A stretch of DNA of 46,789 nt from Robertkochia sediminum. Lineage in GTDB: Bacteria; Bacteroidota; Bacteroidia; Flavobacteriales; Flavobacteriaceae. The notes beneath the pieces were generated by a model. The model worked only from the letters and a program-made list of their open reading frames with translations, made no database searches and was not told the DNA's origin. The position numbers and the translations under genes are program-made. The stretch covers positions 1 to 46,789 of the forward strand of contig NZ_JADMKT010000075.1 of NCBI RefSeq assembly GCF_016786255.1, given 5' to 3'. Below, one piece after another: positions 1 to 46,789 of this stretch. Position 1 is the first letter of the stretch, and each line of letters opens with the position of its first letter.

Positions 1-338
1 TCCCCTGGCAGGGGAAGAGGATCGTTCGATAATTACACAGACGTTGAATTTGAGGAGAACCACCCCGCCTACACCAGGCAGATTGCCGCGTCGGCCTTCA
101 GCCTCCCTGCCTGTCGTTAGGCAGGCTCGCAAAGACACCCTTGCTTCTCGATACGATCGCTTCGCGATCACCATACCTTCCATATGAGCGCATATTTTCG
201 GTAGACAAGCTCGAGGTGACACCAACTTTACCTCTTTACCTCTTTACTTCTTCCCCCCCTATTACCTGTAACTTTCGCGAATAAAAAAAGCCCCTCATAA
301 CTATGAAGGGCTTTACATATCTTATACAACCGATATCT
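1..338. repeat. Intergenic mosaic of dispersed repeat modules
   Basis: No gene is visible here. The start (CCCCTggcAGGGG, about 2-15) looks like the final hairpin of a two-hairpin element that begins outside the window. It is followed by a REP-like stretch (about 76-138, GATTGCCGCGTCGG to CTCGCAAAGAC) carrying an internal hairpin CCTGCCT/AGGCAGG (106-125). Next comes a CTCGA...TCGAGGTGAC module (147-220) that is split by about 37 extra bases compared with the copies at 3874 and 35441. Four octamers of the CTTTACCT type follow (226-257). The same modules recur at 3708-3980, 35044-35822 and 46312-46789. Confidence 0.7.
287..314 (-). terminator. Terminator of the FG-GAP/UnbV lipoprotein gene
   Basis: A hairpin with arms AAAGCCCCTCATA and ATGAAGGGCTTT (one bulged base) lies just past the minus-strand stop codon at 339. 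Read on the minus strand it is followed by a run of seven T. Confidence 0.8.
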
Positions 339-3300
339 TTATTCGGGAATACTGTAATAGCGCGGCTCTCCATTATTGGACACGACCACCATAAGCTGCC
401 CTTGCTTTTGACCCACAACAGGCGTAGCTACCACCCCGGTATCGAAAGGCGCCATGCCCCAATCTGCTACATTCAAAGCCTGGCCTCCCGCTTTTAATAG
501 AAGTCCTTTTAAAGAAGCATACCCCCCGTGATAGGTATTCACTCCAAACCAGTTTCCGGCCACCAGGAGATGAGGCTCATCATTAAGCATAAAATGCTCA
601 AAAGATCTAACAGGTGCTTTTTGAAATTCTTCAGCAAAAGGCACGAATACTGAAAAATCGCCATTGCGGTTCTCCAGATATCCGGAAGCCAGGGTAGCAA
701 CCTCATAGATCACCGCCCTTTCAAGAGCTGCCTCCCCGATAATATCCGGAACGGTTTGCATGGCAAACTCCTTATGAGAAGGGTATTTTTTCTGAATATA
801 ATTCATTTGAGACGCCAGCTCCATCTTGGAATGCAGCGGATAATAACCACCGTCAAGATCATAGGCAATAATGGTCTCGGTTTTGCCATCGGCATTAAAG
901 TCGCCATAATACATACGCAACGGACGCTGTTCATCGGCATAGAATCGGGTATTCAATCCCCAGTTACCGAGTACGACATCCTGATCGCCATCGCCATCGA
1001 CATCGAAGAAATCAACCTGCTGCCACAAGCCAGCGAGGTCTGCCGACAAAGGAGACAGGGTTAACACCCCTTCTTTGTTCATATATAATTTTGGTGTATC
1101 CCACTCGGTTGTTACCACCAGGTCAGGATAACCATTACCATCCAGATCATTCCAGGCAGCATCGGTCACGTGGGCCGTGAGTTCGAAGCGCTCATCTGCA
1201 CGGAACACTCCCTTACCGTCATTCACCAAAAGCATTGAACCAACGGACTTTCCAAAATCTCCCGGAGCCGACAGGTTCCCGACAAAAAGATCGAGATCCC
1301 CATCCTTATCGTAATCGGCAGCCTCAACAGTAGTTGTATTCAGGGCATTATCGGGAATCATCCCTTCTGATCTTTTAAAAGATCCTTTATCGTTTATATA
1401 GAGTCTATCACTCGAAAAACCTGCCAGATCGAGGCCCTGTATTCCCGTAGCCACATAAAGATCGAGATCTCCATCGCCATCAGCATCAAAGAAAAGCGCA
1501 TCATTATCTTCAAAAATAGCATCTTCGGCTATAGCCTTTAACGACCCATCTTGCAATTCGCTTCCTGAATTCATCAGGATCGATCCCGGTTTCCCGGAAG
1601 CGTTACCAAGGTAAAGATCTTCATATCCGTTACCATCAATATCCCCTACAGCCACAGCAGGACCGAGAGCAGAGACCCTGTAAGGGATAAGCTTTTCATT
1701 GTGAAAATCGTCAAAGCCATCTTCCTGATGCACATAAGAAACATTCATTTGCCTGGCGACAGCCAGGTTATTCAGAGCGGTATTCTGCGAGGTTAGCTGC
1801 GGAAGACCTTCGCTGTATTTCACGGTAAGCAGGGTATCGATCTGCGGACTCATTACAGTTTGTACGGAGTTATCAGGCCACACGATACGAACTGAATCGA
1901 TCTTCGCTCTGTCTCCGATCCCAAAATGCAACCTGGCATCGGTAGCCGATAAAAATCCGCGGGAGGTATGAAGTTGTTTGAACTGAGTCAGGCTATCGGC
2001 ATAAACCGTTGCCTTGGCTCCGATCCCGGAAGCATTTCCTCCTGCGTAGGAAAACTGAAGCCCAAAATAATGTTTACCTTCCTTATCTGTATTATTCCTG
2101 TGAATCTCTGCCTCACCATTCAGGTTATTGAGTACCAGATCCAGATCCCCATCGTTATCGAGGTCTGCATATAGCGCACCATTGGTAAGCGTAGCCTCAT
2201 CGGTCATCCAGTTTCCAGTCTTACTTTGAAAGCGTTTTGAATCGCCCATAAAGATCTCATTAGCGACGTCTCCTTCAGGCATATTATCCTTCGCATTATA
2301 GAGCCACTCCACCCCTTCTTTTTGCGACCTGTTTCTAAAGGCACTCGATACATAGTTTTTAAAGTCCAGGTCGTTGGGACGTCTCAGGATCCCGTTAGCG
2401 ATAAAAAGGTCCTGATGGCCATCATTATTAAAATCGGCAAACAGTGGCCCCCAACTCCAGTCGGTCGCCTCCACTCCATTAAATATAGCCTCTTCGCTAA
2501 ACACGTTATTCCCCATATTTACCTGAAGCATATTACGTGCATACTGATCTTTATAGCCCAGTCTGTTGAGGCGCTTTTGCATGTTGTACATAGCATCATC
2601 CCCTTCACTTTCCTTAATGACTCTCTCATTTTTAGGGAGCATATCCAGGGTAATTAGATCCAGGAGTCCGTCATTATTAATATCGGCCACATCACTACCC
2701 ATAGAAAAACGGCTGATAGTCGCAAAAGACCCCTCCAGCGACTCGGTAAAAGTACCGTCTCCATTGTTCAGGTAGTAATAATCGTCTTCATGAAAATCGT
2801 TACACACATAGATATCGTCCCATCCGTCATTATTGAGATCGGCAACAGAAGCACTAAGTCCGTACCCATTCACCCCTCCATAGATCCCTGACTCCTCACT
2901 TACATCGATGAACTTACCATTGTCATTTCGAAGCAACACATCGCCCACCAGTGGCACCCTGTTACTTCTCACATCGGCTTTACCATGAGAGAGAGTGGTA
3001 TGAATAGCGTGGTTTACGATATATACATCGAGGTCGAGATCCTTGTCGTAGTCGAAGAAATAGGCCTGGGTAGAAAACCCTTTATGATCCAGGCCGAATT
3101 GGGCGGCACTTTCGGTAAATGTACCGTCTCCATTATTGAGGAATAATTCGTTCTTTCCTTCAAAATCGAGGAGTCCGGAAACGCTACACAGGTAAATATC
3201 CAGGTAACCATCGTTATTCACATCGGCCATAGACACCCCGGTATTCCAGCTTGATGCACTTTGCACATTGGCGGAAGCGGTGATATCTTCAAATTCCATA

Positions 3301-3599
3301 CCTCCCTTGTTCAGGAACAATTTATTAGGCCCCATATTCGAAACGAAGTAGAGATCCGGCAGACCGTCGTTATTGATATCTCCCGCAGCCACACCTGAAC
3401 CGTTGTAATAGTAGATATAATTGATAATGCTGTGTTGAGGATCTTCGGTGATCTCATTGGTGAAATTCACCCCGGTTTCCTCCGGAGGCAGTTTTTCCAG
3501 CAGGTAATCGGCCTTCGCCTTTTCTTGTTCATCAGATCCACCACAACCAAGGGTAAGTGCACCCAGAAGGACCGCAGTAATTCTCGCAGGTAAGTTCAT
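339..3599 (-). CDS. FG-GAP/VCBS repeat lipoprotein with ASPIC/UnbV domain (CRTAC1-like)
   Basis: Probably a surface or periplasmic lipoprotein of 1086 residues. The N-terminus has a short hydrophobic signal ending LGALTLGC, so Cys19 is the likely lipidated residue. Most of the chain is FG-GAP/VCBS beta-propeller blades, with repeated calcium-loop motifs such as DINNDGLPDLYF, DVNNDGYLDIYL and DGDGDLDLYVATG. Around residues 510-590 there is an ASPIC/UnbV segment (IGAKATVY, then HFGIGDRAKIDSVRIVWPD), and a second set of propeller blades follows. Proteins of this build are common next to SusCD pairs in Bacteroidetes, where they are thought to bind ligand or help uptake at the surface; the ligand here is unknown. 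The gene has its own terminator and is separated from the upstream porin gene by 458 bp of repeat DNA, so it is probably transcribed alone. Confidence 0.85.
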   Translation of the reverse strand: MNLPARITAVLLGALTLGCGGSDEQEKAKADYLLEKLPPEETGVNFTNEITEDPQHSIINYIYYYNGSGVAAGDINNDGLPDLYFVSNMGPNKLFLNKGGMEFEDITASANVQSASSWNTGVSMADVNNDGYLDIYLCSVSGLLDFEGKNELFLNNGDGTFTESAAQFGLDHKGFSTQAYFFDYDKDLDLDVYIVNHAIHTTLSHGKADVRSNRVPLVGDVLLRNDNGKFIDVSEESGIYGGVNGYGLSASVADLNNDGWDDIYVCNDFHEDDYYYLNNGDGTFTESLEGSFATISRFSMGSDVADINNDGLLDLITLDMLPKNERVIKESEGDDAMYNMQKRLNRLGYKDQYARNMLQVNMGNNVFSEEAIFNGVEATDWSWGPLFADFNNDGHQDLFIANGILRRPNDLDFKNYVSSAFRNRSQKEGVEWLYNAKDNMPEGDVANEIFMGDSKRFQSKTGNWMTDEATLTNGALYADLDNDGDLDLVLNNLNGEAEIHRNNTDKEGKHYFGLQFSYAGGNASGIGAKATVYADSLTQFKQLHTSRGFLSATDARLHFGIGDRAKIDSVRIVWPDNSVQTVMSPQIDTLLTVKYSEGLPQLTSQNTALNNLAVARQMNVSYVHQEDGFDDFHNEKLIPYRVSALGPAVAVGDIDGNGYEDLYLGNASGKPGSILMNSGSELQDGSLKAIAEDAIFEDNDALFFDADGDGDLDLYVATGIQGLDLAGFSSDRLYINDKGSFKRSEGMIPDNALNTTTVEAADYDKDGDLDLFVGNLSAPGDFGKSVGSMLLVNDGKGVFRADERFELTAHVTDAAWNDLDGNGYPDLVVTTEWDTPKLYMNKEGVLTLSPLSADLAGLWQQVDFFDVDGDGDQDVVLGNWGLNTRFYADEQRPLRMYYGDFNADGKTETIIAYDLDGGYYPLHSKMELASQMNYIQKKYPSHKEFAMQTVPDIIGEAALERAVIYEVATLASGYLENRNGDFSVFVPFAEEFQKAPVRSFEHFMLNDEPHLLVAGNWFGVNTYHGGYASLKGLLLKAGGQALNVADWGMAPFDTGVVATPVVGQKQGQLMVVVSNNGEPRYYSIPE

Positions 3600-3707
3600 T
3601 ATTTGTTAAGCTAGTTAGGCCTCTAAAATATGGAGTTTTAGCAAACCCTTAAAAGAATAGGAGATAAAATTGTTGAGGGTGTATTGAGGAGGCGTTGAAG
3701 TTTTAAG

Positions 3708-3770
3708 CAACCCCTTCCGTCAGCACTTGTAGCGCTGACACCCCTCCTTGGGAAGGAGGGAAATAAATTC
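3708..3770. repeat. Two-hairpin dispersed element, copy 1
   Basis: The layout is a CAACCCC lead, a central stem GTCAGC/GCTGAC (3719-3724 with 3734-3739), the linker ACA, a terminal stem CCCTCCTT-ggg-AAGGAGGG (3742-3760), and the tail AAATAAATTC. Copies 2 (35044-35110, plus) and 3 (20585-20640, minus) share the layout but have different, still complementary, central stems. Confidence 0.75.
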
Positions 3771-3873
3771 CGTATCGTATCAACTACCTCCTATTCCCTG
3801 GCAGATTGCCACGGCGGCTTTCAGACACCTCGCAAAGACGAAAGCATGTAATTATCATGTAAACCCTCCCTTA

Positions 3874-3911
3874 CCTCTCGATACGATCGCTAAGCGATCA
3901 CTCGAGGTGAC
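3874..3911. repeat. Nested-stem dispersed module (CTCGA...TCGAGGTGAC), copy
   Basis: The outer stem CTCGA/TCGAG encloses the inner stem GATCGC-taa-GCGATC, and the module ends GGTGAC. Related copies are at 147-220 (interrupted) and 35441-35481 (inner stem changed to GATCCCGC/GCGAGATC). Confidence 0.7.
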
Positions 3912-3997
3912 ACCTACTAAAACCTTTACTTCTTTATCCCTTTATCCCTTTACCCCTATTATCTGTTACCGGTCACCCGTTACTCTTAAGCATAAAA

Positions 3998-4021
3998 AGC
4001 CCCACGCAATTGCGTGGGGCT
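3998..4021 (-). terminator. Perfect-palindrome terminator after the porin gene
   Basis: A 24-bp perfect palindrome (arms AGCCCCACGCAA and TTGCGTGGGGCT) is followed on the minus strand by TTTTTATG. It lies 36 bp past the porin stop codon. Confidence 0.85.
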
Positions 4022-4057
4022 CAACTATATTTAGCAACCCAATATACAGGCAGTTGA

Positions 4058-6043
4058 TTACGTAAAGAAGTTCCAAACGAATCCGAAGCGTATCACAAAG
4101 TCTCTGTACGGATAATTCGGTGCGGAATAGAAATTATATCCGGTAAAAGAGGAATTAAAATGTTCTGCTTTCAGGTAAAAACGCGTACGTCTCACCTTGG
4201 CATTAATAAAGAAATCCAGCATCGGAAAGTCTCCGATCTCTTCCTCTCCTTGCGAATAGAGCTCTCCAAGCACAGGATTATATCCGTTAAGGTAAAATGA
4301 GGTGAAGTACTTCAGCGTTATTCCTGTCTGGAGGTAAAGCGCCTTTTTAAACAAGTGATTCTCGTAATAGAGGGTATTTCTGGTCACCAGGTCCGGAACA
4401 TTCATCACCGGCTGGTCCTGCTGCACATTTTGATACATGACCGTATTGTACAAGCCGAAGTGCCCTACGCGAAACTCATTTTCGAACTTCACTTTCAGAT
4501 AGCTTATGGTCTCATCGAATTGATACGGCTTTACCACCATCTGCTCTTCCGGATTGAGCACATTCAGCGAATCGGTTGGATTGGTCGCAAAATAGGCCTT
4601 ATTATCGATCAGGGAATACGAAGCTTCCAGGCGCCCCCACTTCTCAGAGTTCAGGGCTACACTAATCGTATTATAAGATTCCTTATCGAAGGTATCTGAA
4701 TTCTGCCAGTTGTACTCCCGGTAATCACTTTGGTACAGGAGGTAATTAAAGTCGGCCATCCTGCTGGAGCGGTGCAGTGCCGCCTCCAGAGTCAGATCAT
4801 CTGTCAGACTGAGCTCCATAGAAGCATCCAAAAGGTTTCCACCAAGGTCACCTGAGATATTCTGCATAACGCGGGCTTTTAACGAGAGCGGCCCCCAGGC
4901 CTTTGCCCACTGCCCACCTACCGCAACCTCGTTACCCTGAAGCTGATTATCGATCACCCCATCAGGAGTGATCACGACGCTATTAAAAAAATAGTTGTAA
5001 TTATACCATCCTACCTCTGCGGTAATATCGCCAAGCGCTTTTGACTCCCACCCCAGGCGCAGGTTATTTCTCATCACCCTTAGTTTCGCAAGGTCACTAA
5101 TGTCATCGGTAGTAAATGCATCCCCAAAATAATCCTCCGGACGGTCCTGAATAAAGGTGTAATTCTTTGTTTCGTAATTAAAGGTATGCCCGATTCGCAC
5201 CCCTCTGTCGCTTACACTGTCTTGCGGACGGATCAACAAATAATCATGATCCAGAAAGTAGCGTTTTCCCACCAACTTATTCTCTGCATTCTCAAAAAGC
5301 AGATCGACACGGCCACGGTCTGTAAACTCTGTATCACCCGAAGTAAATTGCTCCGGCACGAGCAACCCACCATTCTCCTGATTGAGCACATCCTGAGAGG
5401 TCATATGCACCCGCGCACGATACCTTCCGTTCTTACCTGAATACGAGAATCCCGTTTGAAAATTACCATTACTGGCCAGGTAATGCCTGTACTTACCCAG
5501 TGAGCGCATTCCCTTATACCCGATAAACACATTGAATCGCTCAGAGGTATTCAACGTAAACAGGGCATCCATGGTTTGCCCTTGCTCCATTACGGTCTTA
5601 AAGAAGATCTCTGTGGTAGGTGTAGGTACGTGGTAGTAGTTGATATCTTCCACCTCAAGATATCCATTACTTTTGGCACTGGCCCCTAATTCGGGATATA
5701 GCCCTCTTCCGGAAAGTGGGGCTCCGAGTATGTTATAAGGGTGACCGACATTAGAAAAAGGTAAGAGTTCAAAATCGTCTCTCCTCAAGTAATTGTGTCG
5801 GTATTCTTTTTGTATGGTCAGGGTCGTATCGAAAACCGTTGTATCGCGACCAATACTTATGATCTTATACGCCTCTATTTCTGCAGCGATAAGATCCTTT
5901 GTTTTCTTCTTATCTCCTTTTTTTTCACCAAGGGCGATCGCTGTATCCTGCTGCACCCTTGGACGTCCTGAGAGCTTCACCTGAGCATTGATCACAGTTA
6001 CGCCTCCGATAAAAAATAAAAGCAAGAGATATACGGGTCTCAT
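4058..6043 (-). CDS. Putative outer-membrane porin (Porin_10-like)
   Basis: A beta-barrel outer-membrane protein of 661 residues when started at the ATG whose first base is 6043. That start gives a clean Sec signal (MRPVYLLLLFFIGGVTVINAQ). The longer reading frame back to 6112 adds 23 residues without signal character and would run across the promoter motif at 6062-6069, so I reject it. After the signal comes the stretch YRHNYLRRDDFELLPFSNVG, which I associate with the Bacteroidetes putative-porin family (PF14121). The rest is alternating aromatic/polar strands ending in DFVIRFGFVWNFFT, with a terminal Phe region typical of outer-membrane barrels. It has its own -7 motif and its own terminator and so forms a single-gene unit. 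The transported solute cannot be told from sequence. Confidence 0.8.
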   Translation of the reverse strand: MRPVYLLLLFFIGGVTVINAQVKLSGRPRVQQDTAIALGEKKGDKKKTKDLIAAEIEAYKIISIGRDTTVFDTTLTIQKEYRHNYLRRDDFELLPFSNVGHPYNILGAPLSGRGLYPELGASAKSNGYLEVEDINYYHVPTPTTEIFFKTVMEQGQTMDALFTLNTSERFNVFIGYKGMRSLGKYRHYLASNGNFQTGFSYSGKNGRYRARVHMTSQDVLNQENGGLLVPEQFTSGDTEFTDRGRVDLLFENAENKLVGKRYFLDHDYLLIRPQDSVSDRGVRIGHTFNYETKNYTFIQDRPEDYFGDAFTTDDISDLAKLRVMRNNLRLGWESKALGDITAEVGWYNYNYFFNSVVITPDGVIDNQLQGNEVAVGGQWAKAWGPLSLKARVMQNISGDLGGNLLDASMELSLTDDLTLEAALHRSSRMADFNYLLYQSDYREYNWQNSDTFDKESYNTISVALNSEKWGRLEASYSLIDNKAYFATNPTDSLNVLNPEEQMVVKPYQFDETISYLKVKFENEFRVGHFGLYNTVMYQNVQQDQPVMNVPDLVTRNTLYYENHLFKKALYLQTGITLKYFTSFYLNGYNPVLGELYSQGEEEIGDFPMLDFFINAKVRRTRFYLKAEHFNSSFTGYNFYSAPNYPYRDFVIRFGFVWNFFT

Positions 6044-6061
6044 TAAATAATTTTTGAACAG

Positions 6062-6069
6062 CAAAGGTA
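6062..6069 (-). promoter_or_regulatory. Bacteroidetes -7 motif for the porin gene
   Basis: On the minus strand this reads TACCTTTG, an exact match to TAnnTTTG, 18 bp upstream of the porin start at 6043. I see no TTG at the usual -33 distance. It lies downstream of the SusCD terminator, which agrees with separate transcription. Confidence 0.55.
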
Positions 6070-6118
6070 GAATATTCTCATAAATATCTTTACGCGAGCC
6101 AGGGCAATTCATAAAAAA

Positions 6119-6140
6119 ACCCTGATCGGTCGATCAGGGT
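6119..6140 (-). terminator. Terminator of the first SusC-SusD operon
   Basis: A 9-bp perfect stem ACCCTGATC/GATCAGGGT with a GGTC loop lies 30 bp past the SusD stop codon and is followed by seven T on the minus strand. Confidence 0.85.
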
Positions 6141-6170
6141 CTCTTTGTATGACAAAACGAACGGATATGC

Positions 6171-7586
6171 TTATCGATTCGCGTTAACAGAGTCGTCGAT
6201 ACTATCATTTGCATCGATCTCCGACTGAGGCACTTTCAGGAAGAAACGCTTATCGTCAGGAGCAAGATCTACAGAAACCCTGTGGTTTCCGGTTCTTGTA
6301 ATTCCTCTTCTCAAACGTTTTGCATCAAACCATTCTACACCGATCTCAGCATAGAGCTCTTTTCGTCTTTCCACAAGGATCTCCTCAATAAGGTCCTCAC
6401 CGGTATTTGCAGACCTAACCGCATTAGGGTCACGATCAGACTGCACCATGAAAAGCAGATCATGAGCCTCAGCTTCCTTACCCTGACGGGCCTTGGCTTC
6501 AGCTTCGACAAGCATGAACTCAGGAGTACGCATGATCGGGTGATCAGAGTCAAAGGCAAAAACAAACTTATTGGTCGTATAGTAGAACCAGTTGTCTTCA
6601 TTTCCACCAACGGCACCTTCAACAAAGATATTTCTCACATCACTATCGCTAAACAGGTTTACAAAATCCCTGTTGACGTGGGTAGCCATATAACTCAAGG
6701 TGTTAAAATCGGTAAATGAGTGAGGGGCTCCCCAATAGTAGTTCGACTGATCAAGGGTTTGTGGCATAGCCCAGATCCATTCCGGATTCGCCATATCACT
6801 AAATCCGTCATCATATCCGTCGGCGTTAAGTACAAATCCCTCATAAGCGGCATTTGCAGCAGCTTCAGCCTCTGCCCAGTTCTCCATTACCAGGTGAACA
6901 TTAGCAAGCATACCATTGATCACATTGATATTCACATACGACTTATCCAGACGGTAATCTGAAGCCATAGCTTTTGCAGTGTTCAGGTCGCTAAGGATCA
7001 GGTCGTACATTTCCTGTACTGTGGTCATCGGCTTCCCTTCAAGAGAAAGCTCGGTATAGATCGGAGGAGCCGGAAGGCTTGGATCGTAGCTATAGGTATG
7101 CTGGAACTCCATCACTAACTGGAAGTAGTAATAGGCTCTAAGCGCATGTCCCTGAGCAAGCAGGTAATCCTTATCTTCCTGCGCAAGATCACTGGCATTC
7201 ACCCCGTTGATCAGGGTATTGGCCTGGTTGATCATAAAGTACGGAAACTCCCAGGTAAAGCGCACACGACGGTAGAAAGGCTCTCTGTTATCATGGGCGT
7301 AATCAAAGCGGAACCAGGAAGAAGCCTGGATCAGGTCGTTACCCTTTACATCTCTTGCAAAGAACAGCGAATTCAATCCACCTGTATCGGTAGCTTCAAA
7401 TTGCCCACGGGTAACACGCATCATCCCAGAGATCAGGGCCTCTGCTCCTTCTCTCGAGCTAAATACCACCACATCGGTAACCGAATCGGTAGGTTGAGGC
7501 TCATTCAAAAATTCCTTGGTACACGAGGTCAGCATCAATACTGAAGCCAGACCGTAGGCACATATCTTAAATATTCTATTCATCAT
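6171..7586 (-). CDS. SusD/RagB-family nutrient-binding outer-membrane lipoprotein (pair 1)
   Basis: The 471-residue lipoprotein partner of the SusC gene just upstream. The signal peptide ends SVLMLTSC, giving Cys22 as the lipidated residue. SusD hallmarks are the NEPQPTDS start of the mature protein, a TPR-like helical region (LAQGHALRAYYYFQLV, MYDLILSDLNTAKAM), and the C-terminal EILVERRKELYAEIGVEWFD followed by RRG, which is the typical SusD/RagB ending. It starts 17 bp after the SusC stop on the same strand and is followed by a terminator, so the pair is one operon. SusD proteins cap the SusC barrel and bind the substrate; no enzyme gene nearby says which substrate. Confidence 0.92.
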   Translation of the reverse strand: MMNRIFKICAYGLASVLMLTSCTKEFLNEPQPTDSVTDVVVFSSREGAEALISGMMRVTRGQFEATDTGGLNSLFFARDVKGNDLIQASSWFRFDYAHDNREPFYRRVRFTWEFPYFMINQANTLINGVNASDLAQEDKDYLLAQGHALRAYYYFQLVMEFQHTYSYDPSLPAPPIYTELSLEGKPMTTVQEMYDLILSDLNTAKAMASDYRLDKSYVNINVINGMLANVHLVMENWAEAEAAANAAYEGFVLNADGYDDGFSDMANPEWIWAMPQTLDQSNYYWGAPHSFTDFNTLSYMATHVNRDFVNLFSDSDVRNIFVEGAVGGNEDNWFYYTTNKFVFAFDSDHPIMRTPEFMLVEAEAKARQGKEAEAHDLLFMVQSDRDPNAVRSANTGEDLIEEILVERRKELYAEIGVEWFDAKRLRRGITRTGNHRVSVDLAPDDKRFFLKVPQSEIDANDSIDDSVNANR

Positions 7587-7603
7587 TTCTTCTTTTTGAG
7601 CGA

Positions 7604-10600
7604 TTAAAATTTGGCGTTAATTCCCACAGACATGGTTCTCAACTGGTACGAACGGCTATCGGTTACCCCGTTAAGGTCCTGCTCAGGATCGATACCGTCG
7701 TGCGACTGCCAGGTAAACAGGTTATCTCCCTGGAAGTAAAAACGCACGTTTGAAAGTCCGATGGTCTCGGTTAACTCCTGGTTCAGGGTATACCCGATGT
7801 TCAATGAACGAAGGCGAACATAGTCGTTTGCAAAAAGGAAACGGGTAGACGATGCGTTCAGATCCTGGTAATTTGCTTCCAATCTAGGCACATCGGTAAC
7901 ATCTCCAGGCTGTTGCCATCTGTCGGCGATATCGGCGTGTGCCTGATCGGCGATCGTTGAGAATCCACCCATTAGCGACTGGTAGGTAGCATCGTAAACA
8001 TACGCACCAAAGCTAAAGTTAAACAGGGCATTCATATCCCAGTTCTTATAAGAAAGACCTGTGTTAAATCCTCCGATAATATCCGGAAGCGAAAGCTTAT
8101 CCTGGTAGTATCTTGTAGCTTCTCCGTAAAGCTTGGTTGTTTCACGCTCACCGGTTGGCTCGCCTGTAGCAGGATCAAGAATATCCTTATACCACATTGG
8201 CGCACCATCTTCTGGATCTACACCAGCCCACTCTTGCAGGTAAAAGTCGTAAAGCGAACGCCCTACTTCCCAACGCTTCGTTCCCTGGATCAGGAAGTCC
8301 TGGGTAAGCTCAGTGATCTCATTGTTATCCATAGAGAAGTTAAGACCAGCAGACCAGGTAAAGTCGGCCGTATCGATCATGGTACCGTTCACAGAGAATT
8401 CGATACCGTAGTTACGAAGGGCTCCGATATTGGTCAGGATCGATGTATTTCCTGTTGAAGGAGGTAGTGGCTTACCGAAGATCAGGTCAACAGACTCTTT
8501 GTCATACACCTCGAACGAACCGCTCAATCTACCGTTAAAGAGACCGTACTCTACCCCGTAGTTCAGGGAAGCTGTTTTTTCCCAGGTCAGGTTAGGATCG
8601 GCGATACCACCCTGGATCACCCCAGTGTTACCCAATTGGTTCCATCCGGTCTCGAATACATTCAGATAAGGGAAGTACCCGATACCTCTGTTATTACCAA
8701 GTTCACCGTAAGAAGCTTTCAATTTCAGGAAGCTAATGAAGTCAACATCCATAAGGAAGTCTTCTCTTGACAATACCCATGACCCACCTACAGAGAAGAA
8801 GTCACCAAAGCGCACATCCTCAGCAAAACGCGAAGACCCATCTCTACGGTACGATCCTTCAACATAGTATTTGTCGTTGTAGTTATAAGCCACCCTTCCA
8901 AGAATAGAGTTAAGCGTTTCTCTGGTTACAGAACCACCTACACTTTCGGGGGTAGTACTTCCGTCAAGAGCGCCAACATTAGGCAGGAATCCAACCCCTT
9001 GAGCAGAAAGTGCATCCAGCTTAAACTGGTAGGCCTCATAAATAAGGTCGGCGTTCAGGTTGTGCAAGCCAAACGACTTATTAAAATTAAGCGTCTGGAT
9101 GGCGTTCATGGTCGTGGTCAGGTTACGTTGTTGCGAAACCCTTCCTTTTACGTTAGCCGCATACCCGTATTCATCGTCGATATACGAATACGAATCAAAA
9201 AGATACGCCTGGTAAGACAGGTTCGTTTTAAACTTCAGGTAATCTGTGAACTTGATCTGCGCATATCCTGCAAGGTCCGTATTGTATCTTGCAAATTTAA
9301 AATCGTAGTTGTAAAGTGCTCCAGCCCCGTTCTCACCACTAAAGATCGGACGGTTACCGTTTACCGGCTGACTGTTGTTACCGTAGTCATAGATCAGGTT
9401 TCCGCTACCATCATAGATAAGCTCTCCATTAGCATCTCTTCTGTAAAGAGGATAGATGTTCGGAACGCTGTAAAACCACTGTACAGCATTGTTAAATGAG
9501 CTCCCTTCCTGTTCAGGAATATTCTGATTCGAAGTCGTAAAACCAAGGTTTGCCCCGATCTTCAGCCAGTCGTTCACATCGGTATCTACACGAAGTCGGC
9601 TGGTTACCCTTTCAAAACGGGTAGTCTTCACATTACCTTGTTGGTTCAGGTAGTTCACAGATGCGAAATAGGTCGTATTCTCACTACCTCCGGAAACATT
9701 AAGTCCGTGCTCGGTACGAGAACCGTAGTCGCGAAGTAAGGCATCTTTCCAATCGGTATCCCAGATCAACGAAGCCCCATCAATGATATTACCATTCACG
9801 TCTACAGGCTGATTTACCCCGTAAGGATTATACCCCAATTCTGAGATCAGGTTCGCCGAGGCCGCAGCTGCCGCAGTAGTAGCATCATCACCACCGGCAA
9901 TATAACCGTTTCTAAGACCTTCCCATGCATACTTCATAAAGTCTTCCGAACCAATGGTCTTATGGAAATCTACAGCATTGTTAGAGATACCACTAATGGT
10001 AGTCAGGTTAAGCTCAGGAGCCATGTTCTTACGACCACCTTTGGTGGTAATAAGGATCACCCCGTTAGCACCACGAGAACCGTAAAGTGCAGTTGAAGAA
10101 GCATCTTTTAATACCGAGATACTTTTGATCTGATCCTGAGAGATACTGTTCAGGTTTCCGTTATAAGGAGCACCGTCCACGATAATAAGCGGATCGGCAC
10201 TTGCATTGATCGAGGAAATACCACGAATACGAATGGTAGGATTGGTTCCCGGAACACCACCGGCAGTCAGGATGTTCACCCCCGGAACACTACCCTGAAT
10301 AGCTTGAGTAACTGTGGTTACCTGCTGTTGTTCAATGGTCTCTGATCCGATCTGAGCTACGGAACCTACAATAGACTCCTTCTTTTGTGCCCCGTAAGCC
10401 ACAACCACAACTTCTTCAAGTGCTTGCGCATCTTCAACAAGTTGTACGTTGATCACACTTTGCGAACCAACTGTTCGTTCTTCGGTTTTCTGACCGATAT
10501 AAGAAAACACCAATACATCACCAACAGCAGCGGTAAGTGTATAGTTTCCATCGAAATCTGTTTGGGTTCCGGTCGTGGTCCCCTTGATCATTACATTAGC

Positions 10601-10723
10601 ACCAGGCAAAGGCATATCCATCCCGTCGGTGATCACACCGCTGATGGTCATTTCCTGGGCAAACGCAAACTGCATTACAAACGCCGAAAGCAGCGTTAAT
10701 AAACTCGTTAACTTTAACCTCAT
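7604..10723 (-). CDS. SusC/RagA-family TonB-dependent outer-membrane transporter (pair 1)
   Basis: A TonB-dependent barrel of 1039 residues that imports the ligand held by its SusD partner. In order it has a Sec signal (about 1-22, ending FAFAQ), a carboxypeptidase-regulatory-like domain (GVITDGMDMPLPGANVMIKG to VLVFSYIGQKTEE), the linker EEVVVVAYGAQKKESIVGS, a plug domain (IRIRGISSINASADPLIIVDG, LKDASSTALYGSRGANGVIL), then a large beta-barrel ending RTMSVGINAKF with a terminal Phe. Length and motif order are normal for the family. There is no adjacent sigma/anti-sigma or hybrid two-component regulator. The 25 bases before the start resemble those before the second SusC gene. Confidence 0.95.
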   Translation of the reverse strand: MRLKLTSLLTLLSAFVMQFAFAQEMTISGVITDGMDMPLPGANVMIKGTTTGTQTDFDGNYTLTAAVGDVLVFSYIGQKTEERTVGSQSVINVQLVEDAQALEEVVVVAYGAQKKESIVGSVAQIGSETIEQQQVTTVTQAIQGSVPGVNILTAGGVPGTNPTIRIRGISSINASADPLIIVDGAPYNGNLNSISQDQIKSISVLKDASSTALYGSRGANGVILITTKGGRKNMAPELNLTTISGISNNAVDFHKTIGSEDFMKYAWEGLRNGYIAGGDDATTAAAAASANLISELGYNPYGVNQPVDVNGNIIDGASLIWDTDWKDALLRDYGSRTEHGLNVSGGSENTTYFASVNYLNQQGNVKTTRFERVTSRLRVDTDVNDWLKIGANLGFTTSNQNIPEQEGSSFNNAVQWFYSVPNIYPLYRRDANGELIYDGSGNLIYDYGNNSQPVNGNRPIFSGENGAGALYNYDFKFARYNTDLAGYAQIKFTDYLKFKTNLSYQAYLFDSYSYIDDEYGYAANVKGRVSQQRNLTTTMNAIQTLNFNKSFGLHNLNADLIYEAYQFKLDALSAQGVGFLPNVGALDGSTTPESVGGSVTRETLNSILGRVAYNYNDKYYVEGSYRRDGSSRFAEDVRFGDFFSVGGSWVLSREDFLMDVDFISFLKLKASYGELGNNRGIGYFPYLNVFETGWNQLGNTGVIQGGIADPNLTWEKTASLNYGVEYGLFNGRLSGSFEVYDKESVDLIFGKPLPPSTGNTSILTNIGALRNYGIEFSVNGTMIDTADFTWSAGLNFSMDNNEITELTQDFLIQGTKRWEVGRSLYDFYLQEWAGVDPEDGAPMWYKDILDPATGEPTGERETTKLYGEATRYYQDKLSLPDIIGGFNTGLSYKNWDMNALFNFSFGAYVYDATYQSLMGGFSTIADQAHADIADRWQQPGDVTDVPRLEANYQDLNASSTRFLFANDYVRLRSLNIGYTLNQELTETIGLSNVRFYFQGDNLFTWQSHDGIDPEQDLNGVTDSRSYQLRTMSVGINAKF

Positions 10724-11332
10724 ATTGTAATTAATTTGATTTTAGCGAACTGCGAATAAAACCAATAATCACAAGTGAGTCAAACAAGCCACCCCCCGTC
10801 TTCCCGTTAAATATTTATCACCTTTTAACGAAAAACACCTAATTTCCTATGCATGCATAACATATTACCATAAAACATTGCAAATAATGATCCCGCAAAG
10901 GTTTTCGGATGCTGTTCTCACTAAAAGTTTACTTTTTATTAACATACAGTGGTGTTTTCTGACTTCTCACATCTCAAAACCTCTAAAAGAACAGATTTAA
11001 AGTAAATTATCCGAATCGACCTCCTATTTTGCCCTTCAGGATTCATCCTACCATATTATCTACCTCCTAACTAAGGCCACGCGAAAAGTGAATTTTATAA
11101 CGCATAGCCGCAATGGTTGTTACTAATACAACAATGAAACTGTTAAAATTCAAAAGACGGCACCTTGATGCGCCCGGTATACTCCACTACCAGACATAGA
11201 AATAAGCTCAAAAGTAAGCACCTGACAAGCCGGTAAAACACCCCGGAAGCTTTTTGCGATCAAAAGCTTACAAAAAAAAAAGCTGCTCCCAAAAGGGAGC
11301 AGCTTCCTGTATATTCGTCTAACAACTATGTA
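10724..11332. other. Gap between the two SusCD operons
   Basis: This 609-bp stretch has no convincing gene. Directly before the SusC start (10724-10750) is an AT-rich leader shared with the second SusC gene. Its far end carries the terminator of the second operon (11281-11304). The middle is AT-rich and should hold the promoter of the first SusC operon, but no exact TAnnTTTG is visible on the minus strand. I see no small RNA or tRNA. Confidence 0.5.
11281..11304 (-). terminator. Terminator of the second SusC-SusD operon
   Basis: A 10-bp perfect stem AGCTGCTCCC/GGGAGCAGCT with an AAAA loop, preceded on the plus strand by a run of A that becomes the T tail on the minus strand. It lies 28 bp past the SusD stop codon. 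Confidence 0.9.
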
Positions 11333-12844
11333 TTAGTTCTGATCGGTAATAAAGTTGTTATCCTGAATTTCCTGTTGTGGAATTTCGAAGGTCATACGCT
11401 CATCGTCAAAACGAATTGGCTCTCCTACGAAAGAAAGGTGGTTAGGACCTCTGGTAGCAGTTTCTTCGAAACGCTTAAGTGCGAGGTACGCTTTACCTTC
11501 TCCCCAAAGCTCGAGACGCGTTTGCTTGTAGATCTCATCGATAAGCGCTTGTCCGCTAAGACCGCTTACAAATGAAGCATCAGCTACACGAGTTGATACG
11601 AAATCTGACAACATAGACACCGCAGCACCTTCATTTCCAGATTTAGCCAAAGCCTCGATGTGAAGCAATAGTGGCTCTTCGTAACGCATGTAAACATAAT
11701 CTGCTTTTACGATCTGAGAAGTTCCGAAGAACTGACGGTCAGAATCGTAGAACTTGTTGATAGGCTGAAGGTGATTAGCGGTACCAGGACCTACGAAGAA
11801 TTGGTTTCTACGGATATCGTCTGCAGGCATACTCTCGTAAAGTCCTTCATCGATAGATTTCGAATCACCTACAGCAGCATAGCTATAAGAGAAGTAATCT
11901 ACCTGACCCCACCAAGAGATAAGGCCAATTCCGGTATCTTCATTCAAGTCAACACCCCACATCCAAGATCTTGAACGCAGTTCGTTGAAACCACCAAGGA
12001 TACCATCAACGGTATCGTCGGCAGTAGCAGGCGCAGCAGAAGTACCTGCCAAAGCATCTGCAGTTAACGTAACTACATCAGACCAACGATCTCTTCTTGA
12101 TCCAAGAACGTAAGCCAGGATCGTTTGAGCGATAGGCTTGTTTACCTGAACCTTAGAAGGACGCTCGTAACCATCGAGAAGTTCGATCGCTCTGTTAAGG
12201 TCAGCCTCCATTTGGTTATAGATCTCTTCTGTAGTCGATTTAGCAGCACCTACAATTCCCGGCTCAGTATAGAGCGGAAGGGTTGGTTGCGTCCATGAAG
12301 CTCTTACATCGTTGATCATGTACTGCGTAAGGTAGAAATAAGAGTGCGCTCTCATCGCCAACGCTTGTCCAAGACCAGCACGGTTAGCAGGATTCTCAGG
12401 ATCTGCATCGTTACCACCAAATCCCTGGATCACAAGGTTAGCAGTGTTGATGATCCTGTAGTAGTAACGCCATACCTGATAGTTATCGGTAAAGGTAAAA
12501 TCCTGTGGCCCCTGGAATTCGGTAATACTTGAACGGTACCATCCGTAAGTACTTACAGAAAGCGCCATGTCACCGGAAAGCATATCTCCAAAGATATCAT
12601 AGGCTTTTTGCCCGAAGTCATCGTGTCCACCGGTACCACCTGTTCCGGTTTGGAACATGGTCGTATAGATACCGGTTACCGTAGCCTCCCCGATCTTGGG
12701 GTTCAGTTCGATCGCGTCTGACAGCTGCTCGGAGGTAATAGTCGCTCCGGTAGGCTTCTCTACGAGGAAGTCATCCCCGCAACTTGCAGTGAGCAGCAGG
12801 ACTGAAGCTGCTCCGAGAATAGTTTTTATACTTCTTTTCATCAT
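11333..12844 (-). CDS. SusD/RagB-family nutrient-binding outer-membrane lipoprotein (pair 2)
   Basis: A 503-residue SusD-type lipoprotein whose signal ends SVLLLTASC (Cys22). The family pattern is clear: FLVEKPTGATITSEQL after the signal, the helical region LGQALAMRAHSYFYLTQYM and EEIYNQMEADLNRAIELLDG, and near the C-terminus EIYKQTRLELWGEGKAYLALKRF with a final EIPQQEIQDN. It follows its SusC gene by 9 bp and is followed by a strong terminator. It differs clearly from the SusD of pair 1, so the two pairs probably bind different ligands. Confidence 0.92.
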   Translation of the reverse strand: MMKRSIKTILGAASVLLLTASCGDDFLVEKPTGATITSEQLSDAIELNPKIGEATVTGIYTTMFQTGTGGTGGHDDFGQKAYDIFGDMLSGDMALSVSTYGWYRSSITEFQGPQDFTFTDNYQVWRYYYRIINTANLVIQGFGGNDADPENPANRAGLGQALAMRAHSYFYLTQYMINDVRASWTQPTLPLYTEPGIVGAAKSTTEEIYNQMEADLNRAIELLDGYERPSKVQVNKPIAQTILAYVLGSRRDRWSDVVTLTADALAGTSAAPATADDTVDGILGGFNELRSRSWMWGVDLNEDTGIGLISWWGQVDYFSYSYAAVGDSKSIDEGLYESMPADDIRRNQFFVGPGTANHLQPINKFYDSDRQFFGTSQIVKADYVYMRYEEPLLLHIEALAKSGNEGAAVSMLSDFVSTRVADASFVSGLSGQALIDEIYKQTRLELWGEGKAYLALKRFEETATRGPNHLSFVGEPIRFDDERMTFEIPQQEIQDNNFITDQN

Positions 12845-12853
12845 AATTTTTAT

Positions 12854-15800
12854 TTAAAATTTAGCTCTCAACCCGAAAGTGAAGGTTGTTAAAGGCGCAT
12901 ATAATCCTCTTCCTGAGTTACCAGACTCACTAGTAGTTGGGTTGAACCCTTCTCTGGCACCTTTAAAGAAGAGATTATCTCCAGAAATAAACACATTTAA
13001 TCCTTGCATTCCAAATTTTTCTGTCATGGAATCAGCAAAAGTATATCCTACAAGCAGGTTATTCAATGCGAGATAGTCTGTGCTGGTAATGAAACGCGTA
13101 GACTGAGAGTTAACGTTGGTGATCACACGGTCTGCGATTAATGGAACGTCGGTAATATCACCTGGCTCTCTCCATCTGTTTCTCACGTCTGTGTGACGGT
13201 TGGTAGCAGTAATACCACCATTGTTGTCGTGCATCAACTCAGCGTACTGAGCGTCGTAAGCATACCCTCCAAGAGAGTACGTAAACTGAGCCGCAACATT
13301 GAATCCATAGAAGCTAGAGCTCAGACGGAAGGCACCGAATACATCAGGGATCGCAGAACGATCTACGTATTTCTGAGTTGCAGCAGCATAAGACTTAGTC
13401 GTCTGGCTAGCGATATTTGCATCCGGATTGTCAACCAGGTAAGGAGTAAGCGATGAGATAGCAACATCTCCGTCGTCAAAGATTCCGTCACCGTTAACGT
13501 CATCAAAGTACTGATTCCACATCGGGTATCCATCTTCAGGATCAACTCCGGCGTACTCTCTCATGTAGAAGTCAAAGATAGAACTTCCCTCAGAATATCC
13601 ATAACGCCCTACGTTCTGGAATGCCGCAGGCTCTCCTGTTTCAGGATCGATAGGCATAGTTTTGATCTGGTTGTCGGCAACAAGACCGTTAACAGTAAGG
13701 TCTAAAGTGAAGTTCTCTGATCTTACTAAGTGACCGGTCAGGTCAAATTCAAGACCACTGTTCTGAAGTACCCCGTCGTTCACAGTAATGATCGCAACCC
13801 CTGTAGAAGGAGCAATTCTTCTTTCAAAGATCAGGTTATCAGTTTGTTTGTTAAAGTAGTCTATCGTACCATCAAGGAATCTTCCCAAAGAGAAGTCGGC
13901 ACCTACCTGCCACTGCTTAGCAGTTTCCCAAGTAAGATCAGGGTTAGCAAATGTAGAAGGAGCTACCGCGAACTCACCACCAAGGTTAGTTACTTCGAAA
14001 GTGTTAAGACCTGTATAGAATCCTACACCACCTTCATCACCGGTAATACCGTAAGAAGCTTTAAGCTTAAGGAAGGTAATAAGATCATTATTCGCAAGGA
14101 AATTCTCATTACTCATTACCCAAGCAGCACCAACAGATCCAAAGGTATCCCATTTGTTAGTAGCGAATCTTGACGATCCGTCACGACGAACAGTACCGGT
14201 AAGGAAATATTTGTCTGCGAAATCATAGTTCACCTGAGCGAAGTAAGACTCCAGTGTTCTTGTATTTCTGAATCCTGTAGGTTGCTGAAGGTTAACAATG
14301 TAGTTGTTAAGCTCTTTCCCACCAGGAATAATAGCTTTCGCTTTAAATTGCGTGTTGAAAGTCTGGTTGAACTCATTTGATTCGTGAGCTGCAAGAACCT
14401 CAACAGAGTGCTGTCCGAAATCTCTCTTATATCTCATTAACTGTAAGAAGTTGATGATGAAAGACTCAGTAGACTGACGGAAAAGGTCACCTTCGTTACC
14501 TACAGATACACCGTAGAACTGGTTTCCGATAGAACGGAAGATGTTGTTCGAGTACTGAGAACCGAAAGTAGACTCAAAAGTAAGTCCTTTAGCAAGGTTG
14601 ATCTTAGCGTTAAAGCTGGTTACAACTTCGTGACGATCGTTACCGTTGAAGTCGTAAAGCGCAGAAGCAATAGGGTTCAGGTTGTTCGAGTTAGGTCTCG
14701 CTCTGAATCCTGAAGCAGAACCATAGTCATACTGGAAACCTCCGAAGATCGGATCCGGCACTTTATCACCGTTGTCATCACGAAGGAATACAGGATAGAA
14801 TGGGTTCATTTTATCTGCAAATTCGAAAAGGTTCTCCGCACCGTCGGTCTGTCCGTTATTGATACTCTCTGAGTAGGTATAACCGATGTTAGCACCAACG
14901 TTGAACCAATCTTTAACCTGAGAGTTCAGGTTCAAACGAGTCGTATATCTCTGATACCCGGTGTTGATCGCAATACCGTTATCATCAAGATAACCAACAG
15001 AAAGGAAGTACTTAGTTCTGTCGCTTCCTCCACCCATACGAACGTTAGCTTCTGTTCTGTATGCCGTATCAAAGGCAGCATCTTCGTAGCTCATTGGAGT
15101 GTACTTTCTGGTAACTCCGTCTCTTACCATTCCTGTAGCAGGATCGATAAGCTCAGCTCCATTAGCCACATTCCACATGTTATATCCCGGAAGGTAGCTT
15201 GTGAAAAGTGCATCGTTAACAGTTCCTACAGGATCAGGATTTCCAGAAAGGATCTCTCTGTTTCTCTTCGCTTCCCAAACAAGTCCGATGGCCTCTTCCG
15301 GAGAAGTGATCACATCGTAACGTGGAAGCAACTGTACGTTAACCCCTGATTTTACATCAACCTCGATGTAATCCTCAGCAGCAGTACCATTCTTAGTCGT
15401 GATCAATACAACCCCGTTAGCACCACGAGAACCGTAGATAGCCGTTGCAGATGCATCCTTAAGAATAGTAGTACTCTTAATATCTGCAGGGTTGATCGCG
15501 TTCAAACTTCCTGAGTAAGGAACCCCGTCAATTACGTAAAGTGGATCTCTGTTACCGTTGATGGAACCGAAACCACGAATACGAATAGTAGAAGTTGTAC
15601 CAGGCTGACCTGAGGTGTTAATTACTGCTACACCAGCAGCCTCACCAGCAAGTGATTGCGATACGTTAGAGTAGTTTTTCAACTCAATGTCTTCAGCTTC
15701 GATAGTTGTTGCCGTACCGGTAAAGGACTTTTTAGTTGTAGTACCATAACCTACTACCACAACCTCATCCAGGGTTTGTGCGTCAACTGAAAGCTGAACA

Positions 15801-16075
15801 TTAACTACACCAGAAGCAGGAACTGCTACTTCTTGTGTTTGCATACCAATGTAAGATATAACAAGTACATCTCCTTCACTGGCCATGATGGAATAATTTC
15901 CATCAAAATCTGTTTGAGTACCACGCGCGGTACCCTGAACCAATACACTAGCTCCCGGCAAAGGAAGTCCGTCCTGGTCCACTACGGTACCAGTGACGTT
16001 TCTGTCCTGAGCAAACGAGAACTGCAGTGCGAACGCCATGATAAGCGTCAACATCCAAGTAAACTTTGATCTCAT
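12854..16075 (-). CDS. SusC/RagA-family TonB-dependent outer-membrane transporter (pair 2)
   Basis: A TonB-dependent SusC-type barrel of 1073 residues. It has a signal peptide (ending LQFSFAQ), a carboxypeptidase-regulatory-like domain (GTVVDQDGLPLPGASVLVQG to LVISYIGMQTQE), the TonB-box-like linker DEVVVVGYGTTTKKSFTG, a plug (TIRIRGFGSINGNRDPLYVI, LKDASATAIYGSRGANGVVL) and a barrel ending TFTFGLRAKF. It is the first gene of a two-gene operon with the SusD at 11333. It faces the rnhB gene across a 575-bp divergent gap, so its promoter lies in that gap. The substrate is unknown. Confidence 0.95.
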   Translation of the reverse strand: MRSKFTWMLTLIMAFALQFSFAQDRNVTGTVVDQDGLPLPGASVLVQGTARGTQTDFDGNYSIMASEGDVLVISYIGMQTQEVAVPASGVVNVQLSVDAQTLDEVVVVGYGTTTKKSFTGTATTIEAEDIELKNYSNVSQSLAGEAAGVAVINTSGQPGTTSTIRIRGFGSINGNRDPLYVIDGVPYSGSLNAINPADIKSTTILKDASATAIYGSRGANGVVLITTKNGTAAEDYIEVDVKSGVNVQLLPRYDVITSPEEAIGLVWEAKRNREILSGNPDPVGTVNDALFTSYLPGYNMWNVANGAELIDPATGMVRDGVTRKYTPMSYEDAAFDTAYRTEANVRMGGGSDRTKYFLSVGYLDDNGIAINTGYQRYTTRLNLNSQVKDWFNVGANIGYTYSESINNGQTDGAENLFEFADKMNPFYPVFLRDDNGDKVPDPIFGGFQYDYGSASGFRARPNSNNLNPIASALYDFNGNDRHEVVTSFNAKINLAKGLTFESTFGSQYSNNIFRSIGNQFYGVSVGNEGDLFRQSTESFIINFLQLMRYKRDFGQHSVEVLAAHESNEFNQTFNTQFKAKAIIPGGKELNNYIVNLQQPTGFRNTRTLESYFAQVNYDFADKYFLTGTVRRDGSSRFATNKWDTFGSVGAAWVMSNENFLANNDLITFLKLKASYGITGDEGGVGFYTGLNTFEVTNLGGEFAVAPSTFANPDLTWETAKQWQVGADFSLGRFLDGTIDYFNKQTDNLIFERRIAPSTGVAIITVNDGVLQNSGLEFDLTGHLVRSENFTLDLTVNGLVADNQIKTMPIDPETGEPAAFQNVGRYGYSEGSSIFDFYMREYAGVDPEDGYPMWNQYFDDVNGDGIFDDGDVAISSLTPYLVDNPDANIASQTTKSYAAATQKYVDRSAIPDVFGAFRLSSSFYGFNVAAQFTYSLGGYAYDAQYAELMHDNNGGITATNRHTDVRNRWREPGDITDVPLIADRVITNVNSQSTRFITSTDYLALNNLLVGYTFADSMTEKFGMQGLNVFISGDNLFFKGAREGFNPTTSESGNSGRGLYAPLTTFTFGLRAKF

Positions 16076-16650
16076 ATTTAAATTAATTTTGATTTAGCGT
16101 GGTGCTAATCTCTTCAATTATTAAGAAATATGCAACCCGAACGCCAATATATCGACCAAAAAACCCGAATTAGCCCGGTAAATTGAGGTTTATTCAATTT
16201 TTAAGTGAATTTTAAGATATTTTTAAATTATTATCAGAAAAACCGCTCATGTGTGAAAGAATTCTTAATTACTATTTTCGATATACTGGCTTTCAAACCG
16301 TTGAAACGCACGATAAGCCAGAAAAACACTCCCTCAACTGCGAAAAACCTGCTTTTCCCATCTAAGGGACATCCAATTTTATTTTCAAAAAATTACGAAT
16401 TCCTTTACATAGTTGCTTTTCACACTGCATTTCTCCCTCCGATCTACAGTGCCCCCCATTAAGAGTCCTTATATATATACCCGCCCTAAGATCACACCCT
16501 CCAACCATCCTGGAGCCGCTAAAAGAGCAGATACTCCAAGTACGGTCAAACCTAAACTATTAAGTTTTCCATAGTCCTAATATAATAACCCCCTGAAAGC
16601 ACATCATTTTTGGCGCATTTTCTTAATTTGCATACACTAACCCGTATCCT
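16076..16650. other. AT-rich divergent promoter region between SusC (pair 2) and rnhB
   Basis: This 575-bp gap separates divergent genes. Next to the SusC start it holds the leader shared by both SusC genes. On the rnhB side, a TTG (about 16611-16613) and TTAATTTG (16623-16630) sit at roughly promoter spacing upstream of the GTG start, as a one-mismatch version of TAnnTTTG. An 85-codon open frame on the plus strand (16205-16462) looks non-coding. I see no RNA gene. Confidence 0.45.
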
Positions 16651-17247
16651 GTGAAAAACCAATACAGCGAGATCCACCCCGAGGCCGGAACCGATGAAGC
16701 CGGTAGGGGATGCCTGGCAGGCCCCGTTACTGCAGCTGCAGTAATTTTACCTCCTGACTTCAGCAACGACATCCTTACCGACTCTAAACAGCTCAGCAAA
16801 AAGAACCGCGACCAACTCCGAACCATTATAGAAAAAGAGGCCATATGCTATGCCGTTGTACACACCTCACCTGAGGAGATCGATCAAATGAACATCCTTA
16901 ATGCCTCTATAGAAAGTATGCACCGGGCACTTAAAGCCCTAAGTACTCCTCCAAAGTTCATTGCGGTAGACGGCAATAAATTCAAACCCTTTGGCGATGT
17001 GCCTTATGAATGTGTCGTAAAAGGAGACGGTAAATACCTCAACATTGCTGCCGCCTCCATCCTGGCCAAGACCTACAGGGACGAACTCATGGAAGAACTG
17101 GACAAGACATACCCCCAATACGACTGGAAAAAGAATAAAGGCTATCCCACCAAAACCCACAGAGCCGCTATTGTAAAACACGGCACTACACCACATCATC
17201 GAAAATCTTTTCGGTTAATTCCCGATCAATTGTCTCTTGACCTTTAA
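16651..17247 (+). CDS. rnhB: Ribonuclease HII
   Basis: A 198-residue RNase HII, which cuts RNA in RNA-DNA hybrids and removes misincorporated ribonucleotides; cytoplasmic and Mn/Mg-dependent. The catalytic set is visible: [14 protein letters not shown] (Asp15, Glu16), AVDGNKF (Asp107) and [21 protein letters not shown] (Asp126, Asp144). The start is GTG at 16651. No in-frame ATG occurs before the catalytic DEAGRG motif, and GTG gives a normal 10-15 residue lead-in, so the non-ATG start is well supported. A lipoprotein gene follows 31 bp downstream and may be co-transcribed. Confidence 0.95.
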
Positions 17248-17278
17248 AATTCTATTTTTGTATCAAACCTCAAGACTT

Positions 17279-19717
17279 ATGAATCGCCAATTCTTACTGC
17301 TCGCCATGGCCCTGGTGCTTACCTTCTCCTGTACAAAAGAAGCGAATACGCCCACCGACCTTATCGCCATGGTTCCCGAAAAAGCCAGCGCAGTAGTCCG
17401 CATCAATAATTTCGAAGGATTTAAAAATGAGCTTAGAAATAACGAGCTTATCAACACCTTCGGTGAAAGCACGATCTACCGTGATGCAGAACAGTTGGTT
17501 AGCTCCCTGCAGTATATAAGTCCGCAAGGCGAAGCCCTGCTCTATTTTTCGGAGATCGGGAAAGACAACTTTGAGTATACCCTCATCACCGAACATCACG
17601 ACGATCTGTTCGTGATCGATTCCACCCTTAGCCCGGCTCTTGAGACCATGACCTATGACAATAAGACCATTAATAAGATCCAGGTCGAAAATCACCCGAT
17701 CTACACGACGAGCATCGGAAAGTTCTTCGTGGCGTCGTCTTCACCCCTTCCGGTTGAAGATCTTATTCGCTCAGGCAGCAAGATGAGAGGGGTTCAAGGC
17801 CTTATAAAACTTTACGAGGTTGCCCAACCCAGGGCTTCAGCCACCCTGTTCATCAACAACAAGAACAGCAACCATTTACTTTCCAAGGTGCTCAACGCGA
17901 AAACCGCCAATGCCTTCCGCGCCATGTCTGAGTGGAGTTCGCTGGACCTGGAGATCGACAAAAACCTGCTTAGAGGAAATGGTATTGCCGTAGGAGGCGA
18001 CAGCATTCCGAACATCATCAATCGCTTTAAAGACCGGGATCCCGGACAAACCACTATCGCTGATCTCGCTCCGGCCACCAGCCCTTATTTTGTGGGACTC
18101 CCTAATACGAAAGGTCTCATAAAAGACCTTACCAATCCTAAAGACACCCTTTTTACCGAAGCTATCGAAGCAGGATTCATCAAACTTGGCAACAGCTCGA
18201 TCTGGACCATGGTCTACGAAAAAGATTTCCCACTGGAAGACCTTCTAAAAACCCACACCGAAACGGCAGAAGACTACCGCGAACATAAGCTCATCACCCT
18301 TAATAATACAGAACTGATCAAGAAACGTTTCGGATTTCTAAAAGGTGATACGCCTTCTGAGTACGCTGCCATAAGCAGCCCTTACTTATTTATTTCCGAC
18401 AGCAAGGAAGCGTTAAAAGACCTCATAGCAAATATCCAAAACCATTCGGTGGCCAGCCGACTTAAAGGCTACAAAGATCTGAGATCTGACCTGGCAGACG
18501 CTTCTTCCCTGGAACTTTACATCAATATCGAAGCGCTTAATAAAACTGCCGAGACGGTCAATGAAGACCTCAAGGCCTCTCTTAAGAATTTGAAAGACCA
18601 TCAAATGATGGCGCTGCAATACGTTATGGAAGGCGACTTTGCACATATGAACCTGCTCACCAAGAAGGTTACCGAAAACCGAACCAATGACCGTCTGATC
18701 ACCCAACTCTACAACACCACCATTGACGCGCCCGTACAGGGCCAACCTCAATTTGTTTACAATCACCGGTCTAAGAAAAAGGAGGTTGTGGTTCAGGATG
18801 CCGAGAACGGACTCTACCTGATCTCAACCGCAGGAAAGGTCTTGTGGAAAAAACAACTTGAAGGTCCCATTCTCGGTAAGATCACCCAGGTAGACCTTTA
18901 TCGCAACGGCCGGTATCAGCTGGCCTTCGCCACTCCCGGAAAAATGCATATCGTAGATCGCAACGGAAATGATGTAGCCCCCTTCCCTATTAGTCCGAAG
19001 CAAGCCATTACCCAGCCTCTTGCCGTATTCGATTACGATAAGAACAAAAATTACAGGTTCTGCCTCACCCTGAACAACCAGGTTGTGCTCTACGACAGAC
19101 AAGGTAAAAAAGTAACCGGGTTCAACATGGCATCTACCTCAAGTGCTATAGCCAATGCACCAAAACACATCCGTATAGCGAACAAGGATTTTATCGCGGT
19201 AAAGGAAACCAACGGCAAACTCCACCTGCTGCACCGCACCGGAGAGCCACGCATAAAGATCAAACAAAACCTGGGCTTATCTGAAAATGAAGTGTACCTG
19301 TACAACAACAAATTCACAACTACTGCTGCTTCAGGAGACCTGATCACTATAGACGCCAAAGGGAATATCAACAGGACCAAGAAACCTTTTGAAGCGTCTC
19401 ATAAGATAGACGCCAGCCTGCATACGCTCGCAGCCATCTCCAATAATATGCTCTATATCAAAGACAAAAAAGCAGAGCTGGATTATGGGATGTACACCCA
19501 GCCAAAGATCTTCTACCTCTACGATAAGATCTACGTTGCGGTAACCGACAAGCAGAGCAACAAGGTATATTTGTTCGACAGCCAGGCAAAGCTCCTGGAG
19601 AACTTCCCTGTTTATGGTGCCTCTGCAGTAGACATAGACGATATTGACAACGACAGAAAGGTCGAGATCGTTACCACAGGAGACCGCAACAGCATTGTTG
19701 TTTACAGTCTTAAATAA
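17279..19717 (+). CDS. Large lipoprotein with N-terminal DUF3352-like and C-terminal propeller-like parts
   Basis: An unnamed lipoprotein of 812 residues. I start it at the ATG at 17279, because MNRQFLLLAMALVLTFSC gives a textbook lipoprotein signal (Cys18); the frame opens 14 codons earlier without signal character. Residues 25-480 contain MVPEKASAVVRINNFEGF and later SPYLFISDSKEALKDLI, a pattern I loosely associate with DUF3352-type proteins. From about residue 495 to the end there are repeated short beta units with G-x-(V/L)-W and D-x-x-G patterns (LISTAGKVLWKKQLEG, HIVDRNGNDVAPFPI, LYDRQGKKVTGF, DIDDIDNDRKVEIVTTGD), which suggest a PQQ- or FG-GAP-like propeller. It lies 31 bp downstream of rnhB and is convergent with lipB (17 bp between stops). 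Its role is unknown. Confidence 0.6.
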   Translation: MNRQFLLLAMALVLTFSCTKEANTPTDLIAMVPEKASAVVRINNFEGFKNELRNNELINTFGESTIYRDAEQLVSSLQYISPQGEALLYFSEIGKDNFEYTLITEHHDDLFVIDSTLSPALETMTYDNKTINKIQVENHPIYTTSIGKFFVASSSPLPVEDLIRSGSKMRGVQGLIKLYEVAQPRASATLFINNKNSNHLLSKVLNAKTANAFRAMSEWSSLDLEIDKNLLRGNGIAVGGDSIPNIINRFKDRDPGQTTIADLAPATSPYFVGLPNTKGLIKDLTNPKDTLFTEAIEAGFIKLGNSSIWTMVYEKDFPLEDLLKTHTETAEDYREHKLITLNNTELIKKRFGFLKGDTPSEYAAISSPYLFISDSKEALKDLIANIQNHSVASRLKGYKDLRSDLADASSLELYINIEALNKTAETVNEDLKASLKNLKDHQMMALQYVMEGDFAHMNLLTKKVTENRTNDRLITQLYNTTIDAPVQGQPQFVYNHRSKKKEVVVQDAENGLYLISTAGKVLWKKQLEGPILGKITQVDLYRNGRYQLAFATPGKMHIVDRNGNDVAPFPISPKQAITQPLAVFDYDKNKNYRFCLTLNNQVVLYDRQGKKVTGFNMASTSSAIANAPKHIRIANKDFIAVKETNGKLHLLHRTGEPRIKIKQNLGLSENEVYLYNNKFTTTAASGDLITIDAKGNINRTKKPFEASHKIDASLHTLAAISNNMLYIKDKKAELDYGMYTQPKIFYLYDKIYVAVTDKQSNKVYLFDSQAKLLENFPVYGASAVDIDDIDNDRKVEIVTTGDRNSIVVYSLK

Positions 19718-19734
19718 GGAGTTTTAAATCAGCT

Positions 19735-20448
19735 TCAGACCGAAGCCGCACGTACCATTTCGGCTTCAAAGAGTTCGGCGAAGTGACGCAGGATATGCGC
19801 TTTGACCTCAGCCTCATCGACCTTGGCTATCCCCAACTCTACGTTTAGGGAGGTCACGGTCTTATCGCGTATGCCGCAAGGAATGATATTGTCAAAATAC
19901 CCCAGATCGGCATTCACGTTCATGGCAAAACCATGCATGGTGATCCATCGGGAAGCCCTAACTCCCATCGCACAGATCTTACGGGCAAAAGGCGTACCCA
20001 CATCCAGCCATACTCCTGTTTCGCCATCCGAACGTTCACCCTTTATCCCGTATTCGGCCATGGTACGGATAATGGTCTCTTCGAGGAGTCGTAAGTACTT
20101 ATGAATATCGGTAAAGAAGTTTTCGAGATCGAGAATAGGATACCCCACGATCTGCCCGGGCCCGTGATAGGTAATATCACCCCCGCGATTGATCTTATAG
20201 AAAGTAGCCCCCTTCTCGGCTAACTGCGCCTCATTGAGCAAGAGGTTCGACAGGTCGCCACTCTTACCCAGCGTATACACATGCGGATGTTCTACGAATA
20301 GAAAGTGATTGGGCGTAGGATCATTGGTCTCTTCCCGCCTGTTCTTTACCTTCAGCTCGAATATCTCTTTGAACAATGCTTCCTGGTAATCCCATGTCTC
20401 TTTATAATCACGGAGGCCCAGATCTTGTGTGATAACCTTTTTATTCAT
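19735..20448 (-). CDS. lipB: Octanoyltransferase (lipoyl/octanoyl-ACP transferase)
   Basis: A 237-residue LipB, which moves the octanoyl group from octanoyl-ACP to lipoyl domains of 2-oxoacid dehydrogenases and the glycine cleavage system in the cytoplasm. The substrate-binding motif RGGDITYHGPGQ (88-99), Lys157 in ARKICAMGVR and the catalytic Cys191 in IIPCGIRDKTVTSL are all present. The mapped start, MNKKVITQDLGL, fits the family. A perfect TATCTTTG ends only 4 bp before this ATG, so the mRNA would be leaderless or nearly so. Octamer repeats fill the region directly upstream. The YqaE gene is on the same strand about 310 bp further upstream. Confidence 0.95.
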   Translation of the reverse strand: MNKKVITQDLGLRDYKETWDYQEALFKEIFELKVKNRREETNDPTPNHFLFVEHPHVYTLGKSGDLSNLLLNEAQLAEKGATFYKINRGGDITYHGPGQIVGYPILDLENFFTDIHKYLRLLEETIIRTMAEYGIKGERSDGETGVWLDVGTPFARKICAMGVRASRWITMHGFAMNVNADLGYFDNIIPCGIRDKTVTSLNVELGIAKVDEAEVKAHILRHFAELFEAEMVRAASV

Positions 20449-20452
20449 GGGG

Positions 20453-20460
20453 CAAAGATA
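20453..20460 (-). promoter_or_regulatory. Bacteroidetes -7 motif abutting the lipB start
   Basis: TATCTTTG on the minus strand matches TAnnTTTG exactly and lies 4 bp from the lipB start codon. No TTG is found at the -33 position; that space is filled by GTTATGAR octamers. Confidence 0.5.
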
Positions 20461-20467
20461 CAGAGAA

Positions 20468-20563
20468 GTTATGAAGTTATGAGGTTATGAAGTTATGAGG
20501 TTATGGGGTGATGCAGTGATACGGTGATGCGGTGATGCAGTGATGCAGTGATGCGGTGATGCA
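20468..20563. repeat. Twelve-unit octamer array, GTTATGAR then GTGATGCR
   Basis: Twelve consecutive 8-bp units without slippage: five of the GTTATGAR/GTTATGGG type (20468-20507), then seven of the GTGATGCR type (20508-20563, one reading GTGATACG). The last base is always a purine. The register is kept across the switch between unit types. The array lies in the lipB promoter region. Confidence 0.9.
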
Positions 20564-20584
20564 GCCTTATAAAAGTTGTAATTT

Positions 20585-20640
20585 CTCCCTTCCTTTCCAA
20601 GAAGGGGTGGCCACGTCTATGACGTGGTCGGGGTGGTTAC
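20585..20640 (-). repeat. Two-hairpin dispersed element, copy 3 (inverted)
   Basis: Read on the minus strand: AACCACCCCG, then the central stem CCACGT-catag-ACGTGG, then CCACCCC, then the terminal stem CCCTTCTT/AAGGAAGGG (one bulge). It has the same layout as the copies at 3708 and 35044 but with a different central stem sequence. Confidence 0.7.
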
Positions 20641-20667
20641 TCAGTTATCTGGAAGCTATAATCAAGA

Positions 20668-20756
20668 ATTCAAAATCCAAAATTTAAAATCCACAATCCA
20701 CTTCACCCCTTTACCTCTTTACTCCTTTACCTCTTTACTCCTTTACCTCTTTATCC
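20668..20756. repeat. Heptamer tract followed by CTTTACCT octamer array
   Basis: Five heptamers fitting ATYYAHA (20668-20702) are followed by seven octamers (20701-20756), mostly alternating CTTTACCT and CTTTACTC. The array ends 5 bp before the stop of the YqaE gene. The same order (GTGATGCR octamers, then heptamers, then CTTTAC octamers) occurs at 46312-46440. Confidence 0.8.
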
Positions 20757-20760
20757 TATT

Positions 20761-20919
20761 TTACCTATTCGGGTTATTCAAAATAACCAGTGCGGCGATC
20801 ACGCCGGGCACCCAGCCGCAAAGCCATAGCAGAAAAACAATAATGATCGAGCCACACCCCTTATCAAGAACAGCAAAGGGCGGACAAATAATAGATAAAA
20901 GGACTCTCCAAATACTCAT
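20761..20919 (-). CDS. YqaE/Pmp3-family small membrane protein
   Basis: A 52-residue membrane protein that begins MSIWRVLLSIICPPFAVLDK and has two hydrophobic segments (about 3-18 and 23-47) with the family signature ICPPFAVLDKGCG in between and LWLCGWVPGVIAALVIL in the second segment. This matches the YqaE/Pmp3 family of small plasma-membrane proteins, linked in yeast and plants to membrane potential and salt stress; the bacterial role is not settled. The gene is short and easily missed. It sits between lipB and lysS, divergent from lysS. The stop codon is directly next to the octamer array at 20701-20756. Confidence 0.9.
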   Translation of the reverse strand: MSIWRVLLSIICPPFAVLDKGCGSIIIVFLLWLCGWVPGVIAALVILNNPNR

Positions 20920-21051
20920 TTCAGTTCACATATTAATTCGGGTACCACATCATGGACCTTTTTTGGTGTTCAATATATAGGACGCCAAATTTCGGATTTG
21001 TTACACGTATAACAAACAAAATTCTTCCGTAGTCTTAAAAACAACTTGGCT

Positions 21052-21082
21052 TTGATTGATTATCAAATACTCACTATCTTTG
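21052..21082 (+). promoter_or_regulatory. lysS promoter (TTG, 20-bp spacer, TATCTTTG)
   Basis: TTG at 21052-21054 and TATCTTTG at 21075-21082 are 20 bp apart and fit the Bacteroidetes -33/-7 promoter (TTG ... TAnnTTTG). The start codon is 24 bp further downstream. This is the clearest full promoter in the window. Confidence 0.75.
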
Positions 21083-21106
21083 CAGGCTTAAATGTAAATA
21101 GAAACT

Positions 21107-22789
21107 ATGCAACTTTCTGAACAGGAATTGATCCGTAGAGAGAAACTTTCGAAGTTAAGAGCGATGGGCATTAACCCATACCCCGCAGAACTATTTCCGG
21201 TTGACCACACTTCAAAACAGGCTAAAGCCGAATATGAAGAAGGAAAAAAGGTGATCCTTGCCGGACGCCTGATGTCGAGAAGGATTCAGGGGAAGGCGTC
21301 GTTTGCCGAGCTCCAGGACAGTGAAGGTCGCATTCAAGTATACTTTAACCGCGATGAGATCTGCGCGGGAGAAGACAAAACCATCTACAACGAGGTGTAT
21401 AAAAAACTTCTCGATATCGGTGACATTATCGGGATCGAAGGAGAACTCTTTACCACCAATGTGGGAGAGAAAACCGTGATGGTTAAAGATTTTAAACTCC
21501 TCAACAAATCTTTACGTCCGCTACCCCTTCCTAAGGTGGACAGCGAAGGTAAGGTATACGACGAGTTCAACGATCCGGAACTCAGATACCGCATGCGTTA
21601 TGTGGACCTCATCGTAAATCCGCACGTAAAGGACACCTTTATAAAGCGAACAAAGATCACCAACAGTATTCGTGAGTTCTTTAACGACAAGGGATATCTT
21701 GAAGTGGAAACACCTATTCTCCAGGCCATTCCCGGAGGTGCCGCTGCACGTCCGTTCGTAACCCACCACAACGCACTAAACATGCCGCTTTACCTGCGTA
21801 TTGCGAATGAGCTCTACCTCAAGCGACTTATCGTGGGCGGATTTGACGGGGTTTACGAATTTGCAAAAGACTTCCGTAACGAAGGGATGGACCGTACCCA
21901 CAACCCTGAGTTTACCGTCATGGAGCTGTATGTAGCCTACAAGGACTACAACTGGATGATGAACACCACCGAGACATTGCTCGAGAAAGTAGCCACCGAC
22001 GCTACCGGTTCTTCAGAAGTTAAGGTGGGGGAAAACACCATCAGCTTCAAAGCACCTTATCCGAGAGTGCCGATCCTCGAGGCGATCAAGGAACACACCG
22101 GATTCGATGTTGCCGGAATGGACGAGAACGAACTTCGTGAAGTATGTAAAAAACTGGATATCCCGGCAGACGATACCATGGGGATCGGAAAACTTATCGA
22201 CGAGATCTTCGGAGAGAAATGTGAGCACCACTACATTCAACCAACATTTATCACCGACTACCCTAAGGAGATGAGTCCGCTTACCAAAGAGCACCGTGAG
22301 AACCCAGCCCTTACCGAGCGTTTTGAGCTGATGATCAACGGAAAAGAAGTAGCTAATGCCTATTCTGAGCTTAACGACCCTATCGATCAGCGCGAGCGTT
22401 TCGAAGAGCAGTTAAAGCTTTCTGAAAAGGGAGACGACGAAGCCATGTTCATCGATCAGGACTTTCTTCGTGCCCTCGAATACGGAATGCCTCCTACATC
22501 GGGGATCGGGATCGGCATCGACCGCCTGGTGATGCTCCTTACCGATAACGCTTCGATCCAGGAAGTGCTTTTCTTCCCTCAAATGAGACCGGAGAAAAAA
22601 CCGCTTGCCATTAGCGATGAAGCCAAAGAAGTGCTATCCCTGCTTACCCAAAAGATGCCACTGAACGACCTTAAGACGGCTTCAGGACTTTCTAATAAGA
22701 AATGGGATAAGACCATTAAGGAATTGACAAAAAATCAAGCTGCCAAGGTTGAAAAGACCGAGGAAGGACTCTTTGTTGAAGCCCTTTAA
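21107..22789 (+). CDS. lysS: Lysyl-tRNA synthetase (class II) with C-terminal extension
   Basis: Charges tRNA-Lys with lysine in the cytoplasm. At 560 residues it is about 55 longer than the E. coli enzyme. It has an N-terminal OB-fold tRNA-binding domain (about 55-145, [20 protein letters not shown]), then the class II core with motif 2 [20 protein letters not shown] and motif 3 [13 protein letters not shown]. After [16 protein letters not shown], the last 55-60 residues ([20 protein letters not shown] onward) look like a small helical or winged-helix domain not found in the E. coli protein; as I recall it is usual in Flavobacteriia. It has its own promoter and terminator and appears monocistronic. 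Confidence 0.96.
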
Positions 22790-22817
22790 TACGTCTGTTC
22801 CTACAATGATATAAATG

Positions 22818-22841
22818 AAGGATGGCCTATCGGTCATCCTT
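22818..22841 (+). terminator. lysS terminator
   Basis: A 10-bp stem AAGGATGGCC/GGTCATCCTT with one G-T wobble and a TATC loop, followed by a run of T, 29 bp past the lysS stop. Confidence 0.85.
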
Positions 22842-23041
22842 TTTTTGTGCTTAAGATCGGTGACTAAACGACCACACACTATGCGCACTCACAAAACATA
22901 TCATATACACCTAACAGCTCACTCCTAAGACACCAGACTCCATGTGCCGCATACAGGTATAGAATCACCAGAATATTTAACACTTATGATCACATCATAA
23001 ATGCCGGGGATCCCTTGACTAAGAATGTAGTTTTAAAGTTA

Positions 23042-23059
23042 GTTCATGGAACCATGAAC
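23042..23059. promoter_or_regulatory. Short inverted repeat, possible operator
   Basis: GTTCATGG-AA-CCATGAAC has 8-bp perfect arms with a 2-base centre in a region without genes. The short spacer suits a dimeric protein-binding site better than an RNA hairpin. No assignment is possible. Confidence 0.3.
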
Positions 23060-23204
23060 ACATGTCACTTTAGTCTACTGTGAAAGAAATAAGTAAAACT
23101 AACAGAGAACATAATCCCATTAGGGATAATGCAACATAAACTGAAAAGAGGTTCCGAACGGAATGAAGATCAAAAGGATAATGCCTTCGGCTGAAAGTAA
23201 AAAG

Positions 23205-23226
23205 GAGGTCTGACTCCCTCTGTTAC
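23205..23226 (-). terminator. Probable terminator of the 34-residue peptide gene
   Basis: On the minus strand AGGGAG-tcaga-CCTCCT forms a short bulged stem followed by TTTTTA. It lies just past the stop of the small open frame at 23235-23339 and supports transcription on that strand. Confidence 0.5.
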
Positions 23227-23234
23227 TTTCAACT

Positions 23235-23339
23235 TCAGAGCAACTGAACGAGCAGCGCAATAGAAAGCGCCAGGCTCGATAACGTAAAGGCCATGCCCAA
23301 AACGATCACAGGCACAGGGTTTAAGTAATTTTTATTCAT
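23235..23339 (-). CDS. Predicted 34-residue single-pass membrane peptide
   Basis: A short frame starting MNKNYLNPVPVIVLGMAFTL and ending ALLVQLL. About 24 consecutive residues (10-34) are uncharged and hydrophobic, giving one membrane segment with a short basic N-terminus. It has an ATG start, a stop and a terminator-like hairpin followed by T on the same strand. It lies downstream of the acidic repeat-protein cluster, after that cluster's terminator at 23471-23494, so it should have its own promoter in 23340-23470. I do not recognise a family. Chance hydrophobic frames of this size do occur, so the call is tentative. Confidence 0.45.
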   Translation of the reverse strand: MNKNYLNPVPVIVLGMAFTLSSLALSIALLVQLL

Positions 23340-23470
23340 AATTGTGACTTAGGGGTTTAACAAGTGAAAAATACGACCACAACAACTGTTAACCAACACT
23401 TTACCCTGGTTTGTTGTGAACAGTAAAAATACTGTGGTGAACTGCATCAGGAGCACTATCAAAAAAACAA

Positions 23471-23494
23471 AAAAGGCCCGTTCAGGGCCTTTTT
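23471..23494 (-). terminator. Terminator after the first acidic repeat-protein gene
   Basis: Stem AAAAGGCCC/GGGCCTTTT with a GTTCA loop, T-rich on both strands and thus usable in either direction. It lies about 95 bp past the stop at 23590. Similar hairpins follow the two sister genes. Confidence 0.85.
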
Positions 23495-23589
23495 ATCTGG
23501 TATACAGAAGCTTAAAGCAATAGTATTTCACCCAAGCTTCCTGAGCTAACAAAAAATTCTAAGTCCGTACGACCCGCTTTAGGGGCAGC

Positions 23590-24210
23590 TTAAAAGAGTA
23601 CTTCTACCATTTCGCTATGGCATTCGCAACTCCCGGCAATCAGGTCAAGATCTACGAACAGGATCTGATCAAGGTCCCCCAGGTGAGGATCAAACTTCTT
23701 TGGCAGATAGGCTATGGTGTCGAAACCAAGATCTATCGCTTCCTGCTCCTCTGCAAAAACAAGTGCGCTGTAATTTCCGATGTAGGCATCAAAGCCGGCA
23801 GGGAGGAATTCCCCGGTATCAAATCCCAGAACAACGGCTTCGGTCTCTGCCTTATAGTCTAATGCGTAAAGATCTTCAACATAAGGATCGAATCCCTTAG
23901 GAAGGTAATCGCTTACCGCAAATCCAAGCTCTACAAGCTCTGAACGATCCATTGCTTTAAAGTGCACACGATCGAGGTCTCCCACATGCGGATCAAAACG
24001 CTCCGGAAGGTAGCCTGCCGTATCAAAATCGAGAGCCACCTCTTCTTCCTGTTCAATAAAAACGATCTCGCTTAAAACCACTCTCGTATCCGGCGATTCC
24101 TGATACGTTTGGGTATCGATAGCTTGAAATTGGGTTAGACTCCCGGTTACCGTTTGAGCAGCCACATTCCATCCCAGAAGTAAACTGCCTGCCATGAATA
24201 ATAGACTCAT
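23590..24210 (-). CDS. Acidic secreted repeat protein A (206 residues), family not recognised
   Basis: The most diverged of three tandem paralogues, all exactly 206 residues. The start MSLLFMAGSLLLGWNVAAQT looks like a short Sec signal without basic residues. From about residue 46 there are four 33-residue units, each an acidic lead (SEIVFIEQEEEVA) plus a core such as LDFDTAGYLPERFDPHVGD, LGFAVSDYLPKGFDPYVED, LGFDTGEFLPAGFDAYIGN and LGFDTIAYLPKKFDPHLGD, then a partial fifth lead. It differs from its sisters in the tail, which has GSCECHSE instead of DYHFLKNF, and it lacks the Cys at the third core. Its own terminator follows. I infer an extracellular or surface role only from the signal and the acidity; no function is known to me. 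Confidence 0.7.
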   Translation of the reverse strand: MSLLFMAGSLLLGWNVAAQTVTGSLTQFQAIDTQTYQESPDTRVVLSEIVFIEQEEEVALDFDTAGYLPERFDPHVGDLDRVHFKAMDRSELVELGFAVSDYLPKGFDPYVEDLYALDYKAETEAVVLGFDTGEFLPAGFDAYIGNYSALVFAEEQEAIDLGFDTIAYLPKKFDPHLGDLDQILFVDLDLIAGSCECHSEMVEVLF

Positions 24211-24577
24211 TCTTTGACTATTTTATGATCAAGATTGGTTGATATGAAGATACAAATAAGACGCGTTGTAAAACAGTTTGTTACGCCTTACGAAAACGAT
24301 TTAGTAAATCTTCAACCGTTTAACCGGAACCTTAAAAAGAGTACTGCAACTTCCTTGAAAAGGATGCAAAATCGGCAAGATTTCAAGGAGAAATTCAACC
24401 TTTATGTAAGGCCATTTTATCACTTCAACCCTCCTACCCCTACTCAAACACAAAAAAAGACCCTCAACGGGTCTTTTTTGATACGGAGACAGACATATTA
24501 ACACTTAAAGAAATGTGCCTGTACTCGCTCTGCTAACAAAATTCAAAGTATAATAAACTACTTAACCACTCTTTGTA
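24211..24577. other. Gap between acidic repeat-protein genes A and B
   Basis: This 367-bp gap should hold the promoter of gene A. It shares TTGTTACG (24278-24285), 68 bp from the start, with the gaps above genes B and C. Near gene B is that gene's terminator (24453-24479). An 88-codon frame on the plus strand does not look coding. Confidence 0.5.
24453..24479 (-). terminator. Terminator after the second acidic repeat-protein gene
   Basis: Stem AAAAAAGACCC/GGGTCTTTTTT with a TCAAC loop, T-rich on both strands, about 100 bp past the stop at 24578. The spacing is the same as for its sister gene at 23590. Confidence 0.85.
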
Positions 24578-25198
24578 CTATGGTGCTGTCTCGGCAACTT
24601 CTTCGGCCGTTTTAAAGTTCTTAAGGAAGTGATAGTCCATTTCGATATAACGAATCTGATCCAGGTCGCCTACATGCGGGTCGAATTTCTCCGGAAGGTA
24701 GGTTGCAGTGTCAAAACCGAGCTCGATCGCTTCCTGAGCCTCCATATACGCCAGGTCATTATAATTCCCCAGGTGCGGACAAAAGCCATCCGGAAGGTAC
24801 TGCGCCGTATCAAACCCCAGTTCGATAACCTCACTTTCTTCCACATAAGCCAGGTCATTAAGGTCTCCTACATGCGGATCAAATCCTTCAGGAAGGTAAG
24901 CTTCGGTCTCAAATCCGAGCGCCACTTCCTCTCCTTCCTCCATATCCACATAGGCCATATTTTCAAGATTCCCTACATAAGGATCAAATCCTTCAGGCAG
25001 GTACGCTGAGGTATCAAAGTCAAGGATCACTTCGTCCTCGTTCTCGATAAACACGATCTGATCGAGTTGGGTGCGAGCATCTTCTGCCTCACAGGTGATC
25101 TCATTAAAAACAGGTTGCTGGTTTGTTGTATCGTTGGTCGTTTGGGTAGCTCCATTCCATCCTAGAAGTAAACTACCTGCTATAATTAAACTGTTCAT
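24578..25198 (-). CDS. Acidic secreted repeat protein B (206 residues), family not recognised
   Basis: A close paralogue of the next gene (25715-26335), with matching residues over most of the length. Short signal MNSLIIAGSLLLGWNGATQ, then an acidic linker, then four units from about residue 45. Cores are LDFDTSAYLPEGFDPYVGN, LGFETEAYLPEGFDPHVGD, LGFDTAQYLPDGFCPHLGN and LGFDTATYLPEKFDPHVGD, linked by acidic stretches such as LDQIVFIENEDEV and LAYVEESEV. It ends with the partial unit LDQIRYIEMDYHFLKNF. In the third core Cys140 replaces the usual Asp. With Cys36 in the linker this gives two cysteines, shared with the next gene, that could form a disulfide. The 90 bases upstream are almost the same as those of its sister. 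A terminator follows. Confidence 0.75.
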   Translation of the reverse strand: MNSLIIAGSLLLGWNGATQTTNDTTNQQPVFNEITCEAEDARTQLDQIVFIENEDEVILDFDTSAYLPEGFDPYVGNLENMAYVDMEEGEEVALGFETEAYLPEGFDPHVGDLNDLAYVEESEVIELGFDTAQYLPDGFCPHLGNYNDLAYMEAQEAIELGFDTATYLPEKFDPHVGDLDQIRYIEMDYHFLKNFKTAEEVAETAP

Positions 25199-25714
25199 TT
25201 TTTGATTATTAAATGGTTCGTGTTGATGATTGATTTACTATTAAGACTACCTACAAATCAAATTGTTACGCGCTTTCTGAAGATTTTAACAAATGCCTCC
25301 TGTTTTTACATCTCTTTTAACATTAATAGCATGTAACAGGGGTAATTCATCATGAATTAGACAGCCTTAGCATAACTCCTAAGTGCCATCAGGGCACTTA
25401 CCCGAACGACACTTCCGGAAGCCAAACAGGAGCATAACAAGATCTAAACCATGCCTTACCGCAACATCTAAATCAGGAATCTACGCGGAAATCTCTCCGG
25501 GGATTGTCAGGGCTCCCGGAAAACAATAGGACGATGATCCAGAAGCAAAGCATCTCTAATTGGGTAACAGCCTGCTTAAGACCATGGTCCTGCTGCAACC
25601 ATAAAAAAAGTCCACAACGGGACCTTATAAAAAGAGAACAGGCACTTAAACTGATGAGGAATAGTGCCTGTTTACGGTGCTGATAAGAATTTGATATTCA
25701 TATGCGTTTGTTGT
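25199..25714. other. Gap between acidic repeat-protein genes B and C
   Basis: This 516-bp stretch begins with about 95 bp (25199-25292) nearly identical to the region upstream of gene C, including TTGTTACG at 25263-25270. It also holds a hairpin AAGTGCC-atca-GGGCACTT (25381-25399) and the terminator of gene C (25637-25672, with a weaker hairpin at about 25608-25624). Two frames of 26 and 18 codons on the minus strand are too short to call. Confidence 0.5.
25637..25672 (-). terminator. Terminator after the third acidic repeat-protein gene
   Basis: A 10-bp perfect stem AACAGGCACT/AGTGCCTGTT with a 16-base loop, followed on the minus strand by CTCTTTTTAT. It lies 43 bp past the stop at 25715. 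A second, weaker hairpin with seven T lies at about 25608-25624. Confidence 0.75.
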
Positions 25715-26335
25715 TTATTGTACGATCTCTGCCAATACTTCTGATGCTTTAAAGTTTTTAAGGAAGTGGTAGTCCATTTCGATATAACGGATCTTATCCA
25801 GATCTCCTACGTGCGGATCGAATTTTTCAGGAAGCCAGGCTGCAGTGTCAAAACCAAGCTCGATCTCTTCTTCAGCTTCCACATAAGCAAGGTCGTTGTA
25901 GTTACCTAGGTGCGGACAAAAACCTTGAGGGAGGTACTGTGCCGTATCAAATCCTAATTCGATGATCTCTTCATTCTCTACATAGGCAATATCATTAAGA
26001 TCTCCTACATGAGGATCAAAGCCTTCAGGAAGGTACGCTGCGGTATCAAATCCGAGAACTACATCCTCTCCTTCTTCCATATCTACATAGGCGATATCTT
26101 CAAGATTCCCTACATAAGGATCAAATCCTTCAGGCAGGTACGCTGCGGTATCGAAGTCCAAAACTATGACTTCCTCGTTCTCGATAAATACGATCTGATC
26201 AAGGGTTGCTTTGGTGTCTTCAACCACACAGGCTGCTTCATTAAAAAAAGGTTGATGGTCTGTTGTGTCGTTTACCGTTTGGGCAGCTCCGTTCCATCCG
26301 AGAAGTAAACTGCCTGCTAAAATTAAACTGTTCAT
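25715..26335 (-). CDS. Acidic secreted repeat protein C (206 residues), family not recognised
   Basis: The most regular of the three paralogues. Signal-like start MNSLILAGSLLLGWNGAAQ with no basic residue. The repeats run 45-77, 78-112, 113-145 and 146-178, then a half unit 179-191 (LDKIRYIEMDYHF). The cores read LDFDTAAYLPEGFDPYVGN, LGFDTAAYLPEGFDPHVGD, LGFDTAQYLPQGFCPHLGN and LGFDTAAWLPEKFDPHVGD. Invariant positions are the F-D-T, the L-P and the F-x-P-x-x-G; the leads are rich in Glu. Cys36 and Cys140 match gene B. The gene is divergent from the Spy-like gene at 26526. Each unit looks like a short beta or solenoid module, but this is a guess. Confidence 0.75.
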   Translation of the reverse strand: MNSLILAGSLLLGWNGAAQTVNDTTDHQPFFNEAACVVEDTKATLDQIVFIENEEVIVLDFDTAAYLPEGFDPYVGNLEDIAYVDMEEGEDVVLGFDTAAYLPEGFDPHVGDLNDIAYVENEEIIELGFDTAQYLPQGFCPHLGNYNDLAYVEAEEEIELGFDTAAWLPEKFDPHVGDLDKIRYIEMDYHFLKNFKASEVLAEIVQ

Positions 26336-26525
26336 TTTTTGATTATTTACTGGTTCGTTTTGATGATTGATTCACTATTAAGACTATCTAAAAATCAATT
26401 TGTTACGTCTTTTTTGAAGATTTTAACATCTCTCCTGTTCTTTAACATGATTTTTAACAATCCCGGTCTTAAACCAATGCAAAGGTGACCCATCTAAATA
26501 AACAGAACCTTAATTAAACATTACG

Positions 26526-27008
26526 ATGATGAAGTATTTAGCAGCCGCATTGACATTCACAGGATGCATTGTCTTAACACAAGCACAAGCACAGACAGCG
26601 GAAAAGCACCACCAGGAGATCACGATGGCCCAACAGGCAGAGATCAGGAGTAAAACGCTCGCATTGCATCTTGACCTCAACAAAAAGCAACAGCAAATGA
26701 TCATGGAACTTGAAAAAGACATGTTCACCAAAAGAAAGGCTATAAAAGAGGAAGCCCGGGCGCAGCGGGAAGATAACCGCTCAACAAGGGAAGGACGAAA
26801 CCATCACAGGCCAAAACCCACCAGAAAGCATCACCTACCCCCGGAACTCCATATTAAGACGCTGGACCTGCAATTGGCCCATCAAGAGAAGATGAAGAAG
26901 ATCCTGAGCGAAGACCAGTACCGACAATGGATACACATGAAACACCGAAAACACAGATCGGCACACCGCAAGCACAGCAAACAGCACGCGAAACCGGGAA
27001 GGAGATAA
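26526..27008 (+). CDS. Periplasmic Spy/CpxP-like protein, strongly basic
   Basis: A 160-residue secreted protein. The signal peptide is MMKYLAAALTFTGCIVLTQA with cleavage near AQA-QT. The mature part is helical and contains LDLNKKQQQMIMELEKDMF and, near residue 135, ILSEDQYRQW, which resemble the LTxxQ repeats of the Spy/CpxP family of periplasmic chaperones and envelope-stress sensors. The middle is rich in Arg and the last 25 residues consist mostly of Lys, His and Arg (KHRKHRSAHRKHSKQHAKPG), unlike E. coli Spy. It faces the three acidic repeat proteins across a shared upstream gap and converges with hemL, sharing the hairpin at 27021-27047. The family call is by motif only. Confidence 0.6.
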   Translation: MMKYLAAALTFTGCIVLTQAQAQTAEKHHQEITMAQQAEIRSKTLALHLDLNKKQQQMIMELEKDMFTKRKAIKEEARAQREDNRSTREGRNHHRPKPTRKHHLPPELHIKTLDLQLAHQEKMKKILSEDQYRQWIHMKHRKHRSAHRKHSKQHAKPGRR

Positions 27009-27020
27009 ACGGTATTAAAA

Positions 27021-27047
27021 AAGGCGGAAAGTAGATCTTTCCGCCTT
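27021..27047. terminator. Bidirectional terminator between the Spy-like gene and hemL
   Basis: An 11-bp perfect stem AAGGCGGAAAG/CTTTCCGCCTT with a TAGAT loop, A-rich before and T-rich after, lying between two convergent genes. Confidence 0.85.
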
Positions 27048-27053
27048 TGCTTT

Positions 27054-28331
27054 TTATTTCACGAATGCTGCTGTAGCTTCGATGGTCTTGTCCAGATCGC
27101 TATAACTCAGGGCGTCGTTCAGGAACCAACTTTCAAAGGCACTAGGCGGCAGGTAGATGCCGCTATCGAGCATATGGTGGTAGTACTTCTTAAAAGTGTC
27201 ATTATTCCCTTTGGCAGCAGTGTCAAAATCAACCACTTCCTCTGTAAAATGCAGACTGATCATAGACCCCACCCTGTTGATGCAATAGGTTTTCCCGGAG
27301 GCCTTCATCACCTCATCGAGCCCCTTATGTAGGTAGGCTGTTTTTTCTTCCAGGCTTTTAAACACCTCTCTGTGATCATTAAGGTATTTCAACATGGTAT
27401 ATCCGGCAGCCATGGCCAGCGGATTCCCACTCAGGGTTCCGGCCTGATATACCGGCCCTTCCGGCGCCAGCATGCTCATCACCTCGTTGCGTCCTGCAAA
27501 AGCACCAACAGGCAAGCCTCCCCCGATCACCTTACCAAAGGTCACCAGGTCGGCCTTAACCCCCATAAGCTCCTGAACTCCTCCGGGAGCCAGCCTGAAT
27601 CCGGTCATCACCTCATCAAAGATCAATAAGGTACCGTGGGCATCACAAAGATCCCTGAGGCCCTGAAGAAAGCCTTCCTTAGGAAGCACACATCCCATAT
27701 TCCCGGCTACAGGTTCGAGGATGATGGCAGCCACTTCCCCTTCATTAGCTTTAAGCAATTTTTCTACCTGCTCTAGGTTGTTATAAGGTGCCAACAAGGT
27801 ATCCTGAGCTGTTCCCCGGGTAACTCCCGGACTGTTAGGGCTACCGAAGGTCACCGCCCCACTTCCGGCCTGGATGAGGAACGAATCTGAATGCCCGTGG
27901 TAGCACCCTGCAAATTTGATGATCTTATCTCTTCCTGTAAATCCGCGCGCCAGTCGCACAGCACTCATACAAGCTTCTGTTCCGCTGTTCACGAATCTGA
28001 TCTTATCAACATTGGGAACCATAGAAATGGCCAGTTCGGCGATCTTCGTTTCCAATTCGGTAGGAATACCATAGGAAGTCCCCAGCGCTGCCCTTTCTTT
28101 TACGGCCTCAACCACCGGGTCAAAAGCATGGCCCAGAATAAGCGGCCCCCAGGACGCGATAAAATCGATAAGGGTATTATCGTCTTCATCGGTTAAATAG
28201 GCTCCCTTGGCCCTTTTCACAAAAATAGGCTCTCCTCCAACGGCCCCGAAAGCACGCACCGGCGAGTTCACCCCACCAGGGATCACCTTTTGTGCTGCTG
28301 CGAACAAGGCACTACTTCTTTTGTAGATCAT
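27054..28331 (-). CDS. hemL: Glutamate-1-semialdehyde 2,1-aminomutase
   Basis: A 425-residue PLP enzyme that turns glutamate-1-semialdehyde into 5-aminolevulinate in the C5 route to haem. The N-terminal [19 protein letters not shown] is diagnostic. Other family points are [39 protein letters not shown] and the PLP lysine Lys267 in [20 protein letters not shown]. The length is normal. It is the last gene of a minus-strand run with the glucosaminidase (23 bp upstream), the ACC deaminase-like enzyme and the mini-metalloprotease-like gene, probably one transcript ended by the shared terminator at 27021. Confidence 0.97.
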
Positions 28332-28354
28332 TATATATTTCGTGTTAAGTGTTC

Positions 28355-29164
28355 TTATTTAAAATAGAGCTCCTGCCCTACCTGAATATTATTTCCCTGG
28401 AGATTGTTGCGCTCTTTGATGGCCTCAACACTTACTCCGTATTTACGGGACAGCGAATATAAGGTATCTCCTTTTTTTACGCGGTATACCTCCTGGTTGG
28501 TGGTTTTGTAGACTACCTCAGGTTGTCTTTTTGCCCGTTTACCCAATACCATGGCATCGTACTTGTAAAGGCCATAGCGTTCGATAATAGAAATGAGCTT
28601 ATTGGGGTATTTAGGGTCGGTGGCATAACCTGCTTTTTTCAGGCCTTTAGCCCATCCTTTGTAATCGTCCTTATCCAGATCGAAAAGGAAGGCATACCTG
28701 CTGCGACCGGTAAGAAATCTGGAATGGTCGGCATAGGAAGCCTCCGGATGCCTGTATTTTCTAAAGCACTCGTTTCGTTTATCGTCGTCATGCCTTACCG
28801 ACGGGCCCGTCCACCCCTTATGGCATTTGATCCCAAAATGGTTGTTGGCACGACGCACCAGGTCGCCTCTCCCGGCACCACTCTCCAGGATACCCTGGGC
28901 CAGGGTAATACTCGCCGGGATCCCGAACTCCTTCATCTGGTCCATGGCGATCTCATCGAACTGATCGATATATCCTTTTACCACATCGGTATACACGGTG
29001 GTCTTTGAAGTCGACTCAAAGGTGTCCTGCTCCCGTTTCTTTTCAGGTTTACGAACTTCTACTTGCTTTCTGTCGGGGGATCTTTTGTTATAGGTGCGTT
29101 TGTGGCTACCACAGCTCGCCAATAATAGAGCGGTTAGGGTTAAGAGCAGGTATGCATTTTTCAT
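28355..29164 (-). CDS. Glucosaminidase-domain lipoprotein with LysM (peptidoglycan hydrolase)
   Basis: A 269-residue cell-wall hydrolase. The lipoprotein signal ends LTALLLASC (Cys18). A basic linker (20-55) precedes a glucosaminidase domain of the FlgJ/AcmA type (about 65-200), with [18 protein letters not shown] (likely catalytic Glu94), [17 protein letters not shown] and YADHSRFL. A single C-terminal LysM follows ([20 protein letters not shown], ending [10 protein letters not shown]), which binds peptidoglycan. It overlaps the upstream ACC deaminase-like gene by 4 bp (ATGA), so translation is probably coupled, and hemL follows 23 bp downstream. The product is expected to be anchored facing the peptidoglycan. 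Confidence 0.9.
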
Positions 29165-30054
29165 TGTATTAGAGGTAGTTTTTTTCGCTTTAAAAATTCG
29201 TTCATCCCTTTGACACCTTGCAGGCCACCCGTATGAATGGCTAAAATACGTGTTTCCGGTTCGAAATACCCTTTTTCTGCAAGGGCTGCAATGCCGTACA
29301 TCATCTTACCGGTATACACAGGATCCAGGGGAATCCCGGTTTTCTGTTTAAAGATATTGATAAAATCGATAAGTGACCTGTCGACCTTGGCGTACCCCCC
29401 GAAATGGTAATCGGTTATAAGGTCCCAATCACCGCCTGTGGTAAGCCTCGCGATTTCGTGTTTTAAAAAGTCCCCCTTCAAGGCGGGAAAACCCAGGACC
29501 TTTTGTCCTTCGGCTGCACCCTCGATCAGACCGGCCATCGTACCTCCTGTTCCGACAGCAGTGCACACCACATCAAAGGCTGCATCTTCAGGGTCAAGGA
29601 TCTCTGCACAACCTTTTACGGCAAGGGTGTTGGTACCCCCTTCCGGCAATACGTAATACCCGGGAAAGGTCTCCTCCCAACGGGCTATCATCTCCGGGGT
29701 CATCTTATTACGATAATCCTCACGGCTCACAAAATGTAAAATCATATGCTGATCCCTTGCCCGTCCCAGGGTTTCATTAAGTGGTTGCCTCTCCAGCTCT
29801 TCCCCTCGAATAACCCCCACACAAGGCACTCCCGCCTCATTACAGGCGAAGGCCGTTGCAGCAATATGATTGGAAAATGCCCCGCCAAAGGTAAGCACCC
29901 CCTTATACCCTTGAGCCTTAACATGCTGCAAGTTGTATTTGAGCTTGCGGTATTTATTGCCCGAGACCACAGGATGTATCTGATCTTCCCGTTTTAGAAA
30001 GACCTTAAGGTCATGCCGTTGAAAAACTTCAAGATGTATGGGCTGATTGTGCAA
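29161..30054 (-). CDS. PLP-dependent enzyme of the ACC deaminase/D-cysteine desulfhydrase family
   Basis: A 297-residue fold-type II PLP enzyme. The PLP-binding Lys34 lies in the family motif SGNKYRKLKY, followed by GVLTFGGAFSNHIAATAFAC and a C-terminal ILAIHTGGLQGVKGMNEFL. Members either deaminate 1-aminocyclopropane-1-carboxylate or, more often in bacteria without plant contact, split D-cysteine to pyruvate, ammonia and sulfide; sequence alone does not decide here. The stop overlaps the next gene by 4 bp and the 112-residue gene ends 30 bp upstream, so this is the second gene of a four-gene unit. Confidence 0.85.
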   Translation of the reverse strand: MHNQPIHLEVFQRHDLKVFLKREDQIHPVVSGNKYRKLKYNLQHVKAQGYKGVLTFGGAFSNHIAATAFACNEAGVPCVGVIRGEELERQPLNETLGRARDQHMILHFVSREDYRNKMTPEMIARWEETFPGYYVLPEGGTNTLAVKGCAEILDPEDAAFDVVCTAVGTGGTMAGLIEGAAEGQKVLGFPALKGDFLKHEIARLTTGGDWDLITDYHFGGYAKVDRSLIDFINIFKQKTGIPLDPVYTGKMMYGIAALAEKGYFEPETRILAIHTGGLQGVKGMNEFLKRKKLPLIQ

Positions 30055-30084
30055 AAGGGTTGTTTTCCGGCAAATTTAAAAAGT

Positions 30085-30423
30085 TCAGCTGTCTGCCGAA
30101 CGGTAATAACGAAAAAAAGCCCACGGTTTTCTTTTCTGCAGGTATTCGAGGTTGCCTTCTTCGCTGTACGCCTCCTTTTCAAAGCTAATGGCGCGATAAG
30201 CCCTGTAGCCATCGCCCAGCTGCAAGAACCGGTAACACCACTCGAGAACGTACCAGATATAGAAGGGTAATACCAGCAATTCTAACTGTTGTCTCAGGTG
30301 AATACGCTCGTGATTGAGCAGCACGTCATCTTCCCTGAGTCGCGGACTCTTCAGGAGGATAAACGGCCATAGGGCAAGGCCCACGTAATTGCCGGTGAAG
30401 ATGTATTTAAATACCAGAATCAT
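30085..30423 (-). CDS. Small HExxH membrane protein, M56 (BlaR1)-like core
   Basis: A 112-residue protein with hydrophobic stretches at about 4-25 and 46-64 around the motif LLNHERIHLRQQLELL, which contains a zincin-type HExxH (His38, Glu39, His42). About 40 residues on, SFEKEAYSEE (Glu82-Glu84) resembles the third zinc ligand region (E-x-x-A-C/Y) of M56/BlaR1 peptidases. It could thus be a minimal membrane metallopeptidase or an inactive relic. I know similar small proteins in Flavobacteriia but no assigned function. It is the first gene of the run leading to hemL and is divergent from the DUF5522 gene. Confidence 0.65.
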   Translation of the reverse strand: MILVFKYIFTGNYVGLALWPFILLKSPRLREDDVLLNHERIHLRQQLELLVLPFYIWYVLEWCYRFLQLGDGYRAYRAISFEKEAYSEEGNLEYLQKRKPWAFFRYYRSADS

Positions 30424-30428
30424 AATGA

Positions 30429-30662
<234 letters not shown>

Positions 30663-30855
30663 GCACATGAAAGCAGGAACTTTAGTATACCGCAACAGCA
30701 TCGCATACACCCATCACCGGGCAGACATCCGCTATCCCTAGTACGGAACACTTATCCCGCTTTCCCAAATTTACCCGCACACCTAACAACCAGGCTTTGC
30801 CGTTACCGGCGAAGACACCGCTATACTATAGTTAAACAAAACACCAAACGACATC

Positions 30856-32856
30856 ATGACGTTTCAAGAACAGATACTCGAAGGAATTCCTCAGATACTA
30901 CCACAACCAAAACCTTACGATCCCGAAGTTAACCACGCGCCTAAGCGAAAAGCTATTTTAAGTGAAGACGAAAAGCTTCTGGCCCTGAAAAACGCATTGC
31001 GCTATTTTGAACCGGAACACCACGCCACCCTGCTTCCGGAATTTAAGGAAGAGCTCGACACTTACGGACGCATTTATATGTACCGGTTTCGTCCGGACTA
31101 CGCTATGTATGCGCGTCCTGTAGATGCGTATCCCGGAACCTGTGCCCAGGCTAAGGCGATCATGCTCATGATCCAGAACAACCTGGACCCGGATGTAGCG
31201 CAGCACCCACACGAACTGATCACCTACGGAGGTAACGGGGCTGTTTTCCAGAACTGGGCCCAATACCGCCTGGTGATGAAATACCTGGCGGAAATGACCG
31301 AAGAGCAAACCCTGGTGATGTACAGTGGCCATCCGCTTGGACTTTTCCCCAGCCATAAGAATGCCCCACGCGTGGTGGTGACCAACGGAATGATGATCCC
31401 GAACTATTCCAAACAAGACGACTGGGAGAAGTTCAATGCTTTGGGTGTTACCCAATACGGACAAATGACGGCGGGGAGCTATATGTATATTGGTCCGCAA
31501 GGTATTGTTCACGGGACCACCATTACCGTGCTCAATGGATTCCGAAAGATCGGCAAGGCCAGTCAAGGCAGTGTGTTCCTTACTTCCGGACTCGGAGGGA
31601 TGAGCGGTGCGCAGCCTAAGGCAGGAAATATTGCCGGATGTATCACCGTATGTGCCGAAGTGAACCCTAAAGCCATCGAAACACGTCACAGTCAGCAATG
31701 GGTAGACGAGGTGATCGACGATCTCGACGCCCTGGTATCCCGCGTTCGCAAGGCCAAAGCTTCAAAAGAAGTGGTATCTATAGCCTATGCCGGGAACGTG
31801 GTAGATGTATGGGAAAAATTTGACGAAGCCGATATACATATTGACCTGGGATCCGACCAGACCTCCCTCCACAATCCGTGGGCCGGAGGCTACTATCCCG
31901 CGGGACTCACCTTCGAGGAGGCCAACACCATGATGGCCGAAGATCCGGAGGAATTTAAAAAAGCTGTACAGGCTTCTCTGAGAAGACAGGTAGCAGCCAT
32001 TAACCGTCACACGGCCAAAGGCACGTATTTCTTTGATTACGGAAATGCCTTCTTACTGGAATCGTCAAGGGCAGGCGCCGATATCATGGCCAGGGATGAA
32101 GCCGGAAATGAAAAGGAAACCTTCCGCTACCCAAGCTATGTACAGGATATTATGGGGCCTATGTGTTTTGATTACGGCTTTGGCCCCTTCCGTTGGGTTT
32201 GTGCCAGCGGTGATCCGGAAGACCTGAAAAAGACCGACCGCATTGCCTGCGAGGTCCTAGAGGAGATCATGAAAAACTCACCAAAGGAGATCCAGCAGCA
32301 AATGGCCGACAACATCCAATGGATCAAAGGTGCCCAGGAAAACAAATTAGTGGTAGGGTCTCAGGCCCGTATCCTTTACGCCGATGCCGAGGGACGTATG
32401 AAGATCGCTGCAGCCTTCAATAAAGCAATTTCGAAAAATGAGATCGGTTTTGTAATTTTAGGAAGAGACCACCACGATGTAAGTGGAACCGACTCACCAT
32501 TCAGGGAGACCTCCAACATATACGACGGGTCGAGCTTTACGGCAGATATGGCCATTCACAACGTGATCGGCGATAGTTTTCGAGGAGCTACCTGGGTAAG
32601 TATTCACAATGGTGGTGGTGTTGGATGGGGCGAAGTTATTAACGGAGGATTCGGCATGGTTCTTGATGGAACTAAGGAAGCCGATAACAACCTGAGATCC
32701 ATGTTGTTCTGGGATGTTAATAACGGGATCGCCAGAAGAAGTTGGGCCAGAAACCAGGAAGCCGTTTTCGCCATTAAAAGGGCGATGCAGGCCGAGCCAA
32801 GACTCAAGGTTACCTTGCCAAACTTTGTAGACGAGACCTTATTAAGAGGGTTGTAA
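30856..32856 (+). CDS. hutU: Urocanate hydratase (urocanase), long form
   Basis: A 666-residue enzyme adding water to urocanate to give imidazolone propionate, the second step of histidine breakdown; NAD-dependent and cytoplasmic. Recognisable segments are PGTCAQAKAIMLM, ITYGGNGAVFQNWAQY, LVMYSGHPLGLFPSH, GSYMYIGPQGIVHGT, SGLGGMSGAQPKAG, DQTSLHNPWAGGYYP and GWGEVINGGFGMVLDG. It is about 100 residues longer than the common bacterial form (near 560) and closer in length to animal urocanases, with insertions such as LLESSRAGADIMARDEAGNE. hutH, hutI and a hut regulator are not next to it. It is on the same strand as the DUF4136 genes but functionally unrelated. Confidence 0.96.
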   Translation: MTFQEQILEGIPQILPQPKPYDPEVNHAPKRKAILSEDEKLLALKNALRYFEPEHHATLLPEFKEELDTYGRIYMYRFRPDYAMYARPVDAYPGTCAQAKAIMLMIQNNLDPDVAQHPHELITYGGNGAVFQNWAQYRLVMKYLAEMTEEQTLVMYSGHPLGLFPSHKNAPRVVVTNGMMIPNYSKQDDWEKFNALGVTQYGQMTAGSYMYIGPQGIVHGTTITVLNGFRKIGKASQGSVFLTSGLGGMSGAQPKAGNIAGCITVCAEVNPKAIETRHSQQWVDEVIDDLDALVSRVRKAKASKEVVSIAYAGNVVDVWEKFDEADIHIDLGSDQTSLHNPWAGGYYPAGLTFEEANTMMAEDPEEFKKAVQASLRRQVAAINRHTAKGTYFFDYGNAFLLESSRAGADIMARDEAGNEKETFRYPSYVQDIMGPMCFDYGFGPFRWVCASGDPEDLKKTDRIACEVLEEIMKNSPKEIQQQMADNIQWIKGAQENKLVVGSQARILYADAEGRMKIAAAFNKAISKNEIGFVILGRDHHDVSGTDSPFRETSNIYDGSSFTADMAIHNVIGDSFRGATWVSIHNGGGVGWGEVINGGFGMVLDGTKEADNNLRSMLFWDVNNGIARRSWARNQEAVFAIKRAMQAEPRLKVTLPNFVDETLLRGL

Positions 32857-32926
32857 AAAGGACTTTTAGATAGCACCACTGTAGTTTAAAGGTCCGCGGT
32901 ATTTTTAACCAAAACAAAAAAACACT

Positions 32927-33493
32927 ATGAAGACCATTAAACTTATCGCGTCACTATTTATGCTTGCCGTTTTTGCAGCAAGTTGCTCGAGTGTCAAGGT
33001 CACCTCGGACTACGATCGTATGACCGATTTCAAGGAGTACAAGACGTTTGCCTTTTACAAACCCGGAATCGACCAGGCCAATATTTCTGACCTGGATAAA
33101 AAACGTATTCTCAGAGCGATCCAGAATAAACTGGTGGCAGAAGGCTATCAGAAATCTTCAGATCCCGATATGTTGGTGAGCATTTTCACCAGCGAACGGG
33201 AAAGAGTAACCGTATACAACAACGCCGGCTGGGGCTGGGGTTGGGGCTGGGGCTGGGGCCCTATGTGGGGAGGAGCCGCTTTTGGCCCATCAGTAGCGAC
33301 CAGTACTGAAGGCTCTCTGTATATCGATGTGATCGACACCAAGCGAAAAGAACTCATTTGGCAGGGTAAAGGTACCGGAGACCTCATCACCAATGGAGAT
33401 ATCACCAAAAAGGAAGAACGTATTTCCCTGTTTGTGAATGAGATCCTGGGAGTATTCCCTCCACCTGCGAAAATAGAAACAGCCCAGAAATAA
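32927..33493 (+). CDS. DUF4136 lipoprotein 1, with Gly-Trp run
   Basis: A 188-residue lipoprotein with signal ending FAASC (Cys20). The DUF4136 pattern is VKVTSDYDRMTDFKEYKTFA near the start, LDKKRILRAIQNKLVAEGYQ, then DPDMLVSIF, and LYIDVIDTKRKELIWQGKGT towards the end. A striking GWGWGWGWGWGPMWGG stretch lies at about residues 99-115. The family is common in Bacteroidetes envelopes but its role is not known. It is the first of three tandem copies; the bases after its stop (TCTTACGGAACTTC) resemble those after copy 2 (TCTTACCGAACTTC), so a unit with its flank was duplicated. Confidence 0.88.
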   Translation: MKTIKLIASLFMLAVFAASCSSVKVTSDYDRMTDFKEYKTFAFYKPGIDQANISDLDKKRILRAIQNKLVAEGYQKSSDPDMLVSIFTSERERVTVYNNAGWGWGWGWGWGPMWGGAAFGPSVATSTEGSLYIDVIDTKRKELIWQGKGTGDLITNGDITKKEERISLFVNEILGVFPPPAKIETAQK

Positions 33494-33596
33494 TCTTACG
33501 GAACTTCTTAGACCATTCCTCTTATTAGTATTGGAAAAGGGATCTTTGATCAAAAAAGAAATTCCCCCCCGAACCTTTTAACTAAAAGAAAGTTCT

Positions 33597-34181
33597 ATGA
33601 AGACCATTAAACTAATAGCTTTACTATTATTACTGGCCGTTTACTCGGCCAGCTGTACCAGCATAAAGGCAAGTGCAGACTACGATACCAAGACCGATTT
33701 TAAAACGTATAAGACATTTGCGTTTTACACGGCCGGGATGGATAGCCTGAAAATATCAGACCTCGATAAAAAACGTCTCCTAAAGGAGATCCATAAAAAC
33801 ATGGTCGCTAAGGGATATAAGCACTCGAATACGCCAGATGTTCTGATCAGTTTCAGCCTGATCGCACGTGACGTGGTAACTGTATTTAAACAATTTGACC
33901 ATCATTATCCATATGACCTGTCTCACAAAGGTGCTAACTGGACCTATGGCTGGGACTATAAAGGAGAAATATGGAAGATTGGAACCGTTCCATTGCAAAA
34001 TAACCAGGCTAACAAAGTGTCCGGAACGCTGTATATTGATCTAATAGACAACAGTAATCAAGCGCTCATCTGGCAAGGTAAGGGTATCGCAAACCTGGTA
34101 GTAAACGGCGATATGGATAAAAAGGACGAGCGAATAACTATTTTAGTGAGCGAGATCTTCAAGGAACTTCCGGGATCATAG
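33597..34181 (+). CDS. DUF4136 lipoprotein 2, without Gly-Trp run
   Basis: The second of three tandem DUF4136 lipoproteins, 194 residues, with the signal ending SASC (Cys20). It keeps the family frame (IKASADYDTKTDFKTYKTFA, SDLDKKRLLKEIHKNMVAKG, SGTLYIDLIDNSNQALIWQG) but where its neighbours have a Gly-Trp run it has YDLSHKGANWTYGWDYKGEI. The start ATGAAGACCATTAAAC is the same as in copy 1. The gap to copy 1 is 103 bp and to copy 3 is 133 bp, so each may have its own promoter or all may be transcribed to the terminator at 34883. Confidence 0.88.
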   Translation: MKTIKLIALLLLLAVYSASCTSIKASADYDTKTDFKTYKTFAFYTAGMDSLKISDLDKKRLLKEIHKNMVAKGYKHSNTPDVLISFSLIARDVVTVFKQFDHHYPYDLSHKGANWTYGWDYKGEIWKIGTVPLQNNQANKVSGTLYIDLIDNSNQALIWQGKGIANLVVNGDMDKKDERITILVSEIFKELPGS

Positions 34182-34314
34182 CTCTCAATCCCCCAACAAA
34201 ACGATCTTACCGAACTTCATAGACGGAAACCTGTTCTCCAGGATGTTGAAAGGAACACAGATGTAAATATCTTATCTAACGTTCCGAATGAAATAAAATT
34301 GAAAACATGAAACT

Positions 34315-34881
34315 ATGAAAGCCATCAAACACTTTACCCCCCTGATCTTACTAACCCTGTTTATTGCAGGATGTTCCAGCGGGAACGTCATGACGGAATA
34401 CGACCGATTTACCGACTTCAACGACTACAAGACCTTTGATTTCTATAAACCGGGCGCAAAGCTTTCGGCTATGGAAGACTCAGAAAGGACTGCTACACTG
34501 GAAGCCATCGAAAACCATATGGCCTCCCAAGGTTATCAGCGGGGAGACAACCCTGATATCCTGGTAAGCGTTTTCACCAGTGCCGGTGAACGAAGCCATA
34601 CACACAGCAATGCCAACTGGGGCCGTGAATGGGGCTGGGGCTGGGGACCCTGGTGGGCCGGAAACTTTCCGCCGGGCACACCGAACCCTGCAGAAGGGAC
34701 CCTCTTTATAGACCTTATCGACTGTAAAACCAAAACACTGGTATGGCAGGGCATCGCAACAGAAGACGTCAAAAGCACAGATAAAAGTTCGGGTGAAGGC
34801 GATCACATAACGCGTATCGTTCAGGAGATCCTGGGAACGTTTCCACCACCTCATAAACGATCTCAACTTGCACAAAATTGA
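34315..34881 (+). CDS. DUF4136 lipoprotein 3, with short Gly-Trp run
   Basis: The third of three tandem copies, 188 residues, with the signal ending FIAGC (Cys20). Family motifs are VMTEYDRFTDFNDYKTFDFY, NPDILVSVFTS and GTLFIDLIDCKTKTLVWQG. The Gly-Trp stretch is shorter (WGREWGWGWGPWWAG) and sits at the same place as in copy 1. The ATG at 34315 is preceded by an out-of-frame ATG at 34307 that would make only a three-residue peptide. A strong terminator follows directly. Confidence 0.88.
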   Translation: MKAIKHFTPLILLTLFIAGCSSGNVMTEYDRFTDFNDYKTFDFYKPGAKLSAMEDSERTATLEAIENHMASQGYQRGDNPDILVSVFTSAGERSHTHSNANWGREWGWGWGPWWAGNFPPGTPNPAEGTLFIDLIDCKTKTLVWQGIATEDVKSTDKSSGEGDHITRIVQEILGTFPPPHKRSQLAQN

Positions 34882-34882
34882 A

Positions 34883-34909
34883 AAAAGGCCTCCTCAGGGA
34901 GGCTTTTTT
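34883..34909 (+). terminator. Terminator after the DUF4136 genes
   Basis: Stem GCCTCC/GGAGGC extended by A and T runs on either side, starting 2 bp past the stop of copy 3. Confidence 0.9.
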
Positions 34910-35043
34910 ATGAGTAAAGAGGATCGAATAAAGACGGAATGACAGTGCTACCTCCCCTGTTCTTCAACATGCGCGTTCACCTAAACTTTAGTGGAGGTGA
35001 AAGCCTTAGCGAAGGTTGACATCACAGCATCACTACATCCTAT

Positions 35044-35110
35044 GGTCAAACCACCCCGCCAGCGCTTAAAGCGCTGCCACCCCTCCTTAAAAAAGGAGGG
35101 GAATAAATTC
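35044..35110. repeat. Two-hairpin dispersed element, copy 2
   Basis: CCACCCCGC, the central stem CAGCGCT-taa-AGCGCTG (35060-35076), CCAC, the terminal stem CCCCTCCTT-aaaa-AAGGAGGGG (35080-35101), then AATAAATTC. The terminal stem and tail match copy 1; the central stem differs but stays paired. Confidence 0.8.
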
Positions 35111-35440
35111 ATACCTCTAAGGGGGTGTAATGATAACTTACCCGACCTTTAAAAAAAAACATTCTCCTTCCCCTACCAGGGAGGGCCGAACGGCCATGGA
35201 AGGTTCAGAGAACCTTTCATAGTGAGGAGCCATATGGTGCGCAGGCATGCAACGCCCCAGGCGTTGATGGAAGGGGTTGATGGAGGTTTCAACTCTTCTC
35301 ACCCCTTAATGAGATCGCCACGGTTTACTCCTTAAACCTACCAATGACGGATGGTAACTCTAAAACACAGGAATTATATGTTGTCAGTTCGAGTGCCACG
35401 CTAAAAGCGTGGTGTATCGGGAACAATTCGGGATCAAAGC

Positions 35441-35481
35441 CTCTCGATACGATCCCGCTTTGCGAGATCACTCGAGGTGAC
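35441..35481. repeat. Nested-stem dispersed module (CTCGA...TCGAGGTGAC), copy
   Basis: Outer CTCGA/TCGAG and inner GATCCCGC-ttt-GCGAGATC stems, ending GGTGAC. Its inner stem has the same outer GATC/GATC pairing as the copy at 3874, with changed bases further in. Confidence 0.7.
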
Positions 35482-35622
35482 GCTCTTCATCACCCTCAAC
35501 AAGAAATCCAATTTCAGCGGTCCTGTCTGCAGAAAGGCAGGCTCGCGAAGACGAAGGATGTATTTTTTTTTTACTTTATCACTACCCACCTACCTGTCTA
35601 CCCGCTTACCTGGCTAATCCCT

Positions 35623-35822
35623 ACTTCCCTACTTCCCTACTTCCCTACTTCCCCACTTCCCCACTTCCCTACTTCCCCACTTCCCTATTTCCCCACTTCC
35701 CTACTTCCCTACTTCCCCACTTCCCCACTTCCCCACTTCCCTACTTCCCTACTTCCCCACTTCCCTACTTCCCTACTTCCCCACTTCCCTACTTCCCTAC
35801 TTCCCTACTTCCCCACTTCCCC
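35623..35822. repeat. 25-unit perfect-register octamer array ACTTCCCY
   Basis: Exactly 200 bp in 25 consecutive 8-bp units. Only the last base varies freely (T or C); the single other change is unit 9, ATTTCCCC. Five more diverged 8-bp units (for example CTACCCAC, CTACCTGT) precede it from 35582 in the same register. The array ends 69 bp before the phenylalanine hydroxylase start, on its promoter side. Confidence 0.95.
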
Positions 35823-35891
35823 ATTTACCATTCTTTTAATAAAAATTTTCCTTACTCTTTTGTACATTTAACGGGAAACCAAGGCTTTAAT

Positions 35892-37652
35892 ATGAAACCA
35901 CAATATCAGACCAACCCATTGATCGAAAGGCTACCGGAACACCTCAAGCAGTTCATCAAGCCTCAGAACTATGACGAATACACCCCCATCAACCAGGCGG
36001 TGTGGCGTTATGTGATGCGAAAGAACGTAGACTACCTCAGCAGGGTGGCACATGATTCCTACCTGGACGGACTTAAAAAAACGGGGATCTCCATAGACCA
36101 TATTCCAAGCATGTATGGGATGAACAGGATCCTCAAGGAGATCGGATGGGCTGCTGTTGCTGTTGACGGATTCATCCCACCGAATGCTTTTATGGAATTC
36201 CAGGCATATAATGTTTTGGTGATCGCTTCCGACATTCGCCAGCTGGAGAATATCGAATATACCCCTGCTCCGGATATCATCCACGAAGGTGCCGGACACG
36301 CCCCCATTATTGCCAATCCGGAATACGCCGAGTACCTCAGACGTTTTGGAGAGATCGGCTGCAAGGCCATTTCCAGCGCCCACGATTACGAGATCTACGA
36401 GGCGATACGCCACCTGAGCATCATCAAAGAAGCCGAAGACACTCCGGAAGAAGCCATCGAAGCTGCCCAGCAAAAGGTGGACGAACTCCAGGGGAAAGCC
36501 GGAGAACCCAGCGAAATGGCACTGATACGAAACCTGCACTGGTGGACGGTGGAGTACGGACTCATAGGTACTCCTGAAAATCCAAAGATCTATGGGGCCG
36601 GGCTCCTTTCATCTATTGGAGAAAGCACCTGGTGTATGACCGAAAAAGTAAAGAAGCTCCCCTATACCATCGAAGCCGCCTACCAGGACTTCGATATCAC
36701 CAAACCACAACCACAGCTTTTCGTAACCCCCGACTTCGCCCACCTGAGCCAGGTGCTGGAAGAATTTGCCAATACCATGGCACTGCGAAAAGGCGGATTA
36801 CAAGGATTGCATAAGCTTATCGATTCCAAAGCACTCGGAACGGTAGAACTAAGCACCGGACTGCAGATCTCCGGGGTCTTCAGTAAGGTGATCGCCCACG
36901 AAGGAAAGCCTATTTATTTCCAAACCACGGGAAAAACAGCCCTGGCTCACAGAGAACGTGAACTGGTTGGCCATGGCACCCTTAATCACATCGACGGCTT
37001 TGGGAGTCCGACAGGAAAATTAAAAGGCATCAACCTCGCCATTGAAGATATGAGTCCGCGTGACCTTAAAGCCTATAACATTTACGAAGGTGAAAAGATC
37101 ACCCTCGAATTCGAAGGAGGCATTAAAGTAACGGGAGAGATCATCACCGGAAAGCGAAACCTCCAGGGCAAGATCATCCTGATCAGTTTTAAAGGTTGTA
37201 CTGTAACCTACGGGGACGAGGTACTCTTTGAACCGGAATGGGGTATTTACGATATGGCGGTTGGTAAAGAGGTAGTTTCTGCCTTTAGCGGACCGGCTGA
37301 TGTGAACAGCTTTGACCTCATCACCCATGTACCTTCGGAGCAAACCATTAAGCAAAAGCGACCGGAACACATCCTCAGGCTCGAGCAACTCTACCTTCAG
37401 GTTCGTGAATATCGTGAAGGCACCAACCAAACCATTTCCCGACACAAGGTATTTGAAGAGCTCAAAGCGAACTATCCTAAAGACTGGCTGCTGTCTGTAG
37501 AACTTTACGAACTGGCTACAAAAGGAGGCGACCATGAGTTTGCTGAAGAGATCGAAGCCCACTTGCACCACGTAAAACTGGACCGTCCGGAAGTAGGCCA
37601 TCTTATCGATAATGGTATTGCTCTGATCAAAGAAACCCAGGTAAATTCATGA
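35892..37652 (+). CDS. Aromatic amino acid hydroxylase (phenylalanine 4-monooxygenase), long form
   Basis: A 586-residue pterin-dependent iron hydroxylase, expected to turn phenylalanine into tyrosine. Iron ligands are His131 and His136 in PDIIHEGAGHAPIIANPEYA and Glu221 in WWTVEYGL; the family's YGAGLLSSIGE follows (234-244). Compared with the usual bacterial enzyme (about 260-300 residues) there is an acidic helical insert at about 175-207 (EDTPEEAIEAAQQKVDELQG) and an extra C-terminal half (about 310-586) of unknown role, with GHGTLNHIDGFGSPTGKLKG. The canonical HELLGH is changed to HEGAGH but keeps both His and the Glu. The next gene overlaps by 4 bp. The octamer array lies just upstream. 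Tyrosine or tryptophan as substrate cannot be excluded. Confidence 0.88.
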   Translation: MKPQYQTNPLIERLPEHLKQFIKPQNYDEYTPINQAVWRYVMRKNVDYLSRVAHDSYLDGLKKTGISIDHIPSMYGMNRILKEIGWAAVAVDGFIPPNAFMEFQAYNVLVIASDIRQLENIEYTPAPDIIHEGAGHAPIIANPEYAEYLRRFGEIGCKAISSAHDYEIYEAIRHLSIIKEAEDTPEEAIEAAQQKVDELQGKAGEPSEMALIRNLHWWTVEYGLIGTPENPKIYGAGLLSSIGESTWCMTEKVKKLPYTIEAAYQDFDITKPQPQLFVTPDFAHLSQVLEEFANTMALRKGGLQGLHKLIDSKALGTVELSTGLQISGVFSKVIAHEGKPIYFQTTGKTALAHRERELVGHGTLNHIDGFGSPTGKLKGINLAIEDMSPRDLKAYNIYEGEKITLEFEGGIKVTGEIITGKRNLQGKIILISFKGCTVTYGDEVLFEPEWGIYDMAVGKEVVSAFSGPADVNSFDLITHVPSEQTIKQKRPEHILRLEQLYLQVREYREGTNQTISRHKVFEELKANYPKDWLLSVELYELATKGGDHEFAEEIEAHLHHVKLDRPEVGHLIDNGIALIKETQVNS

Positions 37653-39382
37653 GTTCACTCCCTCTAACCTTGCGCTTTCCGGGAATGTACCTGAGAAGCC
37701 GGTATGTTCTTATCCCTCTACTACTCGCCGGTCTCATGGCGTTGCATTCCTGCAAAGACCAACCTTCTTCTGAAGAGTTAAAACGGGAACAACAACGAGC
37801 GGATTCCCTCATGAGGGCTGCTGCTGAAGCTCAAAAACGACTGGAAACAGAAGAAGAGCTCGCCGAGCGCATCAGGCTACTGAAGAACAAGGGGTTTACA
37901 GGGAACGACTCTGTGTATTACGCTGCACAGGTTACAGCAAGACCCGATTCCTTACTAACCATTATTACCCTGAACGGAAAAGCTAATCGTGCCGGAAACA
38001 TAAGTACTTTTAACCGCACGGCTGTTACCCTCGATGCACAGGTAGCCAAAGGCACCATGACCGGAACGTACTTTCGAAAGGATCTGCTGGGAGACAAAAC
38101 CTACAGACTCTATAGTTATGACGACATTTCCGGGAATGTTTTTGCCTATATGATCACAGCCTCCGGGAACGCACTGAAACTAACACCAACAGCCCCCAAA
38201 GGAAATTACCGCTTCGACCTGCTGCAACAAAGCACATTTGAGCACACCATAAACAATGAAAGGCGATTTTTTAAGACCATCAGATCTTCTGAGATCACCG
38301 ATGACCCCCTTCTGGATTCCCTTTTTAACAATGCGCGTATCTTTCGTGATAGCGAAGCTCTCCTCCCCGAGGGGGTGACAACGCCTTTTGAACGCCTTTG
38401 GCTGAACGGAGAACACGGCAGCAGCAATGTATTGCTCACACAGCCTACAGACAGTACGTTCAGCACAATTACCTTAAGTGGTAAATACGCGAACCCTGAA
38501 ACGGAGATCGCTATCAGTTCGCGATTTATAAACGACTCGACCTGGTTGCAATCCACGGTAAAAGAGAGTCTTATTTACGACCACCCCCACCTGGTAGTGT
38601 ATCAAAAAGATTCTGTAAACCGCACCTTCAGCTATGGCGCAGACTTCCATTTTCAACTGGTCAGGACAGACACCGTAAGCTCCAAACAGCCCTATCCGCA
38701 ATACTACCCCAACCTAAAAGACAGCATCTTCGAAATACGAACCGACAAATTCTCCATGAATGGCAAAGAAGCGTACTGGCGTTACCGCCTGGGTTATACG
38801 AAAGGGTCAAAAGACCACAGGGTAACAGTCAGGGTAAATACCAAGGATCTCATCGATGCGGAAAACAACAAGCTTATTTTCCGGTTGCCTTCTGCGGGAA
38901 CACCCCGTACGGCCCAACTTCCGGAGCTCCTCACTCCTCCTGTGCTTTTTAAAGGGACAGACCTGAACTTTGACGGAGCAGACGACCTAAGTTTCAGAAA
39001 GGGAACCGATGTGAACAATAATCCTATCTATATCGTTTACCTCTACGACAAGGGCTCGGGAAGGTTTATTCGCACACCAGACCTTGATGGCAGGTCGGTT
39101 TTTAACGGCATTATCAGAGACACCATACAAAAAAAATTATTGTACACGGGATATATTGACAACGGACAGATGAGTGTGAGTGTGATCACACCCGATGCGG
39201 TTGAAGTCAAGACCAGAGAGATCTATTGGACCACGGGGAATAAAAACAAACCTCAGGTACACTACCAGAAGTTGGTGAACAACAGCATTACCGATAAGCG
39301 ATCGCCCATGTTAGATAGCCTGCCGCTAAACGGCTCCGACCTGAAAACGGCATTGACCCGGTATATCCTTGAACAAAACTAA
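37649..39382 (+). CDS. Lipoprotein of unknown function, translationally coupled to the hydroxylase
   Basis: The frame opens with ATGA overlapping the hydroxylase stop (577 residues). A second ATG at 37685 gives a more typical lipoprotein signal, MYLRSRYVLIPLLLAGLMAL then HSC, and may be the real start; both keep the lipobox Cys. After an acidic coiled stretch (EELKREQQRADSLMRAAAEA to ELAERIRLL) the rest is beta-rich with repeated FxxxTVTLDAQ-like strands. It includes a late segment KGTDLNFDGADDLSFRKGTD and IYIVYLYDKGSGRF that resembles the XAC2610-like beta-propeller fold; that comparison is from memory. The gene converges on the GSCFA gene, with 6 bp between stops. I do not assign a function. 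Confidence 0.55.
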   Translation: MSSLPLTLRFPGMYLRSRYVLIPLLLAGLMALHSCKDQPSSEELKREQQRADSLMRAAAEAQKRLETEEELAERIRLLKNKGFTGNDSVYYAAQVTARPDSLLTIITLNGKANRAGNISTFNRTAVTLDAQVAKGTMTGTYFRKDLLGDKTYRLYSYDDISGNVFAYMITASGNALKLTPTAPKGNYRFDLLQQSTFEHTINNERRFFKTIRSSEITDDPLLDSLFNNARIFRDSEALLPEGVTTPFERLWLNGEHGSSNVLLTQPTDSTFSTITLSGKYANPETEIAISSRFINDSTWLQSTVKESLIYDHPHLVVYQKDSVNRTFSYGADFHFQLVRTDTVSSKQPYPQYYPNLKDSIFEIRTDKFSMNGKEAYWRYRLGYTKGSKDHRVTVRVNTKDLIDAENNKLIFRLPSAGTPRTAQLPELLTPPVLFKGTDLNFDGADDLSFRKGTDVNNNPIYIVYLYDKGSGRFIRTPDLDGRSVFNGIIRDTIQKKLLYTGYIDNGQMSVSVITPDAVEVKTREIYWTTGNKNKPQVHYQKLVNNSITDKRSPMLDSLPLNGSDLKTALTRYILEQN

Positions 39383-39388
39383 CGTGGA

Positions 39389-40339
39389 CTAAAATTCCAT
39401 ATGAGGAAATTCGGTGGTGAGTGCGTTGATATCCTCCTCCAGCTTTTTCAGAAAATTGCGGTGTGCCTCCCCATCAGGATCAAAAGGTTTGTGCTGTTGC
39501 GCCCTGCGCACCCGCTCCACCCGCTTCATGACATCAAAGGCGTCTTCTGCGATCCAGGCATTTGAGAAACGCTCCCAGACCACATTTATCGCCACGTTTG
39601 ACGGATGCAGCATGTCGTCGGCATAAAAACGGTAATCCCTCAACTCATCCATCAGGATCTCATAGGACGGGAAATAATGCCATTTTGCAGTGGTATCGAT
39701 CACCTCGTGCAGGGCGGTGAGCAGGTGTGCTTTACTGCGTTGGTTCTCAACCATACCATCGCGAAGGTGCCTCACCGGAGAAACCGTAGCAATAATGGCA
39801 CAATCCGGATTCACACTTTTCACCAAAGCATCGATCTTTTCCAGCTGAGCCCGTACCGTTGCCACATCGAGCAGGGTCTTTTCAAAAAGCACCTGTGGCT
39901 GCTTGTGGCAATTGGCTACAACACTCCCGCTTTCCTTTAGGGAATACACCCATGAGGTTCCCAGGGTGATCACCAGGTGAGAAGCTTCAGTAATATCTTT
40001 TCGCAATTTCAAAACCCCTTTATTCGCTGACTTTATCGCTATATCCCGATCGGTCCTGCTACAGTCAGAATGCAGCTCATACCCGTGCCAACGGCCATTG
40101 GCAAAGAAAAGATCGTCTGCAGTGAACAAACGCTTATTTATAGCACGCTCTACCAATAGGGCAATGGAGTAAGGATTAAAGATGATACCGAAAGGATTCA
40201 CCAGATTTTGAAACTGGTAGTAGCCCATCTTTGCCCCTATATGGGTCACAAAGCAAGACCCCAGCAATACCGTTTTAGCATCGTAGGTGATGGCCGGCAT
40301 CTGTCTGTCTATCGGCACCTTGGTTTGGAAATCCATCAT
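39389..40339 (-). CDS. GSCFA-domain protein
   Basis: A GSCFA-family protein of about 316 residues, named for the motif near the start, here VLLGSCFVTHIGAKMGYYQF, followed by NPFGIIFNPYSI. Later conserved parts are VITLGTSWVYSLKESGSVVA, SPVRHLRDGMVENQRSKAHL and YFPSYEILMDELRDYRFYAD with DMLHPS. The family is probably a SGNH-hydrolase relative, with the GSCF and D-x-x-H stretches in the right order, but the substrate is not known. I use the ATG at 40339 (MMDFQTKVPID); the frame extends 8 codons further, into the alaS terminator. No signal peptide. Confidence 0.85.
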   Translation of the reverse strand: MMDFQTKVPIDRQMPAITYDAKTVLLGSCFVTHIGAKMGYYQFQNLVNPFGIIFNPYSIALLVERAINKRLFTADDLFFANGRWHGYELHSDCSRTDRDIAIKSANKGVLKLRKDITEASHLVITLGTSWVYSLKESGSVVANCHKQPQVLFEKTLLDVATVRAQLEKIDALVKSVNPDCAIIATVSPVRHLRDGMVENQRSKAHLLTALHEVIDTTAKWHYFPSYEILMDELRDYRFYADDMLHPSNVAINVVWERFSNAWIAEDAFDVMKRVERVRRAQQHKPFDPDGEAHRNFLKKLEEDINALTTEFPHMEF

Positions 40340-40363
40340 GCTGAAATTTCGAATTAAAAGCAA

Positions 40364-40386
40364 AGATCCCGCTCTGGGCGGGATCT
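40364..40386 (-). terminator. alaS terminator
   Basis: A 9-bp perfect stem AGATCCCGC/GCGGGATCT with a TCTGG loop lies 10 bp past the alaS stop and is followed on the minus strand by TTGCTTTTAA. It separates alaS from the GSCFA gene. Confidence 0.8.
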
Positions 40387-40395
40387 GATATAAGG

Positions 40396-43008
40396 TTATA
40401 AATACGATTTCACTTTTTCGAGCGCTTCCGGTATCCCTGCCGGATTCTTCCCTCCTGCTGTGGCAAAGAACGGTTGTCCGCCTCCACCTCCCTGGATGAA
40501 TTTTCCAAGCTCCCGAACGATCTGTCCGGCATTGAGCTCTCGTTTAGAAGCGAGGTCTTTTGAGATAAAACAGCTCAAGGTCGCCTTGCCATTATCTTCG
40601 GCTGCAAAAAGCAGGAACAGGTCGTCCATTTCACCTCCAAGCTCAAAGCAAAGGTCTTTGATCCCCGCTGTATTAAGGTCTACCTTCTCTGCCAGGAAAT
40701 TCACACCATCGATCGCAGTGATACGTTGCTTGAGTTCCTGCTTCAGGTTCCCGGCCTTTTCGCGCAAGAGTCCTTCCACCTGCTTTTTAAGATCGGTATT
40801 TTCCTCCTGCAACGAGGTAATGGCCTTCAGGGTATCGGCCGGTTGCTTCAATTGTTTCTTAACGGTTTCCAGAAGTTCTGCGCGATCCTTGAGGTATGCC
40901 ATAGCCTTGTCTCCGGTTATAGCCTCAATACGTCGTACTCCGGCTGCAACCGCACTCTCTGAGGTAATGATAAAATGCCAGATATCTGCAGAGTTCTCGA
41001 CGTGCGTTCCTCCACATAGCTCGGTGCTCTCCCCAAAATTAATGGTACGCACCTTATCGCCATACTTCTCCCCAAAGAGGGCAATAGCACCGTCGTTCAC
41101 TGCATCCTGGAAAGCCACCGCACGCTTCTCTACCAAAGGAAGTTTTGCGCGGATCTTACCGTTTACAAAATCTTCAACGGCTTGCAACTCCTCATCGGTA
41201 AGTTTACTGAAGTGCGAGAAATCGAATCGGAGTCCGTCGCTGTTCACCATACTCCCCTTCTGCTCCACATGGGTTCCCAGAACGGTTCTGAGTGCCTGGT
41301 GCAACAAGTGGGTAGCCGAGTGGTTCGCTTCGGTCATCCTTCTTTTTGTCTCACTAACTACAGCTTTTAACGCTGCAGTTGGATCTTCAGGCAGGGCTTT
41401 AGAGAAATGAATGATCAGGTTGTTCTCTCTTTTGGTATCTACAATAGAGATCTTTTTACCTCCGGCATCTTCCAGATACCCCTGGTCACCAACCTGTCCA
41501 CCACCTTCGGCATAGAACGGAGTACGATCGAGTACCATCTGGTACATAGACCCTCCTTTTTTACGTTCCACCTTGCGGTAGCGGGTAATACGGGCAGCAG
41601 CTTCAAGGGCGTCATATCCTACAAACTCCTCTCCGGCCTCCCCATCGATAATGGTCCAGTCGCCGGTTTCTACCTTTGTAGCTTCACGTGAGCGTTCTTT
41701 TTGTTTTTGGAGTTCCTCTTTAAATCCGGCCTCATCGAGCTTCATATTCCTTTCACTTAGAATAAGTGCTGTAAGGTCGATCGGGAATCCGTATGTATCG
41801 TATAATTCAAAGGCTTTAGCACCGGCAACGGTATCGCCTTTGGTTTGTGCAATGATCTGATCTAATAACTGCAGTCCTTGTTCGAGCGTACGCAGGAATC
41901 CGGCTTCTTCTTCCTTGATCACCTTTTCAACCAGGTTGGCCTGGGCTCCGATCTCAGGAAAGAACTCCTTCATCTGTTCGCTGAGAATGCTCACCAGATT
42001 GTATATAAACGGTTCTTTCTTATCCAGGAAGGTGAAGGCATAACGAATCGCCCTTCTCAGGATACGGCGTATCACATATCCTGCACCGGTATTCGACGGT
42101 AATTGTCCGTCGGCAATAGCAAAGGCCACGGCCCGCACGTGATCGGCGATCACGCGAATAGCGATATCGGTTTCTTCAGCTTTACCATAAGGCACTCCAC
42201 ATTCTGCAACGATCTTCGAGATAAGTGGTGTAAAAACGTCGGTATCGTAGTTACTCTGTTTTCCCTGAAGCACCATACAAAGGCGCTCAAAGCCCATTCC
42301 GGTATCTACGTGTTTGGCAGGGAGTTTTTCAAGGCTTCCATCGGCTTTACGGTTAAATTCCATAAATACGAGGTTCCAGATCTCCACTACCTGCGGATGG
42401 TCCATATTTACCAGAGAAGCTCCGGGCACTTTGGCGCGTTCTTCCTCTGAGCGGATATCCACGTGGATCTCCGAGCTGGGACCACATGGCCCCTGATCGC
42501 CCATCTCCCAGAAATTATCCTTTTTGTTCCCCATAAGGATACGGTCTTCCGGTACGATACCCTTCCAGATATCCAGGGCTTCCTGATCAACATCGAGTCC
42601 GTCGGCCTCAGCACCTTCAAAAACGGTTACATAAAGCTTATCCTTATCGATACCGTATACTCCGGTAAGTAATTCCCATGCCCAAAGAATAGCGTCTTTT
42701 TTAAAGTAATCGCCAAAACTCCAGTTTCCAAGCATTTCGAACATGGTGTGGTGATAGGTATCTTTTCCCACCTCCTCGAGGTCATTGTGCTTTCCACTTA
42801 CGCGAAGACATTTCTGTGTATCGCATATACGGGTAGACTTAGGAGCCTTATTTCCCAAAAAGAACTCCTTAAACTGATTCATCCCTGCATTGGTAAACAT
42901 AAGGGTTGGATCGTCCTTGATCACCATGGGCGCCGAAGGAACCACCTGGTGTTCGCGCTTCTCAAAAAATTCAAGAAATTCTTTCCGTATCTCCTTTGAT
43001 GTCATCAT
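40396..43008 (-). CDS. alaS: Alanyl-tRNA synthetase
   Basis: An 870-residue class II synthetase that charges tRNA-Ala. The catalytic core (1-250) includes [33 protein letters not shown] and [20 protein letters not shown]. The editing domain has [13 protein letters not shown], and [14 protein letters not shown] supplies the zinc-binding Cys/His. The C-Ala domain ends with [20 protein letters not shown]. The order and length are normal. Two adjacent ATG codons (43006 and 43003) can serve as the start. It is divergent from the M23 peptidase gene and has its own terminator. Confidence 0.97.
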
Positions 43009-43025
43009 AAAGTCTTAACTTTTTG

Positions 43026-43033
43026 CAAAAATA
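43026..43033 (-). promoter_or_regulatory. Bacteroidetes -7 motif for alaS
   Basis: TATTTTTG on the minus strand matches TAnnTTTG, 17 bp before the alaS start. A TTG on that strand (plus 43049-43051) sits 15 bp away, slightly closer than usual. Confidence 0.5.
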
Positions 43034-43055
43034 CCCACAACTGCAAAACAATGTT

Positions 43056-43063
43056 TATATTTG
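43056..43063 (+). promoter_or_regulatory. Bacteroidetes -7 motif for the M23 peptidase operon
   Basis: TATATTTG matches TAnnTTTG, 58 bp before the ATG at 43122 used for the M23 gene. It lies inside the longer open frame that begins at 43023 and so argues against that earlier start. Confidence 0.55.
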
Positions 43064-43121
43064 TCTGTTTTGCAATTGCTCTACCTATCTTTTAGATGGC
43101 AAAAATAGAACATTTAAGCGA

Positions 43122-44099
43122 ATGGCGAAGGTAAAATATTATTACGACTCGGACACCTTATCATACAGGCGCATCGAGCCTAAAAAGCGGAAAAAGTTTC
43201 TTAAGATCCTGTTTTTCCTCCTTGGTGCTTTCTTATTTGGCAACCTTGGACTTATCGTTTTACTCAACACCAGCCTGGTCAATACCCCTAAAGAGCTTTC
43301 GCAGGCCAGGGAACTCAAGAACTACGAATTACAATTCCAGCTCCTCAACAAGAAGATGGCACAGATCGAAGATGTTCTGGCCAATATTGAAGAGCGCGAC
43401 AATAATGTTTACCGACTGTATTTTGAGGCAGACCCAATTCCAAACGAGCAGCGCACTGCAGGTTTCGGAGGGGTAAATCGCTACAAGGACCTTGAAGGAT
43501 ACAACAACTCTGACCTGATCATTGGGGCGACCCAACGTTTGGAAAAGCTCCAGAAGCGCCTGGTGATCCAATCGAAATCACTGGATGAGATCACCGATCT
43601 TGCCGAGGAAAAAGCCAAGCTCTTATCGGCCATTCCTGCGATCCAGCCGGTACGTAACAAAGACCTCAAGCGTATGGCTTCGGGATACGGTTGGCGTTCT
43701 GACCCCTTCACCAAGGTGAGAAAGTTTCACTACGGTATGGATTTTACGGCGCCAAGAGGTACACCTATCTACGCTACCGGAGACGGTAAGGTGATCCGTG
43801 CAGACAACAGGGCAACCGGTTTTGGAGAGCACGTTCGCATCGATCACGGATTTGGATACAAGACCATTTACGCTCACATGAGTAAATACAACGTACGCAA
43901 AGGTCAGCGCGTAAAGCGTGGAGACATCATAGGCTACGTTGGTAGTACAGGACGTTCTCAGGCTCCACACCTCCACTACGAAGTATGGAAAGACAAGAAG
44001 CGTATTAACCCTATCAACTTCTACTACGGCAGTTTATCGGCCGCAGAATTCGAAGCCTTACTGAAAGCTGCGTCACAAGAAAACCAATCCCTCGATTAA
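43122..44099 (+). CDS. M23-family membrane-anchored peptidoglycan endopeptidase
   Basis: A 325-residue inner-membrane protein with a periplasmic peptidase domain. I start at MAKVKYYYDSD (ATG 43122); the frame upstream adds 33 residues with no family character and covers the likely promoter. A basic stretch precedes a membrane segment (27-48, LKILFFLLGAFLFGNLGLIV). A coiled coil (about 54-95) follows, then the LytM/M23 domain (about 185-300) with zinc ligands His203 and Asp207 in FHYGMDF, the active-site region YAHMS (His252) and HLHYE (His283, His285). All metal ligands are present, so it should be active. It is the first of five tightly packed genes. Confidence 0.93.
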   Translation: MAKVKYYYDSDTLSYRRIEPKKRKKFLKILFFLLGAFLFGNLGLIVLLNTSLVNTPKELSQARELKNYELQFQLLNKKMAQIEDVLANIEERDNNVYRLYFEADPIPNEQRTAGFGGVNRYKDLEGYNNSDLIIGATQRLEKLQKRLVIQSKSLDEITDLAEEKAKLLSAIPAIQPVRNKDLKRMASGYGWRSDPFTKVRKFHYGMDFTAPRGTPIYATGDGKVIRADNRATGFGEHVRIDHGFGYKTIYAHMSKYNVRKGQRVKRGDIIGYVGSTGRSQAPHLHYEVWKDKKRINPINFYYGSLSAAEFEALLKAASQENQSLD

Positions 44100-44428
44100 T
44101 GCATGTAAACCTTCCCGATAAGCTGTATTACACCATAGGAGAAGTAGCCAATGCCTTTGGCGTGAACACCTCCCTGATACGCTTCTGGGAAAAAGAGTTT
44201 AAAGAGATACGCCCCAAAAAGAACGCCAAGGGCGATCGACGGTTCAGTAAAAGCGACATCGAGACCCTCGAATTGATCTACCACCTGGTAAAAGAACGCG
44301 GATTCACCCTGGACGGAGCAAGAACGCACCTGAAGGAACACCGCAGTCAAACCCTTAACAATTACGAGATTATTCGTAAATTAGAGGGAGTAAAAGCAGC
44401 GCTTTTACAGATCAAAGATCAACTTTAA
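44099..44428 (+). CDS. MerR-family transcriptional regulator
   Basis: A 109-residue DNA-binding protein. The MerR winged helix-turn-helix is complete: LYYTIGEVANAFGVNTSLIR, then FWEKEFKEIRP and GDRRFSKSDIETLELIYHLV. A short C-terminal helix (LNNYEIIRKLEGVKAALLQI) serves for dimerisation; there is no effector domain. The ATG overlaps the stop of the M23 gene by 1 bp (TAATG), so translation is coupled. This M23-MerR order is, as I recall, conserved in flavobacteria. Its targets are unknown; control of the envelope genes around it is a reasonable guess. Confidence 0.9.
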   Translation: MHVNLPDKLYYTIGEVANAFGVNTSLIRFWEKEFKEIRPKKNAKGDRRFSKSDIETLELIYHLVKERGFTLDGARTHLKEHRSQTLNNYEIIRKLEGVKAALLQIKDQL

Positions 44429-44446
44429 ACACTAAAAATTCATCTT

Positions 44447-45046
44447 ATGAAAAAATGGCTTATCCCCCTGATCATCATCGGGGTACTCGTGTTTGCGATC
44501 GGTAGCTGGGTTGCCGGCGTCTATAATACCGCAGTCGACAATGACGAGAACGTAACAAAGGTATGGGCTAATGTGGAGAGCTCTTACCAAAGAAGAAATG
44601 ACCTTATCGGTAACCTGGTAAAAACCGTTCAGGGTGCCGCCGATTTTGAAAGAGGAACCCTGACCGACGTGATCGAAGCGCGATCTAAAGCCACCCAGGT
44701 ACAAATAGACCCTACTAACCTAACACCCGAAAAATTAGCAGAGTTCCAACAGGCACAAGCCGAAGTTTCTTCAGCCCTCTCGAGACTTCTGGTTACCGTA
44801 GAACGGTATCCCGAGCTCAAGGCCAATCAGAACTTTTTGGAGCTGCAGTCACAACTGGAAGGCACAGAGAACAGGATCAATGTAGCCCGGGATCGATTCA
44901 ATGAATCGGTCAACATCTACAATAAACACATCAGGATCTTCCCGAACAATCTCGTCGCAGGGATGCTCGGATTTCAGACTAAATCACCTTTCGAAGCTGC
45001 AGAGGGCGCAGAACAGGCCCCTGATGTGGATTTTGATTTCAATTAA
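44447..45046 (+). CDS. LemA-family membrane protein
   Basis: A 199-residue LemA protein: an N-terminal membrane anchor (about 4-24, WLIPLIIIGVLVFAIGSWVA) and then long helices. Family motifs are YNTAVDNDENVTKVWANVES, YQRRNDLIGNLVKTVQGAAD, FERGTLTDVIEARSKAT and, near the end, NIYNKHIRIFPNNLVAGMLG. LemA proteins are usual neighbours of TPM-domain proteins, as here. The function is not settled; links to membrane or peptidoglycan upkeep have been suggested. It starts 18 bp after the MerR gene and ends 8 bp before the next. Confidence 0.95.
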   Translation: MKKWLIPLIIIGVLVFAIGSWVAGVYNTAVDNDENVTKVWANVESSYQRRNDLIGNLVKTVQGAADFERGTLTDVIEARSKATQVQIDPTNLTPEKLAEFQQAQAEVSSALSRLLVTVERYPELKANQNFLELQSQLEGTENRINVARDRFNESVNIYNKHIRIFPNNLVAGMLGFQTKSPFEAAEGAEQAPDVDFDFN

Positions 45047-45054
45047 CAAGGGTC

Positions 45055-45492
45055 ATGTCTGAAGTCGAAGAGTTTCTATCCCACGAAGACGAGCAAGAGA
45101 TCGTAGAAGCGATAAGGATCGCCGAGAAATACACCTCGGGAGAGATCAGGGTGCACCTGGAATCGTCTACCGATGAAGATCCTTTAAAGCACGCTGCCGA
45201 TGTCTTTCACAATCTTGGGATGGACAATACCGAAGCGCGAAACGGGGTGCTCATCTATATCGCTGTAGAAGCGCACCGTTTCGTGATCTTTGGCGACAAA
45301 GGCATTTACGAAAAGGTACCTCATGACTTCTGGGACATTACCCGTGACCAGATGCAGGAGTACTTCAGAAAAAGATTGTTCAAGCAAGGGATCATAGCCG
45401 GGGTACTTAGCGCCGGTGAACAATTACAAAAGTACTTCCCTTGGGAAAAAGACGATATTAACGAACTACCCGATGAACTCTCCAGAGGATGA
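45055..45492 (+). CDS. TPM-domain protein, soluble
   Basis: A 145-residue TPM (TLP18.3/Psb32/MOLO-1) domain without signal peptide or membrane segment: IVEAIRIAEKYTSGEIRVHL, ARNGVLIYIAVEAHRFVIFG and DKGIYEKVPHDFW, with a C-terminal helix AGVLSAGEQLQKYFPWE. It is paired with a membrane-bound TPM protein that overlaps it by 4 bp (ATGA), the common short TPM plus long TPM arrangement after LemA. Plant members act in photosystem repair; bacterial roles are unknown. Confidence 0.9.
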   Translation: MSEVEEFLSHEDEQEIVEAIRIAEKYTSGEIRVHLESSTDEDPLKHAADVFHNLGMDNTEARNGVLIYIAVEAHRFVIFGDKGIYEKVPHDFWDITRDQMQEYFRKRLFKQGIIAGVLSAGEQLQKYFPWEKDDINELPDELSRG

Positions 45493-46301
45493 ATTTGCAT
45501 AAAAAGCTCATAGCCCCCGTGATGTTGATCCTGATCCTCGTATTAGGATCAGCATCCGTGAGCGCTCAGTTCACCATACCTCCAAAACCCGACTTTCAGA
45601 CCAGCGTATACGACTACACCAACCTGCTCTCGGGAGCAGAAAAGCGCAGCCTGGAACAAAAGCTCATCAGGTATTCGGACACCACATCAACGCAGATCGT
45701 GGTGGCTATTATCCACACGACAGAGGGCGAAAACATCAATTACCTGGGCGCCCAATGGGGACAAGCCTGGGGTATAGGCCAAGCCAAAGAAGATAACGGC
45801 GTGCTTATCTTACTGGCCAAGGACGACCGGCGCATAGCGATCAATACCGGCTACGGTGTAGAACACTTGCTTACCGATGCCCTATCCAAGCGCATTATCG
45901 AGAATGTGATCATTCCGCAATTCCGCCAGGGTGACTATTATGGCGGACTCGATCGCGGGGCCGATGTGATCTTCCAGGTCTTGCAGGGCGAATACCAGGG
46001 AAGCAGGCAATCCGACACCCCAACTATTGACATCTCCAACCTCATCTTCCTGGCTTTTATGATCTTCTTGATCATGATGGTACTCTCGAGAAATAAGGGC
46101 GGGCGAGGCGGAGGCAGCTCCGGTAACCGCGGCGGACGATTAAGTCCGTGGGATGTGATCATCCTCAGCAATATGGGCCGACGTGATTCCGGCGGATTCG
46201 GTGGCGGATTCGGTGGTGGCGGTGGCTTTGGCGGCGGTGGCTTCGGTGGAGGTTTCGGAGGCGGTGGCTTTGGTGGCGGTGGCGCTTCCGGTGGGTGGTG
46301 A
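45489..46301 (+). CDS. TPM-domain membrane protein with Gly-rich tail (YgcG-like)
   Basis: A 270-residue protein with a signal peptide (about 1-26, ending SVSAQ), a TPM domain facing the periplasm (about 35-165: YDYTNLLSGAEKRSLEQKLI, STQIVVAIIHTT, EDNGVLILLAKDDRRIAINT, GYGVEHLLTD), one membrane segment (about 184-201, LIFLAFMIFLIMMVLS) and a cytoplasmic tail ending in a run of GGFGGG repeats and GGASGGW. The Gly-rich tail is typical of YgcG-like TPM proteins. It is the last gene of the five-gene operon. Its TGA stop lies within the first GTGATGCC of the repeat region that follows. Confidence 0.92.
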   Translation: MNLHKKLIAPVMLILILVLGSASVSAQFTIPPKPDFQTSVYDYTNLLSGAEKRSLEQKLIRYSDTTSTQIVVAIIHTTEGENINYLGAQWGQAWGIGQAKEDNGVLILLAKDDRRIAINTGYGVEHLLTDALSKRIIENVIIPQFRQGDYYGGLDRGADVIFQVLQGEYQGSRQSDTPTIDISNLIFLAFMIFLIMMVLSRNKGGRGGGSSGNRGGRLSPWDVIILSNMGRRDSGGFGGGFGGGGGFGGGGFGGGFGGGGFGGGGASGGW

Positions 46302-46789
46302 TGCCTTTACGGTGATGCAGTGATGCGGTGATGCAGTGATGCAGTGATGCAGTGATGCGAATTTAATGAAATCCAAAATTCATAATTCACAATCTATAAT
46401 TCATCATCCATAATCCCCTCTTTACCCTTTTACACTCCGTAGCTTTAGCGAAGAAGTGCTTTACCATTCTTCATGAGATTGCCACGTCGTAGCTTCGCTC
46501 CTCCTCGCAAAGACAACGGCACCTTTAAGCTCGCTTTACCTCTTGATACTCTGAAGCTTTAGCGAAGGAGTACTTTACCCTTTCACACTCCGTAGCTTTA
46601 GCGAAGCAGTGCTTTACCATTCTTCATGAGATTGCCACGTCGCAGCTTCGCTCCTCCTCGCAAAGACAACGACACCCTTTAGTCCCCTTTACCTCTTTAC
46701 CTCTTTACACTCCGCAGCTTTAGCGAAGGAGTGCTTTACCCTTTCACACTCCGTAGCTTTAGCGAACGAATGCTTTACCATTCTTCATG
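46302..46789. repeat. Terminal mosaic: octamers, heptamers and a REP-like tandem
   Basis: No gene is visible. It starts with six GTGATGCR octamers (46312-46359), then seven heptamers of the ATYYAHA type (46371-46419), then CTTTACCC-like units. From 46432 a larger unit beginning ACACTCCGTAGCTTTAGCGA repeats at 46585 and 46746 (spacing 153 and 161 bp). The first two copies contain GATTGCCACGTCG(T/C)AGC and CTCCTCGCAAAGACAACG; the third is cut by the window end. Half-units without the REP-like part lie at about 46550 and 46709. Confidence 0.8.

Follow-up and report, generated by a model that had tools for sequence, protein, structure and literature searches.

The window, a 46,789-nucleotide stretch of Robertkochia sediminum DNA, contains three genes for FDT-repeat proteins and a smaller gene on the opposite strand:

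25715..26335, minus strand: copy C, FDT-repeat protein of 206 aa (ORF, alignment, relatives, dN/dS)
24578..25198, minus strand: copy B, FDT-repeat protein of 206 aa (ORF, alignment, dN/dS)
23590..24210, minus strand: copy A, diverged FDT-repeat protein of 206 aa (ORF, alignment)
26526..27008, plus strand: small divergent protein, weakly DUF4890-like (Pfam E 2e-4, under the cut-off), a conserved FDT neighbour

The three neighbouring ORFs of 206 residues described in an earlier note on this DNA are real, and all lie on the minus strand. In pairwise alignments copy C is 79% identical to B and 48% identical to A, and the gene duplication proposed in that note is supported. The motif F-[DE]-T...LP occurs four times in both C and B, starting at residues 61, 96, 129 and 162 (spacings of 35, 33 and 33). 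The conserved cysteine pair previously noticed in B and C corresponds to Cys36 and Cys140 in both proteins, and their acidity is borne out by a pI of ~4.05; acidic residues number 45 in C, 46 in B and 40 in A out of 187, all calculated after removal of the first 19 residues, a cut that we set ourselves. Secretion of the FDT proteins is plausible, although neither Lys nor Arg precedes the hydrophobic stretch in B and C.

Relatives of copy C were found in 74 of 299 Flavobacteriaceae genomes (E<=1e-5). Because of this spread, and of a dN/dS of 0.16 between C and B, the FDT genes are regarded as a real, unannotated gene family in Flavobacteriaceae. Three pairs of relatives gave dN/dS values of 0.04, 0.19 and 0.16, and the protein is judged from such ratios to be under purifying selection. 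The relatives' loci examined were the best 80 of 239 and contain 109 FDT genes; two FDT genes adjoin in 29 of these 80 loci, so that tandem homologues do occur elsewhere, and the cluster of the weakly DUF4890-like neighbour was found in 62 of 81 loci. Searches of Pfam, NCBIfam and PDB yielded no match over the cut-off, in agreement with the earlier note, which recognised no known domain. PHROGs returned weak matches to one unnamed family only, and no relatives were detected in plasmid and phage collections (E 1e-5). A literature search with the repeat peptide found no paper, and among the titles and abstract openings searched none described the FDT family or the core RNA considered below.

The acidity and regular repeats had led to a picture of a secreted, putatively cation-binding solenoid under length constraint. 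The AlphaFold model of the FDT protein (alignment of 30 sequences) has a mean pLDDT of 57 and a pTM of 0.17; confidence this low lends a solenoid no support but would still accommodate one. The length constraint fares no better. The A-C alignment needs one gap per side, and the relatives, with 1 to 5 counted motifs, measure about 98 to 300 aa, a variation so wide that the equal length of the three copies is not a constraint. We regard the solenoid account as highly improbable.

ECF-type promoters and their proposed regulon

Each of the three genes is preceded by an ECF-sigma-like promoter:

26379..26407, minus strand: promoter of C, CGTAACAA-N15-GTCTTA, 43 nt upstream of the ATG
25242..25270, minus strand: promoter of B, 43 nt upstream of the ATG
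24257..24285, minus strand: promoter of A, 46 nt upstream of the ATG

The pattern CGTAACAA-N10..20-GTCTTA has exactly three matches genome-wide, all upstream of A, B and C, and GTAAC, 17 nt and GTC are found upstream of all three window FDT genes. Across the family, GTAAC-N14..19-GTC lies within 300 nt upstream of 23 of 39 genes, the window's three included, compared with 0.54 in shuffles. In the best 80 of 239 loci a GTAAC/GTC-type promoter precedes 76 of the 80 FDT genes that exceed 145 aa but none of the 29 shorter genes, a count that allows for misassigned starts and uses a pattern fixed after a first survey of the loci. Looser patterns were not enriched in the genome of the window (GTAACA-N15..19-GTCT, 20 against 32 in the control; one mismatch allowed, 25 against 25), and such single-genome matches therefore carry little weight; GTAACA-N16-GTCTTA has three further sites there, one of them within a gene. 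Both the ECF-type promoters and the family's conserved 3'UTR had been missed by the earlier note.

FDT-like promoters also precede other, membrane-type genes. By our own tally, GTAACA-N16-GTCTTATA accounts for 146 sites among the matches listed in 299 genomes, against 25 in control columns. A downstream ORF was present at 100 of 130 fetched sites, the largest clusters being ABC ATPases (17), DUF456 (14), DUF4870 (12) and FDT (8). ECF genes of the DUF4252 operon have a GTAAC..GTC of their own in 22 of the 22 cases in which the ORF was found, from 30 fetched. A second ECF gene has a GTAACA promoter whose spacing equals that of the DUF4252-operon ECF gene, so that either factor is a candidate.

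A conserved 3'UTR core, with and without the protein

In the best 80 of 239 loci a conserved core (commonly TTTTTGAGTTAGTTAG) lies within 130 nt 3' of the stop codon in 94 of 109 FDT genes; an earlier count, using a different pattern over 700 nt, gave 91 of 109. The remaining 15 lack the core even with a broad pattern. Among 67 genes selected for having the core, the 12 nt preceding it have a mean identity of 69%, compared with 39% and 45% for two 12-nt stretches at the end of the CDS. The core pattern has 78 matches in the 74 FDT genomes against 3 in the control. The corresponding features of the window are as follows:

24532..24547, minus strand: possible degenerate 3'UTR core of B, TTTGAATTTTGTTAGC (likeness by eye)
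23545..23560, minus strand: possible degenerate 3'UTR core of A, AGAATTTTTTGTTAGC (likeness by eye)
25607..25626, minus strand: terminator-like hairpin 3' of C (3'UTR fold z -3.2)
24453..24479, minus strand: terminator-like hairpin 3' of B (z 0.07, but the folded stretch cuts the hairpin)
23470..23494, minus strand: terminator-like hairpin 3' of A (3'UTR fold z -1.9)

The window core has drifted, to TTTTG-TTAGC in A and B, and was not seen 3' of copy C; TTTTGARTTAGTYAG has no match in the genome of the window. Three terminator-like sites were found, compared with 3.4 expected in shuffles. An additional hairpin was noticed in Robertkochia-type 3'UTRs. Rfam gave no match at gathering score in the window or in six relatives' loci, and six more loci gave two sub-threshold matches only.

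The core also occurs apart from FDT genes. It forms a stand-alone element in 34 of 70 fetched matches; three loci (L222, L223 and L357) have kept the ECF promoter and the core with the FDT ORF gone, and in seven loci a separate core unit lies upstream of a short FDT gene. A model of the stand-alone element, R1, matches FDT 3'UTRs outside its building set. Strong R1 matches (E<=1e-8, a cut chosen by us) occur in 41 of 74 FDT genomes against 6 of 225 others, and are missing in the other 33 FDT genomes. R1 has no match in the window, nor in its genome under strict filters.

These observations bear on a simpler account, in which the function rests with the protein alone: an acidic repeat protein under ECF control would be exported and would guard or buffer the envelope, and the conserved 3'UTR would be an efficient terminator region. 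The core, however, precedes the terminator stem, is conserved above the level of the coding end, and is present without the ORF and as a separate element; SusC leaders also out-pair other leaders with it, as described below. Purifying selection on the ORF (dN/dS 0.16 for C and B, and 0.04 to 0.19 in relatives) and the degenerate or absent core of the window are points in its favour, and we consider this account unlikely, without dismissing it.

Predicted pairing with SusC leaders and a proposed mechanism

The window contains a possible partner for the core:

12854..16075, minus strand: SusC-type TonB-dependent receptor (Pfam), counterpart of the target predicted in relatives
16076-16100, minus strand: leader of the window SusC, ACGCTAAATCAAAATTAATTTAAAT, with weak pairing here

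Duplex folding of the whole 3'UTR was uninformative because large loops were allowed, and short cores were used in its place. With these, 22 SusC leaders had a mean pairing energy of -13.4 kcal/mol against -6.0 kcal/mol for 1277 leaders (p 5e-12); these 22 came from 30 fetched SusC loci, 8 having been dropped, and four of the 8, read afterwards, gave -5.9, -13.4, -14.6 and -18.0. Seventeen further SusC leaders, at least three of them chosen partly for a nearby stand-alone element (-12.2, -6.3 and -9.7), had a mean of -11.3 (rank p 5e-7). Pairing of -11 kcal/mol or below was reached by 10 of these 17 and by 30 of 1251 leaders, with a cut-off picked after the values had been seen; the rank test is independent of it. 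All these p values overstate the significance, since the loci were the top 80 of 239 and came from genomes related to one another. When the core was reversed, SusC leaders still scored slightly above background with one core (p 0.005 and 0.004; p 0.27 with the other), so leader composition contributes. At the family level, complementarity to susC start regions is present in the sequences, and composition explains a small part of it. In the genome of the window it was not found: among 34 window leaders the SusC leader takes rank 7 with the core region of B, rank 12 with that of A and rank 14 with that of C.

The core and its reverse match in the SusC leader might instead both contain the DNA site of one transcription factor. 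Each is a short, conserved stretch of DNA close to the end of a transcript, and some matches are intragenic or distant from any start or terminator. RNA pairing accounts better for the position of the core directly 5' of a terminator-like stem, both in FDT 3'UTRs and in the stand-alone element, for that of its reverse complement directly before the SusC start codon, and for G-U tolerant variants that pair equally well. We think a shared DNA site very unlikely.

We favour a model in which stress transcripts of an ECF regulon also supply a SusC-repressing sRNA, resembling FopS of Bacteroides, and put its probability at roughly 0.58. Each of the three genes would form its own transcript, as a member of an ECF-sigma regulon of the envelope-stress type, and would encode an acidic, probably exported FDT repeat protein. 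In most relatives examined the 3' end would carry a small regulatory RNA, and in some this would come from a short adjoining unit with the same promoter type. The putative RNA would comprise UUUUUGAGUUAGUUAG or a similar U-rich core, with a terminator hairpin behind it. Through this core it may pair with the SusC-type TonB-receptor mRNA leader just upstream of the start codon and block translation, so that envelope stress would lower receptor synthesis. The promoter, the conservation of the core, the above-background SusC complementarity and the loci with promoter and core but no ORF are established at the sequence level and underlie this model; we infer that an ECF sigma is used, that stress is the signal, that a stable RNA is released and represses, and that the protein is exported. 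Silencing activity in the genome of the window itself is uncertain. Since purifying selection acts on the protein too, it is more than a carrier of the RNA.

More broadly, the dual-output transcript may be widespread in Flavobacteriaceae, with an ECF promoter driving both an exported acidic repeat protein and a 3'-end sRNA that shuts off many SusC receptors through their common leader. The RNA would then be the constant part and the ORF losable or movable, and a twin RNA with the same core would stand alone, often by a DUF4197 gene. We give this wider version close to an even chance. If true, a sigma-factor-to-small-RNA switch would tune SusC uptake under envelope stress in Flavobacteriaceae, which are major marine polysaccharide degraders; it would be a counterpart to the enterobacterial sigma-E RNAs and to FopS of gut Bacteroides, would place an abundant unannotated protein family in a regulatory context, and would offer a short base-pairing prediction that is directly testable.

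In E. coli, MicA, RybB and MicL are sigma-E dependent RNAs directed against outer-membrane protein mRNAs. The arrangement proposed here is similar, with an envelope-stress ECF sigma factor leading to sRNAs against outer-membrane protein mRNAs, but the RNA would often form the 3' part of a protein-coding mRNA. The cpxP mRNA yields an envelope protein and the 3'UTR sRNA CpxQ from one stress transcript, as is proposed for the FDT transcripts, whereas the regulator, the protein and the targets all differ. In Flavobacterium psychrophilum, the SM6 promoters are of the ECF type and have CGT as their -10 box, and one of them precedes the conserved sRNA Rfp11 (PMC9723704); the likeness to the FDT loci lies in this arrangement of promoter and RNA. 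The FopS family of Bacteroides thetaiotaomicron, which acts with RbpB, comprises short multicopy sRNAs, 1 of 14 from a 3'UTR, and experiments have shown that FopS base-pairs close to the start codon of a susC-type mRNA, which it represses; its promoters are canonical sigma-ABfr promoters and bile salts induce it (PMC11697453). The FDT loci share with FopS a candidate 3'UTR-derived RNA directed at a susC-type start region, here predicted from sequence, and differ in that their promoters are of the ECF type and an ORF for a repeat protein precedes the RNA.

The FDT proteins and their surroundings

Three 206-residue ORFs of the FDT family, an unannotated protein family of the Flavobacteriaceae, were confirmed as the earlier note had described them:

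23590-24210, minus strand, copy A, 206-residue ORF
24578-25198, minus strand, copy B, 206-residue ORF
25715-26335, minus strand, copy C, 206-residue ORF

Copy C shares 79% identity with B and 48% with A, C and B each contain four F[DE]T...LP motifs, and the proteins are acidic, with a pI of about 4.05. The length constraint proposed earlier did not hold up; the equal length is partly an accident, as the alignment of A and C needs one gap in each and relatives range from about 98 to 300 residues. The dN/dS ratio was 0.16 between C and B (the C-A comparison was saturated), 0.04, 0.19 and 0.16 when relatives were compared in three pairs, and 0.10 to 0.15 in three comparisons with Robertkochia loci, where synonymous sites are near saturation. 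The FDT protein is real and under selection. That it has no recognisable domain, as the earlier note had observed, was borne out by Pfam (no match at E≤10), NCBIfam (matches far under their cut-offs, the best 18.5 bits against 80) and the PDB (nothing significant, best E values 0.17 and 0.38). A single unnamed family was matched in PHROGs (E 2e-5 and 3e-4), and the structure prediction suggested earlier, carried out with AlphaFold on 30 aligned sequences, gave a pLDDT of 57 and a pTM of 0.17.

Of 299 Flavobacteriaceae genomes, 74 contain the family (E≤1e-5). A search of the genome collection confirmed 239 places, the best 80 of which were kept as named loci, and its top three matches were Robertkochia; no relative was found in the plasmid and phage collections. 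Adjoining copy C is the gene of a divergent small protein (26526-27008, plus strand) with a weak DUF4890 match, under cut-off, whose cluster occurs near the FDT family in 62 of 81 loci. An ORF-like stretch at 20624-20980 (plus strand; GLFKIT.AAITPGTQPQ), which recurs in 38 of 81 loci as cluster 10 or its like, could represent a conserved RNA or an intergenic sequence that reads as protein by chance; an Rfam scan of the window gave no match. Also near the FDT genes, at 339-16075, are two SusC-type and two SusD-type genes, a Porin_10 protein and an FG-GAP/UnbV_ASPIC protein.

An ECF-type promoter and its candidate factors

Each window FDT gene is preceded by CGTAACAA-N15-GTCTTA, ending 43 to 46 nt from the ATG; with a spacer of N10..20 the pattern occurs three times in the whole 3.5-Mb genome, at A, B and C. 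The shorter GTAACA-N16-GTCTTA occurs six times, at the three FDT genes, upstream of an ABC-transporter operon (L136) and of a long secreted-type ORF (L140), and in a gene interior (L141). Within 300 nt upstream of family genes, GTAAC-N14..19-GTC was found in 23 of 39 (three of the 39 being the window's) versus 0.54 in shuffles. A plain count in the 80 named loci gave the promoter at 65 of 109 FDT genes; with misassigned starts allowed for, it was present at 76 of 80 genes longer than 145 residues and at none of 29 shorter ones. Many of the shorter genes, second in tandem, have by eye sites like TAnnTTTG, the housekeeping consensus reported in F. psychrophilum (PMC9723704). Promoter control of the window FDT genes is well supported.

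GTAACA-N16-GTCTTATA was listed at 146 sites, spread over 111 of 299 genomes, versus 25 in control columns. An ORF lay downstream at 100 of the 130 sites fetched, the largest clusters being ABC ATPase (17), DUF456 (14), DUF4870 (12) and FDT (8). One-mismatch sites in the R. sediminum genome lie upstream of DUF4870-like (L153) and DUF456-like (L158) genes, both named by likeness; overall such sites were not enriched there (25 versus 25).

One candidate factor is encoded in a DUF4252 operon:

G000:C68:48997-49503, ECF sigma gene (L162), with a small unnamed gene and then DUF4252 downstream; promoter of the FDT-gene type

This gene has GTAACA-N16-GTCTTC upstream and a homologue in 108 of 120 family genomes (E≤1e-10); among 30 homologues fetched, the 22 whose ORF could be located all retain GTAAC..GTC (shuffles, 0.22). 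A second ECF gene has GTAACA-N16-ATCTTT upstream, with some GTAAC in 26 of 27 homologues (30 fetched). Both genes, having GTAACA-type promoters, are candidates for the factor driving the FDT genes, and the GTC box would favour that of the DUF4252 operon.

The 3'UTR core and the stand-alone element

Under the proposal considered here, the same transcripts would yield an sRNA from their 3' end, pairing through a short U-rich core. In the 80 loci, 94 of 109 FDT genes have this core no more than 130 nt downstream of the stop codon. It commonly stands within CATTTTACAAATTTTTGAGTTAGTTAG, and in the sequences read by eye a GC-rich stem and T run follow. For 67 FDT genes chosen for having the core, mean identity was 69% in the 12 nt before it versus 39% and 45% in two 12-nt CDS ends. 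At L222, L223 and L357 promoter, core and terminator occur with the FDT motif absent in any frame from promoter to core, and at seven more loci the core lies 56 to 61 nt from the promoter start, as a separate unit before a short FDT gene. A stricter pattern, core plus T run, was found at 8 of 130 ECF sites versus 0.6 in shuffles. At L386 (G148:C21) the gene of a non-FDT small secreted-type protein ends just before this same core, and an ECF-like site lies 470 nt upstream of it. In the window, the possible core of A and of B is TTTTGTTAGC, with two bases missing, and none was seen by eye in the 3'UTR of copy C; similar GTTAGT stretches occur in two Robertkochia loci and one same-genus genome, and a third Robertkochia locus is without one.

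TTTTGARTTAGTYAG gave 78 matches in 48 of the 74 FDT genomes versus 3 in control columns. Among the 70 fetched, 34 belong to a single intergenic element that carries a terminator-like stem, has a doubled GAGTTAG in most cases and often adjoins a gene resembling the scanned DUF4197 gene; ten are antisense, 3 to 17 nt upstream of a start codon, and the others are gene-internal or unexplained. A covariance model from 33 stand-alone elements, its predicted pairs all within the terminator, matches 74 of 299 genomes and finds FDT 3'UTRs outside its training set (E 2e-7 to 8e-5). Its strong matches co-occur with FDT (41 of 74 FDT genomes versus 6 of 225 others); in the R. sediminum genome it gave no match under strict filters. 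Rfam returned no family in the window, six loci or six more loci. The stand-alone element at L395 (G077:C1), with GTAAC...TTCTTATAG about 40 nt before it, may be a further ECF-driven copy whose spacing differs.

SusC leaders as predicted target, and known systems

Four of the ten antisense matches sit 9 or 10 nt before a SusC-type gene (L379, L394, L402, L413), the counterpart of the window gene at 12854-16075. Its leader at these loci, CTGACTAATTCAAAA, and the core variant TTTTGAATTAGTCAG are exact reverse complements, and a 13-mer close to CTGACTAATTCAAAA occurs in six other fetched SusC leaders. Pairing with a fixed core averaged -13.4 kcal/mol for 22 SusC leaders versus -6.0 for 1277 leaders (p 5e-12; reversed-core controls, p 0.005 and 0.27), and -11.3 kcal/mol for 17 other SusC genes (rank p 5e-7; controls, p 0.004 and 0.27). 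By the rule that places the housekeeping box at -12 to -5 (PMC9723704), the predicted pairing site would lie close to the extreme 5' end of the SusC mRNA. The window's own SusC leader ranked only 7th, 12th and 14th of 34 leaders, and RNA silencing here would be proposed only by analogy with relatives. In 64 of 81 loci a metalloprotease gene (DUF5117/DUF4953; L062 7039-9540, minus strand, and like genes) lies divergently from FDT, and the best background pairings with the core include a few of its leaders.

The proposed system has analogues in the sigma-E RNAs and in CpxP/CpxQ. The nearest known kind is FopS of B. thetaiotaomicron, which is multicopy, has one 3'UTR member and pairs at the susC start site (PMC11697453); the proposed FDT system differs from FopS in its ECF-type promoter, its repeat-protein ORF and its Flavobacteriaceae setting.
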